Shown: positions 1 through 64,000 of the stretch, piece by piece
How positions within the stretch are numbered: the first letter of the stretch is position 1
How the letters are laid out: every line of letters starts with the position of its first letter
From: Hyphomicrobiales bacterium
Lineage (GTDB): Bacteria; Pseudomonadota; Alphaproteobacteria; Rhizobiales; Xanthobacteraceae
Length of the DNA: 64,000 nucleotides
Direction: 5' to 3'
Assembly: GCA_017305715.1 (NCBI GenBank)
Contig: JAFKKG010000009.1
Coordinates: 124,001-188,000 of the forward strand
The notes under the pieces: model-generated
Told to the model about the DNA's origin: nothing
The model's input: the letters and a program-made list of their open reading frames with translations, nothing else
The model's database searches: none
Made by a program: the position numbers and the translations under genes

Positions 1-600
1 AGATCAACAACACTCTCGCCAGATCTGACGTTGCTACCCGACTACTTCGGGGCGCAGATCGCCGCTTTCGCCATCGTGCTCAGTCAATTGTCAGGCCGGC
101 CACTCACCGTGATGGATTTTGGCGGCGCGCATGGCGATCTTTGCCGCATCGTCACTTCAGCGCTGGGATTGCCTCAGAACGTTCTGAACTGGAACGTCGT
201 CGAGACGGACGTTTATGTCGAGCACGCAAAGCGCAACCCGCAACCCGGCATCACGTTTCATCGAACGACGGAGACGTTGGCCAATATCGATATCGCCGTC
301 TTCAGTGGCGTGATCCACCTGTTGAAGGATTGGCAAACTCACCTGCTCGATCCCAAGGTGTCGGAGGCGTCTTTCGTGCTGACGAGCAGAACCCCGATCG
401 GGAAGATCGAGGTACCGTTCTTGCAGACCGTCGAATATTCGCACGGAAAGGTCCGTTACCCGGGCCGCATCATGGCGGAGAACGAAATCAGCGATGCGCT
501 TTCGCGAACCCACAAGCGATTGATCGCATGGGACCTTGCGCACCACATGGTGAGCTTGGGCATCGTTGGAGCCCCTACTGTTCTTTGGCAGCGCCGTTGA
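1..600 (+). CDS. TIGR04325-type putative methyltransferase (5' end outside window)
   Basis: The frame is open from base 1, so the true start lies upstream and the TTG at 31 is probably internal. About 200 residues are visible. A glycine-rich motif (MDFGGAHGDL) matches the SAM-binding motif I of class I methyltransferases, followed by an acidic VETD strand end and FSGVIHLL in the motif IV region. The overall pattern (FGG..GD, a late YPGRIMAENE block) resembles the TIGR04325 family, often found in surface-polysaccharide or rhamnan loci. The substrate cannot be told from the sequence. The neighbour downstream is on the other strand, so its operon must lie upstream of the window. Confidence 0.6.
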   Translation, partial: RSTTLSPDLTLLPDYFGAQIAAFAIVLSQLSGRPLTVMDFGGAHGDLCRIVTSALGLPQNVLNWNVVETDVYVEHAKRNPQPGITFHRTTETLANIDIAVFSGVIHLLKDWQTHLLDPKVSEASFVLTSRTPIGKIEVPFLQTVEYSHGKVRYPGRIMAENEISDALSRTHKRLIAWDLAHHMVSLGIVGAPTVLWQRR

Positions 601-689
601 AAGATCGCGGCGATCACGGCACACGATAGCGTCGACGGGAACGTGCAAGGTTACACCAGCGGGATAGGATCATCGGCCACCGGCTGCGC

Positions 690-1175
690 TCATCCCGCGG
701 CGATGGCCCAGATGAACAGCGCACATGCCAGCGTGGATGAAACCGTGCGAACGTGATTCCACAGCGTCCAGTCGGACAAATAGCGCGCCCATAGCGATGC
801 GGCCCCGGCGCTTGCCGGATCGACGGTGGCCAGCGCGTCGTTCAGGGGCACGTTGAAGACCGCCGTGCACACGAACATGCCGATCATATAGAGCACGCCG
901 CCGGCCAGCATCGCGCCCGCTCCGGGCTCGCTCCAGCGCAAGGCGGCGGCAATCGCCAGCAGCAGGCTCGCCAGGGTGGTACCGAGGAATAACGGCATGA
1001 ACAGCGATTGCACGATCACGATGTTGATCGCGTTCATCGCCATGATGCCCGGCACCTGGCCGATGCGGCCGAGCGCGGTCATGATGAAGGCCGAAAACGC
1101 GAAATACAGCCCGGCCAGCAATCCGCAGCCGATCGCACAAAACCACAGCAATCCGGTGATGACCGATTGAAGCAT
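690..1175 (-). CDS. DUF1772 family integral membrane protein
   Basis: A 161-residue protein with four predicted hydrophobic segments: an N-terminal helix with a GLYFAFSAFIM block, a second around residues 50-75, a third with YMIGMFVCTAVFNVPLN and a C-terminal helix. The FNVPLND signature and the downstream WxRY..W..WNHVRT stretch are typical of the DUF1772 (anthrone oxygenase-like) family. The biochemical role in bacteria is unknown. The ATG at 1175 is divergent from a TetR-type gene across a 95-bp intergenic region that carries a palindrome, so this gene is the probable target of that repressor. Confidence 0.75.
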   Translation of the reverse strand: MLQSVITGLLWFCAIGCGLLAGLYFAFSAFIMTALGRIGQVPGIMAMNAINIVIVQSLFMPLFLGTTLASLLLAIAAALRWSEPGAGAMLAGGVLYMIGMFVCTAVFNVPLNDALATVDPASAGAASLWARYLSDWTLWNHVRTVSSTLACALFIWAIAAG

Positions 1176-1201
1176 CGGGAACCCCTTGCGCTAAACACGA
1201 G

Positions 1202-1214
1202 AATACCTCGTATT
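1202..1214. promoter_or_regulatory. Candidate TetR operator (AATAC-N3-GTATT) in divergent promoter
   Basis: Perfect 5-bp inverted repeat AATAC ctc GTATT between the DUF1772 gene and the TetR gene. The right half (CTCGTATT, 1207-1214) recurs as a direct repeat at 1233-1240, 26 bp away. Position and symmetry fit autoregulation by the adjacent TetR protein. No footprint evidence is available from sequence alone. Confidence 0.45.
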
Positions 1215-1270
1215 TGTAAAATGCGATAAACTCTCGTATTAAATTGGTCAAGGCGTTTTTGGAGCGGCGG

Positions 1271-1915
1271 ATGGCAGCGAAGCAGAAAACCGGAACGGAG
1301 AAGGCTCCAGCGCTGGCGCGGCTGGTTCCGACACAACAGCGCAGCCGCGAGCGGTTCGAGCGCATCCTTGGAACGGCGGCCGAAATCATGGCCGAGAAGG
1401 GCAGCGAGGCGTTCCGGATGAGCGACATCGTCGCGCGCACCGGCGTCGCCTTTGGCTCGCTCTATCAATATTTTCCGGACAAGACCGCGATCATCGGCAC
1501 GCTGGCGGAGCGCTACAATGCGGTCGGCCGCGAATGCGTCCGGCGCGATCTGGCCGCGGTGAAGACCGCGCGGGATCTGCATCCGGCGCTCTGCCGCATC
1601 GTCGACAGCTACTACCGGATGTTCAACGACGAACCGGTCATGCGCGACATCTGGCAGGCGACCCAGGCCGACCGGAGCCTGCAAAAACTCGATGAAGAGG
1701 ACGGCGCCTATCTCGCCGGCCTGCTCCACGAGGCGTTACGGCGAATTGCGCCGAATGCGCCCTCACCCGCGCTGGCGTCGTTCTCGCAACTGATCATGAC
1801 GCTGATCGCGGCCACCGTGCGCCACGCGATCGCGCTGGAGCCAAAGGAAGCCGCGCGAATGCTGGCGCTGTTCAAGCGGATGCTGCCGAAGAATCTGGCG
1901 GCGCTGGAGATTTGA
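1271..1915 (+). CDS. TetR/AcrR family transcriptional regulator
   Basis: 214 residues from the ATG at 1271, which has GGAG at 1261-1264. A TTG at 1244 would add nine residues and is less likely. The N-terminal helix-turn-helix is clear: RERFERILGTAAEIMAEKG, then FRMSDIVARTGVAFGSLYQYF, the diagnostic recognition-helix block ending in LYQYFPDK. The C-terminal half is helical and presumably binds a small ligand. Divergent orientation to the DUF1772 membrane-protein gene, with a palindrome between them, suggests a local repressor. The ligand is unknown. Confidence 0.9.
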   Translation: MAAKQKTGTEKAPALARLVPTQQRSRERFERILGTAAEIMAEKGSEAFRMSDIVARTGVAFGSLYQYFPDKTAIIGTLAERYNAVGRECVRRDLAAVKTARDLHPALCRIVDSYYRMFNDEPVMRDIWQATQADRSLQKLDEEDGAYLAGLLHEALRRIAPNAPSPALASFSQLIMTLIAATVRHAIALEPKEAARMLALFKRMLPKNLAALEI

Positions 1916-2119
1916 TCCCCGGCGTGGGGTCGGCGATGCCCGGTCAGGTAGAGCAGTTCCTGCCGCGCTCAATTGGACAGTGACGCTGGCGTTCACGGAC
2001 GTTGCCTCTCGACAGCACGCATCCAGGTTGTAGTCTACCAGAGCGTGCACCCTCGCGCGGCGCGCGCAATTGCCTCCGCTCCATGAAGCTGCATCTGGCG
2101 CGTCGTGAGAGTTTTCAAC

Positions 2120-5100
2120 ATGCAACGCCATTTCGATTTGATCATAACCGCCGATCCCGTCGACTTTTCAGCCCAATTCCGTCTGCAAGATCAGACGGGC
2201 GCTCAACTGGCCTATCGATTCACTTCTTTCAAATCCATCACATTGTCCCGTCAATTGGGCCTTTTTGACCTGCGGAACTTCCTCCGGAATTTCGTGGAGC
2301 CGGAGAAGGAGACCGAAGCTATCGCCGAGATCGGCGTTTGCATTGCCGAGGAGGTGCTCGGCAAGGAGATTTTTCTCAAACTGTGGGAGGGCCAGTCCCA
2401 ACGCACACTCCGCATTCATCTCCCCGCAGGCGAGTCGGATGACAATCTGCTGGCGACCGCGCTCGCGCGCGTGCCGTGGGAGATCGCGCGGCCGTCTTTC
2501 ACCCAGCCCACCCTGGAGGAGCGCTTTCTCGTCGTCCGTATTGTCAGCGACAATGCCCGGGTCACCGATCAACCGCCGGCGCCGGAAAAGCACGAGAGTC
2601 TTCGCGTGCTGTTCGTATTTGCTGAAACAAAGGACTCGCCTCCTCTGGGCATACGGCGAGAACGACGCCAGTTGCTCAATCTATTCGAGCGGGAAATCTA
2701 CCCGACGCGCCGGGTGATCGCTCACGTCCTGTCGAATGGCGTCACGCGCGAGCGTCTGCGCGCGCAGATCCAGGAGAACGGCGGCTACCATATCGTGCAC
2801 TGGAGCGGCCACGGCGCCATGAACGCCCTCGAGCTCGCAAGGGCCGACGGCCTGTCGGATGACCTCAGCGGAAAGGACCTGATCGATTTTTTCCACGAAG
2901 CCGGGACATTCCTTCCGCGCCTTGTGTACCTGAGCGCCTGCAACTCCGGCGAGATCGCAGAAATCAGGAACTGGAACGATTTTCTGGCCGTCGCCAGGCA
3001 TGATCAATCCGGAAGCCCAGACAAGACCCTTGCGCCGACGGCCACCCGGGACATCCCGATCAAGCAGGAGCCCGGCTATGCCGGCATCGCCCTGACCCTG
3101 CTGATGGACGGAGTGCCGTCCGTGGTCGCGATGCGTTACTCGGTCGGCGACGACTACGCCCGCGAGCTGGGTATCGAATTTTATCGGCTCTTGCTGGCCC
3201 ACGCACAGCCAAAGCCCGTGGCGAGCGCGCTGGCGATGGCGCGGCGCGCGATCCGCAATCCGAACCAGCATCAGCAGGCCCAGTTCGCGGCGTGCGATCA
3301 TGCGACCCCCGTGCTCTACGGCGCCGAGCAACCCGGACTGCCCTTGATCAACGGCAGAAGCGACGGCCTCGTCGTCCGGCGTCTGCGGCTGCATCAGATC
3401 GCGGAACTGACCGTGGCGGAACATGCGCATTTCGTCGGCCGCGCATGGCAATTGGCCGGGCTTGGCGCCAGCTTCGTGGGGGCGAGTTATAGCGTCGATG
3501 CCAAACCGGTCGCCGTGATCACCGGGCTTGGCGGAATGGGGAAAACGGCGCTTGCAGCCGAAGCGCTTGCGCTGTGGGAGGACCGCTTCAAATGGGTGTT
3601 GCTGTACCAGGCAAAGCCCGGCGCGCTCCCGTTCGAGGCGTTTCTGACCGATATTCACACCAAGCTCATGACAGAACTCGGCCGCTACCACCAACACGTG
3701 GCGTCCAATCCGGCTGACGTCATATTTGCGCTCGCGAACGGGGAGTTCACCGGTCCGCCAAGACAACAGCGGTTGATCGAAAATCTCGTTCGCGCGCTCA
3801 AGGACGAGGCTATTTTGCTCGTGCTCGACAATTTCGAGACCAATCTGAAGCCGATCCCGGAGCCCGGCCAACCCGCGGGCGAGCCGGTATGGGCCTGCCA
3901 GGACCCGGTATGGGACGACTGCCTGAAAAGCCTGGCCGAGAATTTGGTCGGCGGGCCTTCAAGGGTGCTCATCACCTGTCGCCGGCCGCTTGCAGCATTG
4001 CGCGGGGCGCCGGTTCACTCCGTGCAACTCGGACCGCTGCCGCCCAACGAGGCCGCGTTGTATTTGCGTGAACACCGGGGATTGAACGCGATGATCTTCG
4101 GCGGAGATGCGGCCGAGCGCGCGCTCGCCATCCGGTTGCTGACGGCCTCGCGGTTTCATCCCTTGCTGATGGACCATCTGGCGCGGCTGGCCGTTGCGGG
4201 CCAGCCCCTCCGGCCTCAGCTCCTGCAAGCGCTCGAACTCCTCGAGCAGAGCGGCGACCTGTCGCAGCTCCCCGCGCTCTTCGATGCCGGTCACGAGAAC
4301 GCCAGCGAGCTCGCCTACCTCAATGACGCGCTGGTCGTCTCGATCGATGTGCTCATTGAAAGCGCCGCTCCGGCAGCCCGCCGGCTGCTGTGGATTGTCG
4401 CGTTGGCCGATGATCCCGCCACCCTGAGACTGGTGGGAAGCGTATGGACGGTGTGTTTCAAAAACCAGAAAACACTTCCGGCAGGTCGGGATCTGACGCC
4501 GTATTTCAGTCATCTGCTGTCTGTGGGCCTCGCGATTTTGGAGCGAAGCCGTCCCGACGACGACAACCCGAACGTCACCTGCCACGAACTGGTACGCGAG
4601 CGTATTCGCGCCTGGATGACGGCACATCCGGCCGATCGATTGGACTGCACGGAGAACCAGATCCTCGTCGCCTACGCCGAACGGATGGAGGCGGCTTTCC
4701 GGGGGCTGCGGCAGACCGACACGACGGCCGCCCTCGAAGCCGGCCGGCGGGCGATTACCTATTACGTCACAGCCCATGCGTTCGATCGTTTGAGCAATCT
4801 GGCCGGCAACGTCGTCATCGGCGCGAGCGATCCGCAACTCCTGACCAGGCTGCTCCCGCACCTGCAATCCGCCGTCCATGCGGTTCCTCCGGGCCAGGGC
4901 CAATGGCGCTGCCTGCTGGCGCTGGCCGACGCCATGGACAATTCCGGCGGACATCGGGAGAGCCTGCCGTTCTATGAGGAGAGTGCGGTGCTCGCAAAGA
5001 GCGTTGCCGAAGGTGGTAGCGCAGACGCACCAGCGGCCTGGATGGACTACGCCACGGCGGTTGGCAATTGGGCGATCGCCCTGCAAAACCTCGGTGAATA

Positions 5101-6046
5101 CGACGCATCGTTTCGCCTGCTCGTCGAAAGAGTGGAGACCCTGACGAAGCTGGATGCGCCGGCGGTCAGTATTGTCAGCAGCGAGTTGGAGGTGATGCAT
5201 CTCGTTGTCAAACAGGGCGGGGCAGAACAAGTGCTTCCCGAAATCGAGAAGCGGGTCGCCATCATGGAGGAATGGCGGCGGCGCATCGGCCTCGGCGAAC
5301 GACTGATCGAAGTGCCCTTCCCCGAACAGTTCAATCATCTTTTTCTCAGCGCACTGACGACGAGCCGCAACGCGTGGTCTGAAACAGAGAATTGGGAAGC
5401 CGCGCTGCGACGAACCGACCAGATGCTGGAACTACGGCGGCTGTTGAAACACCCGGTCGAACAAATCGCGATGGACGAGAGCAACCGGGCGATCTTTCTC
5501 GTCCAGTTGAAGCGTTTTCACGAGGCAAAACCCGTGCTCGAAAAGTGCCTGCGGGTTTTCCAGAATAGTCCGGAGAATTTGGCGAAGACCTATCACACGC
5601 TGGCCGACATGATGTCCGAGCAGGACGATGTTGCCCAAGCCGTGATTCAGGAACGCCGTGCGCTCGCGATATTCAACGCGTTGCCAAATCCAGACGATCG
5701 CTGCGCCTGCCACTATAGTATTTCGAACTATCTTCACCGGCTTGACGGGACGGCGTTGGCCGAAGCGGCCAGCCATCGGATCGCAGCGCTCACATATGCC
5801 TTCGCCACAGGCTTGCCGCGGAGAATTGAAATGCTCACGGCCGGCTACGCCATCGACATCAGGGAAAAACGAGTCGAACTCCCCAATGTGTCGCTGTCGG
5901 AGGTTCTCGCCCAGCCGGCGTTCGCCGCGCTTGGCCAATGGCTCGGGCAAAAGCATCCTGCGCGCGATGAATTGCAGGCGCAGATCGATCAATATCTGGA
6001 GGCATGCAGGCAATTCCGTGCCAGCCAGGAAGCGCAACAGGGGTGA
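2120..6046 (+). CDS. CHAT protease - STAND NTPase - TPR protein (1308 aa)
   Basis: Start taken at the ATG 2120, with GAGAG about 10 nt upstream; a GTG at 2105 would add five residues. Domains in order: a ~150-residue N-terminal region; a CHAT caspase-like protease with the catalytic His in VHWSGHG (H227, H231) and Cys in LSACNSGE (C274); a STAND/NB-ARC-like ATPase with P-loop GLGGMGKT (469-476), Walker B LLVLDNFE (D570) and a LITCRRPL sensor block; a helical region; and a TPR-like C-terminal third (from about residue 900). Key catalytic residues are all present, so it looks active. CHAT and STAND architectures are known in bacterial NLR-like immunity and in TPR-CHAT effectors. The gene stands alone, so the protease target and trigger are unknown. 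Defence or programmed death is an inference. Confidence 0.85.
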   Translation: MQRHFDLIITADPVDFSAQFRLQDQTGAQLAYRFTSFKSITLSRQLGLFDLRNFLRNFVEPEKETEAIAEIGVCIAEEVLGKEIFLKLWEGQSQRTLRIHLPAGESDDNLLATALARVPWEIARPSFTQPTLEERFLVVRIVSDNARVTDQPPAPEKHESLRVLFVFAETKDSPPLGIRRERRQLLNLFEREIYPTRRVIAHVLSNGVTRERLRAQIQENGGYHIVHWSGHGAMNALELARADGLSDDLSGKDLIDFFHEAGTFLPRLVYLSACNSGEIAEIRNWNDFLAVARHDQSGSPDKTLAPTATRDIPIKQEPGYAGIALTLLMDGVPSVVAMRYSVGDDYARELGIEFYRLLLAHAQPKPVASALAMARRAIRNPNQHQQAQFAACDHATPVLYGAEQPGLPLINGRSDGLVVRRLRLHQIAELTVAEHAHFVGRAWQLAGLGASFVGASYSVDAKPVAVITGLGGMGKTALAAEALALWEDRFKWVLLYQAKPGALPFEAFLTDIHTKLMTELGRYHQHVASNPADVIFALANGEFTGPPRQQRLIENLVRALKDEAILLVLDNFETNLKPIPEPGQPAGEPVWACQDPVWDDCLKSLAENLVGGPSRVLITCRRPLAALRGAPVHSVQLGPLPPNEAALYLREHRGLNAMIFGGDAAERALAIRLLTASRFHPLLMDHLARLAVAGQPLRPQLLQALELLEQSGDLSQLPALFDAGHENASELAYLNDALVVSIDVLIESAAPAARRLLWIVALADDPATLRLVGSVWTVCFKNQKTLPAGRDLTPYFSHLLSVGLAILERSRPDDDNPNVTCHELVRERIRAWMTAHPADRLDCTENQILVAYAERMEAAFRGLRQTDTTAALEAGRRAITYYVTAHAFDRLSNLAGNVVIGASDPQLLTRLLPHLQSAVHAVPPGQGQWRCLLALADAMDNSGGHRESLPFYEESAVLAKSVAEGGSADAPAAWMDYATAVGNWAIALQNLGEYDASFRLLVERVETLTKLDAPAVSIVSSELEVMHLVVKQGGAEQVLPEIEKRVAIMEEWRRRIGLGERLIEVPFPEQFNHLFLSALTTSRNAWSETENWEAALRRTDQMLELRRLLKHPVEQIAMDESNRAIFLVQLKRFHEAKPVLEKCLRVFQNSPENLAKTYHTLADMMSEQDDVAQAVIQERRALAIFNALPNPDDRCACHYSISNYLHRLDGTALAEAASHRIAALTYAFATGLPRRIEMLTAGYAIDIREKRVELPNVSLSEVLAQPAFAALGQWLGQKHPARDELQAQIDQYLEACRQFRASQEAQQG

Positions 6047-6071
6047 AAGTCCGGGACCGCCCCCTCGCCGC

Positions 6072-6326
6072 TTACCGCTCGAACACCGCCGCGCATGCCG
6101 GGCTCAAGTTCGCCTTCTGCCGGCGCAGGCAGGCAGTGATGGCGCGGGCATTGGGGATTTCGCCGGCGCACAGCCGGTAGACATCGGGCGTGCAGGCCCT
6201 GCGCTGCTCGGGCGTGCCCTGCGCGGCCGCCGACCCGCCGGCGGCCAATGCGAGGAAGAGCCCGAGTGTCGAGCCCCACCGGATGTGGCCCGGCAGCGTC
6301 GCGATTCGAAGCAAGTGCGATTTCAT
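6072..6326 (-). CDS. Small secreted cysteine-containing protein
   Basis: 84 residues. A hydrophobic stretch (residues 16-36) ending in SAAAQ looks like a signal peptide. The mature part carries four cysteines in the pattern CTPDVYRLC...ACLRRQK...PAC, resembling short Cys-repeat proteins common in Bradyrhizobium and relatives (ACTPDV.RLC..EIP). It is probably periplasmic with two disulfides. A GGAGACGC ribosome-binding site precedes the ATG at 6326. The function is unknown. It converges on the end of the CHAT gene with only 25 bp between them. Confidence 0.7.
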   Translation of the reverse strand: MKSHLLRIATLPGHIRWGSTLGLFLALAAGGSAAAQGTPEQRRACTPDVYRLCAGEIPNARAITACLRRQKANLSPACAAVFER

Positions 6327-6580
6327 GACTGCGTCTCCGTGATCGGGCCCGGCCTTGACAGCGCGGGCGACATCGGAGCGAATACGCGGAATAATTTTCG
6401 CGAAATGTGATTTTTCTCACATTTGGCGCGGGGCGCGCGGGTCTACCGTGCATCCCGGGGAAATCAATACTTTACTAACCACATTTGCCGCGGTTGCCGG
6501 ATCGATAAAATTCGATCGATCCAGTCAATCCGAACACAAAGCCGTTTTGGGATCGTGGGCTCCGAAACCCGGAGAGCGCG

Positions 6581-6760
6581 ATGAGTGAAGTTGAGTTCGA
6601 CCAATTGCTGGACGCCGTGAAAACGGCCATCGCGCCCGTTCCGGAGGATGATTTCTTGGCCCAGACCGTGCCGCTTCGTCAGCCGCCGCGCCCCGCCAAC
6701 GACAACCGCGCGCCCTGGCCGCTGGTTCCGTTTCCGGAGGGCTGGTACGCCGCCTGCTGA
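6581..6760 (+). CDS. Small hypothetical protein (59 aa)
   Basis: An ATG at 6581 follows GGAGAG at 6571-6576. The protein is acidic at the N terminus ([16 protein letters not shown]) and proline-rich afterwards, ending in [17 protein letters not shown]. The [15 protein letters not shown] tail has the look of a conserved rhizobial small protein rather than chance coding. It has no signal peptide or membrane segment. The function is unknown. Confidence 0.55.
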
Positions 6761-6832
6761 TCGTTTGAAATTCCGACCGCTAAACCTCGACCGGTCTCTC
6801 GTATATCAGGCGTAAGTCATTGATTATATGGA

Positions 6833-6906
6833 TGGAGGCCACGACCAGAATTGAACTGGTGTACACGGTTTTGCAGACCGTTGCGTAACCACTCCGCCAC
6901 GTGGCC
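6833..6906 (-). tRNA. tRNA-Cys (GCA)
   Basis: On the minus strand the acceptor GGCCACG (complement of 6900-6906) pairs with CGTGGCC, followed by discriminator T and an encoded CCA (6833-6835). The anticodon loop is CTGCAAA, giving GCA. The T-arm reads CCAG-TTCAATT-CTGG. The length is 74 nt and all four arms fold. Confidence 0.93.
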
Positions 6907-7343
6907 CCATCGGGGCGGATCAATATAGCGCCTCAAGCGCTTAGGCAACCATCCTCGCCTGGCAACCCTAAAACTTCTGAAACTCTCCAACCGTCGCGCT
7001 TCCGAAACTTGCGTGGACTTTACGTTCGCGGTCCGCTCACCCGCCGCCGGGATCGCGATCCGGTTCGCACCCCTCCATCATATGAGCCAGGCACGCCTTG
7101 CCGCTTCGATCATGGCACTGACCAGTGAGGTGGCCGCGCCAGCCGATCTCCGCTTGGCCGGGTCGGTCGCGCGATTACAAATCAACCGGCATTCGATCGC
7201 GTCGGCGCGACACAGAGTTGGTGACAGTGCTTTCCCTTTGAACTAACATCTAAAAAACTTGTCGGTCGCCGGTTAGTCGAGACAACAGCTTAGCGAGATA
7301 AACAAGAAGACTGAAAATCCGACGGGAGCCGGAGGGCGCGGTC
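6907..7343. other. Non-coding stretch between tRNA-Cys and aspT
   Basis: 437 bp without a supportable gene; short open frames here lack ribosome-binding sites and family resemblance. It presumably holds the aspT promoter. I see no clear operator or terminator. Confidence 0.5.
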
Positions 7344-9032
7344 ATGTTCGAATGGCTGGCTGGAACGCTGCGTGCATATCCCGAACTGGCAATTTTTGCT
7401 GCGCTTGCGGTCGGATTTTGGATTGGCCCCAAGAAGATCGGTGGTTTTAGTCTCGGCAACGTCACGGCCACGCTTCTGGCGGCCGTCGTGATCGGTCAAC
7501 TGACGATCGCCATCTCGCCGAACGTCAAATCCGTCTTCTTCCTTCTATTCCTGTTTGCTGTTGGCTACGGCGTCGGACCCCAGTTTTTCCAGGGCTTGGC
7601 GAAAGAAGGTCCGAGGCAGATCGCGTTTGCCGTCATCGTCCTGGCTTTCTGTCTTGTCGTCCCGTTGATTTGCGCAAAGTTTGCCGGTCTCGACCTCGGA
7701 TATGCGACCGGTCTGTATGCGGGCTCGCAGACGATCTCAGCCTCGATCGGCGTTGCCACCGATCAGATCATGCGGCTGGGGCTGTCGCCGGATCAGGCAA
7801 AGACCTTCGTCGATAAAATTCCGATTGGTTACGCAGTCACCTACATCTTCGGCACCATTGGGTCGGCGATCGTGCTTGCCAAACTCGGTCCTTGGCTCAT
7901 CGGAGTCGACCTTCCGAAGGCTTGTGCAGAATATGAAAAGCAAATGGGCGCTGGCGGCTCAGCCGAGTCGACGCTGTCAGCACGTCGCAACTGGGAGATG
8001 CGCGCCTATGTGCTCGAAGCCGGCACGCCGGCAATTGGCAAGACGGTTGAGGAAGCGGAAGCAAATGCAAAAAATGGGCGCTTTCTGATCGAGCGGGTCC
8101 GCCGCGGCCATATGATTCTTGAAGCGACGCCCGATCTTGTTTTGGCAGCCGCCGATGTCGTTGCGATCGCTGCCCGGCGCGATCTGCTGGTCGAACTGCT
8201 CAGTGGCCATGCAAAGGAAGTTGATGACCGCGAGTTGCTCGATGTGCCGGTTGAGGTTGCGGACGTCTTCATCACCAATAAGGCGTACGCGGGCCGGAAG
8301 CTTGCCGAATTCGCCCACAGCCCCTTCGCGCACTCCGTATTTCTGCGCAGGATCATGCGACACATGGTTGAAATCCCGATCCTGCCGGAGACGGTAATTC
8401 AACGCGGTGACATCCTGACGCTGGTTGGAACAAAGGCCGGTATCGATCTCGCCGCACAACACCTTGGCTATGCCGACCGCGCGGTCGAGGCCACCGACAT
8501 CGCGTTCTTGGGCGCGGGTGTCTTGCTCGGCGGTCTGGTCGGTGCGTTGAGCTACAATGCCGGCGGCATTCCGATCAGCCTTTCGACGAGTGGCGGCGCG
8601 CTGCTGGCGGGCCTGATCCTCGGCTGGCTGCGCACCATCCATCCGACCTTCGGGCGCATTCCGGGTCCGGCGCTCGCGCTGATGAATACGCTGGGTCTCA
8701 ACGTTTTCATTGCGGTGGTCGGGATTTCATCCGGGCCGGGCTTCGTCTCCGGCCTTAAGGAGGTCGGCGTCAGCCTGTTCCTGTGGGGCATTGTCGCCAC
8801 CACTTTACCGTTGATCATCGCGGTTTATGTAGGCCACTACGTCTTTAAATTTCATCCTGCGATCCTGTTCGGCGCATGCGCCGGGGTTCGCACCACGACC
8901 GCGGCCCTTGGCATGATCCAAGAAGCGGCTAAGAGCAAAGTGCCGGCGCTTGGTTATGGCATGCCCTACGCGATCGGCAACACCCTGCTGACAATCTTTG
9001 GAATGGTGATCGTGCTGCTGATGGCACATTGA
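7344..9032 (+). CDS. aspT: Aspartate:alanine exchanger family transporter (AspT/YidE type)
   Basis: 562 residues from an ATG with a strong GGAGGG site (7331-7336). The architecture is that of the AAE family: an N-terminal membrane half (about residues 10-185, including LFLFAVGYGVGPQF and GLYAGSQTISASIG), two central cytoplasmic TrkA-C/RCK-like segments (about 205-375) and a C-terminal membrane half repeating the motif (GISSGPGFVSGL; FGACAGVRTTTAALG). AspT exchanges aspartate for alanine electrogenically. The aspartate 4-decarboxylase gene 57 bp downstream supports this substrate pair: decarboxylation consumes a proton inside the cell, and exchange builds membrane potential. This assignment rests on family and context. 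Confidence 0.85.
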   Translation: MFEWLAGTLRAYPELAIFAALAVGFWIGPKKIGGFSLGNVTATLLAAVVIGQLTIAISPNVKSVFFLLFLFAVGYGVGPQFFQGLAKEGPRQIAFAVIVLAFCLVVPLICAKFAGLDLGYATGLYAGSQTISASIGVATDQIMRLGLSPDQAKTFVDKIPIGYAVTYIFGTIGSAIVLAKLGPWLIGVDLPKACAEYEKQMGAGGSAESTLSARRNWEMRAYVLEAGTPAIGKTVEEAEANAKNGRFLIERVRRGHMILEATPDLVLAAADVVAIAARRDLLVELLSGHAKEVDDRELLDVPVEVADVFITNKAYAGRKLAEFAHSPFAHSVFLRRIMRHMVEIPILPETVIQRGDILTLVGTKAGIDLAAQHLGYADRAVEATDIAFLGAGVLLGGLVGALSYNAGGIPISLSTSGGALLAGLILGWLRTIHPTFGRIPGPALALMNTLGLNVFIAVVGISSGPGFVSGLKEVGVSLFLWGIVATTLPLIIAVYVGHYVFKFHPAILFGACAGVRTTTAALGMIQEAAKSKVPALGYGMPYAIGNTLLTIFGMVIVLLMAH

Positions 9033-9089
9033 GTTCGATCCACGTCTAAAAGCCGCATCCGCGTCTTGAGCGATCATGGGAGACAGGTC

Positions 9090-10700
9090 ATGAGCATCAC
9101 AGACTATACTCCGTACGAGAACATGAGTCCGTTTGAGATCAAGGACGGGCTGATCAAGCTCGCCAAGCGCAACGCTGCCAAGGGCGCCCACGCCTTTCTC
9201 AACGCCGGCCGCGGCAACCCCAATTGGATCGCGACCGCGCCGCGAGAGGCTTTCTTCCTGTTTGGTCAGTTCGCGCTCACGGAAGCGCGCCGCGCGATGG
9301 ACAATCCGGTCGCCGGGCTGGCGGGTATGCCGCAACCTGGCGGTATCGCGGCTCGTCTGTCCGCATGGCTGGAGAAACATGCGGACGCAGAAGGGGCGAC
9401 GTTTATCGGTAACGCAGTCGCCTACGGTACAAAGACGCTTGGCTTTGACCCCGACGCCTTTGTTCACGAACTCACGGACTCGATCATCGGCGATAATTAT
9501 CCCGTCCCCGATCGCATGCTGGTCCATGCGGAGAAGGCCGTCCATCAGTACCTGATGTGGGCGATGTGTGGTGACAAGCCGCCAAAGGGACAGTTTCAGC
9601 TTTATGCAGTCGAGGGCGGCACCGCCGCCATGTGTTATATTTTCAAATCGCTAATGGCCAACCGCATCCTGAAAAAGGGCGACACCATCGCGATCGGTAC
9701 TCCGATCTTTACGCCTTACATCGAAATCGCCGAGCTCGAGGACTACGCTCTCAAGAGCGTTCACGTCAGGGCGACTGAAGAAAACAAATTCCAGTATTCG
9801 GATGACGAGTTGAAGAAGCTCGAAGACCCTGCCGTCAAATCATTCTTCGTCTGCAACCCCGGAAATCCGACCTCGATGGCGATGGACGCCGGGACCCGCC
9901 GGAAGCTTGTCGATCTCGTAAAGAAGAAGCGACCGGACCTCATTGTGCTCACCGACGACGTCTACGGGACGTTTGTCCCCGGCTTCCGCTCTCTGATGGC
10001 GGAGCTGCCTCACAATACGATCGGGGTCTACTCCTTTTCGAAATACTTCGGATGCACCGGCTGGCGACTCGGCGTCATTGCCCTGCATGAAAAGCATATC
10101 CTCGATGAACTGATAGCGAAGCTTCCTGAAAAGGAATTGAAGGCATTAGACAAGCGGTACGGCTCAATCACCTTGAAGCCCCGCGAGCTCAAGATGATCG
10201 ACCGGCTTGTCGCCGACAGCCGCGACGTTGCACTCAACCACACGGCCGGGCTCTCGCTGCCTCAACAGGTGATGATGACGTTGTTCTCGCTGGGCGAGTT
10301 GATGGACACGGAAAAGGTCTATCAAAAGGCCTGCATCGATATCTGCCGGCAGCGGACGCACCGACTGCTGGAGGGGCTGCCCCTCAATGTAAAGCCGAAC
10401 GAAAACTTCGCCCGCTATTACGGCACGATCGACTTCGAGTTCTGGCTGCGCAAATATGCCGGAGAAGAGATGGTCGAATGGCTGAAGAAAAATGTTCACC
10501 CGCTTGATCTGGTTCGGAAGCTTGCCGAAGATCACGCCATCGTTCTTCTCAACGGTGGCGGATTTGATGCTCCCAATTGGAGCGTACGCGTATCGTTCGC
10601 CAATCTGCCGGACGATTCATATGAAGATATCGGCCGCGCTGTACGCGCTGTGGCGCGTGGGTACTTTGAGACGTTCAAGGCAAAAAAGACGAAGGCTTAG
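9090..10700 (+). CDS. aspD: Aspartate 4-decarboxylase (bifunctional with aspartate aminotransferase activity)
   Basis: 536 residues from the ATG at 9090, preceded by GGGAGACAGG; an in-frame TTG at 9066 is rejected. A PLP-dependent fold-type I enzyme converting L-aspartate to L-alanine plus CO2. The Schiff-base lysine is in YSFSKYFGCTGWRLGV. The substrate-binding block VCNPGNPTSM and the PLP-binding acidic block LTDDVYGTF are present. Its length (about 535) and the N-terminal extension LNAGRGNPNW fit the large AspD subgroup rather than ordinary aminotransferases of about 400 residues. It is probably cotranscribed with aspT. Confidence 0.92.
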   Translation: MSITDYTPYENMSPFEIKDGLIKLAKRNAAKGAHAFLNAGRGNPNWIATAPREAFFLFGQFALTEARRAMDNPVAGLAGMPQPGGIAARLSAWLEKHADAEGATFIGNAVAYGTKTLGFDPDAFVHELTDSIIGDNYPVPDRMLVHAEKAVHQYLMWAMCGDKPPKGQFQLYAVEGGTAAMCYIFKSLMANRILKKGDTIAIGTPIFTPYIEIAELEDYALKSVHVRATEENKFQYSDDELKKLEDPAVKSFFVCNPGNPTSMAMDAGTRRKLVDLVKKKRPDLIVLTDDVYGTFVPGFRSLMAELPHNTIGVYSFSKYFGCTGWRLGVIALHEKHILDELIAKLPEKELKALDKRYGSITLKPRELKMIDRLVADSRDVALNHTAGLSLPQQVMMTLFSLGELMDTEKVYQKACIDICRQRTHRLLEGLPLNVKPNENFARYYGTIDFEFWLRKYAGEEMVEWLKKNVHPLDLVRKLAEDHAIVLLNGGGFDAPNWSVRVSFANLPDDSYEDIGRAVRAVARGYFETFKAKKTKA

Positions 10701-10800
10701 GCTGTCAGAAGTTTGCGGAGGAACCGCCGGGGTTCCCAAGCGGTGCGGCTGCCAGGTTCGCGTTTGGGCCCCCATTCGCCTTGCTCACGCCGCGAGAAAC

Positions 10801-10816
10801 GGCCAGGAAACTGGCC
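10801..10816. other. Perfect hairpin with GAAA tetraloop
   Basis: GGCCAG-GAAA-CTGGCC: a six-base stem closed by a GNRA-type tetraloop, in the gap between aspD and the small zinc-ribbon gene and 76 bases before the latter's start. There is no T-tract, so it is not an ordinary terminator. It may stabilise the aspD transcript end or act in the leader of the small gene. Confidence 0.4.
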
Positions 10817-10892
10817 CCGAATCTGCATGGCTGACATTTTGCCGTATGACTACGGATTATCAGTGCGTGTTACAGCCGGCATATACCCGTAC

Positions 10893-11027
10893 ATGCCATA
10901 TCAACAAGACCGCCCCCTGTGCCCGAAATGCGGGATGCGCATGATGATGACCGCGCGTAAGCCAAACGGAAACGTTGCCTTTGAATGCCTTCGCTGCGGT
11001 CATACTGAAACGCGTAGCCAGGAATAA
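10893..11027 (+). CDS. Small zinc-ribbon protein (44 aa)
   Basis: From the ATG at 10893 the product is a compact zinc ribbon: CPKCGMRM, then a 15-residue strand-turn, then CLRCGHTE, giving two CxxC knuckles. An in-frame ATG at 10827 would add 22 residues without family resemblance. Short zinc ribbons of this form occur widely in rhizobia with unknown function, possibly binding nucleic acid or protein. It is followed by a terminator-like hairpin. Confidence 0.65.
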   Translation: MPYQQDRPLCPKCGMRMMMTARKPNGNVAFECLRCGHTETRSQE

Positions 11028-11047
11028 AGTTGACGCCACGCCCTTGA

Positions 11048-11067
11048 GGCCGCCAACTGAGGCGGCC
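11048..11067. terminator. Terminator-like hairpin between convergent genes
   Basis: GGCCGCC-aactga-GGCGGCC: a 7-bp GC stem between the zinc-ribbon gene (plus) and the SGNH hydrolase (minus). It lacks a long T-tract on either side, so efficiency is doubtful. Confidence 0.45.
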
Positions 11068-11123
11068 CTTGAACCGTGCGCGCAATGAGAAGTCGGAGCT
11101 GTGTTCTCAGTCGGAACGGTCGG

Positions 11124-12092
11124 CTACGGCGCCGGTTTTGCTCCGATCACGCCGTTCGCGGACAACAGGCCAAGCAATCGCTCGGCGACGAGTTTGTGGC
11201 CCTCGGGCGTCCAGTGGCCGCCAAGCGACGCGCCCGGATAGGCGGCCGCGCCATCGAAGCTGACAAAGGCAATCCGTGCGGCCTCAAGGTGCCGGATCAG
11301 CGCGGCATCGTCGGCCTGCAGACCGACGAAAAACTTGCCACCGTTCGTCTCCACAAACCGCCTGATCTCATCGACGAGTTTTTCGGTCGGGTCCGGCACG
11401 TGCACCACCGGATGCCGCAGCTTCAGATAAACCGCGTTGCCGAGCCGAACCAGCCAGGAATGGCGCACCCACCAATCCTCCTTGATGGCCTGCAGGCGTG
11501 ACTTGGCGACGGGTTGTCCCTGCAACACCAGCGATCCGTCCGCCGATGTCGCAAAATACGGCTTCTGGTAGCCTTCGTAGCGGATGCTGCTGCTGTTATC
11601 CTCGCGGTCGTTGTTGGTGCAGAAAATCAGCACGACGATGGCGGGTTTCACCTTCGGCCATAGTCTTTGCAGCAGGAGGTATTCCTGATCCGTGCCGAAG
11701 CCGGAAACCCCTGCCGCCAAAATCCGGTAGTCCGGAATGCGCGGTTTCAAGAGCTCCGAAAAGCGCTCGCCGGCCTCGGCATCGAGGCCCCAGACAAAGG
11801 AATCGCCGAGAAACATGATGGTCGGTCTCGCGTCGGGAACGAACTCCTCGTCGCGCAGGCCGAGGCTGTTGTGGCGGGCATGGATGGTGCGGGCGTTGGT
11901 GACGGTCGAACTCGACCCGGGTATCGGCATCCAGCCGAGCTCGGAATCGTACTGGTAGCTGAGCGAACGCTCGCTGACGCCCTCGCGCAATTCGCGCAGA
12001 TCGACAACGCGGAGAACGACTTCCAGCGCGGCGAGCGTCACGATCGTCATGACCGCGATGGCGCCCAGCGATTGCAGCGTTTTGCGAGCCAT
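11124..12092 (-). CDS. SGNH/GDSL-family hydrolase, membrane-anchored
   Basis: 322 residues. An N-terminal hydrophobic helix (about 8-28) is likely a signal anchor. Catalytic blocks: FLGDSFVWG (nucleophile Ser), AAGVSGFGTDQ (block II Gly), FCTNNDRED (block III Asn) and a late HWTPEGH with the catalytic His. The family includes acyl esterases and acetyl transferases acting on surface glycans or lipids. It is the last gene of a minus-strand set SxtJ - DUF5989 - carbamoyltransferase - this gene, with 27 bp after the carbamoyltransferase, so a shared substrate such as a carbamoylated or acylated envelope product is inferred. Confidence 0.8.
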   Translation of the reverse strand: MARKTLQSLGAIAVMTIVTLAALEVVLRVVDLRELREGVSERSLSYQYDSELGWMPIPGSSSTVTNARTIHARHNSLGLRDEEFVPDARPTIMFLGDSFVWGLDAEAGERFSELLKPRIPDYRILAAGVSGFGTDQEYLLLQRLWPKVKPAIVVLIFCTNNDREDNSSSIRYEGYQKPYFATSADGSLVLQGQPVAKSRLQAIKEDWWVRHSWLVRLGNAVYLKLRHPVVHVPDPTEKLVDEIRRFVETNGGKFFVGLQADDAALIRHLEAARIAFVSFDGAAAYPGASLGGHWTPEGHKLVAERLLGLLSANGVIGAKPAP

Positions 12093-12119
12093 GGCTTCAC
12101 GCCTGCCCTTGCGGTCCGA

Positions 12120-13952
12120 TCAGTCGAGTTCGAACGCGTGCTTGTAGTCGAGCTTCAGCGACGCCGGCTGGTCTTCCTTGTTCAGCAGGCAATTGCCGAC
12201 CACCAGAACCTCGATATCGCTGCCCATGAAGCAGCGGAAGGCGTCTTCCGGCGTGCACACGATCGGCTCTCCGCGGACGTTGAAACTGGTATTGACCAGC
12301 ACCGGACATCCCGTCTCGGCCTTGAACGCGGTCAGCAGCGCGTGGAAACGCGCATTGGTATCGGCGTGCACGGTCTGGATCCGCGCCGAATAGTCGACAT
12401 GGGTCACGGCCGGGATATCCGACCTCGGCACGTTCAGACGCTCGATACCGAACAGCTTCTCGTCGCCGGGGCTGGCGGGGCGGCGGTGTTTCGGCAGCAC
12501 ATCGGCGACGATCTGCATGTAGGGACTGTCGCCGTCGAGTTCGAACCATTCGGCGACATCCTCGCGCAGCACGGCCGGCGCGAACGGGCGAAAGCTTTCG
12601 CGAAATTTGACGCGCAGGTTGAGCGAGCTTTGCATCCGCGGCGAGCGGGGATCGCCGAGGATCGAGCGCGCCCCCAGCGCCCGCGGGCCGAATTCCATCC
12701 GCCCCTGGAACCAGCCGACCGCCTTTTCGGCAACCAGCGCCCTGACCGTGCCGTTGATCAGCGCCTCATCGGTGAGCGTCGAGAACACCGCCCCCGCCTG
12801 CGCCAGCCGCTGCTCGATCTCGGCCTGCGCGAAAGACGGCCCGAGATAGCCGCCCGCCATCGCATCGCCCACGGGCGCCGGGCGTGGCTTGCCGGCAAAC
12901 TGGTAATGCGCGGCCAATGCCGCACCGACCGCGCCGCCGGCATCGCCCGCGGCGGGTTGCACCCATATATTCCTGAAATGGCGCTCGCGCAGGATCTTGC
13001 CGTTGGCAACGCAATTCAGCGCCACGCCGCCCGCCAGACAGAGATTTTCCGATTCCCCCTCGCGCGCCAGGCTGCGCGTCAGCCGCAGCACGATCTCTTC
13101 CGTCACCTGCTGCACGGAAGCGGCCAGATCCATGTGGCGCTGGTCGAGGCGGTCAGCGGGATTGCGCGGCTTGCCGCCGAACAGCGCATCGAACCGGCCG
13201 TTGGTCATGGTCAGCCCGGTGCAATAATCGAAATATTGCAGATCGAGGCGGAAACTGCCGTCATCCTTGAGGTCGATGAGGTGGTCGAGGATCCGTTTTG
13301 CGTATTTCGGCTCGCCATAGGGCGCCAGCCCCATCACCTTGTACTCGCCGGAATTGACCTTGAAGCCGGTGTAATAGGTGAAGGCCGAATAGAGCAGCCC
13401 GATCGAGTGCGGGAAGTTGATCTCGCGCGTCAGGTCGAGCGTGTTGTCCCTGCCATGGCCGGCCGACGTCGTCGTCCACTCGCCGACCCCGTCCAGCGTC
13501 AGGATCGCCGACTCGGCGAACGGCGAGGCAAAGAACGCCGAGGCCGCATGGCTCTGGTGATGATCCGCAAACAGCAGCTTGGCTTCCCAATCGACGCTGT
13601 CATCGATCTCCATGAGGTGGTTGCGGAGCACGCCTTTTTGAAACAGTTTTTCCTTGAGCCAGACCGGGATCGCCTTGCGGAACGACTGGAAGCCGCGCGG
13701 GGCGAAGGCAAGATAGGTCTCGAGCAGGCGCTCGAATTTGAGAAACGGCTTTTCGTAGAACACGACATGGTCGAGGTCGCTTGCGGCGATGCCCGCCGCC
13801 GACAGGCAATAGCGGCTGGCCGCGGCCGGAAAACCCGGATCGTGCTTGCGGCGCGTGAAGCGCTCTTCCTGCGCGGCCGCGACGATCCTGCCGTCCACCA
13901 GCAGGGCGGCGGCGCTGTCATGGTAGAATGCTGAAATACCGAGGATGCGCAA
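12120..13952 (-). CDS. Carbamoyltransferase, NodU/CmcH family
   Basis: 610 residues, full length for the family. The N-terminal Kae1-like ATPase domain starts MRILGISAFYHDSAAALLVDG and carries FADHHQSHAASAFF and LTLDGVGEW. The C-terminal YrdC-like part carries GWFQGRMEFGPRALGARSILGDPR. These enzymes transfer a carbamoyl group from carbamoyl phosphate to hydroxyls: Nod factor for NodU, cephem for CmcH, saxitoxin for SxtI. There is no nod gene nearby. Neighbouring DUF5989 and SxtJ-like proteins match the housekeeping-type cluster, so a Nod-factor role is not supported. The acceptor is unknown. Confidence 0.9.
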   Translation of the reverse strand: MRILGISAFYHDSAAALLVDGRIVAAAQEERFTRRKHDPGFPAAASRYCLSAAGIAASDLDHVVFYEKPFLKFERLLETYLAFAPRGFQSFRKAIPVWLKEKLFQKGVLRNHLMEIDDSVDWEAKLLFADHHQSHAASAFFASPFAESAILTLDGVGEWTTTSAGHGRDNTLDLTREINFPHSIGLLYSAFTYYTGFKVNSGEYKVMGLAPYGEPKYAKRILDHLIDLKDDGSFRLDLQYFDYCTGLTMTNGRFDALFGGKPRNPADRLDQRHMDLAASVQQVTEEIVLRLTRSLAREGESENLCLAGGVALNCVANGKILRERHFRNIWVQPAAGDAGGAVGAALAAHYQFAGKPRPAPVGDAMAGGYLGPSFAQAEIEQRLAQAGAVFSTLTDEALINGTVRALVAEKAVGWFQGRMEFGPRALGARSILGDPRSPRMQSSLNLRVKFRESFRPFAPAVLREDVAEWFELDGDSPYMQIVADVLPKHRRPASPGDEKLFGIERLNVPRSDIPAVTHVDYSARIQTVHADTNARFHALLTAFKAETGCPVLVNTSFNVRGEPIVCTPEDAFRCFMGSDIEVLVVGNCLLNKEDQPASLKLDYKHAFELD

Positions 13953-13961
13953 AGTCGCGGC

Positions 13962-14111
13962 TCAGAACAGCGTGTACACGAACGGCGCCAGCGCTGAACC
14001 CTTGGTCAGAACCAGCAGCCCCCCCAATACGAGCATGACGGCAAAGATCGGGATCAGCCAGAATTTGCGGCGGGCCCGGATGAAGGCGAACAGTTCACGC
14101 AGAAACGACAT
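13962..14111 (-). CDS. DUF5989 family small membrane protein (49 aa)
   Basis: Reads MSFLRELFAFIRARRKFWL, then a single hydrophobic helix (IPIFAVMLVLGGLLVLT) and ends SALAPFVYTLF. It sits 9 bp from each neighbour, between SxtJ and the carbamoyltransferase. The basic FIRARRKFWL entry to one membrane helix and the APF.Y..F ending are typical of DUF5989, regularly found beside NodU-type carbamoyltransferases. It may anchor or activate the transferase at the membrane; this is inferred from context. Confidence 0.75.
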   Translation of the reverse strand: MSFLRELFAFIRARRKFWLIPIFAVMLVLGGLLVLTKGSALAPFVYTLF

Positions 14112-14120
14112 CGGCCTGCC

Positions 14121-14540
14121 CTAGAATTGCTGGCGCATTGATTCAGACGGCGGTCTGGGATCGGAACGCGGCAACCAATAGGTCGGCGACGAACGATCGC
14201 GCGCGAGCCTGAGGAAATCCTTGCCGAACAGCCGCATCACCAGTCCGACGGGCAGGATCGCGACAAAGAAGAGCAGCGCCATAATGACGGGATTGACGAT
14301 GCGGTACATCAGGAGCCCGAACTTCAGCCAGGCGCGGTTGGCCGGATTGAGCCAATGCGGCCGCCACGAGGTCAGGCCGGCAAACGCGGCGGCGGCGCCG
14401 AGCCAGTACGGCCAATGAGACGACCCTTTGTAGAGACCGTAGCTGCCGATCAAGGCAAACACGGCGGCCATCGTGAACCCGAAATTGCGATCGCTTGGAC
14501 CGACGACAATCTCGTCATGTTCCGGCTCCAGCGATTGCAT
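14121..14540 (-). CDS. SxtJ-family membrane protein
   Basis: 139 residues from the ATG at 14540. Two pairs of hydrophobic segments: around residues 20-38 and 43-57, then 72-105. Between them is the block RPHWLNPANRAWLKFGLLMYRIVNP, which with GKDFLRL is characteristic of the SxtJ family named from saxitoxin clusters. It is the first gene of the four-gene minus-strand set. Like DUF5989 it follows carbamoyltransferases across phyla, suggesting a membrane partner of that enzyme. No catalytic motif is visible. Confidence 0.75.
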   Translation of the reverse strand: MQSLEPEHDEIVVGPSDRNFGFTMAAVFALIGSYGLYKGSSHWPYWLGAAAAFAGLTSWRPHWLNPANRAWLKFGLLMYRIVNPVIMALLFFVAILPVGLVMRLFGKDFLRLARDRSSPTYWLPRSDPRPPSESMRQQF

Positions 14541-14631
14541 CGGGCTTTCAGGCCTTTTCGGCTTGGTGACAGGCAATGTCGTCGACAGGCAATCCGGCGA
14601 TTTAAGTACGCGTTCGCAACTCTCGCTAGCA

Positions 14632-15381
14632 TTATTTGGCGCGGGCTTTAACCCCCTTGCGGCGGCGATAATCCTTCTTTTTGGGCTTTGGTGCCAGTTC
14701 CGGCATGGTGGCCTGGACCTCGCGGTATCGCGCCAGCAGCCGCTCAAAACTGCCGTTGAGCGTCTCGCCGATATCGGGCCGCTTCTCCAGCCCCGCCAGC
14801 AGCATGGCCGCGGCTTCGATGGTCGACAGGCCGTCGGACCGCGGCTCCTTGCGGAGCTTGCCATAGCGCGACGGGCGCTTGGGCCCGAGGATCACCCGCT
14901 GGCATTTCAGCATCCACGCATTGCGCCACCACAGCGCCTTGGCCTGGCTCCAGGTGCCGTCGAGCAGCACGATGCCCTCAATGTCGTTGAGGATGGCGCG
15001 CTGATGCGGCTCGATCTCGCCCTTGCGGTTGATCGCGACGATTTCGCTTTCGGTGTCGAGTTCGCTGACCTTGGCGGAGCCGAGATACAGCACCGCCCAG
15101 CGCGAGGGATCGTCAACGGTGCGTCCGAGCGCCTTGGAGAGGCTCGGCCACGACAATCCGATCTTGAGCACGGCGTTGCCAAAATGCAGCGCGGTGAGCC
15201 GCGCGGTGCCGAGGGTGCGGTCCTGCTCCTGCGGATGCTGCAGGATCAGCAGCGAGACCTTGTTCTTCGCGATCGGCGTAATGCTGTCGCAGATGCACAG
15301 CGGCAGCGGCTTGCCGCAATCGGCACATTCCGGCACCTCGACTGTCTCGGCACCGGCCCTGGATTCGGATTGTTTTGACAT
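14632..15381 (-). CDS. DTW-domain tRNA-uridine aminocarboxypropyltransferase
   Basis: 249 residues from the ATG at 15381. The N-terminal zinc-binding cysteines are CADCGKPLPLCIC. The family-naming motif appears as LLDGTWSQAK, preceded by the QHPQE block. DTW proteins (TapT/TuaA) transfer the 3-amino-3-carboxypropyl group from SAM to uridine in tRNA (acp3U). The lysine-rich C-terminal tail (PKPKKKDYRRRK) fits RNA binding. It starts 57 bp after the RND pump gene on the same strand, but functional linkage is doubtful. Confidence 0.85.
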   Translation of the reverse strand: MSKQSESRAGAETVEVPECADCGKPLPLCICDSITPIAKNKVSLLILQHPQEQDRTLGTARLTALHFGNAVLKIGLSWPSLSKALGRTVDDPSRWAVLYLGSAKVSELDTESEIVAINRKGEIEPHQRAILNDIEGIVLLDGTWSQAKALWWRNAWMLKCQRVILGPKRPSRYGKLRKEPRSDGLSTIEAAAMLLAGLEKRPDIGETLNGSFERLLARYREVQATMPELAPKPKKKDYRRRKGVKARAK

Positions 15382-15438
15382 CCGCTCGCTATACGCTTCG
15401 CCGCCCAACCCATCAACACATCAGGGCTGATCCGGCCA

Positions 15439-18400
15439 TTATTCCGCGGGCGCCTGGATCGCGGCCCGCTCTTCCCGGCGTCGCCGCAACCGGTCGATCA
15501 GCAGGTAAATCACCGGCGTCGTGTACAGCGTCAGGATCTGGGACACGAACAACCCGCCGATGATGGTGATGCCGAGCGGCCGGCGCAGCTCGGTGCCGGG
15601 GCCGGTGGCGATGACCAGGGGAATGCCGGCGAACAGGGCCGCCATCGTCGTCATCAGAATGGGGCGGAACCGGGCCGAGCAGGCCTCGAAGATCGCATCC
15701 GCCGACGACAGGCCGCGATTGCGTTCGGCGTCGAGCGCGAAATCCACCATCATGATGCCGTTCTTCTTGACGATGCCGATCAACAGAATGATGCCGACAA
15801 AGGCGATCACGGTCAGCGGCGTGTTGGTCACCTGCAGCGCCAGCAGCGCGCCGAGCCCCGCCGACGGCAGCGTCGAGATGATGGTCAGGGGATGCGCCAG
15901 GCTCTCATAGAGCACGCCCAGCACGATATACATCGCCACCAGCGCGCCGAGGATCAGCAGCGGCTGCCGGCCGCTGGTCTTGTTGAAATCGCCGGCGCTG
16001 CCGTCGAAACTGCCGCGGATGCCCTCCGGCATGTGCAGCTCATCGACCGCGCGCTGGATGTTGGTGGTCGCGACCTCCAGCGGCACGTTGGGCATCAGGT
16101 TGAACGACACCGTGGTCGAGGGGAACGACTGCGAATGATAGACCGCCAGCGGCGACAGGCCACGCTGGTAGCGCACCACGGCCGACAGCGGAACCTGGGC
16201 GTCGCCCGCGCCGGCGACGAAGATGCGTTCGAGGTTCGACGGATCGCTCTGGAACCTGGGATCGATCTCCAGCACCACCATGTACTGGTTGCGCTGGGTA
16301 TAGACGATCGAAATCTGGCGCTGCGCGAATGCGTTGTTGAGGGCATTGTCGATGTCCTGGACGCGGACGCCGAGGCTGGAGGCGGTCTTGCGGTCGATCA
16401 CCAGCGACAATTGCAGTCCGCCGGGATCGCGGTCACTGGACACGTCGGTGATGCCCTCGACGGTCTCCATGCGCTTGCCGACCAGCGGCGCCCATTTCTG
16501 CAGCAGATCGAGATCGGTGCTCGACAGCGTGTATTGATAGTCCGAATCGCTCTGCCGTCCGCCGGTCCGCAGATCCTGGGCGGCGAACATGAACAGGCGG
16601 ATGCCGGCGACGCGATAGAGCGCCCGGCGCAAGCGATCGATCACCTGCGCGGTGGACTCCCCTGCCCGCTCCTCCGGCGGCTTCAGACTGATGAACATGG
16701 TGCCGCGGTTGGAGCCGCCGCCGCCTGGGCCGCCGCCGCTGCCGAGCGAAGAGCCGATCCCGGCGACCGCGGGGTCGGCCATCACGATATCGGCCAGCTG
16801 CTGCTGCAGGCCGAGCATCGCCTGGAACGAGATATCGGGGGACGCGCGGGTGGAGCCGATCACGAAGCCAGAGTCGTCGGTCGGGAAATAGCCCTTCGGC
16901 GTCTTGATGTAGAGCGTCACGGTGAGCGCGATGGTGGCAAAGAACACGATCAGGGTGAGGTATGGAAACTCCAGCACCCGCCGCAGCGTCCAGGTGTAGA
17001 ACGACACGATCCGCGACAGCGTGCCCTCGACCAGCCGGTCGAACCAGGTGGCACGATCGGACGTCGCCTCCTTGATGAAGTGCGCGCAGATCATCGGCGT
17101 GACGGTGAGCGAAACCACGGTCGACACCACGATGGCAAAGGTCAATGTCAGCGAGAATTCGCGCAGCAATCGCCCGACGATCCCGTCCATGAAGATCAAG
17201 GGCGTAAAGGCGGCGATCAGCGATAGGCTGATCGACAGCACGGTAAAGCCGATCTGCTTGGCGCCTTCGAGGGCGGCGGCGAGCGGCGCCATGCCGGCTT
17301 CGAGATTGCGGTACATGTTCTCGATCATCACGATGGCGTCGTCGACCACGAAGCCGACGGAAATCGCCAGCGCCATCAGCGACAGATTGTCGATTGAGAA
17401 GCCGGCGAGCCACATCCCGGCGCAGGTGCCGGCCAGCGCCAGCGGCACCGAGACGCCGGCGGCAATCGTCGGCGTCAGCCGCCGCAGGAACGCGAATACC
17501 ACCACCATGACCAGGAACGCGGTCGCCAGCAGCGTATATTGCATGTCGAGCACGCTGGCGCGGATGGTGCCGGTGCGGTCGACCAGCGTCGAAATCTCGA
17601 CGCCGCCCGGCAGCCATTGCTTCAGTTCCGGCAGCAGCGCCCTCACCCGGTCGACGGTGTCGATGACGTTGGCGTCGCCCTGCTTGGTGATCTGGATCAA
17701 AACCGCCGGCTGCTTGTTGAACCAGGCGATCGAGCGGCTGTTGCGGACGGAATCCTCGACTTCAGCCACATCCGAGAGGCGGACGTAATTGTTGCCCGAA
17801 CTCTTGACGATGATGTCGCGGAATTCGGCCGCGGTGCGCATCTGCCTGTTGGTCGAGATCGTCTCGCTCTGGCGGCCGCCATTGAAGATCCCGACCGGGC
17901 CGAGCGGGTTGGAATTGATGATCGCGAGCCGGACGTCGTCGGTGGCGATGCCCGCATTGGACAAGGAGACCGGGTTGAGCGCGATCCGCACCGCGGGCTG
18001 GTCCGCGCCGCTGACGGTGACCTCGCCGACACCAGGGACCTGCGAAATGCGCTGGGCGATCACGGTATCGGCGACGTCATACATCGCGCTGGTGGTCAGC
18101 GTCTTCGAGGTCAGCGCCAGCACGAACACCGGGGCCGCCGCCGGATTGGCCTTGCGGAACCTCGGCAATGACGGCAAGTCGCTCGGCAAATCCGCCAGCG
18201 AGGCATTGATCGCGGCCTGCACGTCGCGCGCGGCGCGGTCGATGTTGCGGCCGATCGAGAATTGCAACTGGATGCTGGTGGTGCCGAGCGAACTCGTCGA
18301 TGTGATCTGGTCGACGCCGGAAATCTGGCCGAGCCGCCGCTCCAGCGGCGCTGCCACCGTCGATGCCATCACCGAAGGGTCGGCCCCCGGGCGGCTGGCG

Positions 18401-18546
18401 GACACCCGGATCATCGGAAAGTCGACATTGGGAACCGCCGACACCGGCAGGAACGTGTAGGCGACGCAACCGACCAGAAAGAGCCCGATCGCCAGCAGCG
18501 TGGTGCCCACCGGCCTGCGGATGAAGGGCTCCGAGATCGATGCCAT
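15439..18546 (-). CDS. mdtC: RND multidrug efflux permease (MdtC-like)
   Basis: 1035 residues, the usual length of HAE-1 RND pumps. The N-terminal FIRRPVGTTLLAIGLFLVG helix, the GFVVDDAIVMIENMYRNLE signature in TM4 with the proton-relay Asp pair, and LGALVAMYIVLGVLYES before TM8 are all present. Its ATG shares one base with the TAA of the upstream pump gene. Two consecutive RND genes after one fusion protein is the MdtABC arrangement, in which the pumps form a heterotrimer. Substrates are unknown; bile-salt or plant-compound efflux is typical. Confidence 0.88.
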   Translation of the reverse strand: MASISEPFIRRPVGTTLLAIGLFLVGCVAYTFLPVSAVPNVDFPMIRVSASRPGADPSVMASTVAAPLERRLGQISGVDQITSTSSLGTTSIQLQFSIGRNIDRAARDVQAAINASLADLPSDLPSLPRFRKANPAAAPVFVLALTSKTLTTSAMYDVADTVIAQRISQVPGVGEVTVSGADQPAVRIALNPVSLSNAGIATDDVRLAIINSNPLGPVGIFNGGRQSETISTNRQMRTAAEFRDIIVKSSGNNYVRLSDVAEVEDSVRNSRSIAWFNKQPAVLIQITKQGDANVIDTVDRVRALLPELKQWLPGGVEISTLVDRTGTIRASVLDMQYTLLATAFLVMVVVFAFLRRLTPTIAAGVSVPLALAGTCAGMWLAGFSIDNLSLMALAISVGFVVDDAIVMIENMYRNLEAGMAPLAAALEGAKQIGFTVLSISLSLIAAFTPLIFMDGIVGRLLREFSLTLTFAIVVSTVVSLTVTPMICAHFIKEATSDRATWFDRLVEGTLSRIVSFYTWTLRRVLEFPYLTLIVFFATIALTVTLYIKTPKGYFPTDDSGFVIGSTRASPDISFQAMLGLQQQLADIVMADPAVAGIGSSLGSGGGPGGGGSNRGTMFISLKPPEERAGESTAQVIDRLRRALYRVAGIRLFMFAAQDLRTGGRQSDSDYQYTLSSTDLDLLQKWAPLVGKRMETVEGITDVSSDRDPGGLQLSLVIDRKTASSLGVRVQDIDNALNNAFAQRQISIVYTQRNQYMVVLEIDPRFQSDPSNLERIFVAGAGDAQVPLSAVVRYQRGLSPLAVYHSQSFPSTTVSFNLMPNVPLEVATTNIQRAVDELHMPEGIRGSFDGSAGDFNKTSGRQPLLILGALVAMYIVLGVLYESLAHPLTIISTLPSAGLGALLALQVTNTPLTVIAFVGIILLIGIVKKNGIMMVDFALDAERNRGLSSADAIFEACSARFRPILMTTMAALFAGIPLVIATGPGTELRRPLGITIIGGLFVSQILTLYTTPVIYLLIDRLRRRREERAAIQAPAE

Positions 18547-21500
18547 TACTGCATCCCCTCGGTGGCGCCGGCGACCGGCGGCCCGGCGGGCCCGGGTTCC
18601 GGCACCGCCTTCTCGATCTTGCGGTTGAGCCGGTCGAGCGCCAGGTAGATCACGGGCGTGGTGTAGAGCGTCAGCAACTGGCTCAGCAGCAGGCCGCCGA
18701 TGATGGAGACGCCGAGCGGGAACCGCAGCTCCGCGCCGGTGCCGCTTTCCAGCGCCAGCGGCAGCGCGCCGAACAGGGCGGCCAGCGTCGTCATCATGAT
18801 CGGGCGGAAGCGCAACAGGCAGGCTTGTATGATGGCTTCGTTCGCGGACATGCCCTTGTGCCGCTCGGCCTCGAGCGCGAAGTCGATCATCATGATCGCG
18901 TTCTTCTTGACGATGCCCATCAAGAGGATGATGCCGATCAGGCCGATGACCGACAGGTCCTGCCCGCAGAGCATCAGGGCCAGGATGGCGCCGATGCCGG
19001 CCGAGGGCAACGTCGACAGAATGGTGATCGGGTGGATGTAGCTCTCATAGAGCACGCCGAGCACGATGTAGATGGTGACGAGGGCGGCGAGGATCAGCCA
19101 GGGCTGGCCGGCGAGCGATTTGGCGAATTCGGCCGCGTCGCCGGCGTAAACGCCGACGATGCTACCGGGCATGCCGATCCTGCTCTCGATCGCCTTGACC
19201 GCCTCGACGGCGTCGCCGAGCGATTCGCCCGGCGCCAGATTGAAGCTGAGCGAGATGGCCGGGAATTGCGCCTGATGCGAGATCGCCAGCGGCGCGGTGG
19301 TGCGCGTCAACGTCGCAATCGCCGAGATCGGCACTTGCCCGGCCGGACTTCCCGGCGTTGCCGCGACGCCGGGCACATACAGCTTCGAGAGGATCGACGG
19401 ATCGCGCTGGTACATCGGCATGGCTTCCAGCACCACCCGATACTGGTTGGCCTGGCCGTAGATGGTCGAAATCTGCCGCTGCGCAAAGGCATCGTTCAAG
19501 GTGTCGGTGACGGTCTGCAGACTGACGCCGAGCTGGCCGGCGCGCTGGCGGTTGATGTCGAGGGCTGCGCGCAAACCGCCCTCCTGCGCCTCCGACGAGA
19601 CGTCGCGAAACAAGGGATCCCGGCGCATCTCGGCTACCAGCCTGGTAGCCCACTTCGTCACCTCGGCCGATTCCGTGCCGGTCAGCGTGTACTGGTATTG
19701 CGAGCGGCTCGACTGCGTCGATATCTGCACGTCCTGCACCGGCTGGAAATAGATGGTCATGCCGGGGATCGACGCGGTGCGCTGCTTCAACCGCACGATG
19801 ACCGCCGAAACGTCGTCACGCCGCTCGCCGCGCGGCTTGAGCGTCATCACCAGACGCCCGACATTGGTGGTCGGATTGACCGAGCCCGCACCGATCACGG
19901 ACACCACGCCGACCACGTCGGGATCGGCCTGGATCGCGGTGGCCGCCGCCATCTGCCGGCTCTGCATCTCCGCAAACGAAACGTCGGGACCGGCCTCGGT
20001 CACCGCCGTGATCGAGCCGGTGTCCTGCAGCGGCAAAAATCCCTTCGGCGCGAGCACATACAGGACAAGCGTCGCGACAATGGTGAGCAGCGTGACGAAC
20101 AGCGTGGCGCGCTGGCGCTGCAGCACCCACAACAGCGTGCGGTGATAGAGTTCGACGGTACGGTCGATGAAGCGGCTGACGGCGGCAAGGCCGGGGACGG
20201 CAACTTCCTCATGGACGTTCTTGAGGAGCCGCGAACACATCATCGGGGTCAACGTCAGCGACACCACCGCCGACGTGACCACGGCAATTGTCAACGTGAG
20301 AGCAAATTCACGGAACATGCGGCCGACCAGACCGGACATGAACAGCAGCGGGATGAACACGGCGATCAGCGACACCGTCAGCGAAATCACCGTAAAACCG
20401 ATTTCGCTGGCGCCCTTCAGCGAGGCCTCCATCACGGACTCGCCGTCCTCCATGTGGCGGACGATGTTCTCGATCATCACGATGGCGTCGTCGACCACGA
20501 AGCCGGTTCCGATCGTGAGCGCCATCAGCGACAGATTGTCGAGGCTGAAGCCGGCGAAATACATGATTCCGAAGCTCGTGATCAGCGACAGCGGCAGCGC
20601 CACCCCCGCGATCAGCGTGGCGCGCAGCGAGCGCAGGAACAGCAGCACCACCAGCGTCACCAGCACCACGGCCAGGACCAGCGTGAACTGGACGTCATGG
20701 ACCGAGGCGCGGATGGTAACGGTGCGGTCGCTGACGATGGTGAGGGCGACGCCGGCCGGGATCGCGCGCTGCACTTTGGGGATTTCGGCGCGGATCTGGC
20801 GCACCACCTCGATCACATTGGCGCCGGGCTGGCGCTGGATATCGATGATGACGGCGGGCGTGCCCTGGTACCAGCCGCCGGTGCGGTCGTTCTCCAGCCC
20901 GTCGATGATGATCGCGACGTCGCCGATCGTGACCGGTGCGCCGTTGCGATAGGCGATGATGATCGGCTTATATGCCTCGGCGGCCGCGATCTGGTCGTTG
21001 GCGGCGATGGTGTAGGATTGCTGCGCGCCGTCGAGCGATCCCTTTGGGCCGGACACGTTGGCGCCGGCAATGGCGTTGCGCAAATCCTCCATCGCGATGC
21101 CGTAGGCGGCGAGCCGCGCCAGATCGGCCTGCACCCGTATCGCGGGCTTCAGCCCGCCCAATATCGCGACCCGGCCGACGCCGGAAATCTGGCTGAGCCG
21201 CTGGCCCAAAATCGTGTCGGCGATATCGCTCATCGCGCGCAGCGAAATCGTGTCCGACGTCAGCGCCAGCGTCATGACCGGCGCGTCGGCCGGGTTGACC
21301 TTGGCATAGGTCGGCGGATACGGCAGGTTCTTCGGCAGGATGCCGGCCGCCGCGTTGATCGCGGCCTGCACGTCCTGGGTGGCGCCGTCGATGTCGCGGT
21401 TGAGATCGAACTGCAACGAAATCTGGCTGACGCCGAACGAACTGGTGGATTGCATCGTCGACAGGGACGGGATCTGTCCGAGCTGACGCTCCAGCGGCGC

Positions 21501-21692
21501 CGTAATGAGCGACGCCACGACGTCAGGACTGGCGCCGGGCAGCTGTGTCGTCACCTGCACGGTCGGGAAATCGACCTGCGGCAGCGCCGATACCGGCAGC
21601 GCCCAATAGCCGAGCGCGCCGCCGATCAGGAGCGCGATCCCTAGCAGGGACGTCGCGATCGGCCGCCGGATGAACGGTTCGGAGACGCTCAT
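18546..21692 (-). CDS. mdtB: RND multidrug efflux permease (MdtB-like)
   Basis: 1048 residues, with the same fold as the next gene. Start MSVSEPFIRRPIATSLLGIALL; TM4 has GTGFVVDDAIVMIENIVRHME; the periplasmic porter domains contain GDVAIIIDGLEN; and LAALVTIYIVLGVLYESYIHP precedes TM8. It begins 10 bp after the membrane-fusion gene. It is diverged from its partner in the periplasmic domains, as expected for a heteromeric MdtBC pump. Confidence 0.88.
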   Translation of the reverse strand: MSVSEPFIRRPIATSLLGIALLIGGALGYWALPVSALPQVDFPTVQVTTQLPGASPDVVASLITAPLERQLGQIPSLSTMQSTSSFGVSQISLQFDLNRDIDGATQDVQAAINAAAGILPKNLPYPPTYAKVNPADAPVMTLALTSDTISLRAMSDIADTILGQRLSQISGVGRVAILGGLKPAIRVQADLARLAAYGIAMEDLRNAIAGANVSGPKGSLDGAQQSYTIAANDQIAAAEAYKPIIIAYRNGAPVTIGDVAIIIDGLENDRTGGWYQGTPAVIIDIQRQPGANVIEVVRQIRAEIPKVQRAIPAGVALTIVSDRTVTIRASVHDVQFTLVLAVVLVTLVVLLFLRSLRATLIAGVALPLSLITSFGIMYFAGFSLDNLSLMALTIGTGFVVDDAIVMIENIVRHMEDGESVMEASLKGASEIGFTVISLTVSLIAVFIPLLFMSGLVGRMFREFALTLTIAVVTSAVVSLTLTPMMCSRLLKNVHEEVAVPGLAAVSRFIDRTVELYHRTLLWVLQRQRATLFVTLLTIVATLVLYVLAPKGFLPLQDTGSITAVTEAGPDVSFAEMQSRQMAAATAIQADPDVVGVVSVIGAGSVNPTTNVGRLVMTLKPRGERRDDVSAVIVRLKQRTASIPGMTIYFQPVQDVQISTQSSRSQYQYTLTGTESAEVTKWATRLVAEMRRDPLFRDVSSEAQEGGLRAALDINRQRAGQLGVSLQTVTDTLNDAFAQRQISTIYGQANQYRVVLEAMPMYQRDPSILSKLYVPGVAATPGSPAGQVPISAIATLTRTTAPLAISHQAQFPAISLSFNLAPGESLGDAVEAVKAIESRIGMPGSIVGVYAGDAAEFAKSLAGQPWLILAALVTIYIVLGVLYESYIHPITILSTLPSAGIGAILALMLCGQDLSVIGLIGIILLMGIVKKNAIMMIDFALEAERHKGMSANEAIIQACLLRFRPIMMTTLAALFGALPLALESGTGAELRFPLGVSIIGGLLLSQLLTLYTTPVIYLALDRLNRKIEKAVPEPGPAGPPVAGATEGMQ

Positions 21693-21702
21693 GGCTGCGT
21701 CC

Positions 21703-23145
21703 TCATGGCTGCGATTTCGTTGGCCCGCCTGACTGTTGGCCTACCGGCCCCGGCGCCGGCGCGGTCTGTCCTTTTTGGTCGCCCTCGCCGCGCTCGCGCT
21801 TGCCGCGGTGCTCGCCGTCCTTGCGGCCGTCTCTGGCTTGTCCGTCTTTGGTCTGGCCGTCCTTGCCCTGACCGCCCTTGCCATCGGGACTGCGGCTGCG
21901 CTTGCGCGGGGCGAGATCGGCGGTCGGCGCGCGATCGTCGGTACCGATCAACACCTTGGCACCATCGGACAGATTGGCAAAGCCGGTGGTCACCACACGG
22001 TCCGAGGTGGTGAGCCCGCTTGCGATCACGGCGTCATTTTCATTCTGCTGGGTGACCACGATCGGTTTGGCGGTCGCGATGTCGCCCTCGCCGATCACGT
22101 AGCTGAACGTCCCGGCCGGACCGCGCTGGACCGCCGAGGTCGGTATCACGATGGCCTTGTCGATCGTTTCGACCTTTAGCCTCACATTGACGAACTGGCC
22201 CGGCCAGAGCTGGAATTTGGCATTCGGGAATTCGGCCTTCAGTTTCAGTGTTCCCGTGGTCGGATCGACCTGATTGTCGATGCCTTTCAGCGTGCCGGTG
22301 TCGACCACCGTGACGCCGTCATTGCCGAACACGTCCACGGCAAGCGCGCCCTTGGCGGCGGCGGCATTGACCCGCACGATCTGCTGTTGCGGCAGGCTGA
22401 ACTGCACTGCAATGGGCTGCAATTGCGTGATGACGACGAGACCGGTCGCATCGGCCGCCTTGATGATGTTGCCCTGGTCGACCTGGCGCAGGCCCGCGCG
22501 TCCCGACAGAGGCGCGATGATCTTGGTATAGCCGAGCGTTGCCGCCGCGTTCTCGATCGCGGCCTGGTCGGCTTTGACCAGCGCCTCCTGCTGGGCGACC
22601 AGCGCGCGCTGCGTATCGGCCTGCTGCTTCGATCCGGCGTTGGAGGCGGCGAGCTGCTGATAGCGTGCCAGATCGAGTCTCTGGTTGGCGAGTTGCGCCT
22701 CGTCCTGTGCCTTCTTGGCGACGGCCTGATCGTACTGCGCCTGGTAGATCACCGGATCGATCTCGCCGAGCACGTCGCCCTTCTTGACGTCCTGGCCTTC
22801 GGTGAAATTCACCGAAATCAATTTGCCGTCGACCTGGGCGCGGACCTGCACTGTGTTCAGCGCACGGACCGAACCTACGCCGTCGAGATAGACCGGCACG
22901 TCCTGGGTGCGCGGCGTTGCCGCCAGAACGGGTACCGGCAAGTCGAGCCGCTGGCCGCCGCGGCCGCCTCCGCCGCTCCCCCCCGCCTTTGGCTGGAACG
23001 CATACCAGGCGATATAGCCGAGACCGCCGAGGATCACGAGCGTGATGGCGAGCGAAACCATGCGTTTGAGCACGCGCGACCAGAACCCCGGCTTGCGCAC
23101 CTCGGCGGTTTTCGTGCCTTCCTCTGACTCCGGCTTAAAGAGCAT
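21703..23145 (-). CDS. mdtA: Periplasmic membrane-fusion protein of RND pump (MdtA-like)
   Basis: 480 residues. One N-terminal anchor helix (about 32-52), a Gly-rich linker, the lipoyl halves (VQVRAQVDGKLISVNFTEGQDVKKGDVLGEID and TKIIAPLSGRAGLRQVDQGNII) flanking a coiled-coil hairpin, then the beta-barrel (FVNVRLKVETIDKAIVIPTSAV). The last ~60 residues are an unusually long low-complexity charged tail rich in KDGQ/RDGR units. The start overlaps the stop of the outer-membrane gene by 11 bp. Confidence 0.88.
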   Translation of the reverse strand: MLFKPESEEGTKTAEVRKPGFWSRVLKRMVSLAITLVILGGLGYIAWYAFQPKAGGSGGGGRGGQRLDLPVPVLAATPRTQDVPVYLDGVGSVRALNTVQVRAQVDGKLISVNFTEGQDVKKGDVLGEIDPVIYQAQYDQAVAKKAQDEAQLANQRLDLARYQQLAASNAGSKQQADTQRALVAQQEALVKADQAAIENAAATLGYTKIIAPLSGRAGLRQVDQGNIIKAADATGLVVITQLQPIAVQFSLPQQQIVRVNAAAAKGALAVDVFGNDGVTVVDTGTLKGIDNQVDPTTGTLKLKAEFPNAKFQLWPGQFVNVRLKVETIDKAIVIPTSAVQRGPAGTFSYVIGEGDIATAKPIVVTQQNENDAVIASGLTTSDRVVTTGFANLSDGAKVLIGTDDRAPTADLAPRKRSRSPDGKGGQGKDGQTKDGQARDGRKDGEHRGKRERGEGDQKGQTAPAPGPVGQQSGGPTKSQP

Positions 23146-24610
23146 CGACCGGCCTTTCCATCCTCGGCTCCCAGCCGCCCCCCAGCGCCTGATACAGGCT
23201 GACGATCGCGAGCAGCCGGGCCAATTGGGCCTGCGACAGCGAATCTTCCGCCTGAAATAGCGTCAATTGCGTGTTTAGCACAGTTACGATGTCAGCCGTC
23301 CCGGCCCGCAACTGCTGCTCGGACAATTGAAAAGCCCGCCGCGAGGCCGCCACCACCTCGCGCTGCAGCCGCAGCTTCTCGGTGGTCTGGCGGATCGACA
23401 TCAACGCATTGTCGACATCGGCAAAGGACTGCACCACCGTCTTGCGATAGGTTTGCAGCAGTTCATCCTGCCTGGCCTTGGTGTATTCGAAATTGCCGAG
23501 GATCCTGCCGCCGTCGAAGATCGGCTGGGTCAGGCTGCCTACCATGCTGAAGAAGGCGGCGTGGGGCTGGAACAGCGAGGTCAGGGCCGAGCTCTGATAG
23601 CCGCCCTGCCCGGTCAGTTGAATGCTGGGGAAGAACTGCGCGCGGGCGTTGCCGACATTGGCGGTGGCGGATGCGAGTTGCGCTTCCTGACGCCTTATGT
23701 CCGGCCGCTGAGTCAATAGTTCGGATGGCAGGCCCGGCGTGACGCGGGGCGAAGCAATGTTGTTCAGGGAGCCGCCGGCGACGCGCAGCGCTTCCGGCGG
23801 CCGCGACACCAGCGTGGCCAGCGCATTGATGTTCTGATCCAGCGTCTGGCGCAGCGGCGGCACCAGCGCGCGCTGGTTGGCGACAACGGTTTCCTGCTGG
23901 GCGACGTCGAGGTCGCTTCCAGTGCCGGCCTGCAGCCGCTGCTTGATGGCTTCGAGGATGCGGACGGCGCTCGCGATATTGCGCTGCGCGGTGCGAATCC
24001 GGTCCTGCGCGGCGAGCACCTGGAAATAGGCGTTGGCGACCGTAGTCAGCGTGGTCAGTGCGACCACGTCGCGATCGAAGCGGTTGGCGACGGCGGTTTC
24101 TTCCGCCGCCTGGGCCGCGTCGCGGTTCTTGCCCCAGAAGTCGAGCTCATAGCTGGCGCTGAGCGATGCCGAATAGTTGACGACCTCGCGGCCGCCATTG
24201 GTGAGGCCGCTCGCGCTCGAGCCCGAGGTCCGGGAATAGCTCTCTGAACCGTTGCCTTGCAGGGATGGCAGCAGCGCTGCACCTGCGATCCGGGCCTGCG
24301 CGTCGGCCTGCACGAAGCGGGCGGTGGCCGCCGCAATATCCAGATTGACGGTCTGGGCCTCTTCCATCAGCGATGTCAGTTCCCGCGAACGGAAACCGCG
24401 CCACCAGTCGAGCGTCGGCGGCGCGTCCTGCGGCTTCGTCAGCCGGGCGGCCTTGTAGCCTTCGGGAACGTCCAGTGCCGGATCGGGCAGATCCTTGGTC
24501 AGGATGCAGCCCGCCGAACTGGCGACCAGCCCCAGCACCGCGGCCCACCTCCCCAACAGGCTTCCCCCTGGAAAGCGCGATCGCCAGCCCGCAGCCACAG
24601 TCCCTGGCAT
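23135..24610 (-). CDS. NodT-type outer-membrane efflux lipoprotein
   Basis: The start is placed at the ATG 24610 because it gives a lipoprotein signal ending in LVASSAGC; the longer frame to 24778 has no such logic. About 491 residues with two outer-membrane efflux (OEP) repeats: YELDFWGKNRDAAQAAEE and TQPIFDGGRILGNFEYTKARQDE, typical of the TolC/NodT family, with RPDIRRQEAQLA between. It provides the outer-membrane channel of the tripartite pump and is the first gene of the pump operon. Confidence 0.88.
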   Translation of the reverse strand: MPGTVAAGWRSRFPGGSLLGRWAAVLGLVASSAGCILTKDLPDPALDVPEGYKAARLTKPQDAPPTLDWWRGFRSRELTSLMEEAQTVNLDIAAATARFVQADAQARIAGAALLPSLQGNGSESYSRTSGSSASGLTNGGREVVNYSASLSASYELDFWGKNRDAAQAAEETAVANRFDRDVVALTTLTTVANAYFQVLAAQDRIRTAQRNIASAVRILEAIKQRLQAGTGSDLDVAQQETVVANQRALVPPLRQTLDQNINALATLVSRPPEALRVAGGSLNNIASPRVTPGLPSELLTQRPDIRRQEAQLASATANVGNARAQFFPSIQLTGQGGYQSSALTSLFQPHAAFFSMVGSLTQPIFDGGRILGNFEYTKARQDELLQTYRKTVVQSFADVDNALMSIRQTTEKLRLQREVVAASRRAFQLSEQQLRAGTADIVTVLNTQLTLFQAEDSLSQAQLARLLAIVSLYQALGGGWEPRMERPVDAL

Positions 24611-25013
24611 TCGTTGGGTCACACCTGTTCTCCGCCGGAGGAAGCCCGGCGTGGTGCGCGACGAATGCTTGTTTGTGTGGCCTGCGACACGTTCACCGGG
24701 GTGATGCTTCCGTTGGAACCGAACCGTCATATTAGCCTTGCGATCACGGCGCGGACAGCCCCGGAACCATCCGCCCATGGCCTTGCACAGGCCCCCCCGA
24801 TCGGCGACCGAAAATGCAAGTTGGCCTTATTTCACAGGCCTTGGACCACCCTGCGATGCTGCGGAACAGCCAAAACCTTACGAAGATTTCACAGGGTTTT
24901 CCCCTGTGCTGACGGCGCGAATCCCTCGCTCCGCGCAAAACACGCGCTTGTGGCCGATTTGAAACTCCCGGAACCGCTCCCGCGTAGCTGGCAATGCCAC
25001 AGAGGGGACAAAA
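24611..25013. other. Divergent intergenic region (efflux operon / flavin-lipid operon)
   Basis: About 400 bp between two operons reading away from each other, so it should hold both promoters. No convincing open frame with a ribosome-binding site was found, and no regulator gene is adjacent. I could not identify a clear sigma-factor consensus. Confidence 0.4.
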
Positions 25014-26327
25014 ATGCAGGTCGCGGTGATCGGAACGGGAATTGCCGGCAATGCCGCGGCCTGGACCCTGTCGAGACACTATCCGGTCACCGTTTATGAC
25101 CGCGAATTGCGGCCCGGCGGACACAGCCACACCGTCAGGATCGACTACGAGGGAACATCGCTTGCGGTCGATGTGGGCTTCATCGTCTACAACGAGGTGA
25201 ACTATCCGGATCTGGCGGCGTTGTTCGCCCATCTCGGCGTCGAGACGGTGGACAGTTGCATGAGTTTTGCGGTGACGGCGGACACCGGCCGTTTCGAATG
25301 GAGGGGTGGCGGCAATAACTGGCTGGAGACCGCCATCGGCCTGTTCGCGCAACCGCGCAATCTGCTGTCGCCCTCCTATCTCTGGATGCTGCGCGACATC
25401 CTGACCTTCAACCAGCAGAGCCTGGAAGATTACGCGGCCGGAAAACTGGCCGGGCTGACCCTCGGCGAATATTTCCGCACCCACCATTTCGCGCCGCGGC
25501 TGTTGACGGATTATCTCGCGCCGATGGGGGCTGCGATCTGGTCGGCGCCATCGAGCGAGATACTGGATTTTCCGGCCGAAAACTTTGTCGCGTTCTTCAG
25601 CAACCATCGCCTGCTGCAATATGACCGTCCGGTCTGGCGCACGGTGAAGGGCGGCAGCCAGCGCTATGTCGAGAAACTGACGGCCGCCTTCCGCGACCAC
25701 ATCAAGTTCGGCTGCGCGGTAACGTCGATCGAGCGGACGCCGCATGGCGTCACCGTTCATGACAGCCTCGGCCACAGCAACACTTACGATCATGTCGTGA
25801 TCGCCGCCCACAGCGATCAGGCGCTTTCGATGCTGTCGGATGCCGACGAGTGCGAACGCTCCATCCTGGGCGCGATCGGCTACTCCCCCAACACGGTCTA
25901 CCTGCACCGCGACCCCAGATTGATGCCCAAGCGAAGGCGCGCCTGGGCGTCATGGAATTTCCTGCGCTGGCCGCGCGAAGCCGCCGCCGAGAACGACGTT
26001 TCGGTGACCTACTGGATGAACCCGTTGCAGGGCATCGATGACGACAAGCCGCTGTTCGTCAGTCTCAACCCCCCGGTCGAGCCCGATCCGGCGCTGACAT
26101 TCGGCAAATACAGGGTTGAGCATCCGCAATACAACGCCGCCGCCTTTGCCGCGCAAAAGCGCCTCGACGAAATTCAGGGCAAGCGACATACCTGGTTCTG
26201 TGGCGCGTGGACCGGCTATGGCTTCCACGAGGACGGATTGCGGTCCGGCCTTGCGGTGGCGGAAGCATTGGGAGCGGTGGCGCCATGGCGCGAACCGCCG
26301 CCCGAACTTGCGCAAGCCGCGGAATAG
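25014..26327 (+). CDS. FAD-dependent amine-oxidase-like oxidoreductase
   Basis: 437 residues. The N-terminal dinucleotide-binding motif VAVIGTGIAGNAAAWTL (GxGxxG) and the second signature RPGGHSHTVRID are typical of NAD(P)/FAD amine oxidase-fold desaturase/isomerase-like proteins. The C-terminal FAD-closing block is WFCGAWTGYGFHEDGLRSGLAVAE. It is followed three bases later by a DUF1365 gene and then a cyclopropane synthase-like gene. This trio is known in alphaproteobacterial envelope-stress regulons and fatty-acid modification loci. The substrate, probably a membrane fatty acyl chain, is inferred. Confidence 0.85.
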   Translation: MQVAVIGTGIAGNAAAWTLSRHYPVTVYDRELRPGGHSHTVRIDYEGTSLAVDVGFIVYNEVNYPDLAALFAHLGVETVDSCMSFAVTADTGRFEWRGGGNNWLETAIGLFAQPRNLLSPSYLWMLRDILTFNQQSLEDYAAGKLAGLTLGEYFRTHHFAPRLLTDYLAPMGAAIWSAPSSEILDFPAENFVAFFSNHRLLQYDRPVWRTVKGGSQRYVEKLTAAFRDHIKFGCAVTSIERTPHGVTVHDSLGHSNTYDHVVIAAHSDQALSMLSDADECERSILGAIGYSPNTVYLHRDPRLMPKRRRAWASWNFLRWPREAAAENDVSVTYWMNPLQGIDDDKPLFVSLNPPVEPDPALTFGKYRVEHPQYNAAAFAAQKRLDEIQGKRHTWFCGAWTGYGFHEDGLRSGLAVAEALGAVAPWREPPPELAQAAE

Positions 26328-26329
26328 CC

Positions 26330-27196
26330 ATGCGCTCCGAAGTTACCTGCACCAGCACGCCAGACGATGCCGCGAACGCGGCGGCGTCGCTGTATGTCGG
26401 CGAGGTCATGCATGCGCGGCTGAAACCGATGGGCCATCGCTTCAGCTATCGCGTCATGAGTCTGCTGATCGATCTCGACCGGTTGGGGGCGGCCGACCGC
26501 CAATCGCCGCTGTTCGGCGTCAACCGGGCAGCCCTCTACAGTTTCAGGGAGGCCGATCATGGCGACCGTGATGGATCGTCGTTGCGCGGCTGGGCGCAGC
26601 GGCGCGCGGCAGAACACGGCATTGACCTCAGCGGCGGACGGGTGCTGCTGCTCGGCTATCCCCGCCTGCTCGGCTATACCTTCAATCCGCTCTCGGTGTA
26701 TTTCTGCTATCGCGTCAATGGCGAACTGGCGCTGCTGATTTACGAAGTGCGCAACACCTTTGGCGATATCCACGCCTATGTGCTGCCGGTGAATCCCGAT
26801 GAGATCAGCGAAGCCGGGGTACGGCAAAGCCAGGAAAAACTGTTCTACGTCTCGCCCTTCATCGAAATGGCGATGCGCTATCACTTCCGCGTTCTGCCGC
26901 CACAGGACCGCGTCAGACTGCGCATCCTCGAGACCGACGACGACGGCCCCCTGCTCGCTGCAACCTTCAATGGTCGTCGTCGCGCGCTGAACACGGCGGA
27001 GTTGCTGCGTGCCTTCTTCGCCCTCCCGCTGGTGACGCTGAAGATCATCGCCGCGATCCATTGGGAGGCGCTGCGGCTGTGGGGCAAAGGCGCCCGGCTG
27101 GTGCCGCGTCGGAATGCCGTACCCACTCCGCACTTGGCGAGCGCGAAAAGGAGCGATTATACTTCGCCGGCGTTGTCCCCCCGCGGCAAACAGTAA
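26330..27196 (+). CDS. DUF1365 domain protein
   Basis: 288 residues from the ATG at 26330, 2 bp after the flavoenzyme stop. Family hallmarks: LYVGEVMHARLKPMGHRFSYRV near the N terminus, LLGYPRLLGYTFNPLSVYFCY, EVRNTFGDIHAY and QEKLFYVSPFIEM. DUF1365 proteins accompany flavoenzymes and Cfa-like methyltransferases and are thought to act in lipid modification, but no enzymatic activity is established. No transmembrane segment is obvious except a hydrophobic patch near residues 225-245. Confidence 0.85.
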   Translation: MRSEVTCTSTPDDAANAAASLYVGEVMHARLKPMGHRFSYRVMSLLIDLDRLGAADRQSPLFGVNRAALYSFREADHGDRDGSSLRGWAQRRAAEHGIDLSGGRVLLLGYPRLLGYTFNPLSVYFCYRVNGELALLIYEVRNTFGDIHAYVLPVNPDEISEAGVRQSQEKLFYVSPFIEMAMRYHFRVLPPQDRVRLRILETDDDGPLLAATFNGRRRALNTAELLRAFFALPLVTLKIIAAIHWEALRLWGKGARLVPRRNAVPTPHLASAKRSDYTSPALSPRGKQ

Positions 27197-27257
27197 AGCA
27201 AGTCAATTGACCCTGCATTTGCAAGTCCCGCGCGAACCGCCGTTCGATGGATCGCCC

Positions 27258-28487
27258 ATGCCCGAGTACCTTTCGGTCACATCGGAAACCGTGGATGCGC
27301 TGTTTCCGGAATTGCCCCGCATGGTGCGGCTGGCGCTGGGATTCGGCTCAAAATTGCAGCACGGCACGCTCGACGTGACCCTGGCGGACGGCCGCGTCAT
27401 CCGGCTCGGCGGCAACGGTCCGGGACCTGCTGCCGCCATGAAAATCTACGATTACGGCTTCGCCACGCGGCTATTGCGCAGCGGCGACATCGGGATCGCG
27501 GAAGCCTATCTGCGCGGCGAGTGGGACACGCCCGACCTGACGCAGTTCCTCTATCTGTTCTGCCTCAACCAGCGCTGGATGCAGACGACGCTGACCGCAA
27601 CACCGCTGGTGCGCTTCGCCCAGTTCATGCGGCACTGGTTCAACCGCAACACCAGGCGGCAGGCACGCCGCAACATCTATGCGCATTACGACATCGGCAA
27701 CGCGTTCTATTCGGCGTGGCTCGATCCAAGCATGACCTACTCTTCCGGTCTGTTCGAAGACGGCACCGCCGATCTGTCTGCCGCGCAACACAACAAATAC
27801 CGCAGGCTTGCCGAGGCGATCGATCTCAAGCCCGGTCAGAAGCTGCTGGAGATCGGCTGCGGTTGGGGCGGCTTTGCCGAATATGCCGCCAGGACCTACG
27901 GCACCAGGGTTGTCGGCCTCACCATCAGCAAGGAGCAGCGCGATTTCGCGCAGGCACGCATTCACAAAGCCGGGCTCGGCGAGCTCGTCGAGATACGCCT
28001 GCGGGATTATCGCGACGAGCGCGATCGCTATGACCGCATCGCCTCGATCGAGATGATCGAGGCGGTCGGCGAGCAATTCTGGCCGAACTATTTCTCACAA
28101 TTGCGCGACCGCCTGCTGCCCGGCGGCCTCGCCGGGATTCAGGCCATCACCATCCAGGACAGCCTGTTCCAGACCTATCGCCGCGAAGTCGATTTCATCC
28201 AGCGCTATGTTTTCCCCGGCGGCATGCTGCCTTCGCCGGAGATCCTCAAATCGCTCGGCGAGCGGTTCGGGATTCCCGTCATCCGCGAACGCATTTTCGG
28301 GCAAGATTATGCCAGGACGCTTGCGATCTGGCGAAACAATTTCCGCGCGGCCTGGCCGAGCCTCATGCCGTCGGGATTCGACGACCGCTTCCGGCGGCTG
28401 TGGGAATACTACCTCGCTTATTGCGAGGCGGGATTCCTTTCCGGAAATATCGACGTGCGTCAGGTGGTATTCGCAAAATCCGGTTAG
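27258..28487 (+). CDS. cfa: Cyclopropane-fatty-acyl-phospholipid synthase family methyltransferase
   Basis: 410 residues from the ATG at 27258 (the frame is open further upstream, and a TTG at 27207 is an alternative). SAM-binding motif LLEIGCGWGGFAEYAA, the family block NIYAHYDIGNAFYSAWLDPSMTYSSG, the catalytic-site segment IEMIEAVGEQFW and the terminal YYLAYCEAGF are all present. Canonical members add a methylene bridge to phospholipid acyl double bonds. The operon with a flavoenzyme and DUF1365 suggests a variant product such as a methylated or furan-type chain; that is inference. Confidence 0.88.
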   Translation: MPEYLSVTSETVDALFPELPRMVRLALGFGSKLQHGTLDVTLADGRVIRLGGNGPGPAAAMKIYDYGFATRLLRSGDIGIAEAYLRGEWDTPDLTQFLYLFCLNQRWMQTTLTATPLVRFAQFMRHWFNRNTRRQARRNIYAHYDIGNAFYSAWLDPSMTYSSGLFEDGTADLSAAQHNKYRRLAEAIDLKPGQKLLEIGCGWGGFAEYAARTYGTRVVGLTISKEQRDFAQARIHKAGLGELVEIRLRDYRDERDRYDRIASIEMIEAVGEQFWPNYFSQLRDRLLPGGLAGIQAITIQDSLFQTYRREVDFIQRYVFPGGMLPSPEILKSLGERFGIPVIRERIFGQDYARTLAIWRNNFRAAWPSLMPSGFDDRFRRLWEYYLAYCEAGFLSGNIDVRQVVFAKSG

Positions 28488-28618
28488 TTCACGCGGGACC
28501 CGCCATTCATCCGGCTCAGAACACGTTGATTTCGCCGCACTGCAAAAGCCTTCCACTTTTGCGCGTTGCGCTCTAGGGTCGCGCCGAATTGCAACAGATT
28601 GGCGAAGATTACCCAAAA

Positions 28619-29659
28619 ATGACCATCCACCAAGACGTCGTCGCGGCGATCGGCAATACGCCGCTGATCAAGCTCAAGCACGCTTCCGAAGCCACCGGCT
28701 GCACCATTCTCGGCAAGGCCGAATTCATGAATCCCGGCCAGTCGGTGAAGGACCGCGCCGGCAAATGGATGATCCTGGAAGCCGAGAAGCGCGGCGACCT
28801 CAAGCCCGGCGGCCTCGTCCTGGAAGCGACCGCCGGCAATACCGGGATCGGTCTTGCCGTCGTGGCGAGCGCGCGTGGTTACCGGACCATGATTCTCATC
28901 CCGGAAACCCAGAGCCAGGAAAAGAAGGACATGCTGCGCCTGTGCGGCGCGGAATTGATCGAAGTGCCGCAGCTGCCCTACTCCAATCCGAACAACTACC
29001 AGCATGTCGGACGGCGCCTTGCCGCGCAGTTGCGCAAGAGCGAACCCAACGGCGTCCTGTTCGCCGATCAGTGGAACAACCTCGATAATGCCAAGGCGCA
29101 CTACGACTCGACCGGCCCGGAGATCTGGCAACAGACTGGCGGCAAGATCGACGGCTTCATCTGCTCGGTCGGCACCGGCGGCACGCTGGCCGGCACCAGC
29201 CGTTATCTGAAGGAAAAGCACCCCGGCATCGTCAACGCCTGCGCTGATCCGCATGGCTTTGCAATGTACGAGTTGTTCAAGAACGGCACCGCCAAATCCA
29301 CGCCGGGCGACTCGATCACCGAAGGCATCGGGCTTGGCCGCGTCACGCCGGTCGTCGAGACCGCGAAGGTCGACGACGCCTTCCTGATCTCGGACGAGGA
29401 AGCCGTCAAAATCATCTACGACCTGACCGAGCATGAGGGCCTGTGCCTCGGCGGCTCCACCGGCGTCAATATCGCCGGCGCGATTCGACTGGCAAAACAG
29501 CTCGGGCCGGGCAAGACGATCGTGACCATCTTGGCCGATTCCGGCGGCCGCTATCAGTCAAAGCTGTTCAATCCGGCCTTCATGCGCGCGAAGAATTTGC
29601 CGGTTCCGGAATGGCTGGAGAGGCGCCCGAAGGTCGATCTGCCGTTCGAGAAGGTGTGA
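28619..29659 (+). CDS. cysK: Cysteine synthase (O-acetylserine sulfhydrylase)
   Basis: 346 residues from the ATG at 28619; an in-frame TTG ten codons upstream is less likely. PLP enzyme of fold type II: the Schiff-base Lys is in NPGQSVKDRAG, the substrate loop is ATAGNTGIGLA, and the phosphate-binding loop is CSVGTGGTLAGT. It is somewhat longer than classic CysK (about 310-325), with an extra ~20-residue tail. It makes cysteine from O-acetylserine and sulfide. It is monocistronic and converges on the aap operon. Confidence 0.9.
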   Translation: MTIHQDVVAAIGNTPLIKLKHASEATGCTILGKAEFMNPGQSVKDRAGKWMILEAEKRGDLKPGGLVLEATAGNTGIGLAVVASARGYRTMILIPETQSQEKKDMLRLCGAELIEVPQLPYSNPNNYQHVGRRLAAQLRKSEPNGVLFADQWNNLDNAKAHYDSTGPEIWQQTGGKIDGFICSVGTGGTLAGTSRYLKEKHPGIVNACADPHGFAMYELFKNGTAKSTPGDSITEGIGLGRVTPVVETAKVDDAFLISDEEAVKIIYDLTEHEGLCLGGSTGVNIAGAIRLAKQLGPGKTIVTILADSGGRYQSKLFNPAFMRAKNLPVPEWLERRPKVDLPFEKV

Positions 29660-29684
29660 GCGGCGGATGGCGGGTGCAATATCA

Positions 29685-29712
29685 ATTCGCTATTCGCCAT
29701 TCGCTATTCGCC
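29685..29712. repeat. Heptamer tandem repeat (ATTCGCY x4)
   Basis: Two perfect tandem copies of a 14-mer, ATTCGCTATTCGCC, made of four heptamers alternating T/C at position 7. It lies in the 56 bp between the convergent cysK and aapP stops. Similar CGAATAG/CGAATGG heptamer runs recur in intergenic DNA of Bradyrhizobium-like genomes. Confidence 0.85.
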
Positions 29713-29715
29713 CGT

Positions 29716-30459
29716 TCAATGCCGCAATATCTGGCTGAGGAACAGCTTGGTCCGCGCGTGCTGCGGATTGGCAAAGAACTCTTCGGGCGTGTTGGATTCG
29801 ATCACCTGACCGGCGTCCATGAACACGACGCGGTTGGCGACTTCGCGGGCGAAGCCCATTTCGTGGGTCACGACCAGCATGGTCATGCCTTCCCTGGCGA
29901 GATCGACCATGGTGTCGAGCACTTCCTTGACCATTTCCGGATCGAGCGCCGAGGTCGGCTCGTCGAACAGCATGACCTTGGGGTTCATGGTCAGCGCGCG
30001 GGCGATCGCGACGCGCTGCTGCTGACCGCCTGACATCTGGCCGGGATATTTGTTGGCCTGATGCGGGATCTTGACCCGCTCCAGATATTTCATCGCGGTC
30101 GCTTCGGCGTCCTTTTTGGGGATGTTGCGCACCCAGATCGGCGCCAGCGTGCAGTTTTCCAGCACGGTCAGATGCGGAAACAGATTGAAGCTCTGGAACA
30201 CCATCCCGACCTCGCGCCGGACTTCATCGACCCGCCGCAGGTTCGGCCCGAGCTCGATGCCCTCGACGACGATCTCGCCCTCCTGGAATTCCTCCAGTGC
30301 GTTGATGCAGCGGATCAGGGTCGATTTGCCCGAGCCTGACGGGCCGCAGATCACGATCCGCTCGCCCTTGGCGACATCGAGGTTGATGTCGCGCAGCACG
30401 TGGAATTCGCCGTACCATTTATTGAGAGCCTTGATGCCAACGATCTGATCTGTGCTCAT
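29716..30459 (-). CDS. aapP: General L-amino-acid ABC transporter, ATP-binding subunit
   Basis: 247 residues. Walker [11 protein letters not shown]-loop [14 protein letters not shown], signature [15 protein letters not shown], Walker [16 protein letters not shown] and the H-loop VVTHEMGFA are all intact. The sequence and the neighbouring two permeases plus binding protein match the rhizobial Aap system, which imports a broad range of L-amino acids and also affects efflux and symbiosis. It is the last gene of the operon, 10 bp after aapM. Confidence 0.92.
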
Positions 30460-30469
30460 GGTCCTGTAC

Positions 30470-31993
30470 TCAGTTGCGGCGATGCGCGTTCAGCCTGTTC
30501 TCGACGAACAGCGAATAGCGCGACATCCCAAAGCAGAAGGCGAAGTAGATGATTCCGGTGAAGGCAAAGCCGGTGAACAGCGTGGTGGGCGTCGCCCAGA
30601 CCGGATCGGAAAATGCGGCGCGCAACTGCCCGAGCAGATCGAACAAGGCGACGATCGAAACCAGGGAGGTGTCCTTGAACAGCGCGATGAAGCTGTTGAC
30701 GAGCCCCGGGATCACATGGCGCAGCGCCTGCGGCATGACGATCAGCCCGGTGGTCTTGGCCCAGGACAGTCCGAGCGCGCTTGCGGCCTCGCCCTGCCCG
30801 CGCGGGATCGCCGCGAGGCCGCCGCGGATCACCTCGGCCTGGTAGGCGCCGGCAAACAATGCAATGCCGATCAGGGCGCGCATCAGCCCGTCGATGGTGA
30901 AGCCGGTCGGCACGAACAGCGGCAGCATGTAGGTCGCAAAGAACAGCACCGTGATCAGGGGAACGCCACGCCAGAACTCGATGAAGGCAATCGAGAAAAT
31001 CCGGATCAGCGGAATGGTCGAGCGCCGGCCGAGCGCCAGCGCGATGCCGACCGGCATCGACGCGACAATGCCGACCACCGACACGACCAGCGTCACCAGC
31101 AGGCCGCCCCACAGCCGCGTGTCGACCACCGGCAGGCCGCCCCGGTCGAGCCCCATGACGGCGATCACGATGCCGATGCCGGCAAAGATCGCGAGGCAAT
31201 TGGCCAGCGGCCGCCACCCGGCGCGCGTGCCGCCGGAGAGCCAGAACGTCAGCGCCGATACGATGATGGCGGTAAGTACAAAGTCCACCCATACCGGCCG
31301 GCCAAAGGACTGCACCTGATCGTGCAGCCAGGTCAGCGGCAACAGCAGCCAGGATACCATCGTGGCGACCAGCACGATCAGCTTTCCAAGCAGCCACAGC
31401 AGCGGTCCGATCACCGCCGTCGTGGCGCCCGCGGCCGCGAGCTTTCGCCCGCTGTCGCCGATGCTGTCATTGAAGCCCGACAGCAGTCCGGCGGTCCAGC
31501 TGAGGCCAAAGCCGCGCAATCCGCCGCCATACAGCAGGAAGAAAGCGACCACCGGAAATGCCACAAAGAACAGCGAGGCGTTGAGTCCCTTGGCAGGTAG
31601 CCGGGGTATCAATAGTGGCAGCAACAGGATCGCGGACAGCACGAAGACCAGGTTGACCCGCCAGCGCTCCGCCTCCGGATAGAAGCCGTAGATGAACTGG
31701 CTGAACTTGGCCTGGATGAAAGGCCAGCAGGCACCGATCACGTCACCGGCGTTCTTGGCAATGCAGGCGGTGCGATCGCTGCCCGTCCAGACCGCATCGA
31801 TCAGCAGGAATTTCACCGCGGGAACGATGATGAACCAGAGCAACATCGCACTGACGATCGTGATCAGGATGTTGGTCGGCGAATTGAACAGCCGCGTGCG
31901 CAGGAAGCCGACCAGGCCGGTGGTCTTGACCGGCGCCGGCCGCTCGCCGACGAGTTCCTGGCGGACGAACACCGGTGGTATGGTCTCGCTCAT
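30470..31993 (-). CDS. aapM: General L-amino-acid ABC transporter, permease AapM (long form)
   Basis: 508 residues from the ATG at 31993, whose ATGA overlaps the aapQ stop. The C-terminal half is a standard HisM-type permease: [40 protein letters not shown] and the EAA loop [25 protein letters not shown]. The part before it, about 280 residues, has extra hydrophobic segments (for example around 115-150 and 165-225) and is longer than in the Rhizobium prototype of roughly 384 residues in total. It is either a genus-specific form or an expansion. Confidence 0.88.
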
Positions 31994-33195
31994 CACCCCA
32001 TACTCCGGCTGATACGCCATCCGTAGAAACTCATGATCGCGCTGGTGACCAGCGAGATCAGCAGATAGACGCCCATCGTGACGCCGATTATTTCGATCGC
32101 CTGCCCGGTCTGGCTCAGCGTCGTGCCGGCAAACACCGAAACCAGGTCGGGATAACCGATCGCGACCGCCAGCGAGGAGTTCTTGGTCAGATTGAGGTAC
32201 TGGTTGGTGAGCGGCGGCAGGATCACGCGCATGGCCTGCGGGATCACGATCAGCCGCAGCACCGAGCCGCGCTGCAGTCCGAGCGAGGAACCCGCTTCCA
32301 TCTGCCCCTTGTGAACCGACAGGATGCCGGCGCGCACGATCTCGGCGATGAAGGCGCCGGTGTAGGTCGACAGCGCCAGCGTCAAAGCGACGAATTCCGG
32401 AATGACCCGCGAGCCGCCGGCGAAGTTGAAGCCCTTGAGCACCGGCACCTCAAACTTCACCGGCGCGCCAAAAATCAGGGTCGTCAGCAGCGGAAGACCG
32501 ATGATCATGCCGAGCGCATAGGGCCAGACCTTGATCACCCTTCCGCTCTGGAACAGTTGCCGGCGGGAATAGCGCCACAGCACGATCGCCGCGACGAGCG
32601 CGATCAGCAATGCGAAGACGAATGGTTCGAAACCGGGCTCGCCGATCGGCTTCGGGATCACCAATCCGCGGTTGCTGAGAAAGAGGCTGTCGAAGATCGA
32701 GATGCTCTGCCGGGGATTGGGCAATGCGGCGAGCACGGCCAGATACCAGAACAGGATCTGGAACAGGAGCGGCAGGTTGCGCACCAGTTCGACATAGCCG
32801 CCGGCGATGCGCGACAGCAGCCAGTTCGGCGACAACCGGCCGAGCGCGACGAGAAAGCCGATCAGGGTGGCGAAGAAGATGCCGATGACCGACACCAGCA
32901 GCGTGTTGAGCAGACCGACCAGGAATACGCGGGTGTAGCTGTCGGAGTTCGAATACGGGATCAGGTATTGATTGACGTCGAAACCTGCGGTGTTCGCCAT
33001 GAAGCCGAAGCCCGCGGTGATCCGCTGCGCCTGCAGGTTGGCGCGGGCATTGGCGACGATCTCGTAGGCAATCCAGGCCAGCGCGGCGACGAACAGGAGC
33101 TGGACGACAAAGCCGCTCCAGCCTGCGCTGCCGCCGAGCGCACGCTGCAGCCTGGGAAGCAACTGCGACGGTGGTTTCCGGGGTTCGATGGCCAT
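31993..33195 (-). CDS. aapQ: General L-amino-acid ABC transporter, permease AapQ
   Basis: 400 residues. The N-terminal hydrophobic segment is followed by the permease core VGLLNTLLVSVIGIFFATLIGFLVALGR, YVELVRNLPLLFQILFWYLAVL and the EAA loop EIVRAGILSVHKGQMEAGSSLGL. The large insert between the first helices is usual for AapQ/BztB proteins. It starts 24 bp after aapJ and pairs with AapM as the transmembrane channel. Confidence 0.92.
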   Translation of the reverse strand: MAIEPRKPPSQLLPRLQRALGGSAGWSGFVVQLLFVAALAWIAYEIVANARANLQAQRITAGFGFMANTAGFDVNQYLIPYSNSDSYTRVFLVGLLNTLLVSVIGIFFATLIGFLVALGRLSPNWLLSRIAGGYVELVRNLPLLFQILFWYLAVLAALPNPRQSISIFDSLFLSNRGLVIPKPIGEPGFEPFVFALLIALVAAIVLWRYSRRQLFQSGRVIKVWPYALGMIIGLPLLTTLIFGAPVKFEVPVLKGFNFAGGSRVIPEFVALTLALSTYTGAFIAEIVRAGILSVHKGQMEAGSSLGLQRGSVLRLIVIPQAMRVILPPLTNQYLNLTKNSSLAVAIGYPDLVSVFAGTTLSQTGQAIEIIGVTMGVYLLISLVTSAIMSFYGWRISRSMG

Positions 33196-33219
33196 CGCCG
33201 CAGCCCCTTGGTCAGCCGA

Positions 33220-34236
33220 TCAGCGGATCGGCGGGGCGTACTGGATACCGCCCTTATTCCAAAGTGCGTTGAGGCCGCGGGCAATTCCAAGCTTGGATCC
33301 GGCGCCGACATTGCGGTCAAAGGCCTCGCCGTAATTGCCGACGGCCTTCACGATCCGCGAAACCCAATCCTTGGTCAGGCCGAGCTGTTCGCCGAGATTG
33401 CCGTCGGTGCCGAACACCCGTTTCATTTCGGGCTTGTCCGATTTCGCCATCTCGTCGACGTTCTTCTGGGTGATGCCGAGCTCTTCGGCGGTGACCATCG
33501 CGAACAGCGTCCATTTCACGATGTCGAACCACTGGTCGTCGCCATGGCGCACCATCGGGCCGAGCGGCTCTTTCGAGATCACTTCCGGCAGCACGACATG
33601 GTCGGCCGGATTCGCAAGCTTCAGGCGATCGGCGTACAGGCCGGAGACGTCGGTGGTGAAAACGTCACAGCGCCCGGACTCGTAGGCCTTGACCGCTTCG
33701 TCGTTGGTGCCGAAAGCGATCACCTCGTACTTCATGTTGTTGCCCTTGAAGTAGTCGGCCAGGTTCTGCTCGGTGGTGGTGCCCTGCTGCACGCAGACCG
33801 ACGCGCTGTTCAATTCCAGCGCGGAGTTCACCTTCAGCGACTTCTTCACCATGAAGCCCTGACCGTCATAATAGGTGACGCCGGTGAAATTGGCGCCGAG
33901 CGAGGTATCGCGCGACAGCGTCCAGGTGGTGTTGCGCGAAAGCACGTCGATCTCGCCGGATTGCAGCGCCGTGAAGCGGTCCTTGGCCGACAGCGGCACG
34001 AACTTGACCTTGGTCGGATCGTTGAAGATTGCGGCGGCAACGGCCCGGCAGACATCGACGTCGAGCCCGGTCCAGTTGCCCTTGTCATCGGGCGACGAGA
34101 AGCCCGGAAGACCCTGGCCGACGCCGCATGAGAGCAGGCCACGGTCCTTGACCGTCTTGAGGGTTTGCGCGGAGGCGGCCTGAACCGAAAGGCCGGCAGC
34201 AACGGCAAGGGTGAGAACCAGGGATACGGATTTCAT
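33220..34236 (-). CDS. aapJ: General L-amino-acid ABC transporter, periplasmic binding protein AapJ
   Basis: 338 residues from the ATG at 34236 (a TTG two codons upstream is ignored). The signal peptide LVLTLAVAAGLSVQAASA precedes QTLKTVKDRGLLSCGVGQGLPGFS. The family-3 solute-binding blocks GLDVDVCRAVAAAIF and VKFVPLSAKDRFTALQSGEIDVLSRNT are present. It is the first gene of the operon, as in other Aap/Bzt systems. Confidence 0.93.
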   Translation of the reverse strand: MKSVSLVLTLAVAAGLSVQAASAQTLKTVKDRGLLSCGVGQGLPGFSSPDDKGNWTGLDVDVCRAVAAAIFNDPTKVKFVPLSAKDRFTALQSGEIDVLSRNTTWTLSRDTSLGANFTGVTYYDGQGFMVKKSLKVNSALELNSASVCVQQGTTTEQNLADYFKGNNMKYEVIAFGTNDEAVKAYESGRCDVFTTDVSGLYADRLKLANPADHVVLPEVISKEPLGPMVRHGDDQWFDIVKWTLFAMVTAEELGITQKNVDEMAKSDKPEMKRVFGTDGNLGEQLGLTKDWVSRIVKAVGNYGEAFDRNVGAGSKLGIARGLNALWNKGGIQYAPPIR

Positions 34237-35126
34237 GGGCAAGGCCTTTCAGGGGTCGTGCGGGAACGTTGGCTTGTCGTCGCACCTTGCTGGGCCAACC
34301 CGATGATCCCCCGTCCAAAAAGGCGACAATCCGACCGCGGCAGTTTTGACATGCAATTCGGTCGGAGGTCGATCAGACAGGGGTCGGAGGTCGCGGCAGG
34401 CCCCTCAACGTGCGGCGACTGGAAGTTGCGCCGCATCACAGAACGACTGGCGAGCCGGGTCAAGGGGTTGACGGCCGACTTCTGGCTGCTGTTGGTAACT
34501 AACCTGCCCCGACCCGGCCTCGGGGGCAAATTCGCAATCCGTTGCGGCTGCGGCAAAATGTCTTGGTGGCGCAAAGCCCGCATTTTCGAACGGCGCTCCG
34601 TTCCGTTGGCATGATCAAGAAACCGCACCGGGGCCCGGGCGTCCTCAAGGCCGCGGTCTTCCGCGGTTCCCGCATGCAGCATCGGACCGCCAAGGTCCGG
34701 TCCGCCCGCCGCCCACGGGTTAGGCGGCGCTCGCCGGCGCTCGGATATCGATGACCTCAACGCCGGCCTCGACCGCAGCGGTGCGGCGCTCAGGACACCG
34801 GCCAAGACTCGATCGACGGCTCGATTGACCATGCGTTTGACGGCTCGATTCGCGACTCGATCCCATCAATCGGCCAGCGTCCGATCTGCCGCTGCCGAGC
34901 GGCGGATGAAGTGCGCATCGCAGCCCCGGTCTCATCCGTACAAATCCGGGCTTTGCGGGCACGGAGCTAACCACCCGTTCACCATGACGATGAATGCCGC
35001 CGCTCTCTCCGCAAAATCGTTCACCCCTCAAGTTCCCTTATACCATTGCCCCTTAGTCATGCCTGTGGGGACGGCCGTCGATGCCATGCGGATGATGGCA
35101 CCCAGTGTAAGTAGACAGTAACGCGT
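34237..35126. other. Divergent intergenic region aapJ / cpaB
   Basis: About 890 bp with promoters expected on both sides. Open frames on both strands (for example 34233-34832 minus) are arginine/proline-rich, lack ribosome-binding sites and look like chance reading of high-GC DNA. An 11-bp direct repeat GACGGCTCGAT occurs twice, about 25 bp apart, near 34815-34850. No pilin gene is present before cpaB. Confidence 0.5.
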
Positions 35127-35915
35127 ATGAACGCTGCTCGTATCGTAGTCCTGACCATCGCCCTCAGTGCCGGCGGCGTCGCCGCCTATCTCGCTCGGGG
35201 GTCAGATGGCAAACATGCTCCAGCCGAACCGGTTGCGCAGTTGCCGACCACGGAAATCCTGGTTGCAAAGGGCGACATCAGCCTTGGCCACGCGGTCAAG
35301 CCCGAGGATCTGCAATGGCAGAGCTGGCCAGCCGCAAGCGCCAGCAGCAATCTGATCAGCCGCGCCAACCGGGCCGAAGCCATCCGGGAGATTTCGGGCT
35401 CGATCGCGCGCGCCCCCTTCATCGCCGGCGAGCCGATCCGCGAGCAGAAGCTGGTCAAGGCCGACGGGTCGGGTTTCATGGCCGCGATCCTGCCGACCGG
35501 CTTCCGGGCCGTCTCGACCGAGATTACGCCGGAGACCGGCGCCGGCGGCTTCATCCTGCCGAACGACCGCGTCGATGTGATCCTTTCCCGGCGCGACAGG
35601 AATCCGGACAAGGGAGGAGCTGATGTCGTCAGTTCCGAAATCATCCTGACCAACATCCGCGTGCTCGCGATCGATCAGGCCCCCAAGGAAAAAGAGGGCA
35701 TGAACGCGCTCGTCGGCAAGACGGCCACCCTCGAGTTGAAGCCCGAACAAGCCGAGACGCTGGCCCGTTCGCGCCAATCCGGCACGCTGTCGCTGGCGCT
35801 GCGCAGCATCACGGACGTCAACACGGTCGAGAGCGACGGACAGGCCCAGAAGGTGGGCTCGAATATCAACGTGGTTCGCTACGGCGTTGCGAACCAGGCG
35901 ACGGCACAGAAGTGA
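35127..35915 (+). CDS. cpaB: Tad/Flp pilus assembly protein CpaB
   Basis: 262 residues. One N-terminal membrane anchor (about 5-22) is followed by a SAF domain (TTEILVAKGDISLGHAVKPEDLQWQ) and the RcpC/CpaB block LPTGFRAVSTEITPETGAGGFILPNDRVDVIL. CpaB is a periplasmic partner of the secretin CpaC in Tad pili. It is the first gene of the cpaBCDE run. Confidence 0.92.
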   Translation: MNAARIVVLTIALSAGGVAAYLARGSDGKHAPAEPVAQLPTTEILVAKGDISLGHAVKPEDLQWQSWPAASASSNLISRANRAEAIREISGSIARAPFIAGEPIREQKLVKADGSGFMAAILPTGFRAVSTEITPETGAGGFILPNDRVDVILSRRDRNPDKGGADVVSSEIILTNIRVLAIDQAPKEKEGMNALVGKTATLELKPEQAETLARSRQSGTLSLALRSITDVNTVESDGQAQKVGSNINVVRYGVANQATAQK

Positions 35916-35932
35916 CCGAAAGGACGCGGGTT

Positions 35933-37426
35933 ATGAAGAGGGGAAATCAGTCAGCGATGCGAACGGTTGCGGTCGGCGCCTTGTTGTTTTCGGCCATCGC
36001 TACGCTGACGCTCGGCTCGCTGGCGCCTGTCGGGGCGGCCGAGCCCGACAGGGAATTGGCCAGGCAATTGTCCAGGGACACTGTCGACGATCCGGTGGCG
36101 ACCTCGGCCATCGCTCCGGCCAAGACGCGCTTTCTTTCGCTCGGTGTCGGCAAGTCGGTGGTCGTCGATCTGCCGCGCGACGTCAAGGACATGCTGGTGG
36201 CCGATCCCAAGATCGCCAATGCCGTCATCCGCTCGGCGCAACGCGCCTATATCATCGGCACCGCTGTCGGCCAGACCAACGTGGTGTTCTTCGATGCCGA
36301 CGGGCAGCAGGTCGGCTCCTATGACATCGCGGTCAAACGCGACCTCAACGGCGTGCGAGCGGCGTTGAGGCAAACGCTACCGGGAATCCAGATCGACGGC
36401 GTCGGCGAAGGCGTGATCCTGACCGGCTCGGTATCGAGCCCGGTCGAGGCCCAGCAGGCCGGCGAACTCGCCGCACGCCTGGTCGGCGGCGCCGACAAGG
36501 TCGTCAACTCCATCGCCGTGCGCGGGCGCGACCAGGTGATGCTGAAGGTCAACGTTTCGGAAGTGCGACGCGACATCATCAAGCAGATGGGCGTCGACCT
36601 CAGCGCGAGCATGAACTACGGCACCGCGGTCGTGAACTTCAACAACAACAATCCGTTCACCGCCTACGGCCGCCCGCTGGTTTCCGAAAACGGTCTTTCC
36701 GCCTCGAGCGTTCTGAAGGGACTGCCCACGGTCACCGCGACGATGCGCGCGATGGAAAGCGCCGGCGTGGTGCGCACGCTCGCCGAGCCGAACCTGACCG
36801 CGATATCAGGCGAGTCCGCCACCTTTATCGCTGGCGGCGAATTTCCGATCCCGGCCGGTTATTCCTGCGATCCGGTCACGCATGTCTGTACGACCCAGAT
36901 CCAGTACAAGAAATTCGGTATCTCGCTCAACTTCACCCCGGTGGTGCTGAGCGAGGGGCGGATCAGCCTCCGGGTGATGACGGAAGTCTCCGAACTGTCG
37001 AACGACAACGCCATCACGTTCAACTTCAACGGTAACTCGCAGACCATTCCCGCGATCAGGACGCGTCGCGCCGAGACCACGCTGGAAATCCCGTCCGGCG
37101 GTTCGATGGCGATGGCCGGATTGATCCAGCAGCAGACCAAGCAGGCCGTCAACGGATTGCCGGGCGCCAACCAGATCCCGATCCTCGGCGCCCTCTTCCG
37201 CAGCCAGGACTTCGTCAACAACGAGACCGAACTGATGGTCCTCGTCACACCCTATGTGGTGCGGGCGGTTGCCCAGAAGGAATTGTCACGCCCCGATGAC
37301 GGGTTTGCGCCGGCATCCGACTCCCAATCGGTGCTGCTCGCCCGCATCAACCGGATCTACGGCCTCACCGCCCGCGTCGGGCCGGTCGGCGCCTATGAGG
37401 GCAATTTCGGTTTCATCATTGATTGA
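35933..37426 (+). CDS. cpaC: Tad pilus outer-membrane secretin CpaC
   Basis: 497 residues from the ATG at 35933 (AGGA at 35921); a GTG overlapping the cpaB stop is less likely. Signal peptide, then the BON/N-terminal pilus-secretin region (RFLSLGVGKSVVVDLPRDVKDMLVADPKIANAV) and the secretin core with GEFPIPAGYS, ISLNFTPVVLSEGRISLRV and VNGLPGANQIPILGALFRS. It forms the outer-membrane ring through which the Flp pilus passes. Confidence 0.93.
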   Translation: MKRGNQSAMRTVAVGALLFSAIATLTLGSLAPVGAAEPDRELARQLSRDTVDDPVATSAIAPAKTRFLSLGVGKSVVVDLPRDVKDMLVADPKIANAVIRSAQRAYIIGTAVGQTNVVFFDADGQQVGSYDIAVKRDLNGVRAALRQTLPGIQIDGVGEGVILTGSVSSPVEAQQAGELAARLVGGADKVVNSIAVRGRDQVMLKVNVSEVRRDIIKQMGVDLSASMNYGTAVVNFNNNNPFTAYGRPLVSENGLSASSVLKGLPTVTATMRAMESAGVVRTLAEPNLTAISGESATFIAGGEFPIPAGYSCDPVTHVCTTQIQYKKFGISLNFTPVVLSEGRISLRVMTEVSELSNDNAITFNFNGNSQTIPAIRTRRAETTLEIPSGGSMAMAGLIQQQTKQAVNGLPGANQIPILGALFRSQDFVNNETELMVLVTPYVVRAVAQKELSRPDDGFAPASDSQSVLLARINRIYGLTARVGPVGAYEGNFGFIID

Positions 37427-37477
37427 GCCGGCAAGAGAGACGGCGCGGCTGCACCGACGGGGACGAGGGACACAACG

Positions 37478-38215
37478 ATGACAACCCAGACAAGGCTCGA
37501 TCGCCGGCACAGTTGGCGACTGCTCGCGACGCTCATCGGCCTGTCGGCAGCCCTCGGGGCCTGCCAGCAGACCACCGAGATCGTGACCGCGACCGTTCCC
37601 ACCGACTATCGCCTGCGTCATCCGATCGCGATCAAGGAAGCCAATCGCTCGATCGTCATATTCGTCGGTCAGGCGCGCGGCGGTCTCTCCGCTCCGCAGC
37701 GCACCGACGTGATGGGACTGGCGCAGACCTGGGTGCGCGAAGGTACCGGCGCGATCGTCGCCGACGTCCCGGTCAACACCGCCAACGCACGTGCGGCCTC
37801 CGCGACCTACCGGGAAATCCGCTCGGTCCTGGCCGCCGGCGGCGTGCCGTCGAGCGCTATTACGCTGCGCCAATACCAGCCGGACGACATCCGGACGCTT
37901 CCGACCATCCGGCTGAGCTATCCGAAGATTTCAGCGGTGGCAGGCCCTTGCGGCCTGTGGCCGGAGGATCTTGGGCCGAGCCTTCAGGACACCGGCTACA
38001 ATGAAAACCGGCCGTACCACAATTTCGGCTGCGCCACCCAGCGCAACCTCGCCGCCATGATCGATAACCCGGCGGATCTCGAGCAGCCGCGGCCCGAAAC
38101 ACCCGCCTACACGCCGCGGCGCAATATTGCCTTCGACAAGTACCGCAAGGGCATTTCGACCGCGACGACCTATCCAGAATCCGAAAAAGCCAAACTGAGC
38201 GACACAGGCAAATGA
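37478..38215 (+). CDS. cpaD: Tad pilus lipoprotein CpaD
   Basis: 245 residues. A lipoprotein signal ends LSAALGAC. CpaD hallmarks: DYRLRHPIAIKEANRSIVIFVGQARGGL, the late block GPCGLWPEDLGPSLQDTGYNENRPYHNFGCATQRNLAAMIDNPADLEQPR, and TYPESEKAKLSD. It is thought to pilot or stabilise the secretin. Its TGA overlaps the start of cpaE by four bases. Confidence 0.92.
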   Translation: MTTQTRLDRRHSWRLLATLIGLSAALGACQQTTEIVTATVPTDYRLRHPIAIKEANRSIVIFVGQARGGLSAPQRTDVMGLAQTWVREGTGAIVADVPVNTANARAASATYREIRSVLAAGGVPSSAITLRQYQPDDIRTLPTIRLSYPKISAVAGPCGLWPEDLGPSLQDTGYNENRPYHNFGCATQRNLAAMIDNPADLEQPRPETPAYTPRRNIAFDKYRKGISTATTYPESEKAKLSDTGK

Positions 38216-39492
38216 TCAGCCGGACCCGAAAAGACGCCGACGAAGAGCGCGACCACTCTCATCCCGAAGAATATATCTCGCCGGCGCCGCGCGTGTCGGT
38301 GCAGGCGTTCTGCGCCACCGACGCCACCGCCACGACGGTGCGCGCGGCCAGCGAAGACCGCCGCCTCGGCAAGGTTCATCTGTCCGTTCACATGGGCGGC
38401 ATCGCCGCCGCCATCGATACCTATCACAAGGCTCCGACCCCGAACGTGATCATGCTGGAAACCGAAGGCTCCAGCGACATGCTCGATGGCCTCGACGAAC
38501 TTGCCACCGTCTGCGATGCCGGGACACGGGTCGTCGTGATCGGCAGCGCCAGCGATGTCACGCCCTATCGCGAACTCGTCCGCCGCGGTATCAGCGACTA
38601 CGTCGTCGGACCGGTCGCACCGCTCGATGTCGTCCGCACCATCTGCAGCCTGTTCTCGTCGTCGGAATCGGTCGCCCTCGGCCGGATCGTCGCCGTCGTC
38701 GGCGCCAAGGGCGGCGTCGGTTCATCCACGGTCGCGCATAACGTCGCCTGGTCGATCGCGCGCGATCTGGCGCTGGATTCCGTCGTCATCGACCTCGATC
38801 TGGCGTTCGGCACCGCCGGCCTCGACTACAACCAGGACCCGATCCAGGGGATCGCCAACGCGGTGTTCCAGCAGGATCGACCCGACAGCGCCCTGATGGA
38901 GCGCCTGCTCTCCAAATGTTCCGACCGTCTCAGCCTGCTGGCTGCACCTGCCACGCTGGAACAGGTCTATGATTTCGGTGCCGACGCCTTCGATGCGATT
39001 TTCGATACGCTGCGCCTGACCACGCCCTGCATCGTGCTCGACGTGCCGCATCAATGGTCGGCCTGGACCAAGCGCGCGCTGGTCGGTGCGGATGACATCC
39101 TGATCGTCGCCGAGCCTGATCTCGCCAACATGCGCAACGCCAAGAACATGTTGAACGTGTTGAAGGCCGCCCGACCCAACGACCGGCCCCCGCTCTATTG
39201 TCTCAATCAAGTCGGGATGCACAAGCGCCCGGAAATCACCCCGCGCGAATTCGCCAAGGCGATCGAGAGCCAGCCGATCGCGACCATCCCGTTCGATTCA
39301 AAGATGTTCGGCACCGCGGCCAATAATGGCCAGATGATTCAGCAGATCTCCGCCAGCCATCGCACCACCCTGATGTTCCAGCAGATGGCGCAACGCCTGA
39401 CCGGTCACGCCGTGACGAAGAAGCTGCACAACCCGCTGCTGGCGCCGATCATGCCGATCATCGACAAATTGCGCGCCGGCGGACGCCGGTAA
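38212..39492 (+). CDS. cpaE: Tad pilus ATPase-like localisation protein CpaE
   Basis: 426 residues. A receiver-like N-terminal domain (PNVIMLETEGSSDMLDGLDEL) precedes a MinD/ParA-type ATPase with deviant Walker A (GAKGGVGSSTVAHNVA) and VVIDLDLAFGTAGLDYNQ. CpaE places and helps assemble the pilus machine at the cell pole. Normally cpaF, tadB and tadC follow; here the next gene is tadD on the opposite strand. Confidence 0.93.
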   Translation: MISRTRKDADEERDHSHPEEYISPAPRVSVQAFCATDATATTVRAASEDRRLGKVHLSVHMGGIAAAIDTYHKAPTPNVIMLETEGSSDMLDGLDELATVCDAGTRVVVIGSASDVTPYRELVRRGISDYVVGPVAPLDVVRTICSLFSSSESVALGRIVAVVGAKGGVGSSTVAHNVAWSIARDLALDSVVIDLDLAFGTAGLDYNQDPIQGIANAVFQQDRPDSALMERLLSKCSDRLSLLAAPATLEQVYDFGADAFDAIFDTLRLTTPCIVLDVPHQWSAWTKRALVGADDILIVAEPDLANMRNAKNMLNVLKAARPNDRPPLYCLNQVGMHKRPEITPREFAKAIESQPIATIPFDSKMFGTAANNGQMIQQISASHRTTLMFQQMAQRLTGHAVTKKLHNPLLAPIMPIIDKLRAGGRR

Positions 39493-39506
39493 GTCGCCGG
39501 AGTTCG

Positions 39507-39533
39507 CGAACGGGTCGCTCCCGCGCCCGTTCG
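39507..39533. terminator. Bidirectional terminator candidate between cpaE and tadD
   Basis: CGAACGGG - 11-base loop - CCCGTTCG, a perfect 8-bp stem in the 48-bp gap between convergent genes. There is no T-tract on either side. Confidence 0.5.
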
Positions 39534-39540
39534 TCGAGGG

Positions 39541-40362
39541 TCAATCGGAGCGTTTTGAAGACGCGATGGGCAGCTTGTCCATCTGGGCGCGCGCATTCTC
39601 TTTCGGCGACAGCATCTGATTCAACTGCGCGACATTCGCCGCGCCCTCCGCGGGCGGCAGGTCCGCCCTGGCGATCTTTTCAGCTTCCGCCATGTTGCCG
39701 CGCAGGCCGACCACCAGCGCCAGATTGGCGCGCACGCGCGGATCGTTGCCCGCACGGCTGTGGGCGCGCCGCAACGTCTCCTCGGCCATCGGCAGATCCT
39801 TTGACAGCACATACGACAGAGCGAGGTTGGACAGCACCGCCGGTTCGTCCGGCGTGATCCTCAACGCGCTTGAATAATATTGCCGCGCTTCTTCAAACCG
39901 GCCGAGTTGATCGAGGACGGCCCCTTGCGCCGAGAGTATCCGCCAATCCGGATTGTCCGGGCTGTGGGCGCGGCCGAGCACGTCGAAGGCCTGCTGGAAA
40001 TTGCCATTGTCAGCCAGCGCGCGGCCATAACCGGCGAGCAATGCCTTGTTGTCGGAATTGGCGATCGTGGCCTGCTCCAGCACGGCAACCGCCTGCGCCT
40101 TCTGCCCGGTGGCGCGCAGCGCCTTGCCATACCGCAAGGCCGCCTCGGCATCCCTGGGGTTGGCGCGATAACGCTCGGCGGTGAGGTCAACGTCGCGGCG
40201 CGGGTCGGCGGACCGGCTGGTTTCAGCCTTGTCACCCAGCGAGCCCGTCACGTCAGACGAGGTGAGCTGGCAGCCGCCAAGCCCCAATGCCAGAATCACT
40301 GTTGAACCAGTCAGCGCGAAAGTTCGCGTTGAAACAGATGGTTGTAGCAATTTCTGGAACAT
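39541..40362 (-). CDS. tadD: TadD-like TPR lipoprotein
   Basis: 273 residues. The signal with lipobox LALGLGGC is followed by TPR repeats from about residue 60 (RYRANPRDAEAALRYGKALRATGQ, ALLAGYGRALADNGNFQQAFDVL, AQGAVLDQLGRFEEARQYY, PAVLSNLALSYVLSKDLPMAEETLRRA). TadD is an accessory lipoprotein for Tad pilus assembly. The position facing cpaBCDE supports this. Its 5' region holds a long palindrome. Confidence 0.85.
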   Translation of the reverse strand: MFQKLLQPSVSTRTFALTGSTVILALGLGGCQLTSSDVTGSLGDKAETSRSADPRRDVDLTAERYRANPRDAEAALRYGKALRATGQKAQAVAVLEQATIANSDNKALLAGYGRALADNGNFQQAFDVLGRAHSPDNPDWRILSAQGAVLDQLGRFEEARQYYSSALRITPDEPAVLSNLALSYVLSKDLPMAEETLRRAHSRAGNDPRVRANLALVVGLRGNMAEAEKIARADLPPAEGAANVAQLNQMLSPKENARAQMDKLPIASSKRSD

Positions 40363-40401
40363 TTACTGGACCTGCATCGGCGGCTGTCCAGAATGCTCAC
40401 A

Positions 40402-40426
40402 GCTTAACCCTAAATTCGGGTTAAGC
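40402..40426. promoter_or_regulatory. Perfect 9-bp palindrome upstream of tadD
   Basis: GCTTAACCC - taaattc - GGGTTAAGC, 39 bp before the tadD start and 89 bp after the stop of the PilZ gene on the same strand. It could be a regulator's operator (the TTAACC half-sites recall CtrA half-sites) or a terminator for the PilZ gene; it lacks a T-run. Confidence 0.5.
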
Positions 40427-40515
40427 AGCGCTGCTATGCGGTAACCGGCGACCGGGTGTGGGTCGACAACCGGCCGCGGTCGTCAACCCCGGGCAACGGG
40501 CGCGGGGCGTTCGCC

Positions 40516-40764
40516 TCAATCGACGAATTGCGCGCCGAGTTCGCAGCCGATCCGCCATGCCAGCCTGCATTGGCGCGGCCGCTGGCCGGTCGAGAAAATC
40601 ACGGTGAATTCCGACGGAATCTCCGGATATTCGGCGATGATCTTCACTCCGCCATCCGACACGTCGGTGATCATGCAGTCGCGCGGCAGTCCGCCGGTCC
40701 CGAACTGTATCTTCGCAAAGTTTCTGCACACACGACGTTCGCTTCTGCGGCGATTGGCTAACAT
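40516..40764 (-). CDS. PilZ domain protein (putative c-di-GMP receptor)
   Basis: 82 residues, a stand-alone PilZ domain. The c-di-GMP binding motifs are intact: RRSERR (RxxxR) at the N terminus and DVSDGGVKI (D/NxSxxG) about 30 residues later. The ATG at 40764 follows an AGGGG site. It lies upstream of tadD on the same strand and may link second-messenger level to pilus or surface behaviour; that link is inference. Confidence 0.85.
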   Translation of the reverse strand: MLANRRRSERRVCRNFAKIQFGTGGLPRDCMITDVSDGGVKIIAEYPEIPSEFTVIFSTGQRPRQCRLAWRIGCELGAQFVD

Positions 40765-41010
40765 CACTACCCCTGGCCCTGATCGAGAAAATTCATCGAT
40801 AGTCGTTCCGGTTTACAGAAGAATCGTTGGAATTGACCTACCGGAACCGGTCGCAATGTAATCGAAGTCTAACGGCTGTTTTCGAGCTCTGGTTACGCTG
40901 CGCTGGCCGCTGCGCCGGACTCCAGCAATTTTCAGCAAATTCAAGGGTTGATCCGCGGTCTTTTGGCGATAGCCTGACTCCTCGACTCGCGTTGCCGGAA
41001 GCTGACGAGC

Positions 41011-42699
41011 ATGGGAACCATGGTTCTTCTCGACCTGATGGGCGGCGTCGCGCTGCTGCTGTGGGGCCTGCACATGGTTCACAGCGGCATCCTGCGCGCG
41101 TTCGGCCCTGACCTGCGTCTTCTGCTGGCGAAGGGGCTCAGCAACCGCTTCACCGCCTTCGCAGCCGGCCTTGGTTTGACCGCCCTGCTCCAGAGCAGCA
41201 CCGCGACCGCGCTGATCACGAGTTCGTTCACGTCGGAAGGCCTGGTCAGGCTGGTGCCGGCGCTCGCCATCATGCTCGGCGCCAATGTCGGCACCACGCT
41301 GATCGTGCAAATCCTGTCGTTCAATATCGCAGCCGTGGCCCCGGTCCTGTTCATCATCGGCCTGGTCGCCTTCCGCAGCGGACCGCGCTCGCGCATCAAG
41401 GACATCGGCCGCGTCGCGATCGGGCTCGGCTTGATGCTGCTGGCGCTGCACATCCTGCTCGACACGCTGGCGCCGGCCGAAAACGCGCCGGGCGCACGCG
41501 TGTTCATGAGCGCCATCACCGGCGATCCCGTGCTGTGCATCGTCGTCGGCGCGGTGGTGACCTGGGTGGTGCATTCCAGCGTCGCCAGCGTGCTGCTGGT
41601 GATGTCGCTGGCATTTGCGCATTTCATTACTCCGACAGCCGCATTGGCGCTGGTGCTCGGCGCCAATCTCGGCAGCGCGATCAACCCGATCTTCGAGGGT
41701 TCCCGCCGCGACAACCCCGCCAGCTACCGGCTACCGCTCGGCAACCTCGCCAACCGGGTGATCGGCGTCCTGCTGGTGGCGCCGTTCCTGAACCCGATCG
41801 CGGCGCAGTTGCAATCATGGCAACCCGATTTGGCCAAGGCGACCGCGCTGTTCCATATCGCCTTCAACGCCGTGACCGCGGCCCTCTTCATCGGCCTGCT
41901 CGACGGCCTGGCGCGGCTGCTGAAAAAATGGCTGCCGACACGCGTCCAGGAGACCGATCCGCTACGGCCGCGCTATCTCGACGAGAGCGCGCTGGAAACC
42001 CCGTCCCTCGCGCTGGCCGACGCCGCGCGGGAAACCTTGCATATGGGCGACCACGTCGAGGTCATGCTGCGCAAGGTGATGGCGGCGATGATGACCAATG
42101 ATCGGACGCTGGTCGATCAGGTTTCCCAGATGGACAACAGCGTCGACAGCCTGGACGAGGCGATCAAGCTCTATGTCACCAAGCTCACCCGCGGCAGCCT
42201 CGACGAGCGCGAGGGGCACCGGGCGATGGAAATCGTCTCCTTTGCCATCAACCTCGAGCATATCGGCGACATCATCGACAAGAATCTGAGCGAGCTTGCG
42301 ACCAAGAAGATCAAGCGCCGCTTCCAGTTCTCGGCCGAGGGCGCTGAAGAGCTCTCCGCCTTCCACAAGCGCACGATGGATTCCCTGCGGATCGCGTTCG
42401 GCGTCTTCATGTCGGGCGACGTCAACGAGGCGCGCAAGCTGCTGGCCGAGAAGGCGGCGCTGCGCAACACCGAGATCGCCGCCACCGAGCGGCATCTCGA
42501 CCGGCTGCGCGAGGGCCGCCCCGAGACCATCGAGACCACCTCGCTGCACCTCGACGTGCTGCGCGATCTCAGGCGGATTCACTCCCACATCTGCTCGGTG
42601 GCCTACCCCGTGCTCGACGCCGCCGGCGAACTGGCCGCCTACCGCAGTGCCGAAACTGGTTTGGCCACGCTGCCCACGCCGGTGCCCGGCCGCGGCTAA
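41011..42699 (+). CDS. Na/Pi cotransporter family protein with PhoU-like C-terminal domain
   Basis: 562 residues. Two inverted NptA repeats are visible: LTALLQSSTATALITSSF and VVTWVVHSSVASVLLVMS. A third block, GANLGSAINPIFEG, is typical of the family. The C-terminal ~200 residues are helical and PhoU-like (SLDEAIKLYVTKL, SFAINLEHIGDIIDKNL). It likely exports or imports phosphate coupled to sodium and senses phosphate status through the PhoU-like part. Confidence 0.88.
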   Translation: MGTMVLLDLMGGVALLLWGLHMVHSGILRAFGPDLRLLLAKGLSNRFTAFAAGLGLTALLQSSTATALITSSFTSEGLVRLVPALAIMLGANVGTTLIVQILSFNIAAVAPVLFIIGLVAFRSGPRSRIKDIGRVAIGLGLMLLALHILLDTLAPAENAPGARVFMSAITGDPVLCIVVGAVVTWVVHSSVASVLLVMSLAFAHFITPTAALALVLGANLGSAINPIFEGSRRDNPASYRLPLGNLANRVIGVLLVAPFLNPIAAQLQSWQPDLAKATALFHIAFNAVTAALFIGLLDGLARLLKKWLPTRVQETDPLRPRYLDESALETPSLALADAARETLHMGDHVEVMLRKVMAAMMTNDRTLVDQVSQMDNSVDSLDEAIKLYVTKLTRGSLDEREGHRAMEIVSFAINLEHIGDIIDKNLSELATKKIKRRFQFSAEGAEELSAFHKRTMDSLRIAFGVFMSGDVNEARKLLAEKAALRNTEIAATERHLDRLREGRPETIETTSLHLDVLRDLRRIHSHICSVAYPVLDAAGELAAYRSAETGLATLPTPVPGRG

Positions 42700-42702
42700 C
42701 GA

Positions 42703-43041
42703 TCAGCGATCCAAGGTCTTGGAGGCCTGGCCGCGGTTCTTCACGATCAGCATGATGTTCCGGATGTAGATGACGGTCGCCAGCGACTGACCGATGATGA
42801 TGACGGGCTCGCGCTTGGCGATGCCGTAGATCAGCGTCATCATCCCGCCGCCCATCGAGAAGAACCAGAACGCCATCGGAACCACGCTCTGTCCGGCACG
42901 CTCGCTCGAAATCCACTGCACCAGGAAGCGTGCGGTGAACAGCAATTGCGCGACCAGGCCGAAGGCCAGCCAGAAATCGAACTTGGCGACGAAGACGTCG
43001 TAAAGATAATCGCCGAGCGCCTGCCCGTATTGAATCAGCAT
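42703..43041 (-). CDS. LpxB N-terminal-domain-like small membrane protein
   Basis: 112 residues from the ATG at 43041, sharing ATGA with the glycosyltransferase stop. Three hydrophobic helices; blocks FWLAFGLVAQLLFTARFLVQWISSERAG and VPMAFWFFSMGGGMMTLIYGI define the lipid-A-disaccharide-synthase N-terminal (LAB_N) family. In many genomes it follows a dolichyl-P-mannose-synthase-like GT2 gene, as here. It may act as a flippase-like or lipid-handling partner. Confidence 0.85.
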   Translation of the reverse strand: MLIQYGQALGDYLYDVFVAKFDFWLAFGLVAQLLFTARFLVQWISSERAGQSVVPMAFWFFSMGGGMMTLIYGIAKREPVIIIGQSLATVIYIRNIMLIVKNRGQASKTLDR

Positions 43042-43784
43042 CAGACCACCTCGGTCGCAACGGGCGTCGGCTTCTTGCGACGGATCAGCCACCAGACGCC
43101 GGCAAGATCCATGATCCCGATCCATAGCCGGTCGAAGAAGCCATAATTGGATACGCCGGAATGGCGCGGACGATCGATCACATCGACGTAGGCGATGTCG
43201 AAACCTTCACGGCGCACCAGCGCGGGCAGGAAGCGATGCAGCCCGTCGAAATAGGGCATCGAAAGGAACACCTCGCGTGGAAACGCTTTCAACCCGCAGC
43301 CGGTATCACGGGTGCCGTCGCTCAGAATTTTCTTGCGCACGCCGTTGGCGATTTTCGACTGCAGCTTCTTGAATCCGGTGTCCTTGCGTCCGACCCGCTG
43401 GCCGGCGGCAAGGCCGACGCGGCCGTGACCGCTTTCGACCGCCGCGATCAGATTGGGTAGAAACGCCGGATTGTTCTGACCGTCGCCGTCGAGCGTCGCC
43501 ACGATGGCGCCACGCGCCGCGCGGACGCCGCTGCGCACCGCTGCCGACTGCCCGGAGGATTTTTCATGCCGGAGCTGCCGGAGGTGGCCATGCACCTTCA
43601 TCATCGCTGCCAGCCGTTCGGCGGTGGCATCGGTCGAGCCGTCATTGACATAGATGATTTCGTAGACCCAGCGGCCATCCAGCGCGGCGGTGATTTCCGC
43701 AATCAGCGGCGCGACGTTTTCGGCCTCGTTGCGCACGGGCACAACGATGGATACGGCCACCGCGGCTTGGTCGGAAGAAGTCAA
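43041..43784 (-). CDS. GT2 polyprenyl-phosphate sugar synthase (DPM1/ArnC-like)
   Basis: The most plausible start is the TTG at 43784, preceded by GAGAG, giving 247 residues; the frame is open to 43997. GT-A motifs: SIVVPVRNEAENV, IIYVNDGSTDAT, ATLDGDGQNNP (the metal-binding DxD) and SDGTRDTGCGLKAFPREVF. No C-terminal membrane pair, so DPM1-like. It would charge a polyprenyl phosphate with a sugar for the GT39 enzyme encoded upstream in the same operon. Confidence 0.85.
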   Translation of the reverse strand: MTSSDQAAVAVSIVVPVRNEAENVAPLIAEITAALDGRWVYEIIYVNDGSTDATAERLAAMMKVHGHLRQLRHEKSSGQSAAVRSGVRAARGAIVATLDGDGQNNPAFLPNLIAAVESGHGRVGLAAGQRVGRKDTGFKKLQSKIANGVRKKILSDGTRDTGCGLKAFPREVFLSMPYFDGLHRFLPALVRREGFDIAYVDVIDRPRHSGVSNYGFFDRLWIGIMDLAGVWWLIRRKKPTPVATEVV

Positions 43785-43905
43785 ATCGGCTCTCGTTGCT
43801 TGAATCGGCGTGGACTGAGGTGGTTTTGGGGCGAATAAGGCGTGAATTGGCTCGCGTCGGCCCAAAGCCGGAACCGGTTCGTCAGGCGCTTCGCGGCGTC
43901 CGCTT

Positions 43906-44751
43906 TTATGGGGCGAACGCGCCCCGGGCAACCCTTTTGAGGCGTCCAGACGAGGGCCCAACCAGCGGCACGATCGTGCCGTCCTGGTGGATCGCAAAGC
44001 CGAGCCGCCGGGCTGCGAACCAGTAGCGCACGAACAACGCGCCGATGGTGCCGACCAGCGCGCCCGCGACCACGTCGCTGGGGTGATGCGCCAGCAGCAC
44101 CAGGCGGGTGGCGCAGATCACGAGGGCATAGACCAGCATTACGATCCGCGCCCCCGGCCACAACGCCGACACGGCGAAGGCCAGCGCGAAAGCGCAGGTC
44201 GCATGGCCTGATGGAAAGCTCGAATAGGCGCCCGTTCCCGCGAAATGCGAAAAATGGAACACGTTGCCTTCGCCGCCGACGAACGGGCGGCCGCGGCCGA
44301 CGCACCATTTGATCACTTCGGTGATCAGCGTCGACACCAGCACGGCGCAAAACAGGAACTGCAAGCGCGTGCCGAGACCGAGCAGCAGCGATCGCTGAAT
44401 TCCCCGGAATGCGGGGGCTGCAATCGCAACCGCGATCAGCAGCACGCCCAGTGCCGCCAGCACATATTCATCCTTGCCGAAATCGGTGAGAATCCGCATC
44501 CACCACAGCGAGGGCGTGCCCCGCTTCGGCATCTGGCCGATTTCCCACGCATCGAGCACGAACATCAACGCGATGATGGCCACGCCAAGGCCGGCCGCCA
44601 GCAGCAAAGCGTGACGCGCCGCCCGGCGCGCCGCCTCGGCCCGCCGCGAATGCGACGGCGTGCGCACGAGCTGGGCCAGCGAGCGCCACCCCAGCACTAG
44701 AAAGCGCGAAACATAGTTTTGGGTTTCGGGAAGCGCGGTCGGCGTTGCCAT
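43906..44751 (-). CDS. PAP2 family lipid phosphatase
   Basis: 281 residues from the ATG at 44751, one base after the GT39 stop. Hydrophobic helices plus the three PAP2 motifs: KWCVGRGRPF (Kx6RP), SFPSGHATCAF (PSGH) and RLVLLAHHPSD (Rx5Hx3D). Such enzymes remove phosphate from lipid A (LpxE type) or recycle undecaprenyl pyrophosphate. The neighbourhood favours an envelope-lipid role. Confidence 0.88.
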   Translation of the reverse strand: MATPTALPETQNYVSRFLVLGWRSLAQLVRTPSHSRRAEAARRAARHALLLAAGLGVAIIALMFVLDAWEIGQMPKRGTPSLWWMRILTDFGKDEYVLAALGVLLIAVAIAAPAFRGIQRSLLLGLGTRLQFLFCAVLVSTLITEVIKWCVGRGRPFVGGEGNVFHFSHFAGTGAYSSFPSGHATCAFALAFAVSALWPGARIVMLVYALVICATRLVLLAHHPSDVVAGALVGTIGALFVRYWFAARRLGFAIHQDGTIVPLVGPSSGRLKRVARGAFAP

Positions 44752-44752
44752 C

Positions 44753-46495
44753 TTACTCGGTGCCTTCGGAACGGAAGATCGCAATCGAAACCGCCTTGCC
44801 CTGCGAGATATTGTAGCCCTCGATCCGCGTTGCCACGTTGTAGCGCAGCCCGATGGCTTCGGCGCGCTGGACAAAACTGCGCTCGGTACGCGATTCCACC
44901 AGCGCAAAGCGGCAGGTGCCCTGCCCCAGGAAATCCGCGGCCCCCGATCCGTCGGTCAACAGCGTCCCCGTCCCGGCCATGAACACCAGACTGGGTTCGT
45001 GGAAACCGGCCGCCGCCGCTTTCGGTCCGACGCAGACGACGTTGCGCAGCGCGCGCGCGATCCCCGCGCTCGGAAACAATGTGGTCAGCGACGGCAACAC
45101 GATGCCATAGACCGCGATCGCGAGGCACATTGCGGCGAACACCGCGTTCAGCAGCGATCGCTCGGCGCGGCTCTCCTCGAACAGCCACCACGCGATCAGG
45201 CCGAAGATCATCGCCGCTGCCAGCACCGGCCATGCCGGAAACACCGGCTGGTGCGTCAGCTTGATCGCGCCGACGATGGCGATCACGGCCGTGCCGGCGG
45301 GGATCACGAACCACCAGGCCGCACCACGCATCAGCCAGGAGCGCGACAGCACGCGGCGCTCCAGCGCACCGACCGTGAGGATCGCGATCGCCGGATAGAG
45401 CGGCAACACGTAATGCGGCAGCTTGGTGAGCACGAGCTCGAACACGATCCAGGACGGGATCAGCCAGGCCAGCAGATATTGCGCGCCGGGCTCGCGCCGG
45501 GCCCGCCATACCGCAGGCGCCGCCATTCCCGCCAGCGGCGCGCCGGGCCAGAACGTGACCCAGAACAGCAGCAGATAGAGGCCGGGCGGTGCGCCATGGG
45601 ACTCCTGCGCCGCGAGCTTGCTCAGCATGTCGCCGCCGAGCGAATTGGTGAAGAACGCATCGCCCGCGCGCCAGAAAATCGCGACGAACCACGGCAGCAC
45701 CAGCACCAGCATCCACATCAGGCCCCAGACCGGGCGCAGGCGCCAGAGCCAGGCCGCCGACCGGTCGAGGATCGCCAGCAGCGCGATCGTCAATCCGACG
45801 AACATCAGGATCAGCGGGCCCTTGAGCAGGATGCCGCCGGCCAACGCGGTCCAGAAGATCGCGGGCGACGACCACGGCGGATGCACGGGATCTTCGCCGC
45901 GCTGCCAGGACAGATAGACGCGCGCCATCGCCCCCATCGCGGCGACGACTGACAGCAGCAGCATGGCGTCGGTCTTGGCCAGCCGCGCTTCGGCGCCGAG
46001 CAGCACGCAACTGGCCATCAGGAGCGCCGACAAGGCGGCCCCTTGCCGGGTGACGAAGGCGAGCGCCGTCCAGTAGGTCAGCAGGACCGCGCCGATGGCG
46101 CCGATCAGGGAAGGCACGCGATAGAGCCAGATGCGCAGCTCTGCCCGCGGCACGCCGAGCTTCGAGGCGGTTTCGACCGCGGCGGCCTGCAACCAGTAGA
46201 TGCCAACCGGCTTCTTGTAGCGGACATCGTCCTGAAAGCGGATATCGACGAATTCGCCGCTTTCGACCATCTGCTTGGTGGCCTGGGCAAACCGTGCCTC
46301 GTCGCGGTCGATCGCCGGAATCGTGAAGAAACCGGGCACGAAAAGCACGATGGCGCACAGCGTCAGGAAGATGATGGCGCGGAAATGGCTTGATGTGGCG
46401 AAGTCGAACGCGGCGAGCAGCCTGCGGCTGGAATTCGCAGGTTTCACAGACTGTTGGCCTGCTCCAAATCGCCGGGGTTGCAAGGTTTCAACCAT
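44753..46495 (-). CDS. ArnT-like GT39/GT83 membrane glycosyltransferase
   Basis: 580 residues with many predicted transmembrane helices. The acidic catalytic loop after TM1 is FTIPAIDRDEARFAQATKQMVESGEFVDIRF, the DxDE/DEARF signature of PMT/ArnT transferases; YKKPVGIYWLQA follows. These use polyprenyl-phosphate sugars to decorate lipid A or proteins. It heads a minus-strand operon GT39 - PAP2 - GT2 - LpxB-N. Confidence 0.9.
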   Translation of the reverse strand: MVETLQPRRFGAGQQSVKPANSSRRLLAAFDFATSSHFRAIIFLTLCAIVLFVPGFFTIPAIDRDEARFAQATKQMVESGEFVDIRFQDDVRYKKPVGIYWLQAAAVETASKLGVPRAELRIWLYRVPSLIGAIGAVLLTYWTALAFVTRQGAALSALLMASCVLLGAEARLAKTDAMLLLSVVAAMGAMARVYLSWQRGEDPVHPPWSSPAIFWTALAGGILLKGPLILMFVGLTIALLAILDRSAAWLWRLRPVWGLMWMLVLVLPWFVAIFWRAGDAFFTNSLGGDMLSKLAAQESHGAPPGLYLLLFWVTFWPGAPLAGMAAPAVWRARREPGAQYLLAWLIPSWIVFELVLTKLPHYVLPLYPAIAILTVGALERRVLSRSWLMRGAAWWFVIPAGTAVIAIVGAIKLTHQPVFPAWPVLAAAMIFGLIAWWLFEESRAERSLLNAVFAAMCLAIAVYGIVLPSLTTLFPSAGIARALRNVVCVGPKAAAAGFHEPSLVFMAGTGTLLTDGSGAADFLGQGTCRFALVESRTERSFVQRAEAIGLRYNVATRIEGYNISQGKAVSIAIFRSEGTE

Positions 46496-46590
46496 CTTGT
46501 TCGCATACGATGAAACCGCACTGCAAACAACACCACAGTTCCCGCTATCTGGCGGTGTCCCCGGCTCCCTGATCCGTCAAATTGCACCGA

Positions 46591-48705
46591 TCATTGCACC
46601 CGGATGACCACCGTGTCGGCGGCCCCGGTGGCGTCGATCACCGTCAGGCGCGCAAAGCCTGGTCCGGGCGGGTCGACCAGGCGCTGGCGCCGGCTGTCGA
46701 TTTCACCGACCGAGATGCCGTTCACCAGCATGGTGAGTGGCAGCACACCGCCGGCGACCTTGACCGGCATCGCCGAGAATCGGCCGTCGTTGGAACGGTC
46801 GACGTCGATCCGCGACCCGTTCAACGGGAACTGGATCCGCGGCGCCTGGTCGCTGCCGGTCCGTACCAGTTCGCCGACGGGACGGAAGCGCCGCAGCGGC
46901 ACCGGAAGCTTGGCATTGCCGGCGATCAGCGCGCCCTTGGGCGGCTTGGGGAGCGCAGCCGGGATCTTGCCGGTACGGGCAAAGGCATCGAACAGGATGG
47001 GCGCGGCGGCGGTGCGGCCGACCAGCCCGGCCACCGGCGCGCCGTCGGGACGTCCGACCCACACGCCGATCGTGATGCGGCCGTCGAAGCCGACCGACCA
47101 CGCATCGCGGTAGCCGTAGCTGGTGCCGGTCTTGAAGGCGATCCGGTTGTGCACGCCGTTTTCCGGCGGCGGGGTGCCGAGCAGGACATTGCCGACCTGC
47201 CAGGCCGCCGCCTGATCCATCAGCCGCATCGGCTCGCGATCGCCCTTGGCGAGCATGATCTCGCGCAGCGGTCTTGTACTGCCGAGCCGCGCCAGCCCCG
47301 CATAGAGCTGTGCCAGATCCTGCAAGGTCACGCCGACGCCGCCAAGCCCCATCGCAAGGCCCGGCGCTTCATCCTTCGGCAGCACGAGATTGCCGCCGGC
47401 CTGCTTCAGGCGCGACGACAACCGGCTGGCGCCGACACGGTCGAGCAGCGCGATCGCGGGAACGTTCAGCGACAATTGCAGCGCCTTGCGCACCGGCACC
47501 GTGCCCTGAAACGTCATGTCGAAATTTTCCGGCGCGTAGGAGCCGAAGCGGATCGGACGATCGTCGATCAGGCTTTCCGGGTGCACAAAACCGTCTTCGA
47601 AGGCGAGGCCGTAGATGAAGGGTTTCAGCGTCGATCCCGGCGAGCGCACGGCGCGGGTCATGTCGACCTGCCCGGCGCGTCGTTCGTCGAAATAATCCGA
47701 CGAGCCGACCCGCGCCAGCACGTCGCCGCTTTCATTGTCGACCGCAATCATCGCCACCGAAATGTTAGGTCCCTGCGCAATCGCGCGGTCCCGCGCCAGC
47801 GCCTCCAGTGTCTTCTGCAAGCCCGCATCGAGCGTCAACTTGATGACCGGCATATCCTTCACCGTCGCCATCGACTGGTCGGAGGAATGCGGCGCCAGGA
47901 TCGGCATCGGCTTGCGCAGCCGCGGCACGATAACGGCCCTGGCCTGGGCCGCGTCCTCCGGCGACACGCGATCCTCGTCCACCATGCGCGCGAGCACGCG
48001 GTCGCGGGCGGCGCGCGCCACGTCGGGATGACGGTCGAGGCGGCGAGTCTCCGGCGATTGCGGCAGCGCCACCAGCAGCGCCGATTCCGCCAGCGACAGC
48101 CGCTTCGGCTCCTTGCCGAAATAGCCGAGCGACGCGGCGCGAATGCCTTCGAGGTTGCCGCCGAACGGCGCCAGCGCCAGATAGAGATCGAGGATCTGGT
48201 CCTTGCTCAACTGCCGCTCGATCTGGACCGCGCGGACCATTTGGCGCAGCTTGGCGTAAACCGAGCGCTCGCGGCGCGGCTCCATCAGCCGCGCCAATTG
48301 CATCGTGATGGTCGAACCGCCGGAGACGATGTGACCGCGCGTTGCGAGCTGGAGTGCGGCGCGGCCGAGCGCCAGCGGATCAACGCCGTGGTGATCGTAG
48401 AAGCGGCGATCCTCATAGGCCAACAGCAGCTTGAGATAGCCGGGGTCGACGCCGGTTCTGGCATCGACCGGCAGCCGCCAACGGCCGTCGGCCATCGCAT
48501 AGGCGCGCAGCAGCTTGCCGTTGCGGTCGACAATCGAGGTCGAGACCTTGCGTGCTTGTTCGAGCGGCAGCGGCCCGAGCGAGGCGACCCAGCCGGCGAA
48601 CGTGCCGGCGATCATCAGGCTGGCGACGGCTGATGTCGCCGCCGCCTTCCTGATCCATCGCCAGCGCCCCCGAGGACGCTGCGCTATGGCCCCCGTGTCA
48701 CTCAT
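46591..48705 (-). CDS. pbpC: Penicillin-binding protein 1C
   Basis: 704 residues. One N-terminal anchor; glycosyltransferase 51 domain with EDRRFYDHHGVD and GGSTITMQLARL; transpeptidase domain with SPGSTLKPFIYGL (SxxK) and KTGTSYGYRD; and a C-terminal BiPBP_C domain from about residue 610. It overlaps the alpha-2-macroglobulin gene by four bases (ATGA), the conserved PBP1C/A2M pair in which the macroglobulin guards a breached wall that PBP1C repairs. Confidence 0.93.
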   Translation of the reverse strand: MSDTGAIAQRPRGRWRWIRKAAATSAVASLMIAGTFAGWVASLGPLPLEQARKVSTSIVDRNGKLLRAYAMADGRWRLPVDARTGVDPGYLKLLLAYEDRRFYDHHGVDPLALGRAALQLATRGHIVSGGSTITMQLARLMEPRRERSVYAKLRQMVRAVQIERQLSKDQILDLYLALAPFGGNLEGIRAASLGYFGKEPKRLSLAESALLVALPQSPETRRLDRHPDVARAARDRVLARMVDEDRVSPEDAAQARAVIVPRLRKPMPILAPHSSDQSMATVKDMPVIKLTLDAGLQKTLEALARDRAIAQGPNISVAMIAVDNESGDVLARVGSSDYFDERRAGQVDMTRAVRSPGSTLKPFIYGLAFEDGFVHPESLIDDRPIRFGSYAPENFDMTFQGTVPVRKALQLSLNVPAIALLDRVGASRLSSRLKQAGGNLVLPKDEAPGLAMGLGGVGVTLQDLAQLYAGLARLGSTRPLREIMLAKGDREPMRLMDQAAAWQVGNVLLGTPPPENGVHNRIAFKTGTSYGYRDAWSVGFDGRITIGVWVGRPDGAPVAGLVGRTAAAPILFDAFARTGKIPAALPKPPKGALIAGNAKLPVPLRRFRPVGELVRTGSDQAPRIQFPLNGSRIDVDRSNDGRFSAMPVKVAGGVLPLTMLVNGISVGEIDSRRQRLVDPPGPGFARLTVIDATGAADTVVIRVQ

Positions 48706-51700
48706 TTCGCCGAACGGACCTCCACCGTGCCGGTGCCGGAGCGGCCGTAGCGCGAGGGATTGTACATGTCCTCGACATAGGCCTGCGGCAGAACGTATTT
48801 GCCTGGCGAAACCGCGCGCACGACATAGGCGACGGTGAACACCGCCGCGTCGTCGCTGGCGCGATCGATCGCCGCCGTGAAGCGGTCATCGCGGAACTCG
48901 GTATTTTCCGGCTCCTCGCCATCCTCGATCCAGTCCAGCGTGCCGCTGTCGCCGGACGAGACCAGCTTCGGGTTGTCGATCTCGAGCCCTGCGGGAAGAT
49001 AATCGGACACCATGATGTGCCCGAATTCCGGCTTGGCTTCGGTGATCTTCAGCACCACCGCGAAGCGATCGTTCTGCTTGGCTTTGCTGATATCGGCGGG
49101 CTTGCCGTCGAGCGTGAAGTAATTGCGCTCGATCTTGAAGCCGTTCGAGGCCGCGGGCTCCGGCGTGATCGGCGAACCCGAGACCGAGACCACCGCCTGC
49201 AGCGGCGCATCGCCGGTGTTGGTGATCTTGACCGGCTTGCCCACCATCTGTTCGGCCTTGTAGCTGCGATAGGCTGCCGTCTTGATCGGCGAACCATCGA
49301 TATCGAGCGCCATCGTCTCCTTTGACAGCGCGCGCGAGGCCAGCACCAGCCAGGCGTTTTCCTGGGTCGACGTGTAGGGCGAAAGGCCCCGTGCCACTTC
49401 GACCCGCTGCACGGCCTGTGTCAGCGTCGCCTTGGGGGCATTGCCCTCACTGGCGAGCGACACCAGCGCCGCGGCATCGCGCAACGCCGAGCCATAATCG
49501 ACCCGGCCGAACTCGATCACGGGCTTCGGCGCCAAGGCGTCGAGCGCTGCGCCATAGACGCGCTCCGCCCTCGCCTTGTCGCCGACCAAAGCCAGCGCCG
49601 CCGCCAGTTGCGATTTTGCAATCGGCGTTGCCAGATTGTTCAGCTTGGTGTCGGCGAGATAGCGCAGGTCGCCGATCGGGGCGGCGCCGTTGCGCGCGAG
49701 CACGTAAAGGCCGTAAGCCAGATCGCGGCCGCCGTCCTTTTCTGGTTCATTGGCGTTGACCACGGAATTGCGGATCCGATCCAGCGCGCTCTTGAACAGC
49801 ACGTCCGGCACCACAAAGCCCTTTTCACGGGCGCGGGTCAGGAAGTCGGTCACATACGCGTCGAGCCAGGCGTCATCGCCGCCGGCCGACCACAGGCCGA
49901 ACGAACCGTTCGAGCCCTGGCGCGCCAGCAGTCGCTCGATGGCGTCACGGATGCGCTGATCGACCGCGGTGTCCATGGCCAGATGCGCCCCCGCCGCGAG
50001 GTCGTTGACATAGAGCAACGGCATCGCGCGGCTGGTGATCTGCTCCGAACAGCCATGGGGATAGCGATCCAGCGCTTTCAGGATGGTTGCAGCATCGAGC
50101 GCCGTCGACAGACTGACGGAGAGTGATACGCTGCCGGTCCCCGACACCAGGTCGGAGAACATGTCCGACGTCAGCGTCAGGCTCTCGCCCTTGGCCAGGG
50201 TCCGGATCGAGCGCCGCGCCAGGATCTGCGTCGCCGCCTTGACGTCGAGCGCGTAGTGCCGCGCCAGCGTGAGCCCGTTGGGACCCTTGATGTCGACATC
50301 GAGATTGGCGGTCCCGGCGCCGCCGGCATCGATTGCCAGCGCCATCGAGGTCCGCTGCCTGGCGGCGAGTTTCACCGTCGTGGTGGGATTGCCGGTCACT
50401 TTTACCGGCCCCGTCGTCTTGACGTTGATGGTGTAGTCACCGGGCGCGCCTTCGACATTGTCGAGATCGAAACTCATGGTGCCGCGGTCGCCATTGAGCA
50501 GGAAGCGAGGCAGCGTCGCGGTCAGCACCACGGGATCGCGGACGGTCACGTCGGTCGTGGCGCGTCCCAGCCTGGTCGAACTCCAGGCCACCGCCATGAC
50601 GCGGGCGGTGCCGGCGAACTCCGGGATGTCAAAACTGATCTCGGCGGACCCGTCGGGGCCGACCGTGACGATGCCGGAATAGAGCGCCAACGGTGTTTGC
50701 GTGGGCGGCGAACCCTGCAGTTCGGCGCCGGCGGAATCGCCGCCGGTCTTGAGCTGGCCGCGCGTGCCCTGCATGCCGTCGATCAGCTGCCCATAGAGGT
50801 CGCGGATTTCGGAGGTCAGGCGGCGCTGGCCGAGATAGTAATCATCCGGCGCCGGCGGCTTGTAGTTGGTCAGATTGAGAATGCCGACATCGACCGCGGC
50901 GACCACGATCTTGGCGTCTTCGCCGGGATTGAGCCCGCCGAGCTTGACCGGGATCTTGAGCGCGGTCCCGGGACGTACCAGCGGCGGCGGCGACAGCGCG
51001 ATGTCGAGCGTGCGGGCCTTCTTGTCGATGCCGAACCATTTCAGGCCGATCGCCCGGCCAGGCATCCGCAAGGCTGCCGCATCGAGCGGACGGCGCAGGG
51101 TCGCCAGCACATAGGCACCGGTGCCCCAATCTTTGCCGACGGTGAGCTTGACCTGCTGGGTGCCTTCCTTGACGTCCACGGTCTGGGTCGTCAGCAGGCG
51201 GTCGCCGAGCACGTTGACGGTAAGCTTGCCGGCCGAGCGGGCATTGACCGACACCACCAGGGTATCGCCGGAGGCGTATTCCGGCTTGTCGATCGAGGTT
51301 TCCAGGAGATCGGGGGTGTCGGCGCTGCCGTCCGAATACCAACCGACGTCGAACTGCACCGATGTGACCGGCCCGTCCGCCTCTGCTGATTTGACGTCGA
51401 GGCGATAGCGACCGGGCTGCGGCGCCAGCGATACCCGCGCCGCCTTGTCGGCTGACAGCGTCAGGTCGCCATCGGCAACGCGGCTGGTCGACTTGACCGG
51501 CTCATATTCCCAGGACGAATTCTGGCGATACCATTGGTAGCGGGATTCCATCTTCAGGAGTTCGTAGCGCAGGCCGTCACGCGGCAATTGCCTGCCGTCG
51601 GGGGCGACGAACACCACGTCGAATTCCGCCTTGTCGCCCTCGGCGACGCTCTTGTCGCCGAACAACGGCTTGATGCCGATCAGATTGGTCGTGGGCGCCA

Positions 51701-53909
51701 CGGGAAGCACCAGCTTGCGCTCGACCGCGCGGCCGCCGGCTTCCGCCATGCGGATGAATATCTGGGCCTCCTGCGGGCGGGTCGAGGTCGGCGCCTTGGC
51801 CAGCGAGACCGGGAACGTCGCGACGCCATTGGCGTCGGCCTCGGGCAGGTTCTCGATCGGGGTGCGCTCGTTGCTGGCGGTCTCCTCGTCGGCTACACCG
51901 AACTTGTAGCCGGGATAACCGGGCCGGCCGGAAGCCGCCGGCGCGACCAGCATGTCGCCTTCGAGCTGCAAGCCGGAAGCCGGCGCGCCGTACAGGAAGC
52001 GTCCGTCGACCTTAAGTTCCACTGGAACTTCAGCTTTGATCAGCTTCTCCTTGCTGGAGATGCTGAATTCAATCCGTTCGGGGATGTAATCCTCGACCAT
52101 GAAGGTGGTTTCGCCGACCGAAGTCCCCTTCGGGTCGGTGAAGGCGCGCACCCGCCAAGTCCCGGTCGGGACCGCGGAATTCAGCGGGACCACCATGCTG
52201 CGGCCGCCGGCGCCCTGGTCGGGCAGCACGGCGCGGCGGAATTCGACGCCGTCCGGTCGCTCGATCACCAGCGTCAGCGGGCCGCCGGACATCGCATTGC
52301 CCTGCCCGTCGCGCAGCAGCGCGGTGAGGTAAACGGTCTCGGTCGAGCGATAGACGCCGCGCTCGGCATAGACGAAGGCGTCCGCGCCCGCAGGCACCAC
52401 CCGGCCGGACACGCCGCGGTCGGTGAGGTCGAACGCGTTGGTTTTCAGGCTCAGGAAGGCGTAATCCGACTTCTCGCTCATCACCGTCAGCAAGGCCGGC
52501 GACAGCCCGCCCTCGCCGCGGGCCAGACCAGCTTCGAACAGCACGTGGCCGGAATCATCGGTCTTGCGGGTCGCCAAAATTTCGTTGTTGCGGGCGACCA
52601 GCTTCACCTCGGCTTTGCCGACGGCTTCGGTCGATGCCAGCGAATTGACGAAGACGTGGACGCCGTCGTTGCCGGAAAATGCCGACAGGCCCATGTCCGA
52701 GACGATGAACCATTGCGTCGCCGGCCGGCCGTCATCGTCGCTGCCGGGACCCTTGGCGGTCGCCGTCATCACGTAGACGCCGGGTTGCAGATCGCCGAGC
52801 GCCTGGTCGACCGGAAACGCCGTGATGACGTCCTGGTTGAGCGTGGTCGCGGTCGCGAGTTCGCCGGTCCAGACCTTGACGCCCTTCTCGTCGCCGAGAT
52901 CGCCGAGCTGGTAGCTCGACAGCGTCTTCTGGAAGTCGCTGTCGATCACTGTATTGATCAGATTGCGGTCGCCGATCCGGAATACGTTGATGTTCACGGC
53001 CGGCGTATTGACGCTGACCAGCGGGATGCCACGCTGGCCGGTTCGCGGCAGCACATAGGCCCGCCCGGTAAAGCGCACGAACGGCTTGCGGTCGCGGACA
53101 TAGATGTTGAATTCGGCTGATTTCGGCAGGGTTTCCTTGACCGTGGACGGCAGCCCGGCGCGCAAATTGACGTTGTAGCGCTCGCCGTGCTTCAGGCCGT
53201 CGACGCAAAGCTGCTTGCCTTCGGCTGACAGCGCCGGCTTGTCGGTGCCGGCAAGCGCCAGGAACGGCGCGAAATCGACCCGTTTCGCCAGATCTTCGGA
53301 GAACTGGAAGCACGCCCGCGGCGATGCGCCGTCGGAATCCACGGTGTAATCCAGCAGACGAAAACCGTGTTCGTCGCGCATTTTCTCGTATTGGCCGCGC
53401 ACCTCGGCGACCTCGCGCATGTCGAGCGACAGCCGCAAGCTATCCAGCGCCGGACGCCACAGCTTGCGGTCGGACATCGCCCGGCCGAGCACCGCCAGCG
53501 CCTCCGCCTCCTCCGCCGGATTGCCGGCGCGCTGATAGGCGATGTAGGCCGCCGTCGAGGCGCGCTCCAGCAGGAAAGTTTGCTCGCTCGAACTGGCCGA
53601 GCGGATCTGGAAGATGGTTTTTGCAAGTTTGAGCCAGTTGGCGCTGTCTTCGGGCGTCGTGGCGGCGATCTGCCCGAGGATTTGCAGGCCGGTGCGGAAA
53701 TCCGAGCGCCTGAAGGCGGTGTCGGCATCGGTCCGCAGCGTCGCGGTGGATTTGGCGACCGGCCCCGCCTCGCTCTTGATCTGGGCTTCCAGCTTGATCG
53801 CGGAATCGGCGAGATCATCGCGTTTGAAGGCCTTGTCCGCGGCCTGCGCCGTAACCAGGCCAAGCGCCATCGTGGCGCAAACGACTGCGGCGCGAACCAA
53901 ACCGATCAT
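48702..53909 (-). CDS. Bacterial alpha-2-macroglobulin (YfhM type)
   Basis: 1735 residues from the ATG at 53909, which has AAGGAGC upstream and a signal peptide ending TAQA. The signal lacks a lipobox, unlike E. coli YfhM, so the protein may be soluble periplasmic. MG-type beta domains occupy the first two thirds. The thioester motif is intact as GCSEQ (Cys1287-Gln1290), followed by the helical TED domain. It traps proteases by covalent capture. Translationally coupled to pbpC. Confidence 0.9.
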   Translation of the reverse strand: MIGLVRAAVVCATMALGLVTAQAADKAFKRDDLADSAIKLEAQIKSEAGPVAKSTATLRTDADTAFRRSDFRTGLQILGQIAATTPEDSANWLKLAKTIFQIRSASSSEQTFLLERASTAAYIAYQRAGNPAEEAEALAVLGRAMSDRKLWRPALDSLRLSLDMREVAEVRGQYEKMRDEHGFRLLDYTVDSDGASPRACFQFSEDLAKRVDFAPFLALAGTDKPALSAEGKQLCVDGLKHGERYNVNLRAGLPSTVKETLPKSAEFNIYVRDRKPFVRFTGRAYVLPRTGQRGIPLVSVNTPAVNINVFRIGDRNLINTVIDSDFQKTLSSYQLGDLGDEKGVKVWTGELATATTLNQDVITAFPVDQALGDLQPGVYVMTATAKGPGSDDDGRPATQWFIVSDMGLSAFSGNDGVHVFVNSLASTEAVGKAEVKLVARNNEILATRKTDDSGHVLFEAGLARGEGGLSPALLTVMSEKSDYAFLSLKTNAFDLTDRGVSGRVVPAGADAFVYAERGVYRSTETVYLTALLRDGQGNAMSGGPLTLVIERPDGVEFRRAVLPDQGAGGRSMVVPLNSAVPTGTWRVRAFTDPKGTSVGETTFMVEDYIPERIEFSISSKEKLIKAEVPVELKVDGRFLYGAPASGLQLEGDMLVAPAASGRPGYPGYKFGVADEETASNERTPIENLPEADANGVATFPVSLAKAPTSTRPQEAQIFIRMAEAGGRAVERKLVLPVAPTTNLIGIKPLFGDKSVAEGDKAEFDVVFVAPDGRQLPRDGLRYELLKMESRYQWYRQNSSWEYEPVKSTSRVADGDLTLSADKAARVSLAPQPGRYRLDVKSAEADGPVTSVQFDVGWYSDGSADTPDLLETSIDKPEYASGDTLVVSVNARSAGKLTVNVLGDRLLTTQTVDVKEGTQQVKLTVGKDWGTGAYVLATLRRPLDAAALRMPGRAIGLKWFGIDKKARTLDIALSPPPLVRPGTALKIPVKLGGLNPGEDAKIVVAAVDVGILNLTNYKPPAPDDYYLGQRRLTSEIRDLYGQLIDGMQGTRGQLKTGGDSAGAELQGSPPTQTPLALYSGIVTVGPDGSAEISFDIPEFAGTARVMAVAWSSTRLGRATTDVTVRDPVVLTATLPRFLLNGDRGTMSFDLDNVEGAPGDYTINVKTTGPVKVTGNPTTTVKLAARQRTSMALAIDAGGAGTANLDVDIKGPNGLTLARHYALDVKAATQILARRSIRTLAKGESLTLTSDMFSDLVSGTGSVSLSVSLSTALDAATILKALDRYPHGCSEQITSRAMPLLYVNDLAAGAHLAMDTAVDQRIRDAIERLLARQGSNGSFGLWSAGGDDAWLDAYVTDFLTRAREKGFVVPDVLFKSALDRIRNSVVNANEPEKDGGRDLAYGLYVLARNGAAPIGDLRYLADTKLNNLATPIAKSQLAAALALVGDKARAERVYGAALDALAPKPVIEFGRVDYGSALRDAAALVSLASEGNAPKATLTQAVQRVEVARGLSPYTSTQENAWLVLASRALSKETMALDIDGSPIKTAAYRSYKAEQMVGKPVKITNTGDAPLQAVVSVSGSPITPEPAASNGFKIERNYFTLDGKPADISKAKQNDRFAVVLKITEAKPEFGHIMVSDYLPAGLEIDNPKLVSSGDSGTLDWIEDGEEPENTEFRDDRFTAAIDRASDDAAVFTVAYVVRAVSPGKYVLPQAYVEDMYNPSRYGRSGTGTVEVRSAK

Positions 53910-54194
53910 GATGGAGCTCCTTCCGCGGACGACTGCCGCGTAAGCTGAGAAATGGGCGCGAAAAGGTGACGGACTGATGGCGGTCGAATTGGCTTGCGAA
54001 AACGTCGCATGCGGCATGGCTTGGCAGTCCACGGTCCCTGCCACGTCGGCGGGTGGCCGGCGCAGCATTCAATGATGGGCGGACGATGGCAAAGGCCCGC
54101 CGTCTGGTTTTGTCGCGGCCCAATGGAAATCGGTTCGGATCGGACTTGGCTATGAGGCGGATTTTTCATATTGGCAGTGCTAGAAGAGCCCAAC

Positions 54195-54271
54195 GGTCCC
54201 ATAGCTCAACTGGATAGAGTAACGGATTTCTACTCCGTGGGTTGCAGGTTCGAATCCTGCTGGGATCGCCA
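54195..54271 (+). tRNA. tRNA-Arg (UCU)
   Basis: 77 nt. Acceptor GGTCCCA pairs with TGGGATC, with discriminator G and encoded CCA. Anticodon stem ACGGA/TCCGT encloses TTTCTAC, giving TCT. The T-arm reads GCAGG-TTCGAAT-CCTGC. Its 3' part reappears, diverged, at 59424-59458. Confidence 0.94.
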
Positions 54272-54376
54272 ATAGTTTCAAAAGGATGGACGACGAGGCC
54301 GCGCGGCTGGCAGCATCGCAAAGGCACGTCAAGATGCAGGCAGGCATTCCCGATCAACGCCCCGAACTGCCACGAT

Positions 54377-55228
54377 TTAAGGACCGGTGGGACTTACCGA
54401 CGCTGAAATCGCCCCGCTCACTGCAAACCCGCCAGTGAGGAGATTGCCTGGAGAGTTTGGCGGGACGGTCGAGGATGCGCCTGGGCTCGCGCCGGCCGTC
54501 GCGGTCAGGGTCGTGGTCGGGCCGCCACCGCCACCGCCGCCCCCACTGGCGCCGCCGGTCCCGACACTGCCTGTCGTGATCGCGTTCTCGGCTTCCGCGA
54601 AGGTGGTCTGGCCGCACATGCCGCTACAATTCGCTTCGAACGACCAGGACGACAGAGACTGCAACTTGATGTCGACCTTCGGCCCGTTTGCGGTGACCAC
54701 GGCCGTGTCGCCGACCTTCAAAAGCTCGATGCATGCGCCGCCGGCGCAAACGCGCGCCTCGCCATGCTGCAAGACAACCGTGTTTTTGAAACGCTCGATC
54801 AGAATATCCAGCGTCGTTCCCCGGATACCCATCGTGGCTATCGGTGTATTGATCGCATAGGAATCTTTCGCGGAATTTCCGGTCATGAACCGGAACGATC
54901 CCGTCGAAAGCTTGATCGCAATATCACCGACGGTTTTTTCGTCGGTGAAAACCGCCCGATCCAGTTTCAAGGTCGAGTTCGGCCCCAAGATCAGATTGGT
55001 GCTGTCTTTCAGGACGAACTTCGCACCGCTGTCGTGCAATGTTCGTACGACCTCGTCTCGGACAATATCGTCTCCGGCCAATATCTTGGCGACGGTAGGT
55101 TCGATTCGAGAGACATCGTTTCGAACGGTTACGGCAAGCCCGATCTGATCGGGGGCAGCCAGCGATTCATCCGCTGAGGTCCCGATAAAGGTTATGCCGG
55201 CCACTACGACGAACTTGAAAAATCTCAT
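54377..55228 (-). CDS. FecR-domain secreted protein
   Basis: 283 residues with a signal peptide (about 1-25). The FecR core is visible: IVRDEVVRTLHDSGAKFVLKDSTNLILGPNSTLKLDRAVF, GSFRFMTG and YAINTPIATMGIRGTTLDI, ending HGEARVC. The C-terminal third is Gly/Thr/Ser-rich with a run of eight glycines, probably unstructured. No sigma factor or TonB receptor is adjacent, so it is unlikely to be an iron-signalling FecR; such stand-alone proteins may be surface or periplasmic scaffolds. Confidence 0.8.
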   Translation of the reverse strand: MRFFKFVVVAGITFIGTSADESLAAPDQIGLAVTVRNDVSRIEPTVAKILAGDDIVRDEVVRTLHDSGAKFVLKDSTNLILGPNSTLKLDRAVFTDEKTVGDIAIKLSTGSFRFMTGNSAKDSYAINTPIATMGIRGTTLDILIERFKNTVVLQHGEARVCAGGACIELLKVGDTAVVTANGPKVDIKLQSLSSWSFEANCSGMCGQTTFAEAENAITTGSVGTGGASGGGGGGGGPTTTLTATAGASPGASSTVPPNSPGNLLTGGFAVSGAISASVSPTGP

Positions 55229-55400
55229 ACGTCCGAAATCCCAAAAACCGCATCAAATGTTCACGCTCGGCAATTCGAGTGCCGGACACTACAGGCACCT
55301 TTCGGGCAAAAAAAGGCTTCGCGGGCCTGATTGAACGATTAAGTCACCGTCCGAATCAGAAAACTGCCTTGTTAACAGGCACGGAAAACCCCATGACGAG

Positions 55401-55427
55401 AAAAAACCGCTGAAGGGCGGCTTTTTT
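55401..55427. terminator. Rho-independent-type terminator
   Basis: A-rich run, CCGC-TGAAGG-GCGG stem, then CTTTTTT. The A-run on one side and T-run on the other allow use in both directions. It lies in the 372-bp gap between the FecR and H-NS-like genes, both minus strand, and could terminate the latter. Confidence 0.55.
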
Positions 55428-55600
55428 GTGCGATCGAATATTGAGCTGCTCGGGCGTCGATAGCAGCGCTGGTTTCGTCACCAGGCGCCCGTCATTGGGC
55501 CGCCTCAACGACCGGGTGACGCCCAAGCCAAATGACCCGAAGAATCGCCTGCCGATACATCGGGGCCGACGTGACGAAGCCGGCTGGGGCGGCCTTTGTT

Positions 55601-55927
55601 CTATTCAGCCGCCCGCTGGATCCTGAGATCGTCCACCGCGCGACCAGAGCGAAGCTGCGACATGAACCAATGTGGCTGCCTGCCGCGCCCCGCCCACGTT
55701 TGCGACGGATCATCGGGATTTCGAAACTTCGCAAGAACCGGCGGATACGGCCGACGCTCGGACGTTCTCTCCTGATGCTTGGCTGCCGACGAAATTTTGA
55801 GTGCGGCCAGACGGCCCTCAAGCACCTTTTGTTCGGCGATCATTTTCGCTTCGAGCTTGCCCGATACTTGTTCGTAGAGCGCCCAGAGTGCATCGACGGG
55901 CAAGCCGTCAAAGCCAGATTTTTTCAT
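55601..55927 (-). CDS. H-NS family nucleoid-associated protein
   Basis: 108 residues from the ATG at 55927 (a second ATG four codons upstream is possible). An N-terminal helical oligomerisation region (ALWALYEQVSGKLEAKMIAEQKVLEGRLAAL) precedes the C-terminal DNA-binding motif: PPVLAKFRNPDDPSQTWAGRGRQPHW, matching the TWxGRGRxPxW hallmark. Such proteins bind AT-rich, often foreign DNA. Its presence inside the tRNA-bounded segment fits a resident silencer. Confidence 0.88.
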   Translation of the reverse strand: MKKSGFDGLPVDALWALYEQVSGKLEAKMIAEQKVLEGRLAALKISSAAKHQERTSERRPYPPVLAKFRNPDDPSQTWAGRGRQPHWFMSQLRSGRAVDDLRIQRAAE

Positions 55928-56328
55928 GAAGGTCCCCATTCATGATTTAGTGTCCACCTTGCAATGCTTGCGAACCAATTGCGTTGAACAGATGGCAGCA
56001 ACGGCGTGTTCACGGATTTAAGAGCCGACGCGCCTGGCCAAAGGAGGCATGCCGCGGGGAAACGATCCTCCGGACGGGCTCCTCCTTGCGTGATCCCGAT
56101 CACACGACAAATTGCTGCAATGCACGATCGCTGGTTGGAAGAGTCTGCCCCTCGCCAACGCTCTCAATCTTTGTTTGGACACGATTGACTCAGCCCTGAC
56201 GGGCGCAGTGGAATGCGGTTTTAACGCAGCATCAAATTGCATCGACAGCGGGGAATGTCGACCGAGGCTTTTTACGTATCTGAAGCGATCCGCTGACTTG
56301 TCGAGTCAGGGTCAAGGGCGAAGCTGAA
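55928..56328. other. Non-coding stretch between H-NS-like gene and small ORF
   Basis: 400 bp with several overlapping short frames but no ribosome-binding site or family resemblance that would support a gene. Confidence 0.4.
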
Positions 56329-56535
56329 ATGAACAACGAACCAGATCCGCTGGCCGGGTTCGGGCTCGAAGCGATCGATCTCAGATGGACGTTGCGCGAC
56401 ATTGCCGCAAGGCGATCGTGGATGATCAACAAGGACCATTTGGCACAGCTGATCGAACTCGGCCTGGTAGCGATGCGCGAAGACGCTCCATACCTGACGA
56501 CAGCCGGGCAGAATGCGGTGTGGAAGGATAGTTGA
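56329..56535 (+). CDS. Small hypothetical protein (68 aa), winged-helix-like
   Basis: ATG with GGGCGAAG upstream. The sequence LRWTLRDIAARRSWMINKDHLAQLIELGLVAMREDAPYLTTAGQNAV has the helix-helix-wing flavour of a small DNA-binding fold, ending TTAG as in many winged-helix proteins. No known family is recognised. It is followed by a terminator-like hairpin. Confidence 0.55.
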   Translation: MNNEPDPLAGFGLEAIDLRWTLRDIAARRSWMINKDHLAQLIELGLVAMREDAPYLTTAGQNAVWKDS

Positions 56536-56565
56536 CCCGCATCATGCTCCAGAATCCGGACATCA

Positions 56566-56590
56566 GAGGCCGCTTTGGGGCGGCCTCTTG
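56566..56590. terminator. Terminator-like hairpin
   Basis: GAGGCCGC - six-base loop - GCGGCCTC, followed by TTGG. Strong stem, weak T-tract, 30 bp after the 68-residue ORF. Confidence 0.55.
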
Positions 56591-56620
56591 GCCGGTGAAT
56601 TGGGAGAACGAAACCATCAT

Positions 56621-56637
56621 TTAAAAGCTTGTTAACC
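56621..56637. promoter_or_regulatory. CtrA-box match (TTAA-N7-TTAACC)
   Basis: TTAA-aagcttg-TTAACC fits the full alphaproteobacterial CtrA consensus TTAA-N7-TTAAC exactly, 65 bp before the start of the lipoprotein gene at 56702. This suggests cell-cycle control of that gene; it rests on consensus match alone. Confidence 0.5.
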
Positions 56638-56701
56638 ACGATGGATCACTCTGCACTCGCATAGTCGGACGTCCCTGTCTTCGTCCTTGCGTGTGAGTCA
56701 C

Positions 56702-57055
56702 ATGATCCGCAGCGTTGTTTCACTGATAGTCGTGTTTGCGCTGTCCGGATGCATGACGACAACGGCCAGCGTTCGGGAAACCCGCAGCTCATACGCGTGG
56801 GACGGCTTGGGACGCGAATCCGATCCTCGCGCGCGGACCCCAAAGAGAACAGCACAAAAGCCTGCCGTGCATTCGCCCCAGCCCGAAGGAGCCGACGAAT
56901 TGGCTGCGCTCCCCAGGAATTCGCCGGAATGGTGGGCTGCTCAGGACAAGATGGAACGCGACTTGGACGCGAAGCTCGCAGCTACCATGGTCATTTGCCG
57001 GGGCTGCCTCGGAGATGTGGAACAGACAGGCTCGATCCCGGCGCCGCGGAACTAG
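56702..57055 (+). CDS. Small lipoprotein of unknown function
   Basis: 117 residues from the ATG at 56702. The signal VVSLIVVFALSGC is a clear lipobox. The mature part has a disordered middle (ARTPKRTAQKPAVHSPQPEG) and a helical end with RNSPEWWAAQDKMERDLDAKLAATMVICRGC. No recognised domain. A CtrA-like box lies upstream. Confidence 0.65.
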   Translation: MIRSVVSLIVVFALSGCMTTTASVRETRSSYAWDGLGRESDPRARTPKRTAQKPAVHSPQPEGADELAALPRNSPEWWAAQDKMERDLDAKLAATMVICRGCLGDVEQTGSIPAPRN

Positions 57056-57306
57056 AATTCGGCGCTCCCGCCGCTCTGGCTGGGCCATCGTGATGTTGGG
57101 TTTCGCCAACGCGGGTTCGTCGTGTATCGCCGTCGCAATCAACGTGATGCGCTCATCAAAACTGTCGGTACGGAAGAATGGCAATCGGGTTTCAAACAAA
57201 CTATTTTAATTTTGAACAATGCTTTGAAACCATTCGCCTTGTCATCTGGTAGCTGCTCACGAAACCTCGCCGCAAGTCTGCGCGCGGGCGTTTTCGTGGA
57301 GGCAGT

Positions 57307-57849
57307 ATGAGAAACGTAATTTTAGGGTTGGCGTTTGCCGTGGCCGTGGTTCTGCCGAGCGCAGCTTCCGCCGCCATTTACACGTTCAGCTTTACGCCCA
57401 GCCAGCAACTGCTTGGAAGTCCGGTATCCGGAAGCGGTACCTTCACGACCTCGGACACGTCCATGACGGTGGGGGGCGAGACAGCTTTTCAAATTCTCTC
57501 GATCATGGGGACGGTGAACGGGTTTCAAATTCTTGCGCCGACAAATTCGAGCGGTTACGGCAATTACTTCACTACCGGCCCGTCGTTTTTGGACGGAACC
57601 GGCGTCACTTTCTTCACCGCCGGCAGCAGCGGCCAGAACAGGGTGACGTTTTTCAACCAGAGCAGCAACGGCCTGTACCGTGTCAACACCTTCAGCCCAG
57701 GGGCATCCGAGTTCGTCAATGCCTCATCGTCGATGATGGCTGGCGTTCCGGAACCCTCGACCTGGGCCATGATGATCCTTGGCTTCGTTGGCCTTGGCTT
57801 CCTCGCATATCGAGGAAAGCACGGTGGCGCCGCATTCCGGATGGCTTAG
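57307..57849 (+). CDS. PEP-CTERM (PEPxxWA) sorting-domain protein
   Basis: 180 residues with GGAGG just before the ATG. The signal peptide ends SAASA; the body is a Ser/Thr/Gly/Phe-rich beta-type region. The C-terminal sorting signal is [28 protein letters not shown] motif, hydrophobic helix, basic end. Such proteins are processed by an exosortase, which is not in this window, and displayed or exported in the envelope. A strong terminator follows. Confidence 0.88.
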
Positions 57850-57909
57850 AGTCGTTAGCCATCCGCTTCGCTGGAAACGCGATTGGCCCTCTGGCCGTCT
57901 CATGTCAAA

Positions 57910-57932
57910 GGCCGCCTCCGGGCGGCCTTTTT
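57910..57932 (+). terminator. Rho-independent terminator of the PEP-CTERM gene
   Basis: GGCCGCC-tccg-GGCGGCC followed by TTTTT, 60 bp after the stop codon. Confidence 0.85.
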
Positions 57933-57937
57933 GTTCG

Positions 57938-57951
57938 CCCCCCCCCCCCCC
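57938..57951. repeat. C14 homopolymer
   Basis: Fourteen consecutive C residues just after the PEP-CTERM terminator. Such runs are prone to slippage and to sequencing length errors. Confidence 0.8.
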
Positions 57952-58027
57952 GCATCCGCGTCTCGAAATGAACCGCGGCGCATTTGCTTGCGACAACAGC
58001 GCTACAAGGCACCGGTGGGAGTGACGG

Positions 58028-58216
58028 GTGAAAGCAACAGAGCCCAGGAATTGCGCCAGCGTGGACGCGCTGTTTGATCTCTATGCCGAGCTGATCCGGC
58101 TGCGCAAAGAAATCGAAAGACTTGAAGGTTCCACCGTGGCCGGCTCGACGAGTGATCCGGCCTTTCGGAAGGGCCCCACAGATCGGCCCGCAAAAAACGA
58201 GGCCAATGCCGGCTAG
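58028..58216 (+). CDS. Small coiled-coil-like protein (62 aa), copy 1
   Basis: GTG start with GGGAG six bases upstream. The core DALFDLYAELIRLRKEIERLEG is an amphipathic helix with heptad leucines. It shares LxxxYAE..xLRxxI with the protein at 58871, suggesting a paralogous pair. Function unknown. Confidence 0.45.
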   Translation: MKATEPRNCASVDALFDLYAELIRLRKEIERLEGSTVAGSTSDPAFRKGPTDRPAKNEANAG

Positions 58217-58247
58217 ATCGAATTTCCGCCTCTGGTGTCGTATTTCC

Positions 58248-58299
58248 GGTTCCAGAATTAACCTGGCGCGTCGACATCACATTTAATCGGCGAGTTTCG
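58248..58299. repeat. Dispersed 52-bp repeat, copy A
   Basis: Begins GGTTCCAGAATT and ends AATCGGCGAGTTTCG. A diverged copy (43 of 52 identical by eye) lies at 59317-59368. Each is close to one of the 24-residue microprotein genes. Confidence 0.7.
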
Positions 58300-58446
58300 T
58301 TGCCACCTGGGGCAGACGGTCTATTGCCCGCCTCTCCGAGCAACCTTCCCGGACTCCGGACCTGCAGTCAGCGCAAATTAAATGATGCCTGCGCTTGTTT
58401 TATGCGGTATAACGCCTAACATTTTAGTCAATCGCACAACTTTTTC

Positions 58447-58470
58447 GCACATTTAATTTTATTAAAGTGC
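58447..58470. promoter_or_regulatory. AT-rich palindrome upstream of microprotein gene
   Basis: GCAC-a-TTTAAT-TTT-ATTAAA-GTGC: a near-perfect inverted repeat (one bulged A) in an AT-rich promoter-like region 34 bp before the ATG at 58504. A plausible operator or H-NS nucleation site. Confidence 0.45.
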
Positions 58471-58503
58471 TATTATTGTAGAAATTGTGATGGAGTATTT
58501 GCC

Positions 58504-58578
58504 ATGCTGACCGGTCTCGCAGTTTTGGCTGTGCTGATGTTTATCGCCTTTAGCGCGGTTCACGCTTCACAACGCTAG
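58504..58578 (+). CDS. 24-aa single-span membrane microprotein, copy 1
   Basis: ATG with GGAG eight bases upstream. Encodes [16 protein letters not shown] plus SAVHASQR: one hydrophobic helix and a short polar tail. A second 24-residue protein at 59166 has the same length and layout (about 10 of 24 identical, including LAV, FIA and SA). Conservation between the copies argues for real coding. Function unknown; small membrane regulators of this size exist. Confidence 0.55.
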
Positions 58579-58741
58579 CGCGTCTTCGCGCTTCCGGCTG
58601 AACAACTTCACGGTGAACGATGATGTGTTGACGGCCGTAGTGCCCGAGCCGTCCACATGGGCGATGATGATCCTGGACTTTGCCGGCGTCGGCTTCCTCG
58701 CCTATCGGCGCCGCTCTCAGAGCGCCGCGCTCGCGGCCTGA
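58579..58741 (+). pseudogene. PEP-CTERM protein fragment
   Basis: In the frame ending TGA 58739-58741 the sequence reads [19 protein letters not shown], then a [24 protein letters not shown] tail: the last ~50 residues of a PEP-CTERM protein with no signal peptide or body upstream (a stop lies just above the microprotein frame). A truncated remnant, followed by its own intact terminator. Confidence 0.75.
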
Positions 58742-58766
58742 CCCAATCCGAAATCGGGACGACTGG

Positions 58767-58788
58767 GACCGCCTTCGGGCGGTCTTTT
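58767..58788 (+). terminator. Rho-independent terminator after PEP-CTERM fragment
   Basis: GACCGCC-ttcg-GGCGGTC followed by TTTT; 26 bp after the fragment's stop. Confidence 0.85.
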
Positions 58789-58870
58789 GTTTGGGGCGTG
58801 TGGCCCATTTCACATACCGTTTTGTTTCACCGGCCTAAACTGCGGTCAGGACATCGCGACGGGGAGAGCC

Positions 58871-59068
58871 ATGAAGCAAAGTCGTCCCGCAAGGCGAAGA
58901 GACACTTCTGCAAGCATGCTGAGCAAGCCGCTTCATGTTCGGTATGCCGAGGTGGTTCAATTGCGTCAGATGATTCTCAACACTGCGTCGGCCAAACCTC
59001 GGCCGCAGCAACCGCCAAACAGGTCCGAATCCGGAACCTCGTCGATGCCCGACCGCATTGCGGGTTGA
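58871..59068 (+). CDS. Small coiled-coil-like protein (65 aa), copy 2
   Basis: ATG with GGGGAG immediately upstream. Basic N terminus (MKQSRPARRRDTS), then LHVRYAEVVQLRQMILNTAS, matching the helix of the 58028 product, then a proline/arginine-rich tail. No known family. Confidence 0.5.
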   Translation: MKQSRPARRRDTSASMLSKPLHVRYAEVVQLRQMILNTASAKPRPQQPPNRSESGTSSMPDRIAG

Positions 59069-59165
59069 CGCTCCATTCTGACGTGAGACGAAATCCCTTG
59101 TGCAGCGGGATGTAGGCGACCAGCCGTACGATTTGAGACACGCAGGTTGATCGGGAGCGGTTCTC

Positions 59166-59240
59166 ATGATGATCACCTTTGGCATCCTTGCCGTCGTCGC
59201 GTTCATTGCCGTGAGTGCAGCCCGCGGCACTCAGAATTGA
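59166..59240 (+). CDS. 24-aa single-span membrane microprotein, copy 2
   Basis: ATG with GGGAG eight bases upstream. Encodes MMITFGILAVVAFIAVSAA plus RGTQN. Same length, spacing to Shine-Dalgarno and hydrophobic core as the gene at 58504. Likely membrane-inserted. Function unknown. Confidence 0.55.
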   Translation: MMITFGILAVVAFIAVSAARGTQN

Positions 59241-59316
59241 GCAAACGCGTCTTGATCCCTCTCTCGGAACGCGCTGCGTTGCCGTCAGTCCGGTCGTCAT
59301 CCGGATGATCGCTTGT

Positions 59317-59368
59317 GGTTCCAGAATTGACCCGCAGCGTCGGCACCACGTCTAATCGGCGACTTTCG
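59317..59368. repeat. Dispersed 52-bp repeat, copy B
   Basis: Diverged copy of 58248-58299 (9 mismatches by eye over 52 bases, no gaps), here downstream of the second microprotein gene. Confidence 0.7.
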
Positions 59369-59423
59369 CGCGACCGGACGGATAACCCTTGGCGGTCAAA
59401 TGTTCCGTGCTGCCATGGGCGCC

Positions 59424-59458
59424 GGCTCGAATCCTGCCGGGATCGGCAATATTTTCAA
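59424..59458 (+). repeat. Degenerate copy of tRNA-Arg 3' end (candidate att remnant)
   Basis: 31 of 35 bases match 54247-54281: the T-loop, T-arm 3' strand, acceptor 3' strand and nine bases past the CCA of tRNA-Arg-UCU, in the same orientation. The rest of the tRNA is not recognisable. A direct repeat of a tRNA 3' end bounding a segment is the classic footprint of site-specific integration. Confidence 0.65.
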
Positions 59459-59561
59459 TATGATCCATGACCCGATTATGCGAAACTCGCTGCGTATTGC
59501 AGGGTGATGAAGACCTTTTTTGAAATCGGGCGTGCCCGATCAGGTATTTTGAATTTTTCCG

Positions 59562-59744
59562 ATGGAATATCGCGGCAAGAATTATTTGATTTTCGAAGGC
59601 GACGAGCCGGATACATGGACGTGGGCCGTGACGCTCGACGACGTCACCACGAAAACAGGGCAAGCCAAGACGCGCAGCGCAGCCGTGACCGAAATTGTGC
59701 TTGCCGTCGATCGGGCGCTTTTAAAAACGAATCCACCCCGCTGA
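59562..59744 (+). CDS. Small hypothetical protein (60 aa)
   Basis: MEYRGKNYLIFEGDEPDTW followed by TWAVTLDDVTTKTGQAKTRSAAVTEIVLAVDRAL: a compact beta-beta-beta-alpha pattern resembling a small family frequent in Bradyrhizobium (YRGK.Y.I..G..P..W.W.V......GxAKTRAAAV). No good Shine-Dalgarno is seen. Function unknown. Confidence 0.6.
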   Translation: MEYRGKNYLIFEGDEPDTWTWAVTLDDVTTKTGQAKTRSAAVTEIVLAVDRALLKTNPPR

Positions 59745-59814
59745 GCGCCCGCGCAATCCTGGAGCGCTTTAGCAATCTGGAGTCTCGTTCCGATTTCATC
59801 GGCCGTAGACGCTG

Positions 59815-60048
59815 TCAGGCCGGTTCCCCGGCCAGGCGAATCGATACGGCCGCCTCGGCATGCTTCGGCCGGCTGCATGTGGTCCAGACAAGCGCGCGCC
59901 GGCTGCACTGCCAGTCCGGGCCCAGGGCCGCATTCGACACCGGTTCCTCATAGGCCAGTACGATCGCGGCCATGACGGCCACGCACGCGAGCGTTACCAT
60001 CGTCGCGGTGAAAACGAAGCCCTTTGGGGTCCACCAATTGCGGATCAT
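59815..60048 (-). CDS. Small membrane protein (77 aa)
   Basis: From the ATG at 60048 with AGGAG upstream. One hydrophobic helix (GFVFTATMVTLACVAVMAAIVLAY) after a short MIRNWWTPK start, then a periplasmic tail with two cysteines (WQCSRRALVWTTCSR). Function unknown. Confidence 0.55.
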   Translation of the reverse strand: MIRNWWTPKGFVFTATMVTLACVAVMAAIVLAYEEPVSNAALGPDWQCSRRALVWTTCSRPKHAEAAVSIRLAGEPA

Positions 60049-60347
60049 GGCGGTCACTCCTGTTCGAGATCTGCAACACCATAGGCTGGGAGCCGTCGCC
60101 GTCATGTGAGCGATTTCACAGCTTCGGAACTTGCGCGTGCGGCCGATTGCGCCAGCAGTTCCGAATGGCTTCCACCATCCTTGCGCGAGCGTCGGCCATT
60201 CCCTCAGCGGAGCGCCGCGCGCCGGATCAATTCTGCAACACAAGCCAGATAACGCTCATGCTGCGGGGTATAACTTCCGCAATTCGATTGCGCGCACGCC
60301 GACGTTCATCGACAGTATTTTTGGAAAGCGCGTGTGCGGGGCGTGCC

Positions 60348-60572
60348 ATGACTAAGCCGGAAGCAGACTACGACTACCAACGTTACAAGAAATTGCTGGC
60401 TGAAGCGGTCGACGATGCCAAACGTCTCGAGCTCATCGATCTCATGATCCGGGAACGTGCACGGGACAGGCTTGAAGCGCAACGCACGTCCGATCGCGTC
60501 GCAATGACCGCCCGCACCGTTGCAAAAATCCTCGGCCCGGGCGGACGCCGCGAGAATTCCAGTTCGGATTAG
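60348..60572 (+). CDS. Small hypothetical protein (74 aa)
   Basis: MTKPEADYDYQRYKKLLAEA start, then a charged helical region (DDAKRLELIDLMIRERARDRLEAQRTSDRVA). Helical, soluble, reminiscent of conserved Bradyrhizobium small proteins. No recognised domain. 300 bp of apparently non-coding DNA precede it. Confidence 0.55.
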   Translation: MTKPEADYDYQRYKKLLAEAVDDAKRLELIDLMIRERARDRLEAQRTSDRVAMTARTVAKILGPGGRRENSSSD

Positions 60573-60806
60573 ATCCGCCTGCCGGGGTTCGGACCGCGGA
60601 ACCGGATTCCGGCGAACATGCCAACTGCCACCGCGTTTCCGGCTACCGTAACCGTGTCTCGGCCGATTTGGCCGTCCGCCGCGCGCGGAAATCTCCCTGT
60701 TTGCCCCCATCGGTGCTGGCATTTTGCCGCCGGTTCACTTACTGAAACGCCAACTGCCAATCCCCCGCGTTTGACAACCAATCAAGAGAACGACAAGGCC
60801 CCTTTT

Positions 60807-61160
60807 ATGAGTGGATTCAAGGAACCGAACTTCGCTGACCGCCAGAAGGCGGCGCAGCAGGCGAGGCAGAATATCCTCAACAAATTCAAGGCCCAGCCCG
60901 GCCCCGACGATCCCGAGGTCAAGCGGCGTCAGGCCGAGCGCGAGGCGCTGGCTGCCGCCCGTGCCAAGGCCCGGGAGGCCCGCGAAGCCGCCAAGGCCGA
61001 GCAGAAGGCGCGCGAGGCGGAAGCTGCCGCCGCAGCCGCAGCCCAGCTCGCCCGCGAAAAGGAAGAAGAGGCCGCCCGACAGGCCGCCCTCGAGGCCGAA
61101 GCCAAGGCCAAGCGCGACGCGCGCTACGCCGCCCGCAAGGGCAAAGGCAAAAAGAAGTAG
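60807..61160 (+). CDS. DUF6481 family charged helical protein
   Basis: 117 residues from the ATG at 60807. Start MSGFKEPNFADRQKAAQQA then a long Ala/Glu/Lys/Arg helix (REAREAAKAEQKAREAEAAAAA), ending YAARKGKGKKK. The FKEPNFADRQKAA block is the family signature. Coiled-coil or nucleic-acid-associated character is likely; function unknown. A strong terminator follows. Confidence 0.75.
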   Translation: MSGFKEPNFADRQKAAQQARQNILNKFKAQPGPDDPEVKRRQAEREALAAARAKAREAREAAKAEQKAREAEAAAAAAAQLAREKEEEAARQAALEAEAKAKRDARYAARKGKGKKK

Positions 61161-61233
61161 CGAGCTCCGACGGCGGATATTCGCCACTGGCAAGGGCCGC
61201 CTCCGCGCGAGGCGAGCCCCGTTGAACAGCATG

Positions 61234-61264
61234 CGACGGCTCCTGGAGGCCGTCGATTTTTTTT
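61234..61264 (+). terminator. Rho-independent terminator
   Basis: CGACGGC - eight-base loop - GCCGTCG followed by A and eight T residues, 73 bp after the DUF6481 stop. Confidence 0.88.
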
Positions 61265-61530
61265 ATCACCTTGCCGATCGTGCTGCCGTCCGTCGGGCCG
61301 ACGCCCGCCGGACGCATTGTTGACGGACTTTTCTGCGAAGCCGCGCTCGCGCCGATCTGTGCACTGCAGCAATCCTGCAAAGGGATTGGATCAGGATTGG
61401 CTGGCGCGCATTGCCTGTCGGGCTGCCTCGAACTAACAGACTACAGAAACTTCGGACGGAGACCGGTAAGACTGCGCTCAACACCGGCTTTCGACACGTC
61501 GGTCAAAAACGGCTTCAAGGGGAGAAACCC

Positions 61531-62553
61531 ATGCTCACACGCCGCCACGTCCTCGCATCCGCGCTCGCAGCGCCCGCCATCCTTCGCTTCGGCACCGGCA
61601 CGGCGCATGCCGCGACGACATTGAAGATCTCGCACCAGTTTCCGGGCGGGACCATCAACAAGGGCGATTTCCGCGACCGTCTGTGCCGCGTGTTTGCCGC
61701 CGAAGTCGCCAAACGCAGCGGCGGCGAGATGGCCGCCGAAATCTATCCGAACTCCTCGCTGATCAAGACCAACGCGCAATTCTCGGCGATGCGTAAAGGC
61801 GCGCTCGATATCAGCCTTTACCCCCTGCCCTATGCCGGCGGCGAATTGCCGGAAACCAATATCGGACTGATGCCCGGCCTGGTTTCGACCTATGACCAGG
61901 GCCTGCGCTGGAAGACCCAGCCGGTCGGCAAGGCGCTGACCGATTTCCTGGCCGACAAAGGCATCATCCTGCTGAGCTGGGTCTGGCAGGCCGGCGGCGT
62001 CGCCAGCCGTTCGAGGCCGATCGTCGCCCCCGAAGACGCCAAGGGCCTGAAGGTGCGCGGCGGTTCGCGCGAGATGGACATGGTGCTGCAGACCGCCGGT
62101 GCCGCCGTGCTCTCGGTACCCTCCAACGAACTCTATGCGGCGATGCAGACCGGTGCGTGCGATGCCGGCATCACCTCCTCCACCAGCCTGATTTCGTTCC
62201 GCCTCGAGGAGGTCGCAAAGTCGCTGACGTCGGGCGCAGGAGCGTCCTACTGGTTCATGCTGGAGCCGCTGATGATGTCGAAGGCCATCTTCGACAAGCT
62301 GCCCAAGAACCAGCAGGACATCCTCCTGGCCGTCGGGACTGAATTGGAAGCCTTCGGCAAGAAGGGCGCGCAGGACGACGATGTCGAGGTCGCCAAGGTC
62401 TATGAAAAAGCCGGCGCCAAGGTCAGCGCACTGGATGCGGCGACCGTCGGCAAGTGGCGCGACATCGCGCGCGATACCGCGTGGAAGGACTACAGCGCCA
62501 AGACGGCGAACTCCGCCAACCTGCTGAAGCTCGCCAGCGACGTCGCCGCCTGA
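61531..62553 (+). CDS. dctP: TRAP transporter substrate-binding protein (DctP family)
   Basis: 340 residues from the ATG at 61531 with AAGGGGAG upstream. An N-terminal TRRHVLAS followed by a hydrophobic stretch to AHA suggests Tat export. DctP fold blocks: LKISHQFPGGTINKGDF, AAEIYPNSSLIKTNAQFSAMRKGALDIS, and GLKVRGGSREMDMVLQTAGAAVLSVPSNELYAAMQTGACDA with the conserved substrate-binding Arg. The ligand is unknown, likely a carboxylate. Overlaps dctQ as TGATG. Confidence 0.9.
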   Translation: MLTRRHVLASALAAPAILRFGTGTAHAATTLKISHQFPGGTINKGDFRDRLCRVFAAEVAKRSGGEMAAEIYPNSSLIKTNAQFSAMRKGALDISLYPLPYAGGELPETNIGLMPGLVSTYDQGLRWKTQPVGKALTDFLADKGIILLSWVWQAGGVASRSRPIVAPEDAKGLKVRGGSREMDMVLQTAGAAVLSVPSNELYAAMQTGACDAGITSSTSLISFRLEEVAKSLTSGAGASYWFMLEPLMMSKAIFDKLPKNQQDILLAVGTELEAFGKKGAQDDDVEVAKVYEKAGAKVSALDAATVGKWRDIARDTAWKDYSAKTANSANLLKLASDVAA

Positions 62554-63104
62554 TGCACGGTCCGCTTCCGGATCAGGCCGATCTCAAAGCAACCGTCACG
62601 GGCCATCCGCTCGTGGCGGCGCTCGAGCGGGCGCTCAGCCTCTGCAATCGTGTGATTGTCGTGCTCGCCGGCGTCGCGCTGGTCGCGGCCTGCGCGATCC
62701 TGAGCTATAGCGTGCTCGGCCGCGCGCTGTTCCACAGTCCGAATTATTGGCAGGACGAAGCCGCGGTGTTCCTGCTGGTCGGCGCCACGTTCATGACGGC
62801 GGCCTATGTGCAGAGCCAGCGCGGCCATGTCAGCATCGAGGCGTTTGTCGAGTTGCTGTCGCCGCTCGCCAACAAGATCCGGCTCTGGCTGGTCGACGTG
62901 GCAAGCTTCGCCTTCTGCGCGTTCTTTGCGTGGAAGTCGTGGACGCTGGCGCATGAAGCCTGGGTCGACGGTCAGGTCTCGAATTCGATGTGGTCACCGC
63001 CGCTCGCGATACCCTACTTCCTGATGGCGATCGGCATGACGCTGCTGTGCGTTCAGCTGCTTTTGCAGATCATCGTTCCCCTGACCGGAGCATCGCGCCG
63101 ATGA
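62553..63104 (+). CDS. dctQ: TRAP transporter small permease (DctQ family)
   Basis: 183 residues, four hydrophobic helices. DctQ signatures SYSVLGRALFHSPNYWQDEAAVFLLVGATFMTAAYVQSQRGHVSIEAF are present. ATGA overlap with dctM. Couples the large permease to the binding protein. Confidence 0.9.
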   Translation: MHGPLPDQADLKATVTGHPLVAALERALSLCNRVIVVLAGVALVAACAILSYSVLGRALFHSPNYWQDEAAVFLLVGATFMTAAYVQSQRGHVSIEAFVELLSPLANKIRLWLVDVASFAFCAFFAWKSWTLAHEAWVDGQVSNSMWSPPLAIPYFLMAIGMTLLCVQLLLQIIVPLTGASRR

Positions 63105-64000
63105 CGATGGGCGTTCTCGGCATCGGCATCAGCTACGGCCTTGCCACCTTGTTTGCGATGTTCTCCGGCATGCCGATCGCATTCGCGCTTGGCGCGGTCG
63201 CCGTCGTCTTCATGGCGATCTTCATGCCTTCCGCCTCCCTCGATACGGTGACGCAAAACGTCTACGAGGAGATGGCGTCGATCACGCTATTGTCGATTCC
63301 GCTGTTCATCCTCAAGGGTGCGGCGATCGGCAAGTCCCGCGCCGGGCAGGATCTCTATTCGGCGCTGCATGCCTGGCTACATCGGGTGCCCGGCGGCCTC
63401 GGCGTCGCCAACGTGTTCGCCTGTGCGCTGTTTGCCGCGATGGCAGGCTCCTCGCCCGCCACCTGCTCGGCGATCGGCTCGGCCGGCATTCCCGAGATGC
63501 GCAAGCGCGGCTATTCCGGCGGTTTCGCCGCGGGGATCATCGCCGCCGGCGGCACGCTCGGCATCCTGTTGCCGCCGTCGATCACCATGATCCTGTTCGC
63601 GGTCGCCGCGGAAAAATCCCTCGGGCGGCTGTTCCTGGCCGGCATAGGCCCGGGCCTGCTGCTGGTCACGCTGTTCGGCCTCTATGCCGTGTTCCGCTTC
63701 CGCAAGGAATTCGCCATGGCGAAGGCGGTCTACGACAAGACCGGCGTGGATGCGGCGATCCTCAAGCGCGACGAATTCACCATGGCCGAGCGCTTCACCA
63801 TGCTGCCTCGCGTGATCCCGTTCGTGCTGCTGCTGACGGGCGTGATGATCGCGCTCTATGGCGGCTATGCAACGCCGTCGGAAACCGCCGGCCTAGGCGG
63901 ACTATTGGCCCTGGCGCTGATCGCCGTGATCTACGCGGTGTGGACACCCAGCGACCTCGCCCCGATCATGAAGTCGACGATCCGCGAATCCACCATGCTG
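63101..64000 (+). CDS. dctM: TRAP transporter large permease (DctM family), 3' end outside window
   Basis: 300 codons are visible and the frame is open at base 64000; full length is normally 420-440. The start MTMGVLGIGISYGLATLFAMFSGMPIAFALG, then SIPLFILKGAAIGKS, NVFACALFAAMAGSSPATCSAIG and GGTLGILLPPSITMILFAV are the family hallmarks. Provides the sodium-coupled translocation path. Confidence 0.92.
   Translation, partial: MTMGVLGIGISYGLATLFAMFSGMPIAFALGAVAVVFMAIFMPSASLDTVTQNVYEEMASITLLSIPLFILKGAAIGKSRAGQDLYSALHAWLHRVPGGLGVANVFACALFAAMAGSSPATCSAIGSAGIPEMRKRGYSGGFAAGIIAAGGTLGILLPPSITMILFAVAAEKSLGRLFLAGIGPGLLLVTLFGLYAVFRFRKEFAMAKAVYDKTGVDAAILKRDEFTMAERFTMLPRVIPFVLLLTGVMIALYGGYATPSETAGLGGLLALALIAVIYAVWTPSDLAPIMKSTIRESTML

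Follow-up and report, generated by a model that had tools for sequence, protein, structure and literature searches.

An inserted gene for an NLR-like protein chain

Near the left end of the window, i.e. the whole 64,000-nucleotide stretch of DNA analysed here, a single gene lies between a gene for a TetR-family regulator and the next conserved segment (Table 1). The corresponding site is empty in six relatives (L118-L123), in which 16-30 bp stand in place of the insert, and the alignment of the left flank with the relatives runs to about the stop codon of the TetR gene. No exact direct repeats of 9 bp or more or inverted repeats of 10 bp or more were detected between 1891-2110 and 6031-6500. 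The gene was found in one of 265 genomes of the window's genus, i.e. it is absent from the other 264. Comparison of the flanks supports a clean insertion of one gene between conserved genes. Its start was placed at the ATG at 2120, from which the homologues align; the listing of open reading frames favours a GTG at 2105. The codon composition is of the coding type, with a GC content of 0.742 at third positions (GC3) against 0.435 at second positions.

Table 1. Features of the inserted gene, its product and its flanks (window coordinates)
Feature	Position	Strand	Remarks
TetR-family regulator, left flank, end of the conserved left side	1244..1915	+	PF00440/PF17928
Single-gene insert (approximate extent)	1916..6066	.	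empty site in relatives
CDS, CHAT protease–NB-ARC/WHD switch–TPR sensor	2120..6046	+	1308 aa, frame open over 1308 codons
Separase/Csx29-type caspase-like protease, two subdomains, residues 1-408	2120..3343	+	
Catalytic His231 (VHWSGHG)	2810..2812	+	same in 33/33 aligned family rows
Catalytic Cys274 (LSACNSG)	2939..2941	+	30/31 rows with a letter
Variable-length loop right after the catalytic Cys, residues 276-318	2945..3073	+	family alignment
NB-ARC ATPase and winged-helix module, residues 421-854	3380..4681	+	
P-loop GLGGMGKT, residues 469-476	3524..3547	+	Lys475 in 24/24 rows with a letter
Walker B LLVLDN, residues 566-571	3815..3832	+	Asp570 in 24/25 rows with a letter
MHD-like motif HELVRER of the winged-helix domain, residues 822-828	4583..4603	+	His in 15/15 full-length rows shown
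Helical/TPR repeat sensor region, residues 861-1308	4700..6043	+	TPR_12 at 1121-1186
tRNA gene, right flank	6836..6906	-	Rfam RF00005, 65 bits

An earlier note made from the DNA alone had described an intact CHAT dyad, P-loop, Walker B motif and TPR-like end in one 1308-residue chain, a description borne out by Pfam and by the 33-row family alignment. In the profile search that the note had proposed, CHAT (PF12770; residues 113-385, 70.6 bits against a cut-off of 24) and TPR_12 (37 bits against 30.1) lie above threshold, as does AAA_16 (residues 438-573, 35.7 bits against 32.6), whereas the NACHT profile, also named there, stays below it (15.7 bits against 26.7). NB-ARC (PF00931) is not listed for the window protein, and a relative, L030, exceeds its cut-off (25.8 against 23.5). 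In the predicted fold of the chain (pLDDT 83.1, pTM 0.84) the protease part has a separase/Csx29-like fold and the switch matches NB-ARC/CED-4 folds; the P-loop, Walker B motif and winged-helix domain are all present, the last with a HELVRER stretch that resembles the NLR 'MHD' motif. Given that the dyad, P-loop and Walker B motif are conserved across the family rows, these motifs of the window protein are not chance matches. The column of the catalytic cysteine has 30 Cys, one Ser and two gaps among the 33 aligned family rows, so that loss of the dyad, which the note had named as evidence against its view, is confined to one of 31 rows, a fragment. The loop that follows this cysteine is the region of lowest identity between the window protein and its relatives (0.34), with residues 296-314 at pLDDT below 50 in the structure model of the window protein, and may have a role in autocleavage or gating. 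Sequence motifs and the fold model thus support an NLR-like chain in which an apparently intact caspase-like protease is joined to an ATP-dependent switch and to a repeat sensor that diverges within the family; both ATP-driven oligomerisation of the STAND switch and peptide-bond cleavage by the CHAT domain are predicted activities.

A patchy family and the DUF900 partner of some members

A scan of genome contigs with the window protein alone gave 22 pattern matches and no relative among them; an alignment including four distant proteins was needed, with which the scan yielded at least 580 stretches and at least 294 relatives. The best 80 of these, from 79 distinct loci, were kept, and the family size is accordingly a lower bound. 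Family frames score at least 120 bits and distant matches at most 106, and the family is patchy and cross-phylum among the matches listed. Phage records gave no match, and viral contigs none to patterns from the window protein alone, which are able to find close relatives only; on plasmids there was one distant Nostoc match for the window protein and none for the CHAT gene of L014.

In six family loci (L013, L014, L015, L020, L021 and L024) a gene for a DUF900 hydrolase overlaps or abuts the stop codon of the CHAT gene on its downstream side. Two-gene operons of this type are those of Paucibacter sp. DJ2R-2 and Pseudomonas brenneri, and the candidate serine of the hydrolase lies in an HSMG motif. 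The four partner proteins scanned score 135-145 bits against the Pfam DUF900 profile (PF05990), and the partners have a short N-terminal helical hairpin, then a flexible linker, then the DUF900 alpha/beta hydrolase. In the L014 partner the hydrolase is conserved and the linker, at about residues 56-104, is variable and disordered (block pLDDT 28-42 over 51-100); the structure model is weak (pLDDT 63.6), and a fold search of the PDB yielded nothing at E 1e-3 or better. The window protein is 51.5% identical to the CHAT protein of this pair over residues 1-1298, and both fall within a 19-row fork of the tree with support 95/91, which places the window protease gene in one family with those of the pairs. 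The genus of L020 (Pseudomonas brenneri) provided no further pairs, since the gene occurs in two of its 398 genomes at E 1e-50, both already known.

The pair of CHAT-NLR and DUF900 is not universal, given that the partner is missing from the window and from 12 of the 19 family loci whose downstream sequence extends over 1.3 kb or more. Among these partnerless loci are intact ones both from the subclade of the window protein (L017, L019, L025) and from its sister subclade (L027, L028, L030, L032). In the window tblastn found no match to the partner, and the window's own genome likewise gave none with a query that matched in 49 of 265 sampled genomes used as a control; a search for PF05990 in the same genome was also blank, but so were the control genomes in that search. 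At E 1e-10 no partner match was obtained in the genomes of L017 or L025, and that of L019 has one of 226 bits elsewhere than at the CHAT locus. Strong partner homologues (at least 226 bits) occur in 11 of the 28 family-locus genomes versus one among the 265 genomes sampled from the window's phylum, where Fisher's p of 9e-12 is descriptive, as the 28 genomes (from 29 family loci, with L041, L042, L044 and L045 left out) span many phyla and entered the comparison on account of their CHAT gene, and the 265 represent one phylum. Of the 11 strong matches, those from the L016 and L019 genomes have an N terminus other than the hairpin. The idea that the partner is merely common in genomes was rejected, since weak DUF900 relatives are frequent (49 of the 265 genomes at E 1e-10 or better) but a strong one is seen in a single genome.

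That one strong match, L136, is a DUF900 domain fused to a degenerate CHAT-like N terminus in which the GHG motif is lost. Among the ten best sampled loci, the N termini of L138, L140, L141, L143 and L144 resemble, by eye, those of secreted proteins or lipoproteins, and these proteins appear to form a separate group that is exported. In Nostoc sp. HK-01 the closest plasmid DUF900 shares one chain with a CHAT domain and has VMAP and AAA genes adjoining, and a Hymenobacter plasmid DUF900 adjoins a TPR-CHAT gene; three of the five plasmid matches examined have no CHAT alongside. The earlier note had called the protein solitary and self-contained, with no partner gene. This holds for the window locus and its genome, but not as the nature of the family, given the six loci with an overlapping or abutting DUF900 gene and the close DUF900 relatives fused to or beside CHAT-type domains. 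Its further suggestion of a single-gene defence cassette is in keeping with the clean insertion and the patchy family, though the genomic context lends it no support: among 81 neighbour ORFs of the relatives (hand-picked from simple ORF calling, most from a list of 141, and excluding partner genes and the syntenic neighbours of L024), 217 PADLOC and 206 Pfam families had a match, each in two ORFs at most. The PADLOC models shown are mostly kinase-type and TnpB/Cas12f-type. A defence-island setting is thus not supported by these neighbours; homologues occur in varied contexts rather than being confined to housekeeping ones. The note's label of an undescribed candidate is in keeping with the profile libraries: no PADLOC-DB 2.0.0 family matches the protein at E up to 1, and in NCBIfam it matches HetF alone, weakly (20 bits, where the cut-off is 1200). 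PADLOC has no match to two CHAT-NLR/DUF900 pairs, NCBIfam none near cut-off for two pairs and L030, and no paper bringing DUF900 and CHAT together was found in the open-licence PMC literature searched.

A possible two-gene alarm system

Since several relatives adjoin a lipase-like gene, the window copy appears to be half of an alarm system of two genes that has yet to be characterised. On balance, we favour the reading that the window gene encodes an NLR-like protease, that the protease of the paired relatives probably acts on the downstream DUF900 hydrolase, and that the window copy is orphaned. We infer an immune or cell-death function for the window protein. At rest, an ADP-bound switch would keep the protease latent. 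Binding of a ligand, probably an invader protein or other stress signal, by the repeat sensor would let the switch exchange ADP for ATP and the chains oligomerise; the protease, opened by clustering or by allostery, would then cleave its target. In the paired relatives gene layout and analogy make the DUF900 hydrolase the most likely candidate substrate; a cut in its linker would free a lipase/esterase to damage the cell's own membrane lipids, and growth would stop before the invader spreads. The partner of the window copy would have been lost or never have arrived along with it, and the protease may then have a different target (a host protein, an invader protein or the protease itself), or the gene may be drifting towards disuse. 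Some relatives thus name a concrete candidate substrate, and their two-gene operon makes the cleavage question testable; if true, the proposal would assign a function to some of the DUF900 proteins.

Cleavage does not follow from co-occurrence, and the DUF900 product might instead serve, within the same operon, as a further effector acting in parallel or as an inhibitor, with the CHAT-NLR cleaving something else everywhere. The presence of CHAT and DUF900 in one chain in the Nostoc protein and the fused CHAT-like part of L136 without its GHG motif speak for this, but the hairpin, disordered variable linker and conserved hydrolase form the layout expected of a cleavable pro-enzyme, and we regard the alternative as improbable. 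It is similarly doubtful that the CHAT-NLR alone is a death protease cleaving many host proteins or one essential one, with the single-gene insert as a complete defence module: the intact catalytic motifs, the genome without a partner match and the partnerless loci of the same subclade would fit, whereas the directly downstream partner in six loci, the CHAT-linked nature of the closest outside DUF900 proteins and the use of a dedicated substrate by the proteolytic systems compared here argue against it.

The sensor of the window protein has a mean identity to nine relatives of 0.36, versus 0.58 for the core, and the resulting gap of 0.224 is the largest among ten intact relatives. This most diverged sensor of the ten is compatible with a new trigger as well as with relaxed constraint, and its divergence may reflect decay. 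A gene left without a current role, its partner lost or left behind at transfer, would agree with that gap, with the long terminal branch (0.65), with the uniqueness of the gene in its genus and with several family copies elsewhere that look interrupted; the open 1308-codon frame, intact catalytic and switch motifs and coding-type GC3 make such an orphan in decay unlikely. CHAT domains also have housekeeping roles, and this, along with the weak HetF match and the lack of recurrent defence neighbours, could suggest a regulated protease with a part in ordinary cell physiology (control of development, of the envelope or of transcription, like separase or HetF), an option of low probability in view of the absence from 264 of 265 genomes, the patchy spread over phyla with insertion between conserved genes, the fast-evolving sensor and the related CHAT-DUF900 module in a VMAP-type locus.

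Beyond the favoured reading of a protease acting on a DUF900 hydrolase, we tentatively raise a broader picture, possible though short of probable: an immune pathway, absent from the open-licence PMC literature searched, in which the own protease of an apoptosome-like receptor would unleash a membrane-destroying DUF900 lipase, as a lipase counterpart of gasdermin pyroptosis, with CHAT and DUF900 fused in VMAP-type loci and orphan receptors rewired to a new trigger and substrate.

Relationship to known systems

In animals the switch (CED-4/APAF-1) and the protease (CED-3/caspase-9) are on separate proteins. Unlike CED-3/CED-4 and the APAF-1 apoptosome, the window protein carries both alarm switch and protease in one bacterial chain, with a protease of the separase/CHAT branch and TPR rather than WD40 repeats. 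In TPR-CHAT/Csx29 of Craspase (type III-E CRISPR) the CHAT domain follows the repeats, whereas in the window protein the protease precedes both switch and sensor; an RNA-guided effector switches Csx29, which is not known to have an NB-ARC domain. Distant cyanobacterial CHAT-NTPase-TPR and proteobacterial TIR-CHAT-NTPase-TPR proteins have the same domain order by alignment, e.g. Nostoc P0002, which aligns with residues 118-757 at 25% identity (72.8 bits), but these lie below the score gap of the family and show other dyad surroundings (VHFDGHG, LNAC).

The antiviral STAND proteins Avs and bNACHT are described as a tripartite chain of effector, STAND switch and repeat sensor (PMC10907252). The window protein has the same tripartite chain with a different effector, and differs further in its NB-ARC/CED-4-type switch, with NACHT below cut-off, and in having no PADLOC match. 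In canu (CanABC) and in pairs of a protease and a pro-nuclease, a caspase-like or trypsin-like protease activates an effector pro-enzyme encoded alongside (PMC12799240). The adjacent pro-enzyme activated by a protease is what we propose for the paired relatives; in those systems the effector is an MBL-fold nuclease and CanA is MALT1-like, and neither CHAT nor lipase is mentioned in the main text of that source (PMC12799240). Fungal CHAT-NLRs of Podospora and others have an N-terminal CHAT domain on an NLR chain and an adjacent effector gene (PMC12881547, PMC9815663), and fungal CHAT proteases, a TPR-CHAT protease among them, control gasdermins (PMC12881547). Unlike these eukaryotic systems with their pore-forming gasdermin, some of the relatives described here have a DUF900 alpha/beta hydrolase and the window copy has none; the likeness lies in the N-terminal CHAT domain on an NLR chain and, in some relatives, in the neighbouring effector gene.

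Architecture, extent and phylogeny of the P0001 family

The window frame 2120-6046 (+) encodes P0001, a protein of 1308 residues in which CHAT, AAA_16 and TPR_12 all exceed their Pfam cut-offs, bearing out the single CHAT-NTPase-TPR chain proposed in the earlier note. A PADLOC profile search of P0001 gave no match, an NCBIfam search recovered only a weak match to HetF, and a PDB sequence search returned nothing better than E 0.32. The gene is present in one copy in its own genome, which has five further CHAT matches, three of them strong, in long frames that are TPR-rich by eye, and two weak, at about 27 bits.

A scan of genome contigs for relatives recovered at least 79 loci, whose BLAST scores form two sets, the family frames and distant CHAT-NTPase proteins at no more than 106 bits. 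Among the matches listed we assigned 32 frames, all of at least 120 bits, to the family; lower-scoring extra fragments of the same loci sit outside this count. The dyad and switch motifs are conserved across the family alignment, and both architecture and motif conservation are established. Several family genes look interrupted or truncated (L021, L026, L029, L033, L035, L037 and L043), which may reflect decay or assembly error. A 20-kb stretch of Paraliomyxa (L028) carries two members on opposite strands (7989-12062 and 18147-19814), one of them partial, at the locus edge. Three proteobacterial loci show a TIR-like N terminus ahead of CHAT and NTPase, detected by PADLOC TIR models in L010 and by eye in L011 and L012, with repeats following this chain in L010 and L012. 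A conjugative plasmid of Nostoc carneum encodes a distant CHAT-NTPase-TPR protein (L002:5113-8994), with a phage-type integrase and a transposase in its vicinity.

In a tree of 34 rows, including five outgroup rows, a branch with support 100/99 sets the family apart, and the family comprises two subclades of nine (100/98) and 20 rows (96/96). P0001 falls in the latter, within a 19-row fork (95/91), on a long branch (0.65) whose exact position is weakly supported (40/65); the nearest rows are bins of Acidobacteriota, Planctomycetota and Methylomirabilota. Because Pseudomonadota and Verrucomicrobiota fall in this fork too, vertical descent is unlikely to be the whole explanation, with the proviso that bins and paralogues are possible sources of error. 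The sensor of P0001 shows the weakest mean identity (0.359) of ten intact members of the larger subclade, and its identity drops furthest from core to sensor (by 0.224, against 0.072-0.182 in the others). This divergence fits either a re-targeted sensor or a loss of constraint after partner loss, and may reflect one or the other.

A single-gene insertion

P0001 was found in one of 265 genomes of its genus (E 1e-20) and one of 385 in the class sample (E 1e-15); at E 1e-6 the phylum sample yielded five of 398, namely its own genome and four with distant CHAT-NTPase proteins. We compared the DNA around the gene with 60 genomes, 12 stretches (L117-L128) in detail. In six of these (L118-L123) the end of the TetR gene (window 1906-1911) joins window 6066-6074 with 16-30 bp between, and this empty-site comparison establishes an insert of about 4.15 kb comprising one gene. 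The relative G012 (L117) has at the same site about 1.07 kb (2250-3321) with a frame that by eye resembles a short-chain dehydrogenase, so this position next to the TetR gene has held different cargo. Three stretches (L124-L126) are without both the gene and the adjoining segment up to about 6505, and in two (L127, L128) the stretch compared shows a match to the TetR side alone. A search for repeats at the insert ends found none. GC content is unremarkable (61.9% versus 63.0% for the window), and GC3 (0.742) is towards the low end of the values for six other window frames (0.69-0.89).

Other features of the window
Feature	Window positions	Strand
Bacterial alpha-2-macroglobulin adjoining a penicillin-binding protein with a PBP1C-type C-terminal domain	46591-54068	-
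Six kb without any ORF of 200 aa	55229-61410	
PEP-CTERM-motif frame inside the ORF-poor stretch	57307-57849	
DUF6481 frame inside the ORF-poor stretch	60618-61160	

The DUF900 partner gene and wider CHAT-DUF900 links

The earlier note had described P0001 as having no partner gene; this holds at the window locus, where none was found, and fails for part of the family, in which a partner is established. We checked 27 family loci, 19 of them readable for at least 1.3 kb downstream, and in six of the 19 a DUF900 gene lies directly downstream, overlapping the CHAT stop by four bases in L013, L014 and L015, by eight in L020 and L024 (start in L024 taken at 11863), and overlapping or abutting it in L021, where the start is uncertain. 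In these partners, of 405-459 residues, about 55 conserved residues form a helical hairpin, which a variable linker connects to an alpha/beta hydrolase of the DUF900 type; the HSMGN motif of the hydrolase is invariant in nine rows. The partner is about 6 kb away in L037, where the CHAT gene is truncated, and missing in the other 12 readable loci (L017, L019, L025, L027, L028, L029, L030, L032, L033, L035, L038 and L043), the CHAT gene being interrupted or partial in L029, L033, L035, L038 and L043. In the genome of L023 (G962) the partner lies about 0.4 kb beyond a C-terminal CHAT fragment; in that of L026 (G965) the partner is near the contig start, leaving its upstream side unreadable.

Of 28 genomes with 29 of the family loci, 13 have a partner match of at least E 1e-10 quality and 11 have one of at least 226 bits; the corresponding counts among 265 genomes sampled from the window's phylum are 49 and one. 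Two of the 11 strong matches (L111 and L112, in the Thiodictyon genomes of L016 and L019) have an N terminus unlike the helical hairpin. The N terminus of the single strong phylum match, L136, shares homology with the CHAT region of a protein from Nostoc sp. HK-01 (E 3e-8, two-sequence comparison); it has lost the GHG motif and receives no CHAT call by Pfam. The Nostoc protein, plasmid-encoded (L131:7104-9044), unites CHAT (36.3 bits, cut-off 24) and DUF900 in one chain. VMAP-M14/VMAP-C, AAA and FGE-sulfatase genes lie downstream, a composition like that of the VMAP conflict systems described by Kaur et al. 2020 (PMC7159879); no vWA domain was found in the scanned genes of the locus. On a plasmid of Hymenobacter sp. 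GOD-10R (L132:2423-7987), a TPR-CHAT gene of other architecture is divergent from an adjoining DUF900 hydrolase gene. Nearby, the plasmid also encodes an IS1182 transposase and a serine protease. Of five plasmid DUF900 matches examined (of 437 records), two have a CHAT link and three have none.

Proposed function and precedents

The fold suggests that P0001-type proteases would be latent and activated by ATP. Gene overlap, layout and the recurrent CHAT association point to the DUF900 hydrolase as a candidate substrate, its family to a putative cell-damaging lipase action, and analogy to a possible immune role. Against this immune, paired reading stand the lack of recurrent defence neighbours, the partnerless window and the absence of the partner from 12 of 19 readable loci. 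We class P0001 as an NLR-like caspase receptor from a CHAT-NLR family, some of whose members are paired with DUF900, with the partner absent here, on the basis of this evidence together with precedents that employ other effectors: the gasdermins under CHAT control in fungi (PMC12881547, PMC9815663), Csx29-Csx30 (PMC9729208), and the pairs of a caspase or trypsin with a pro-nuclease (PMC12799240).
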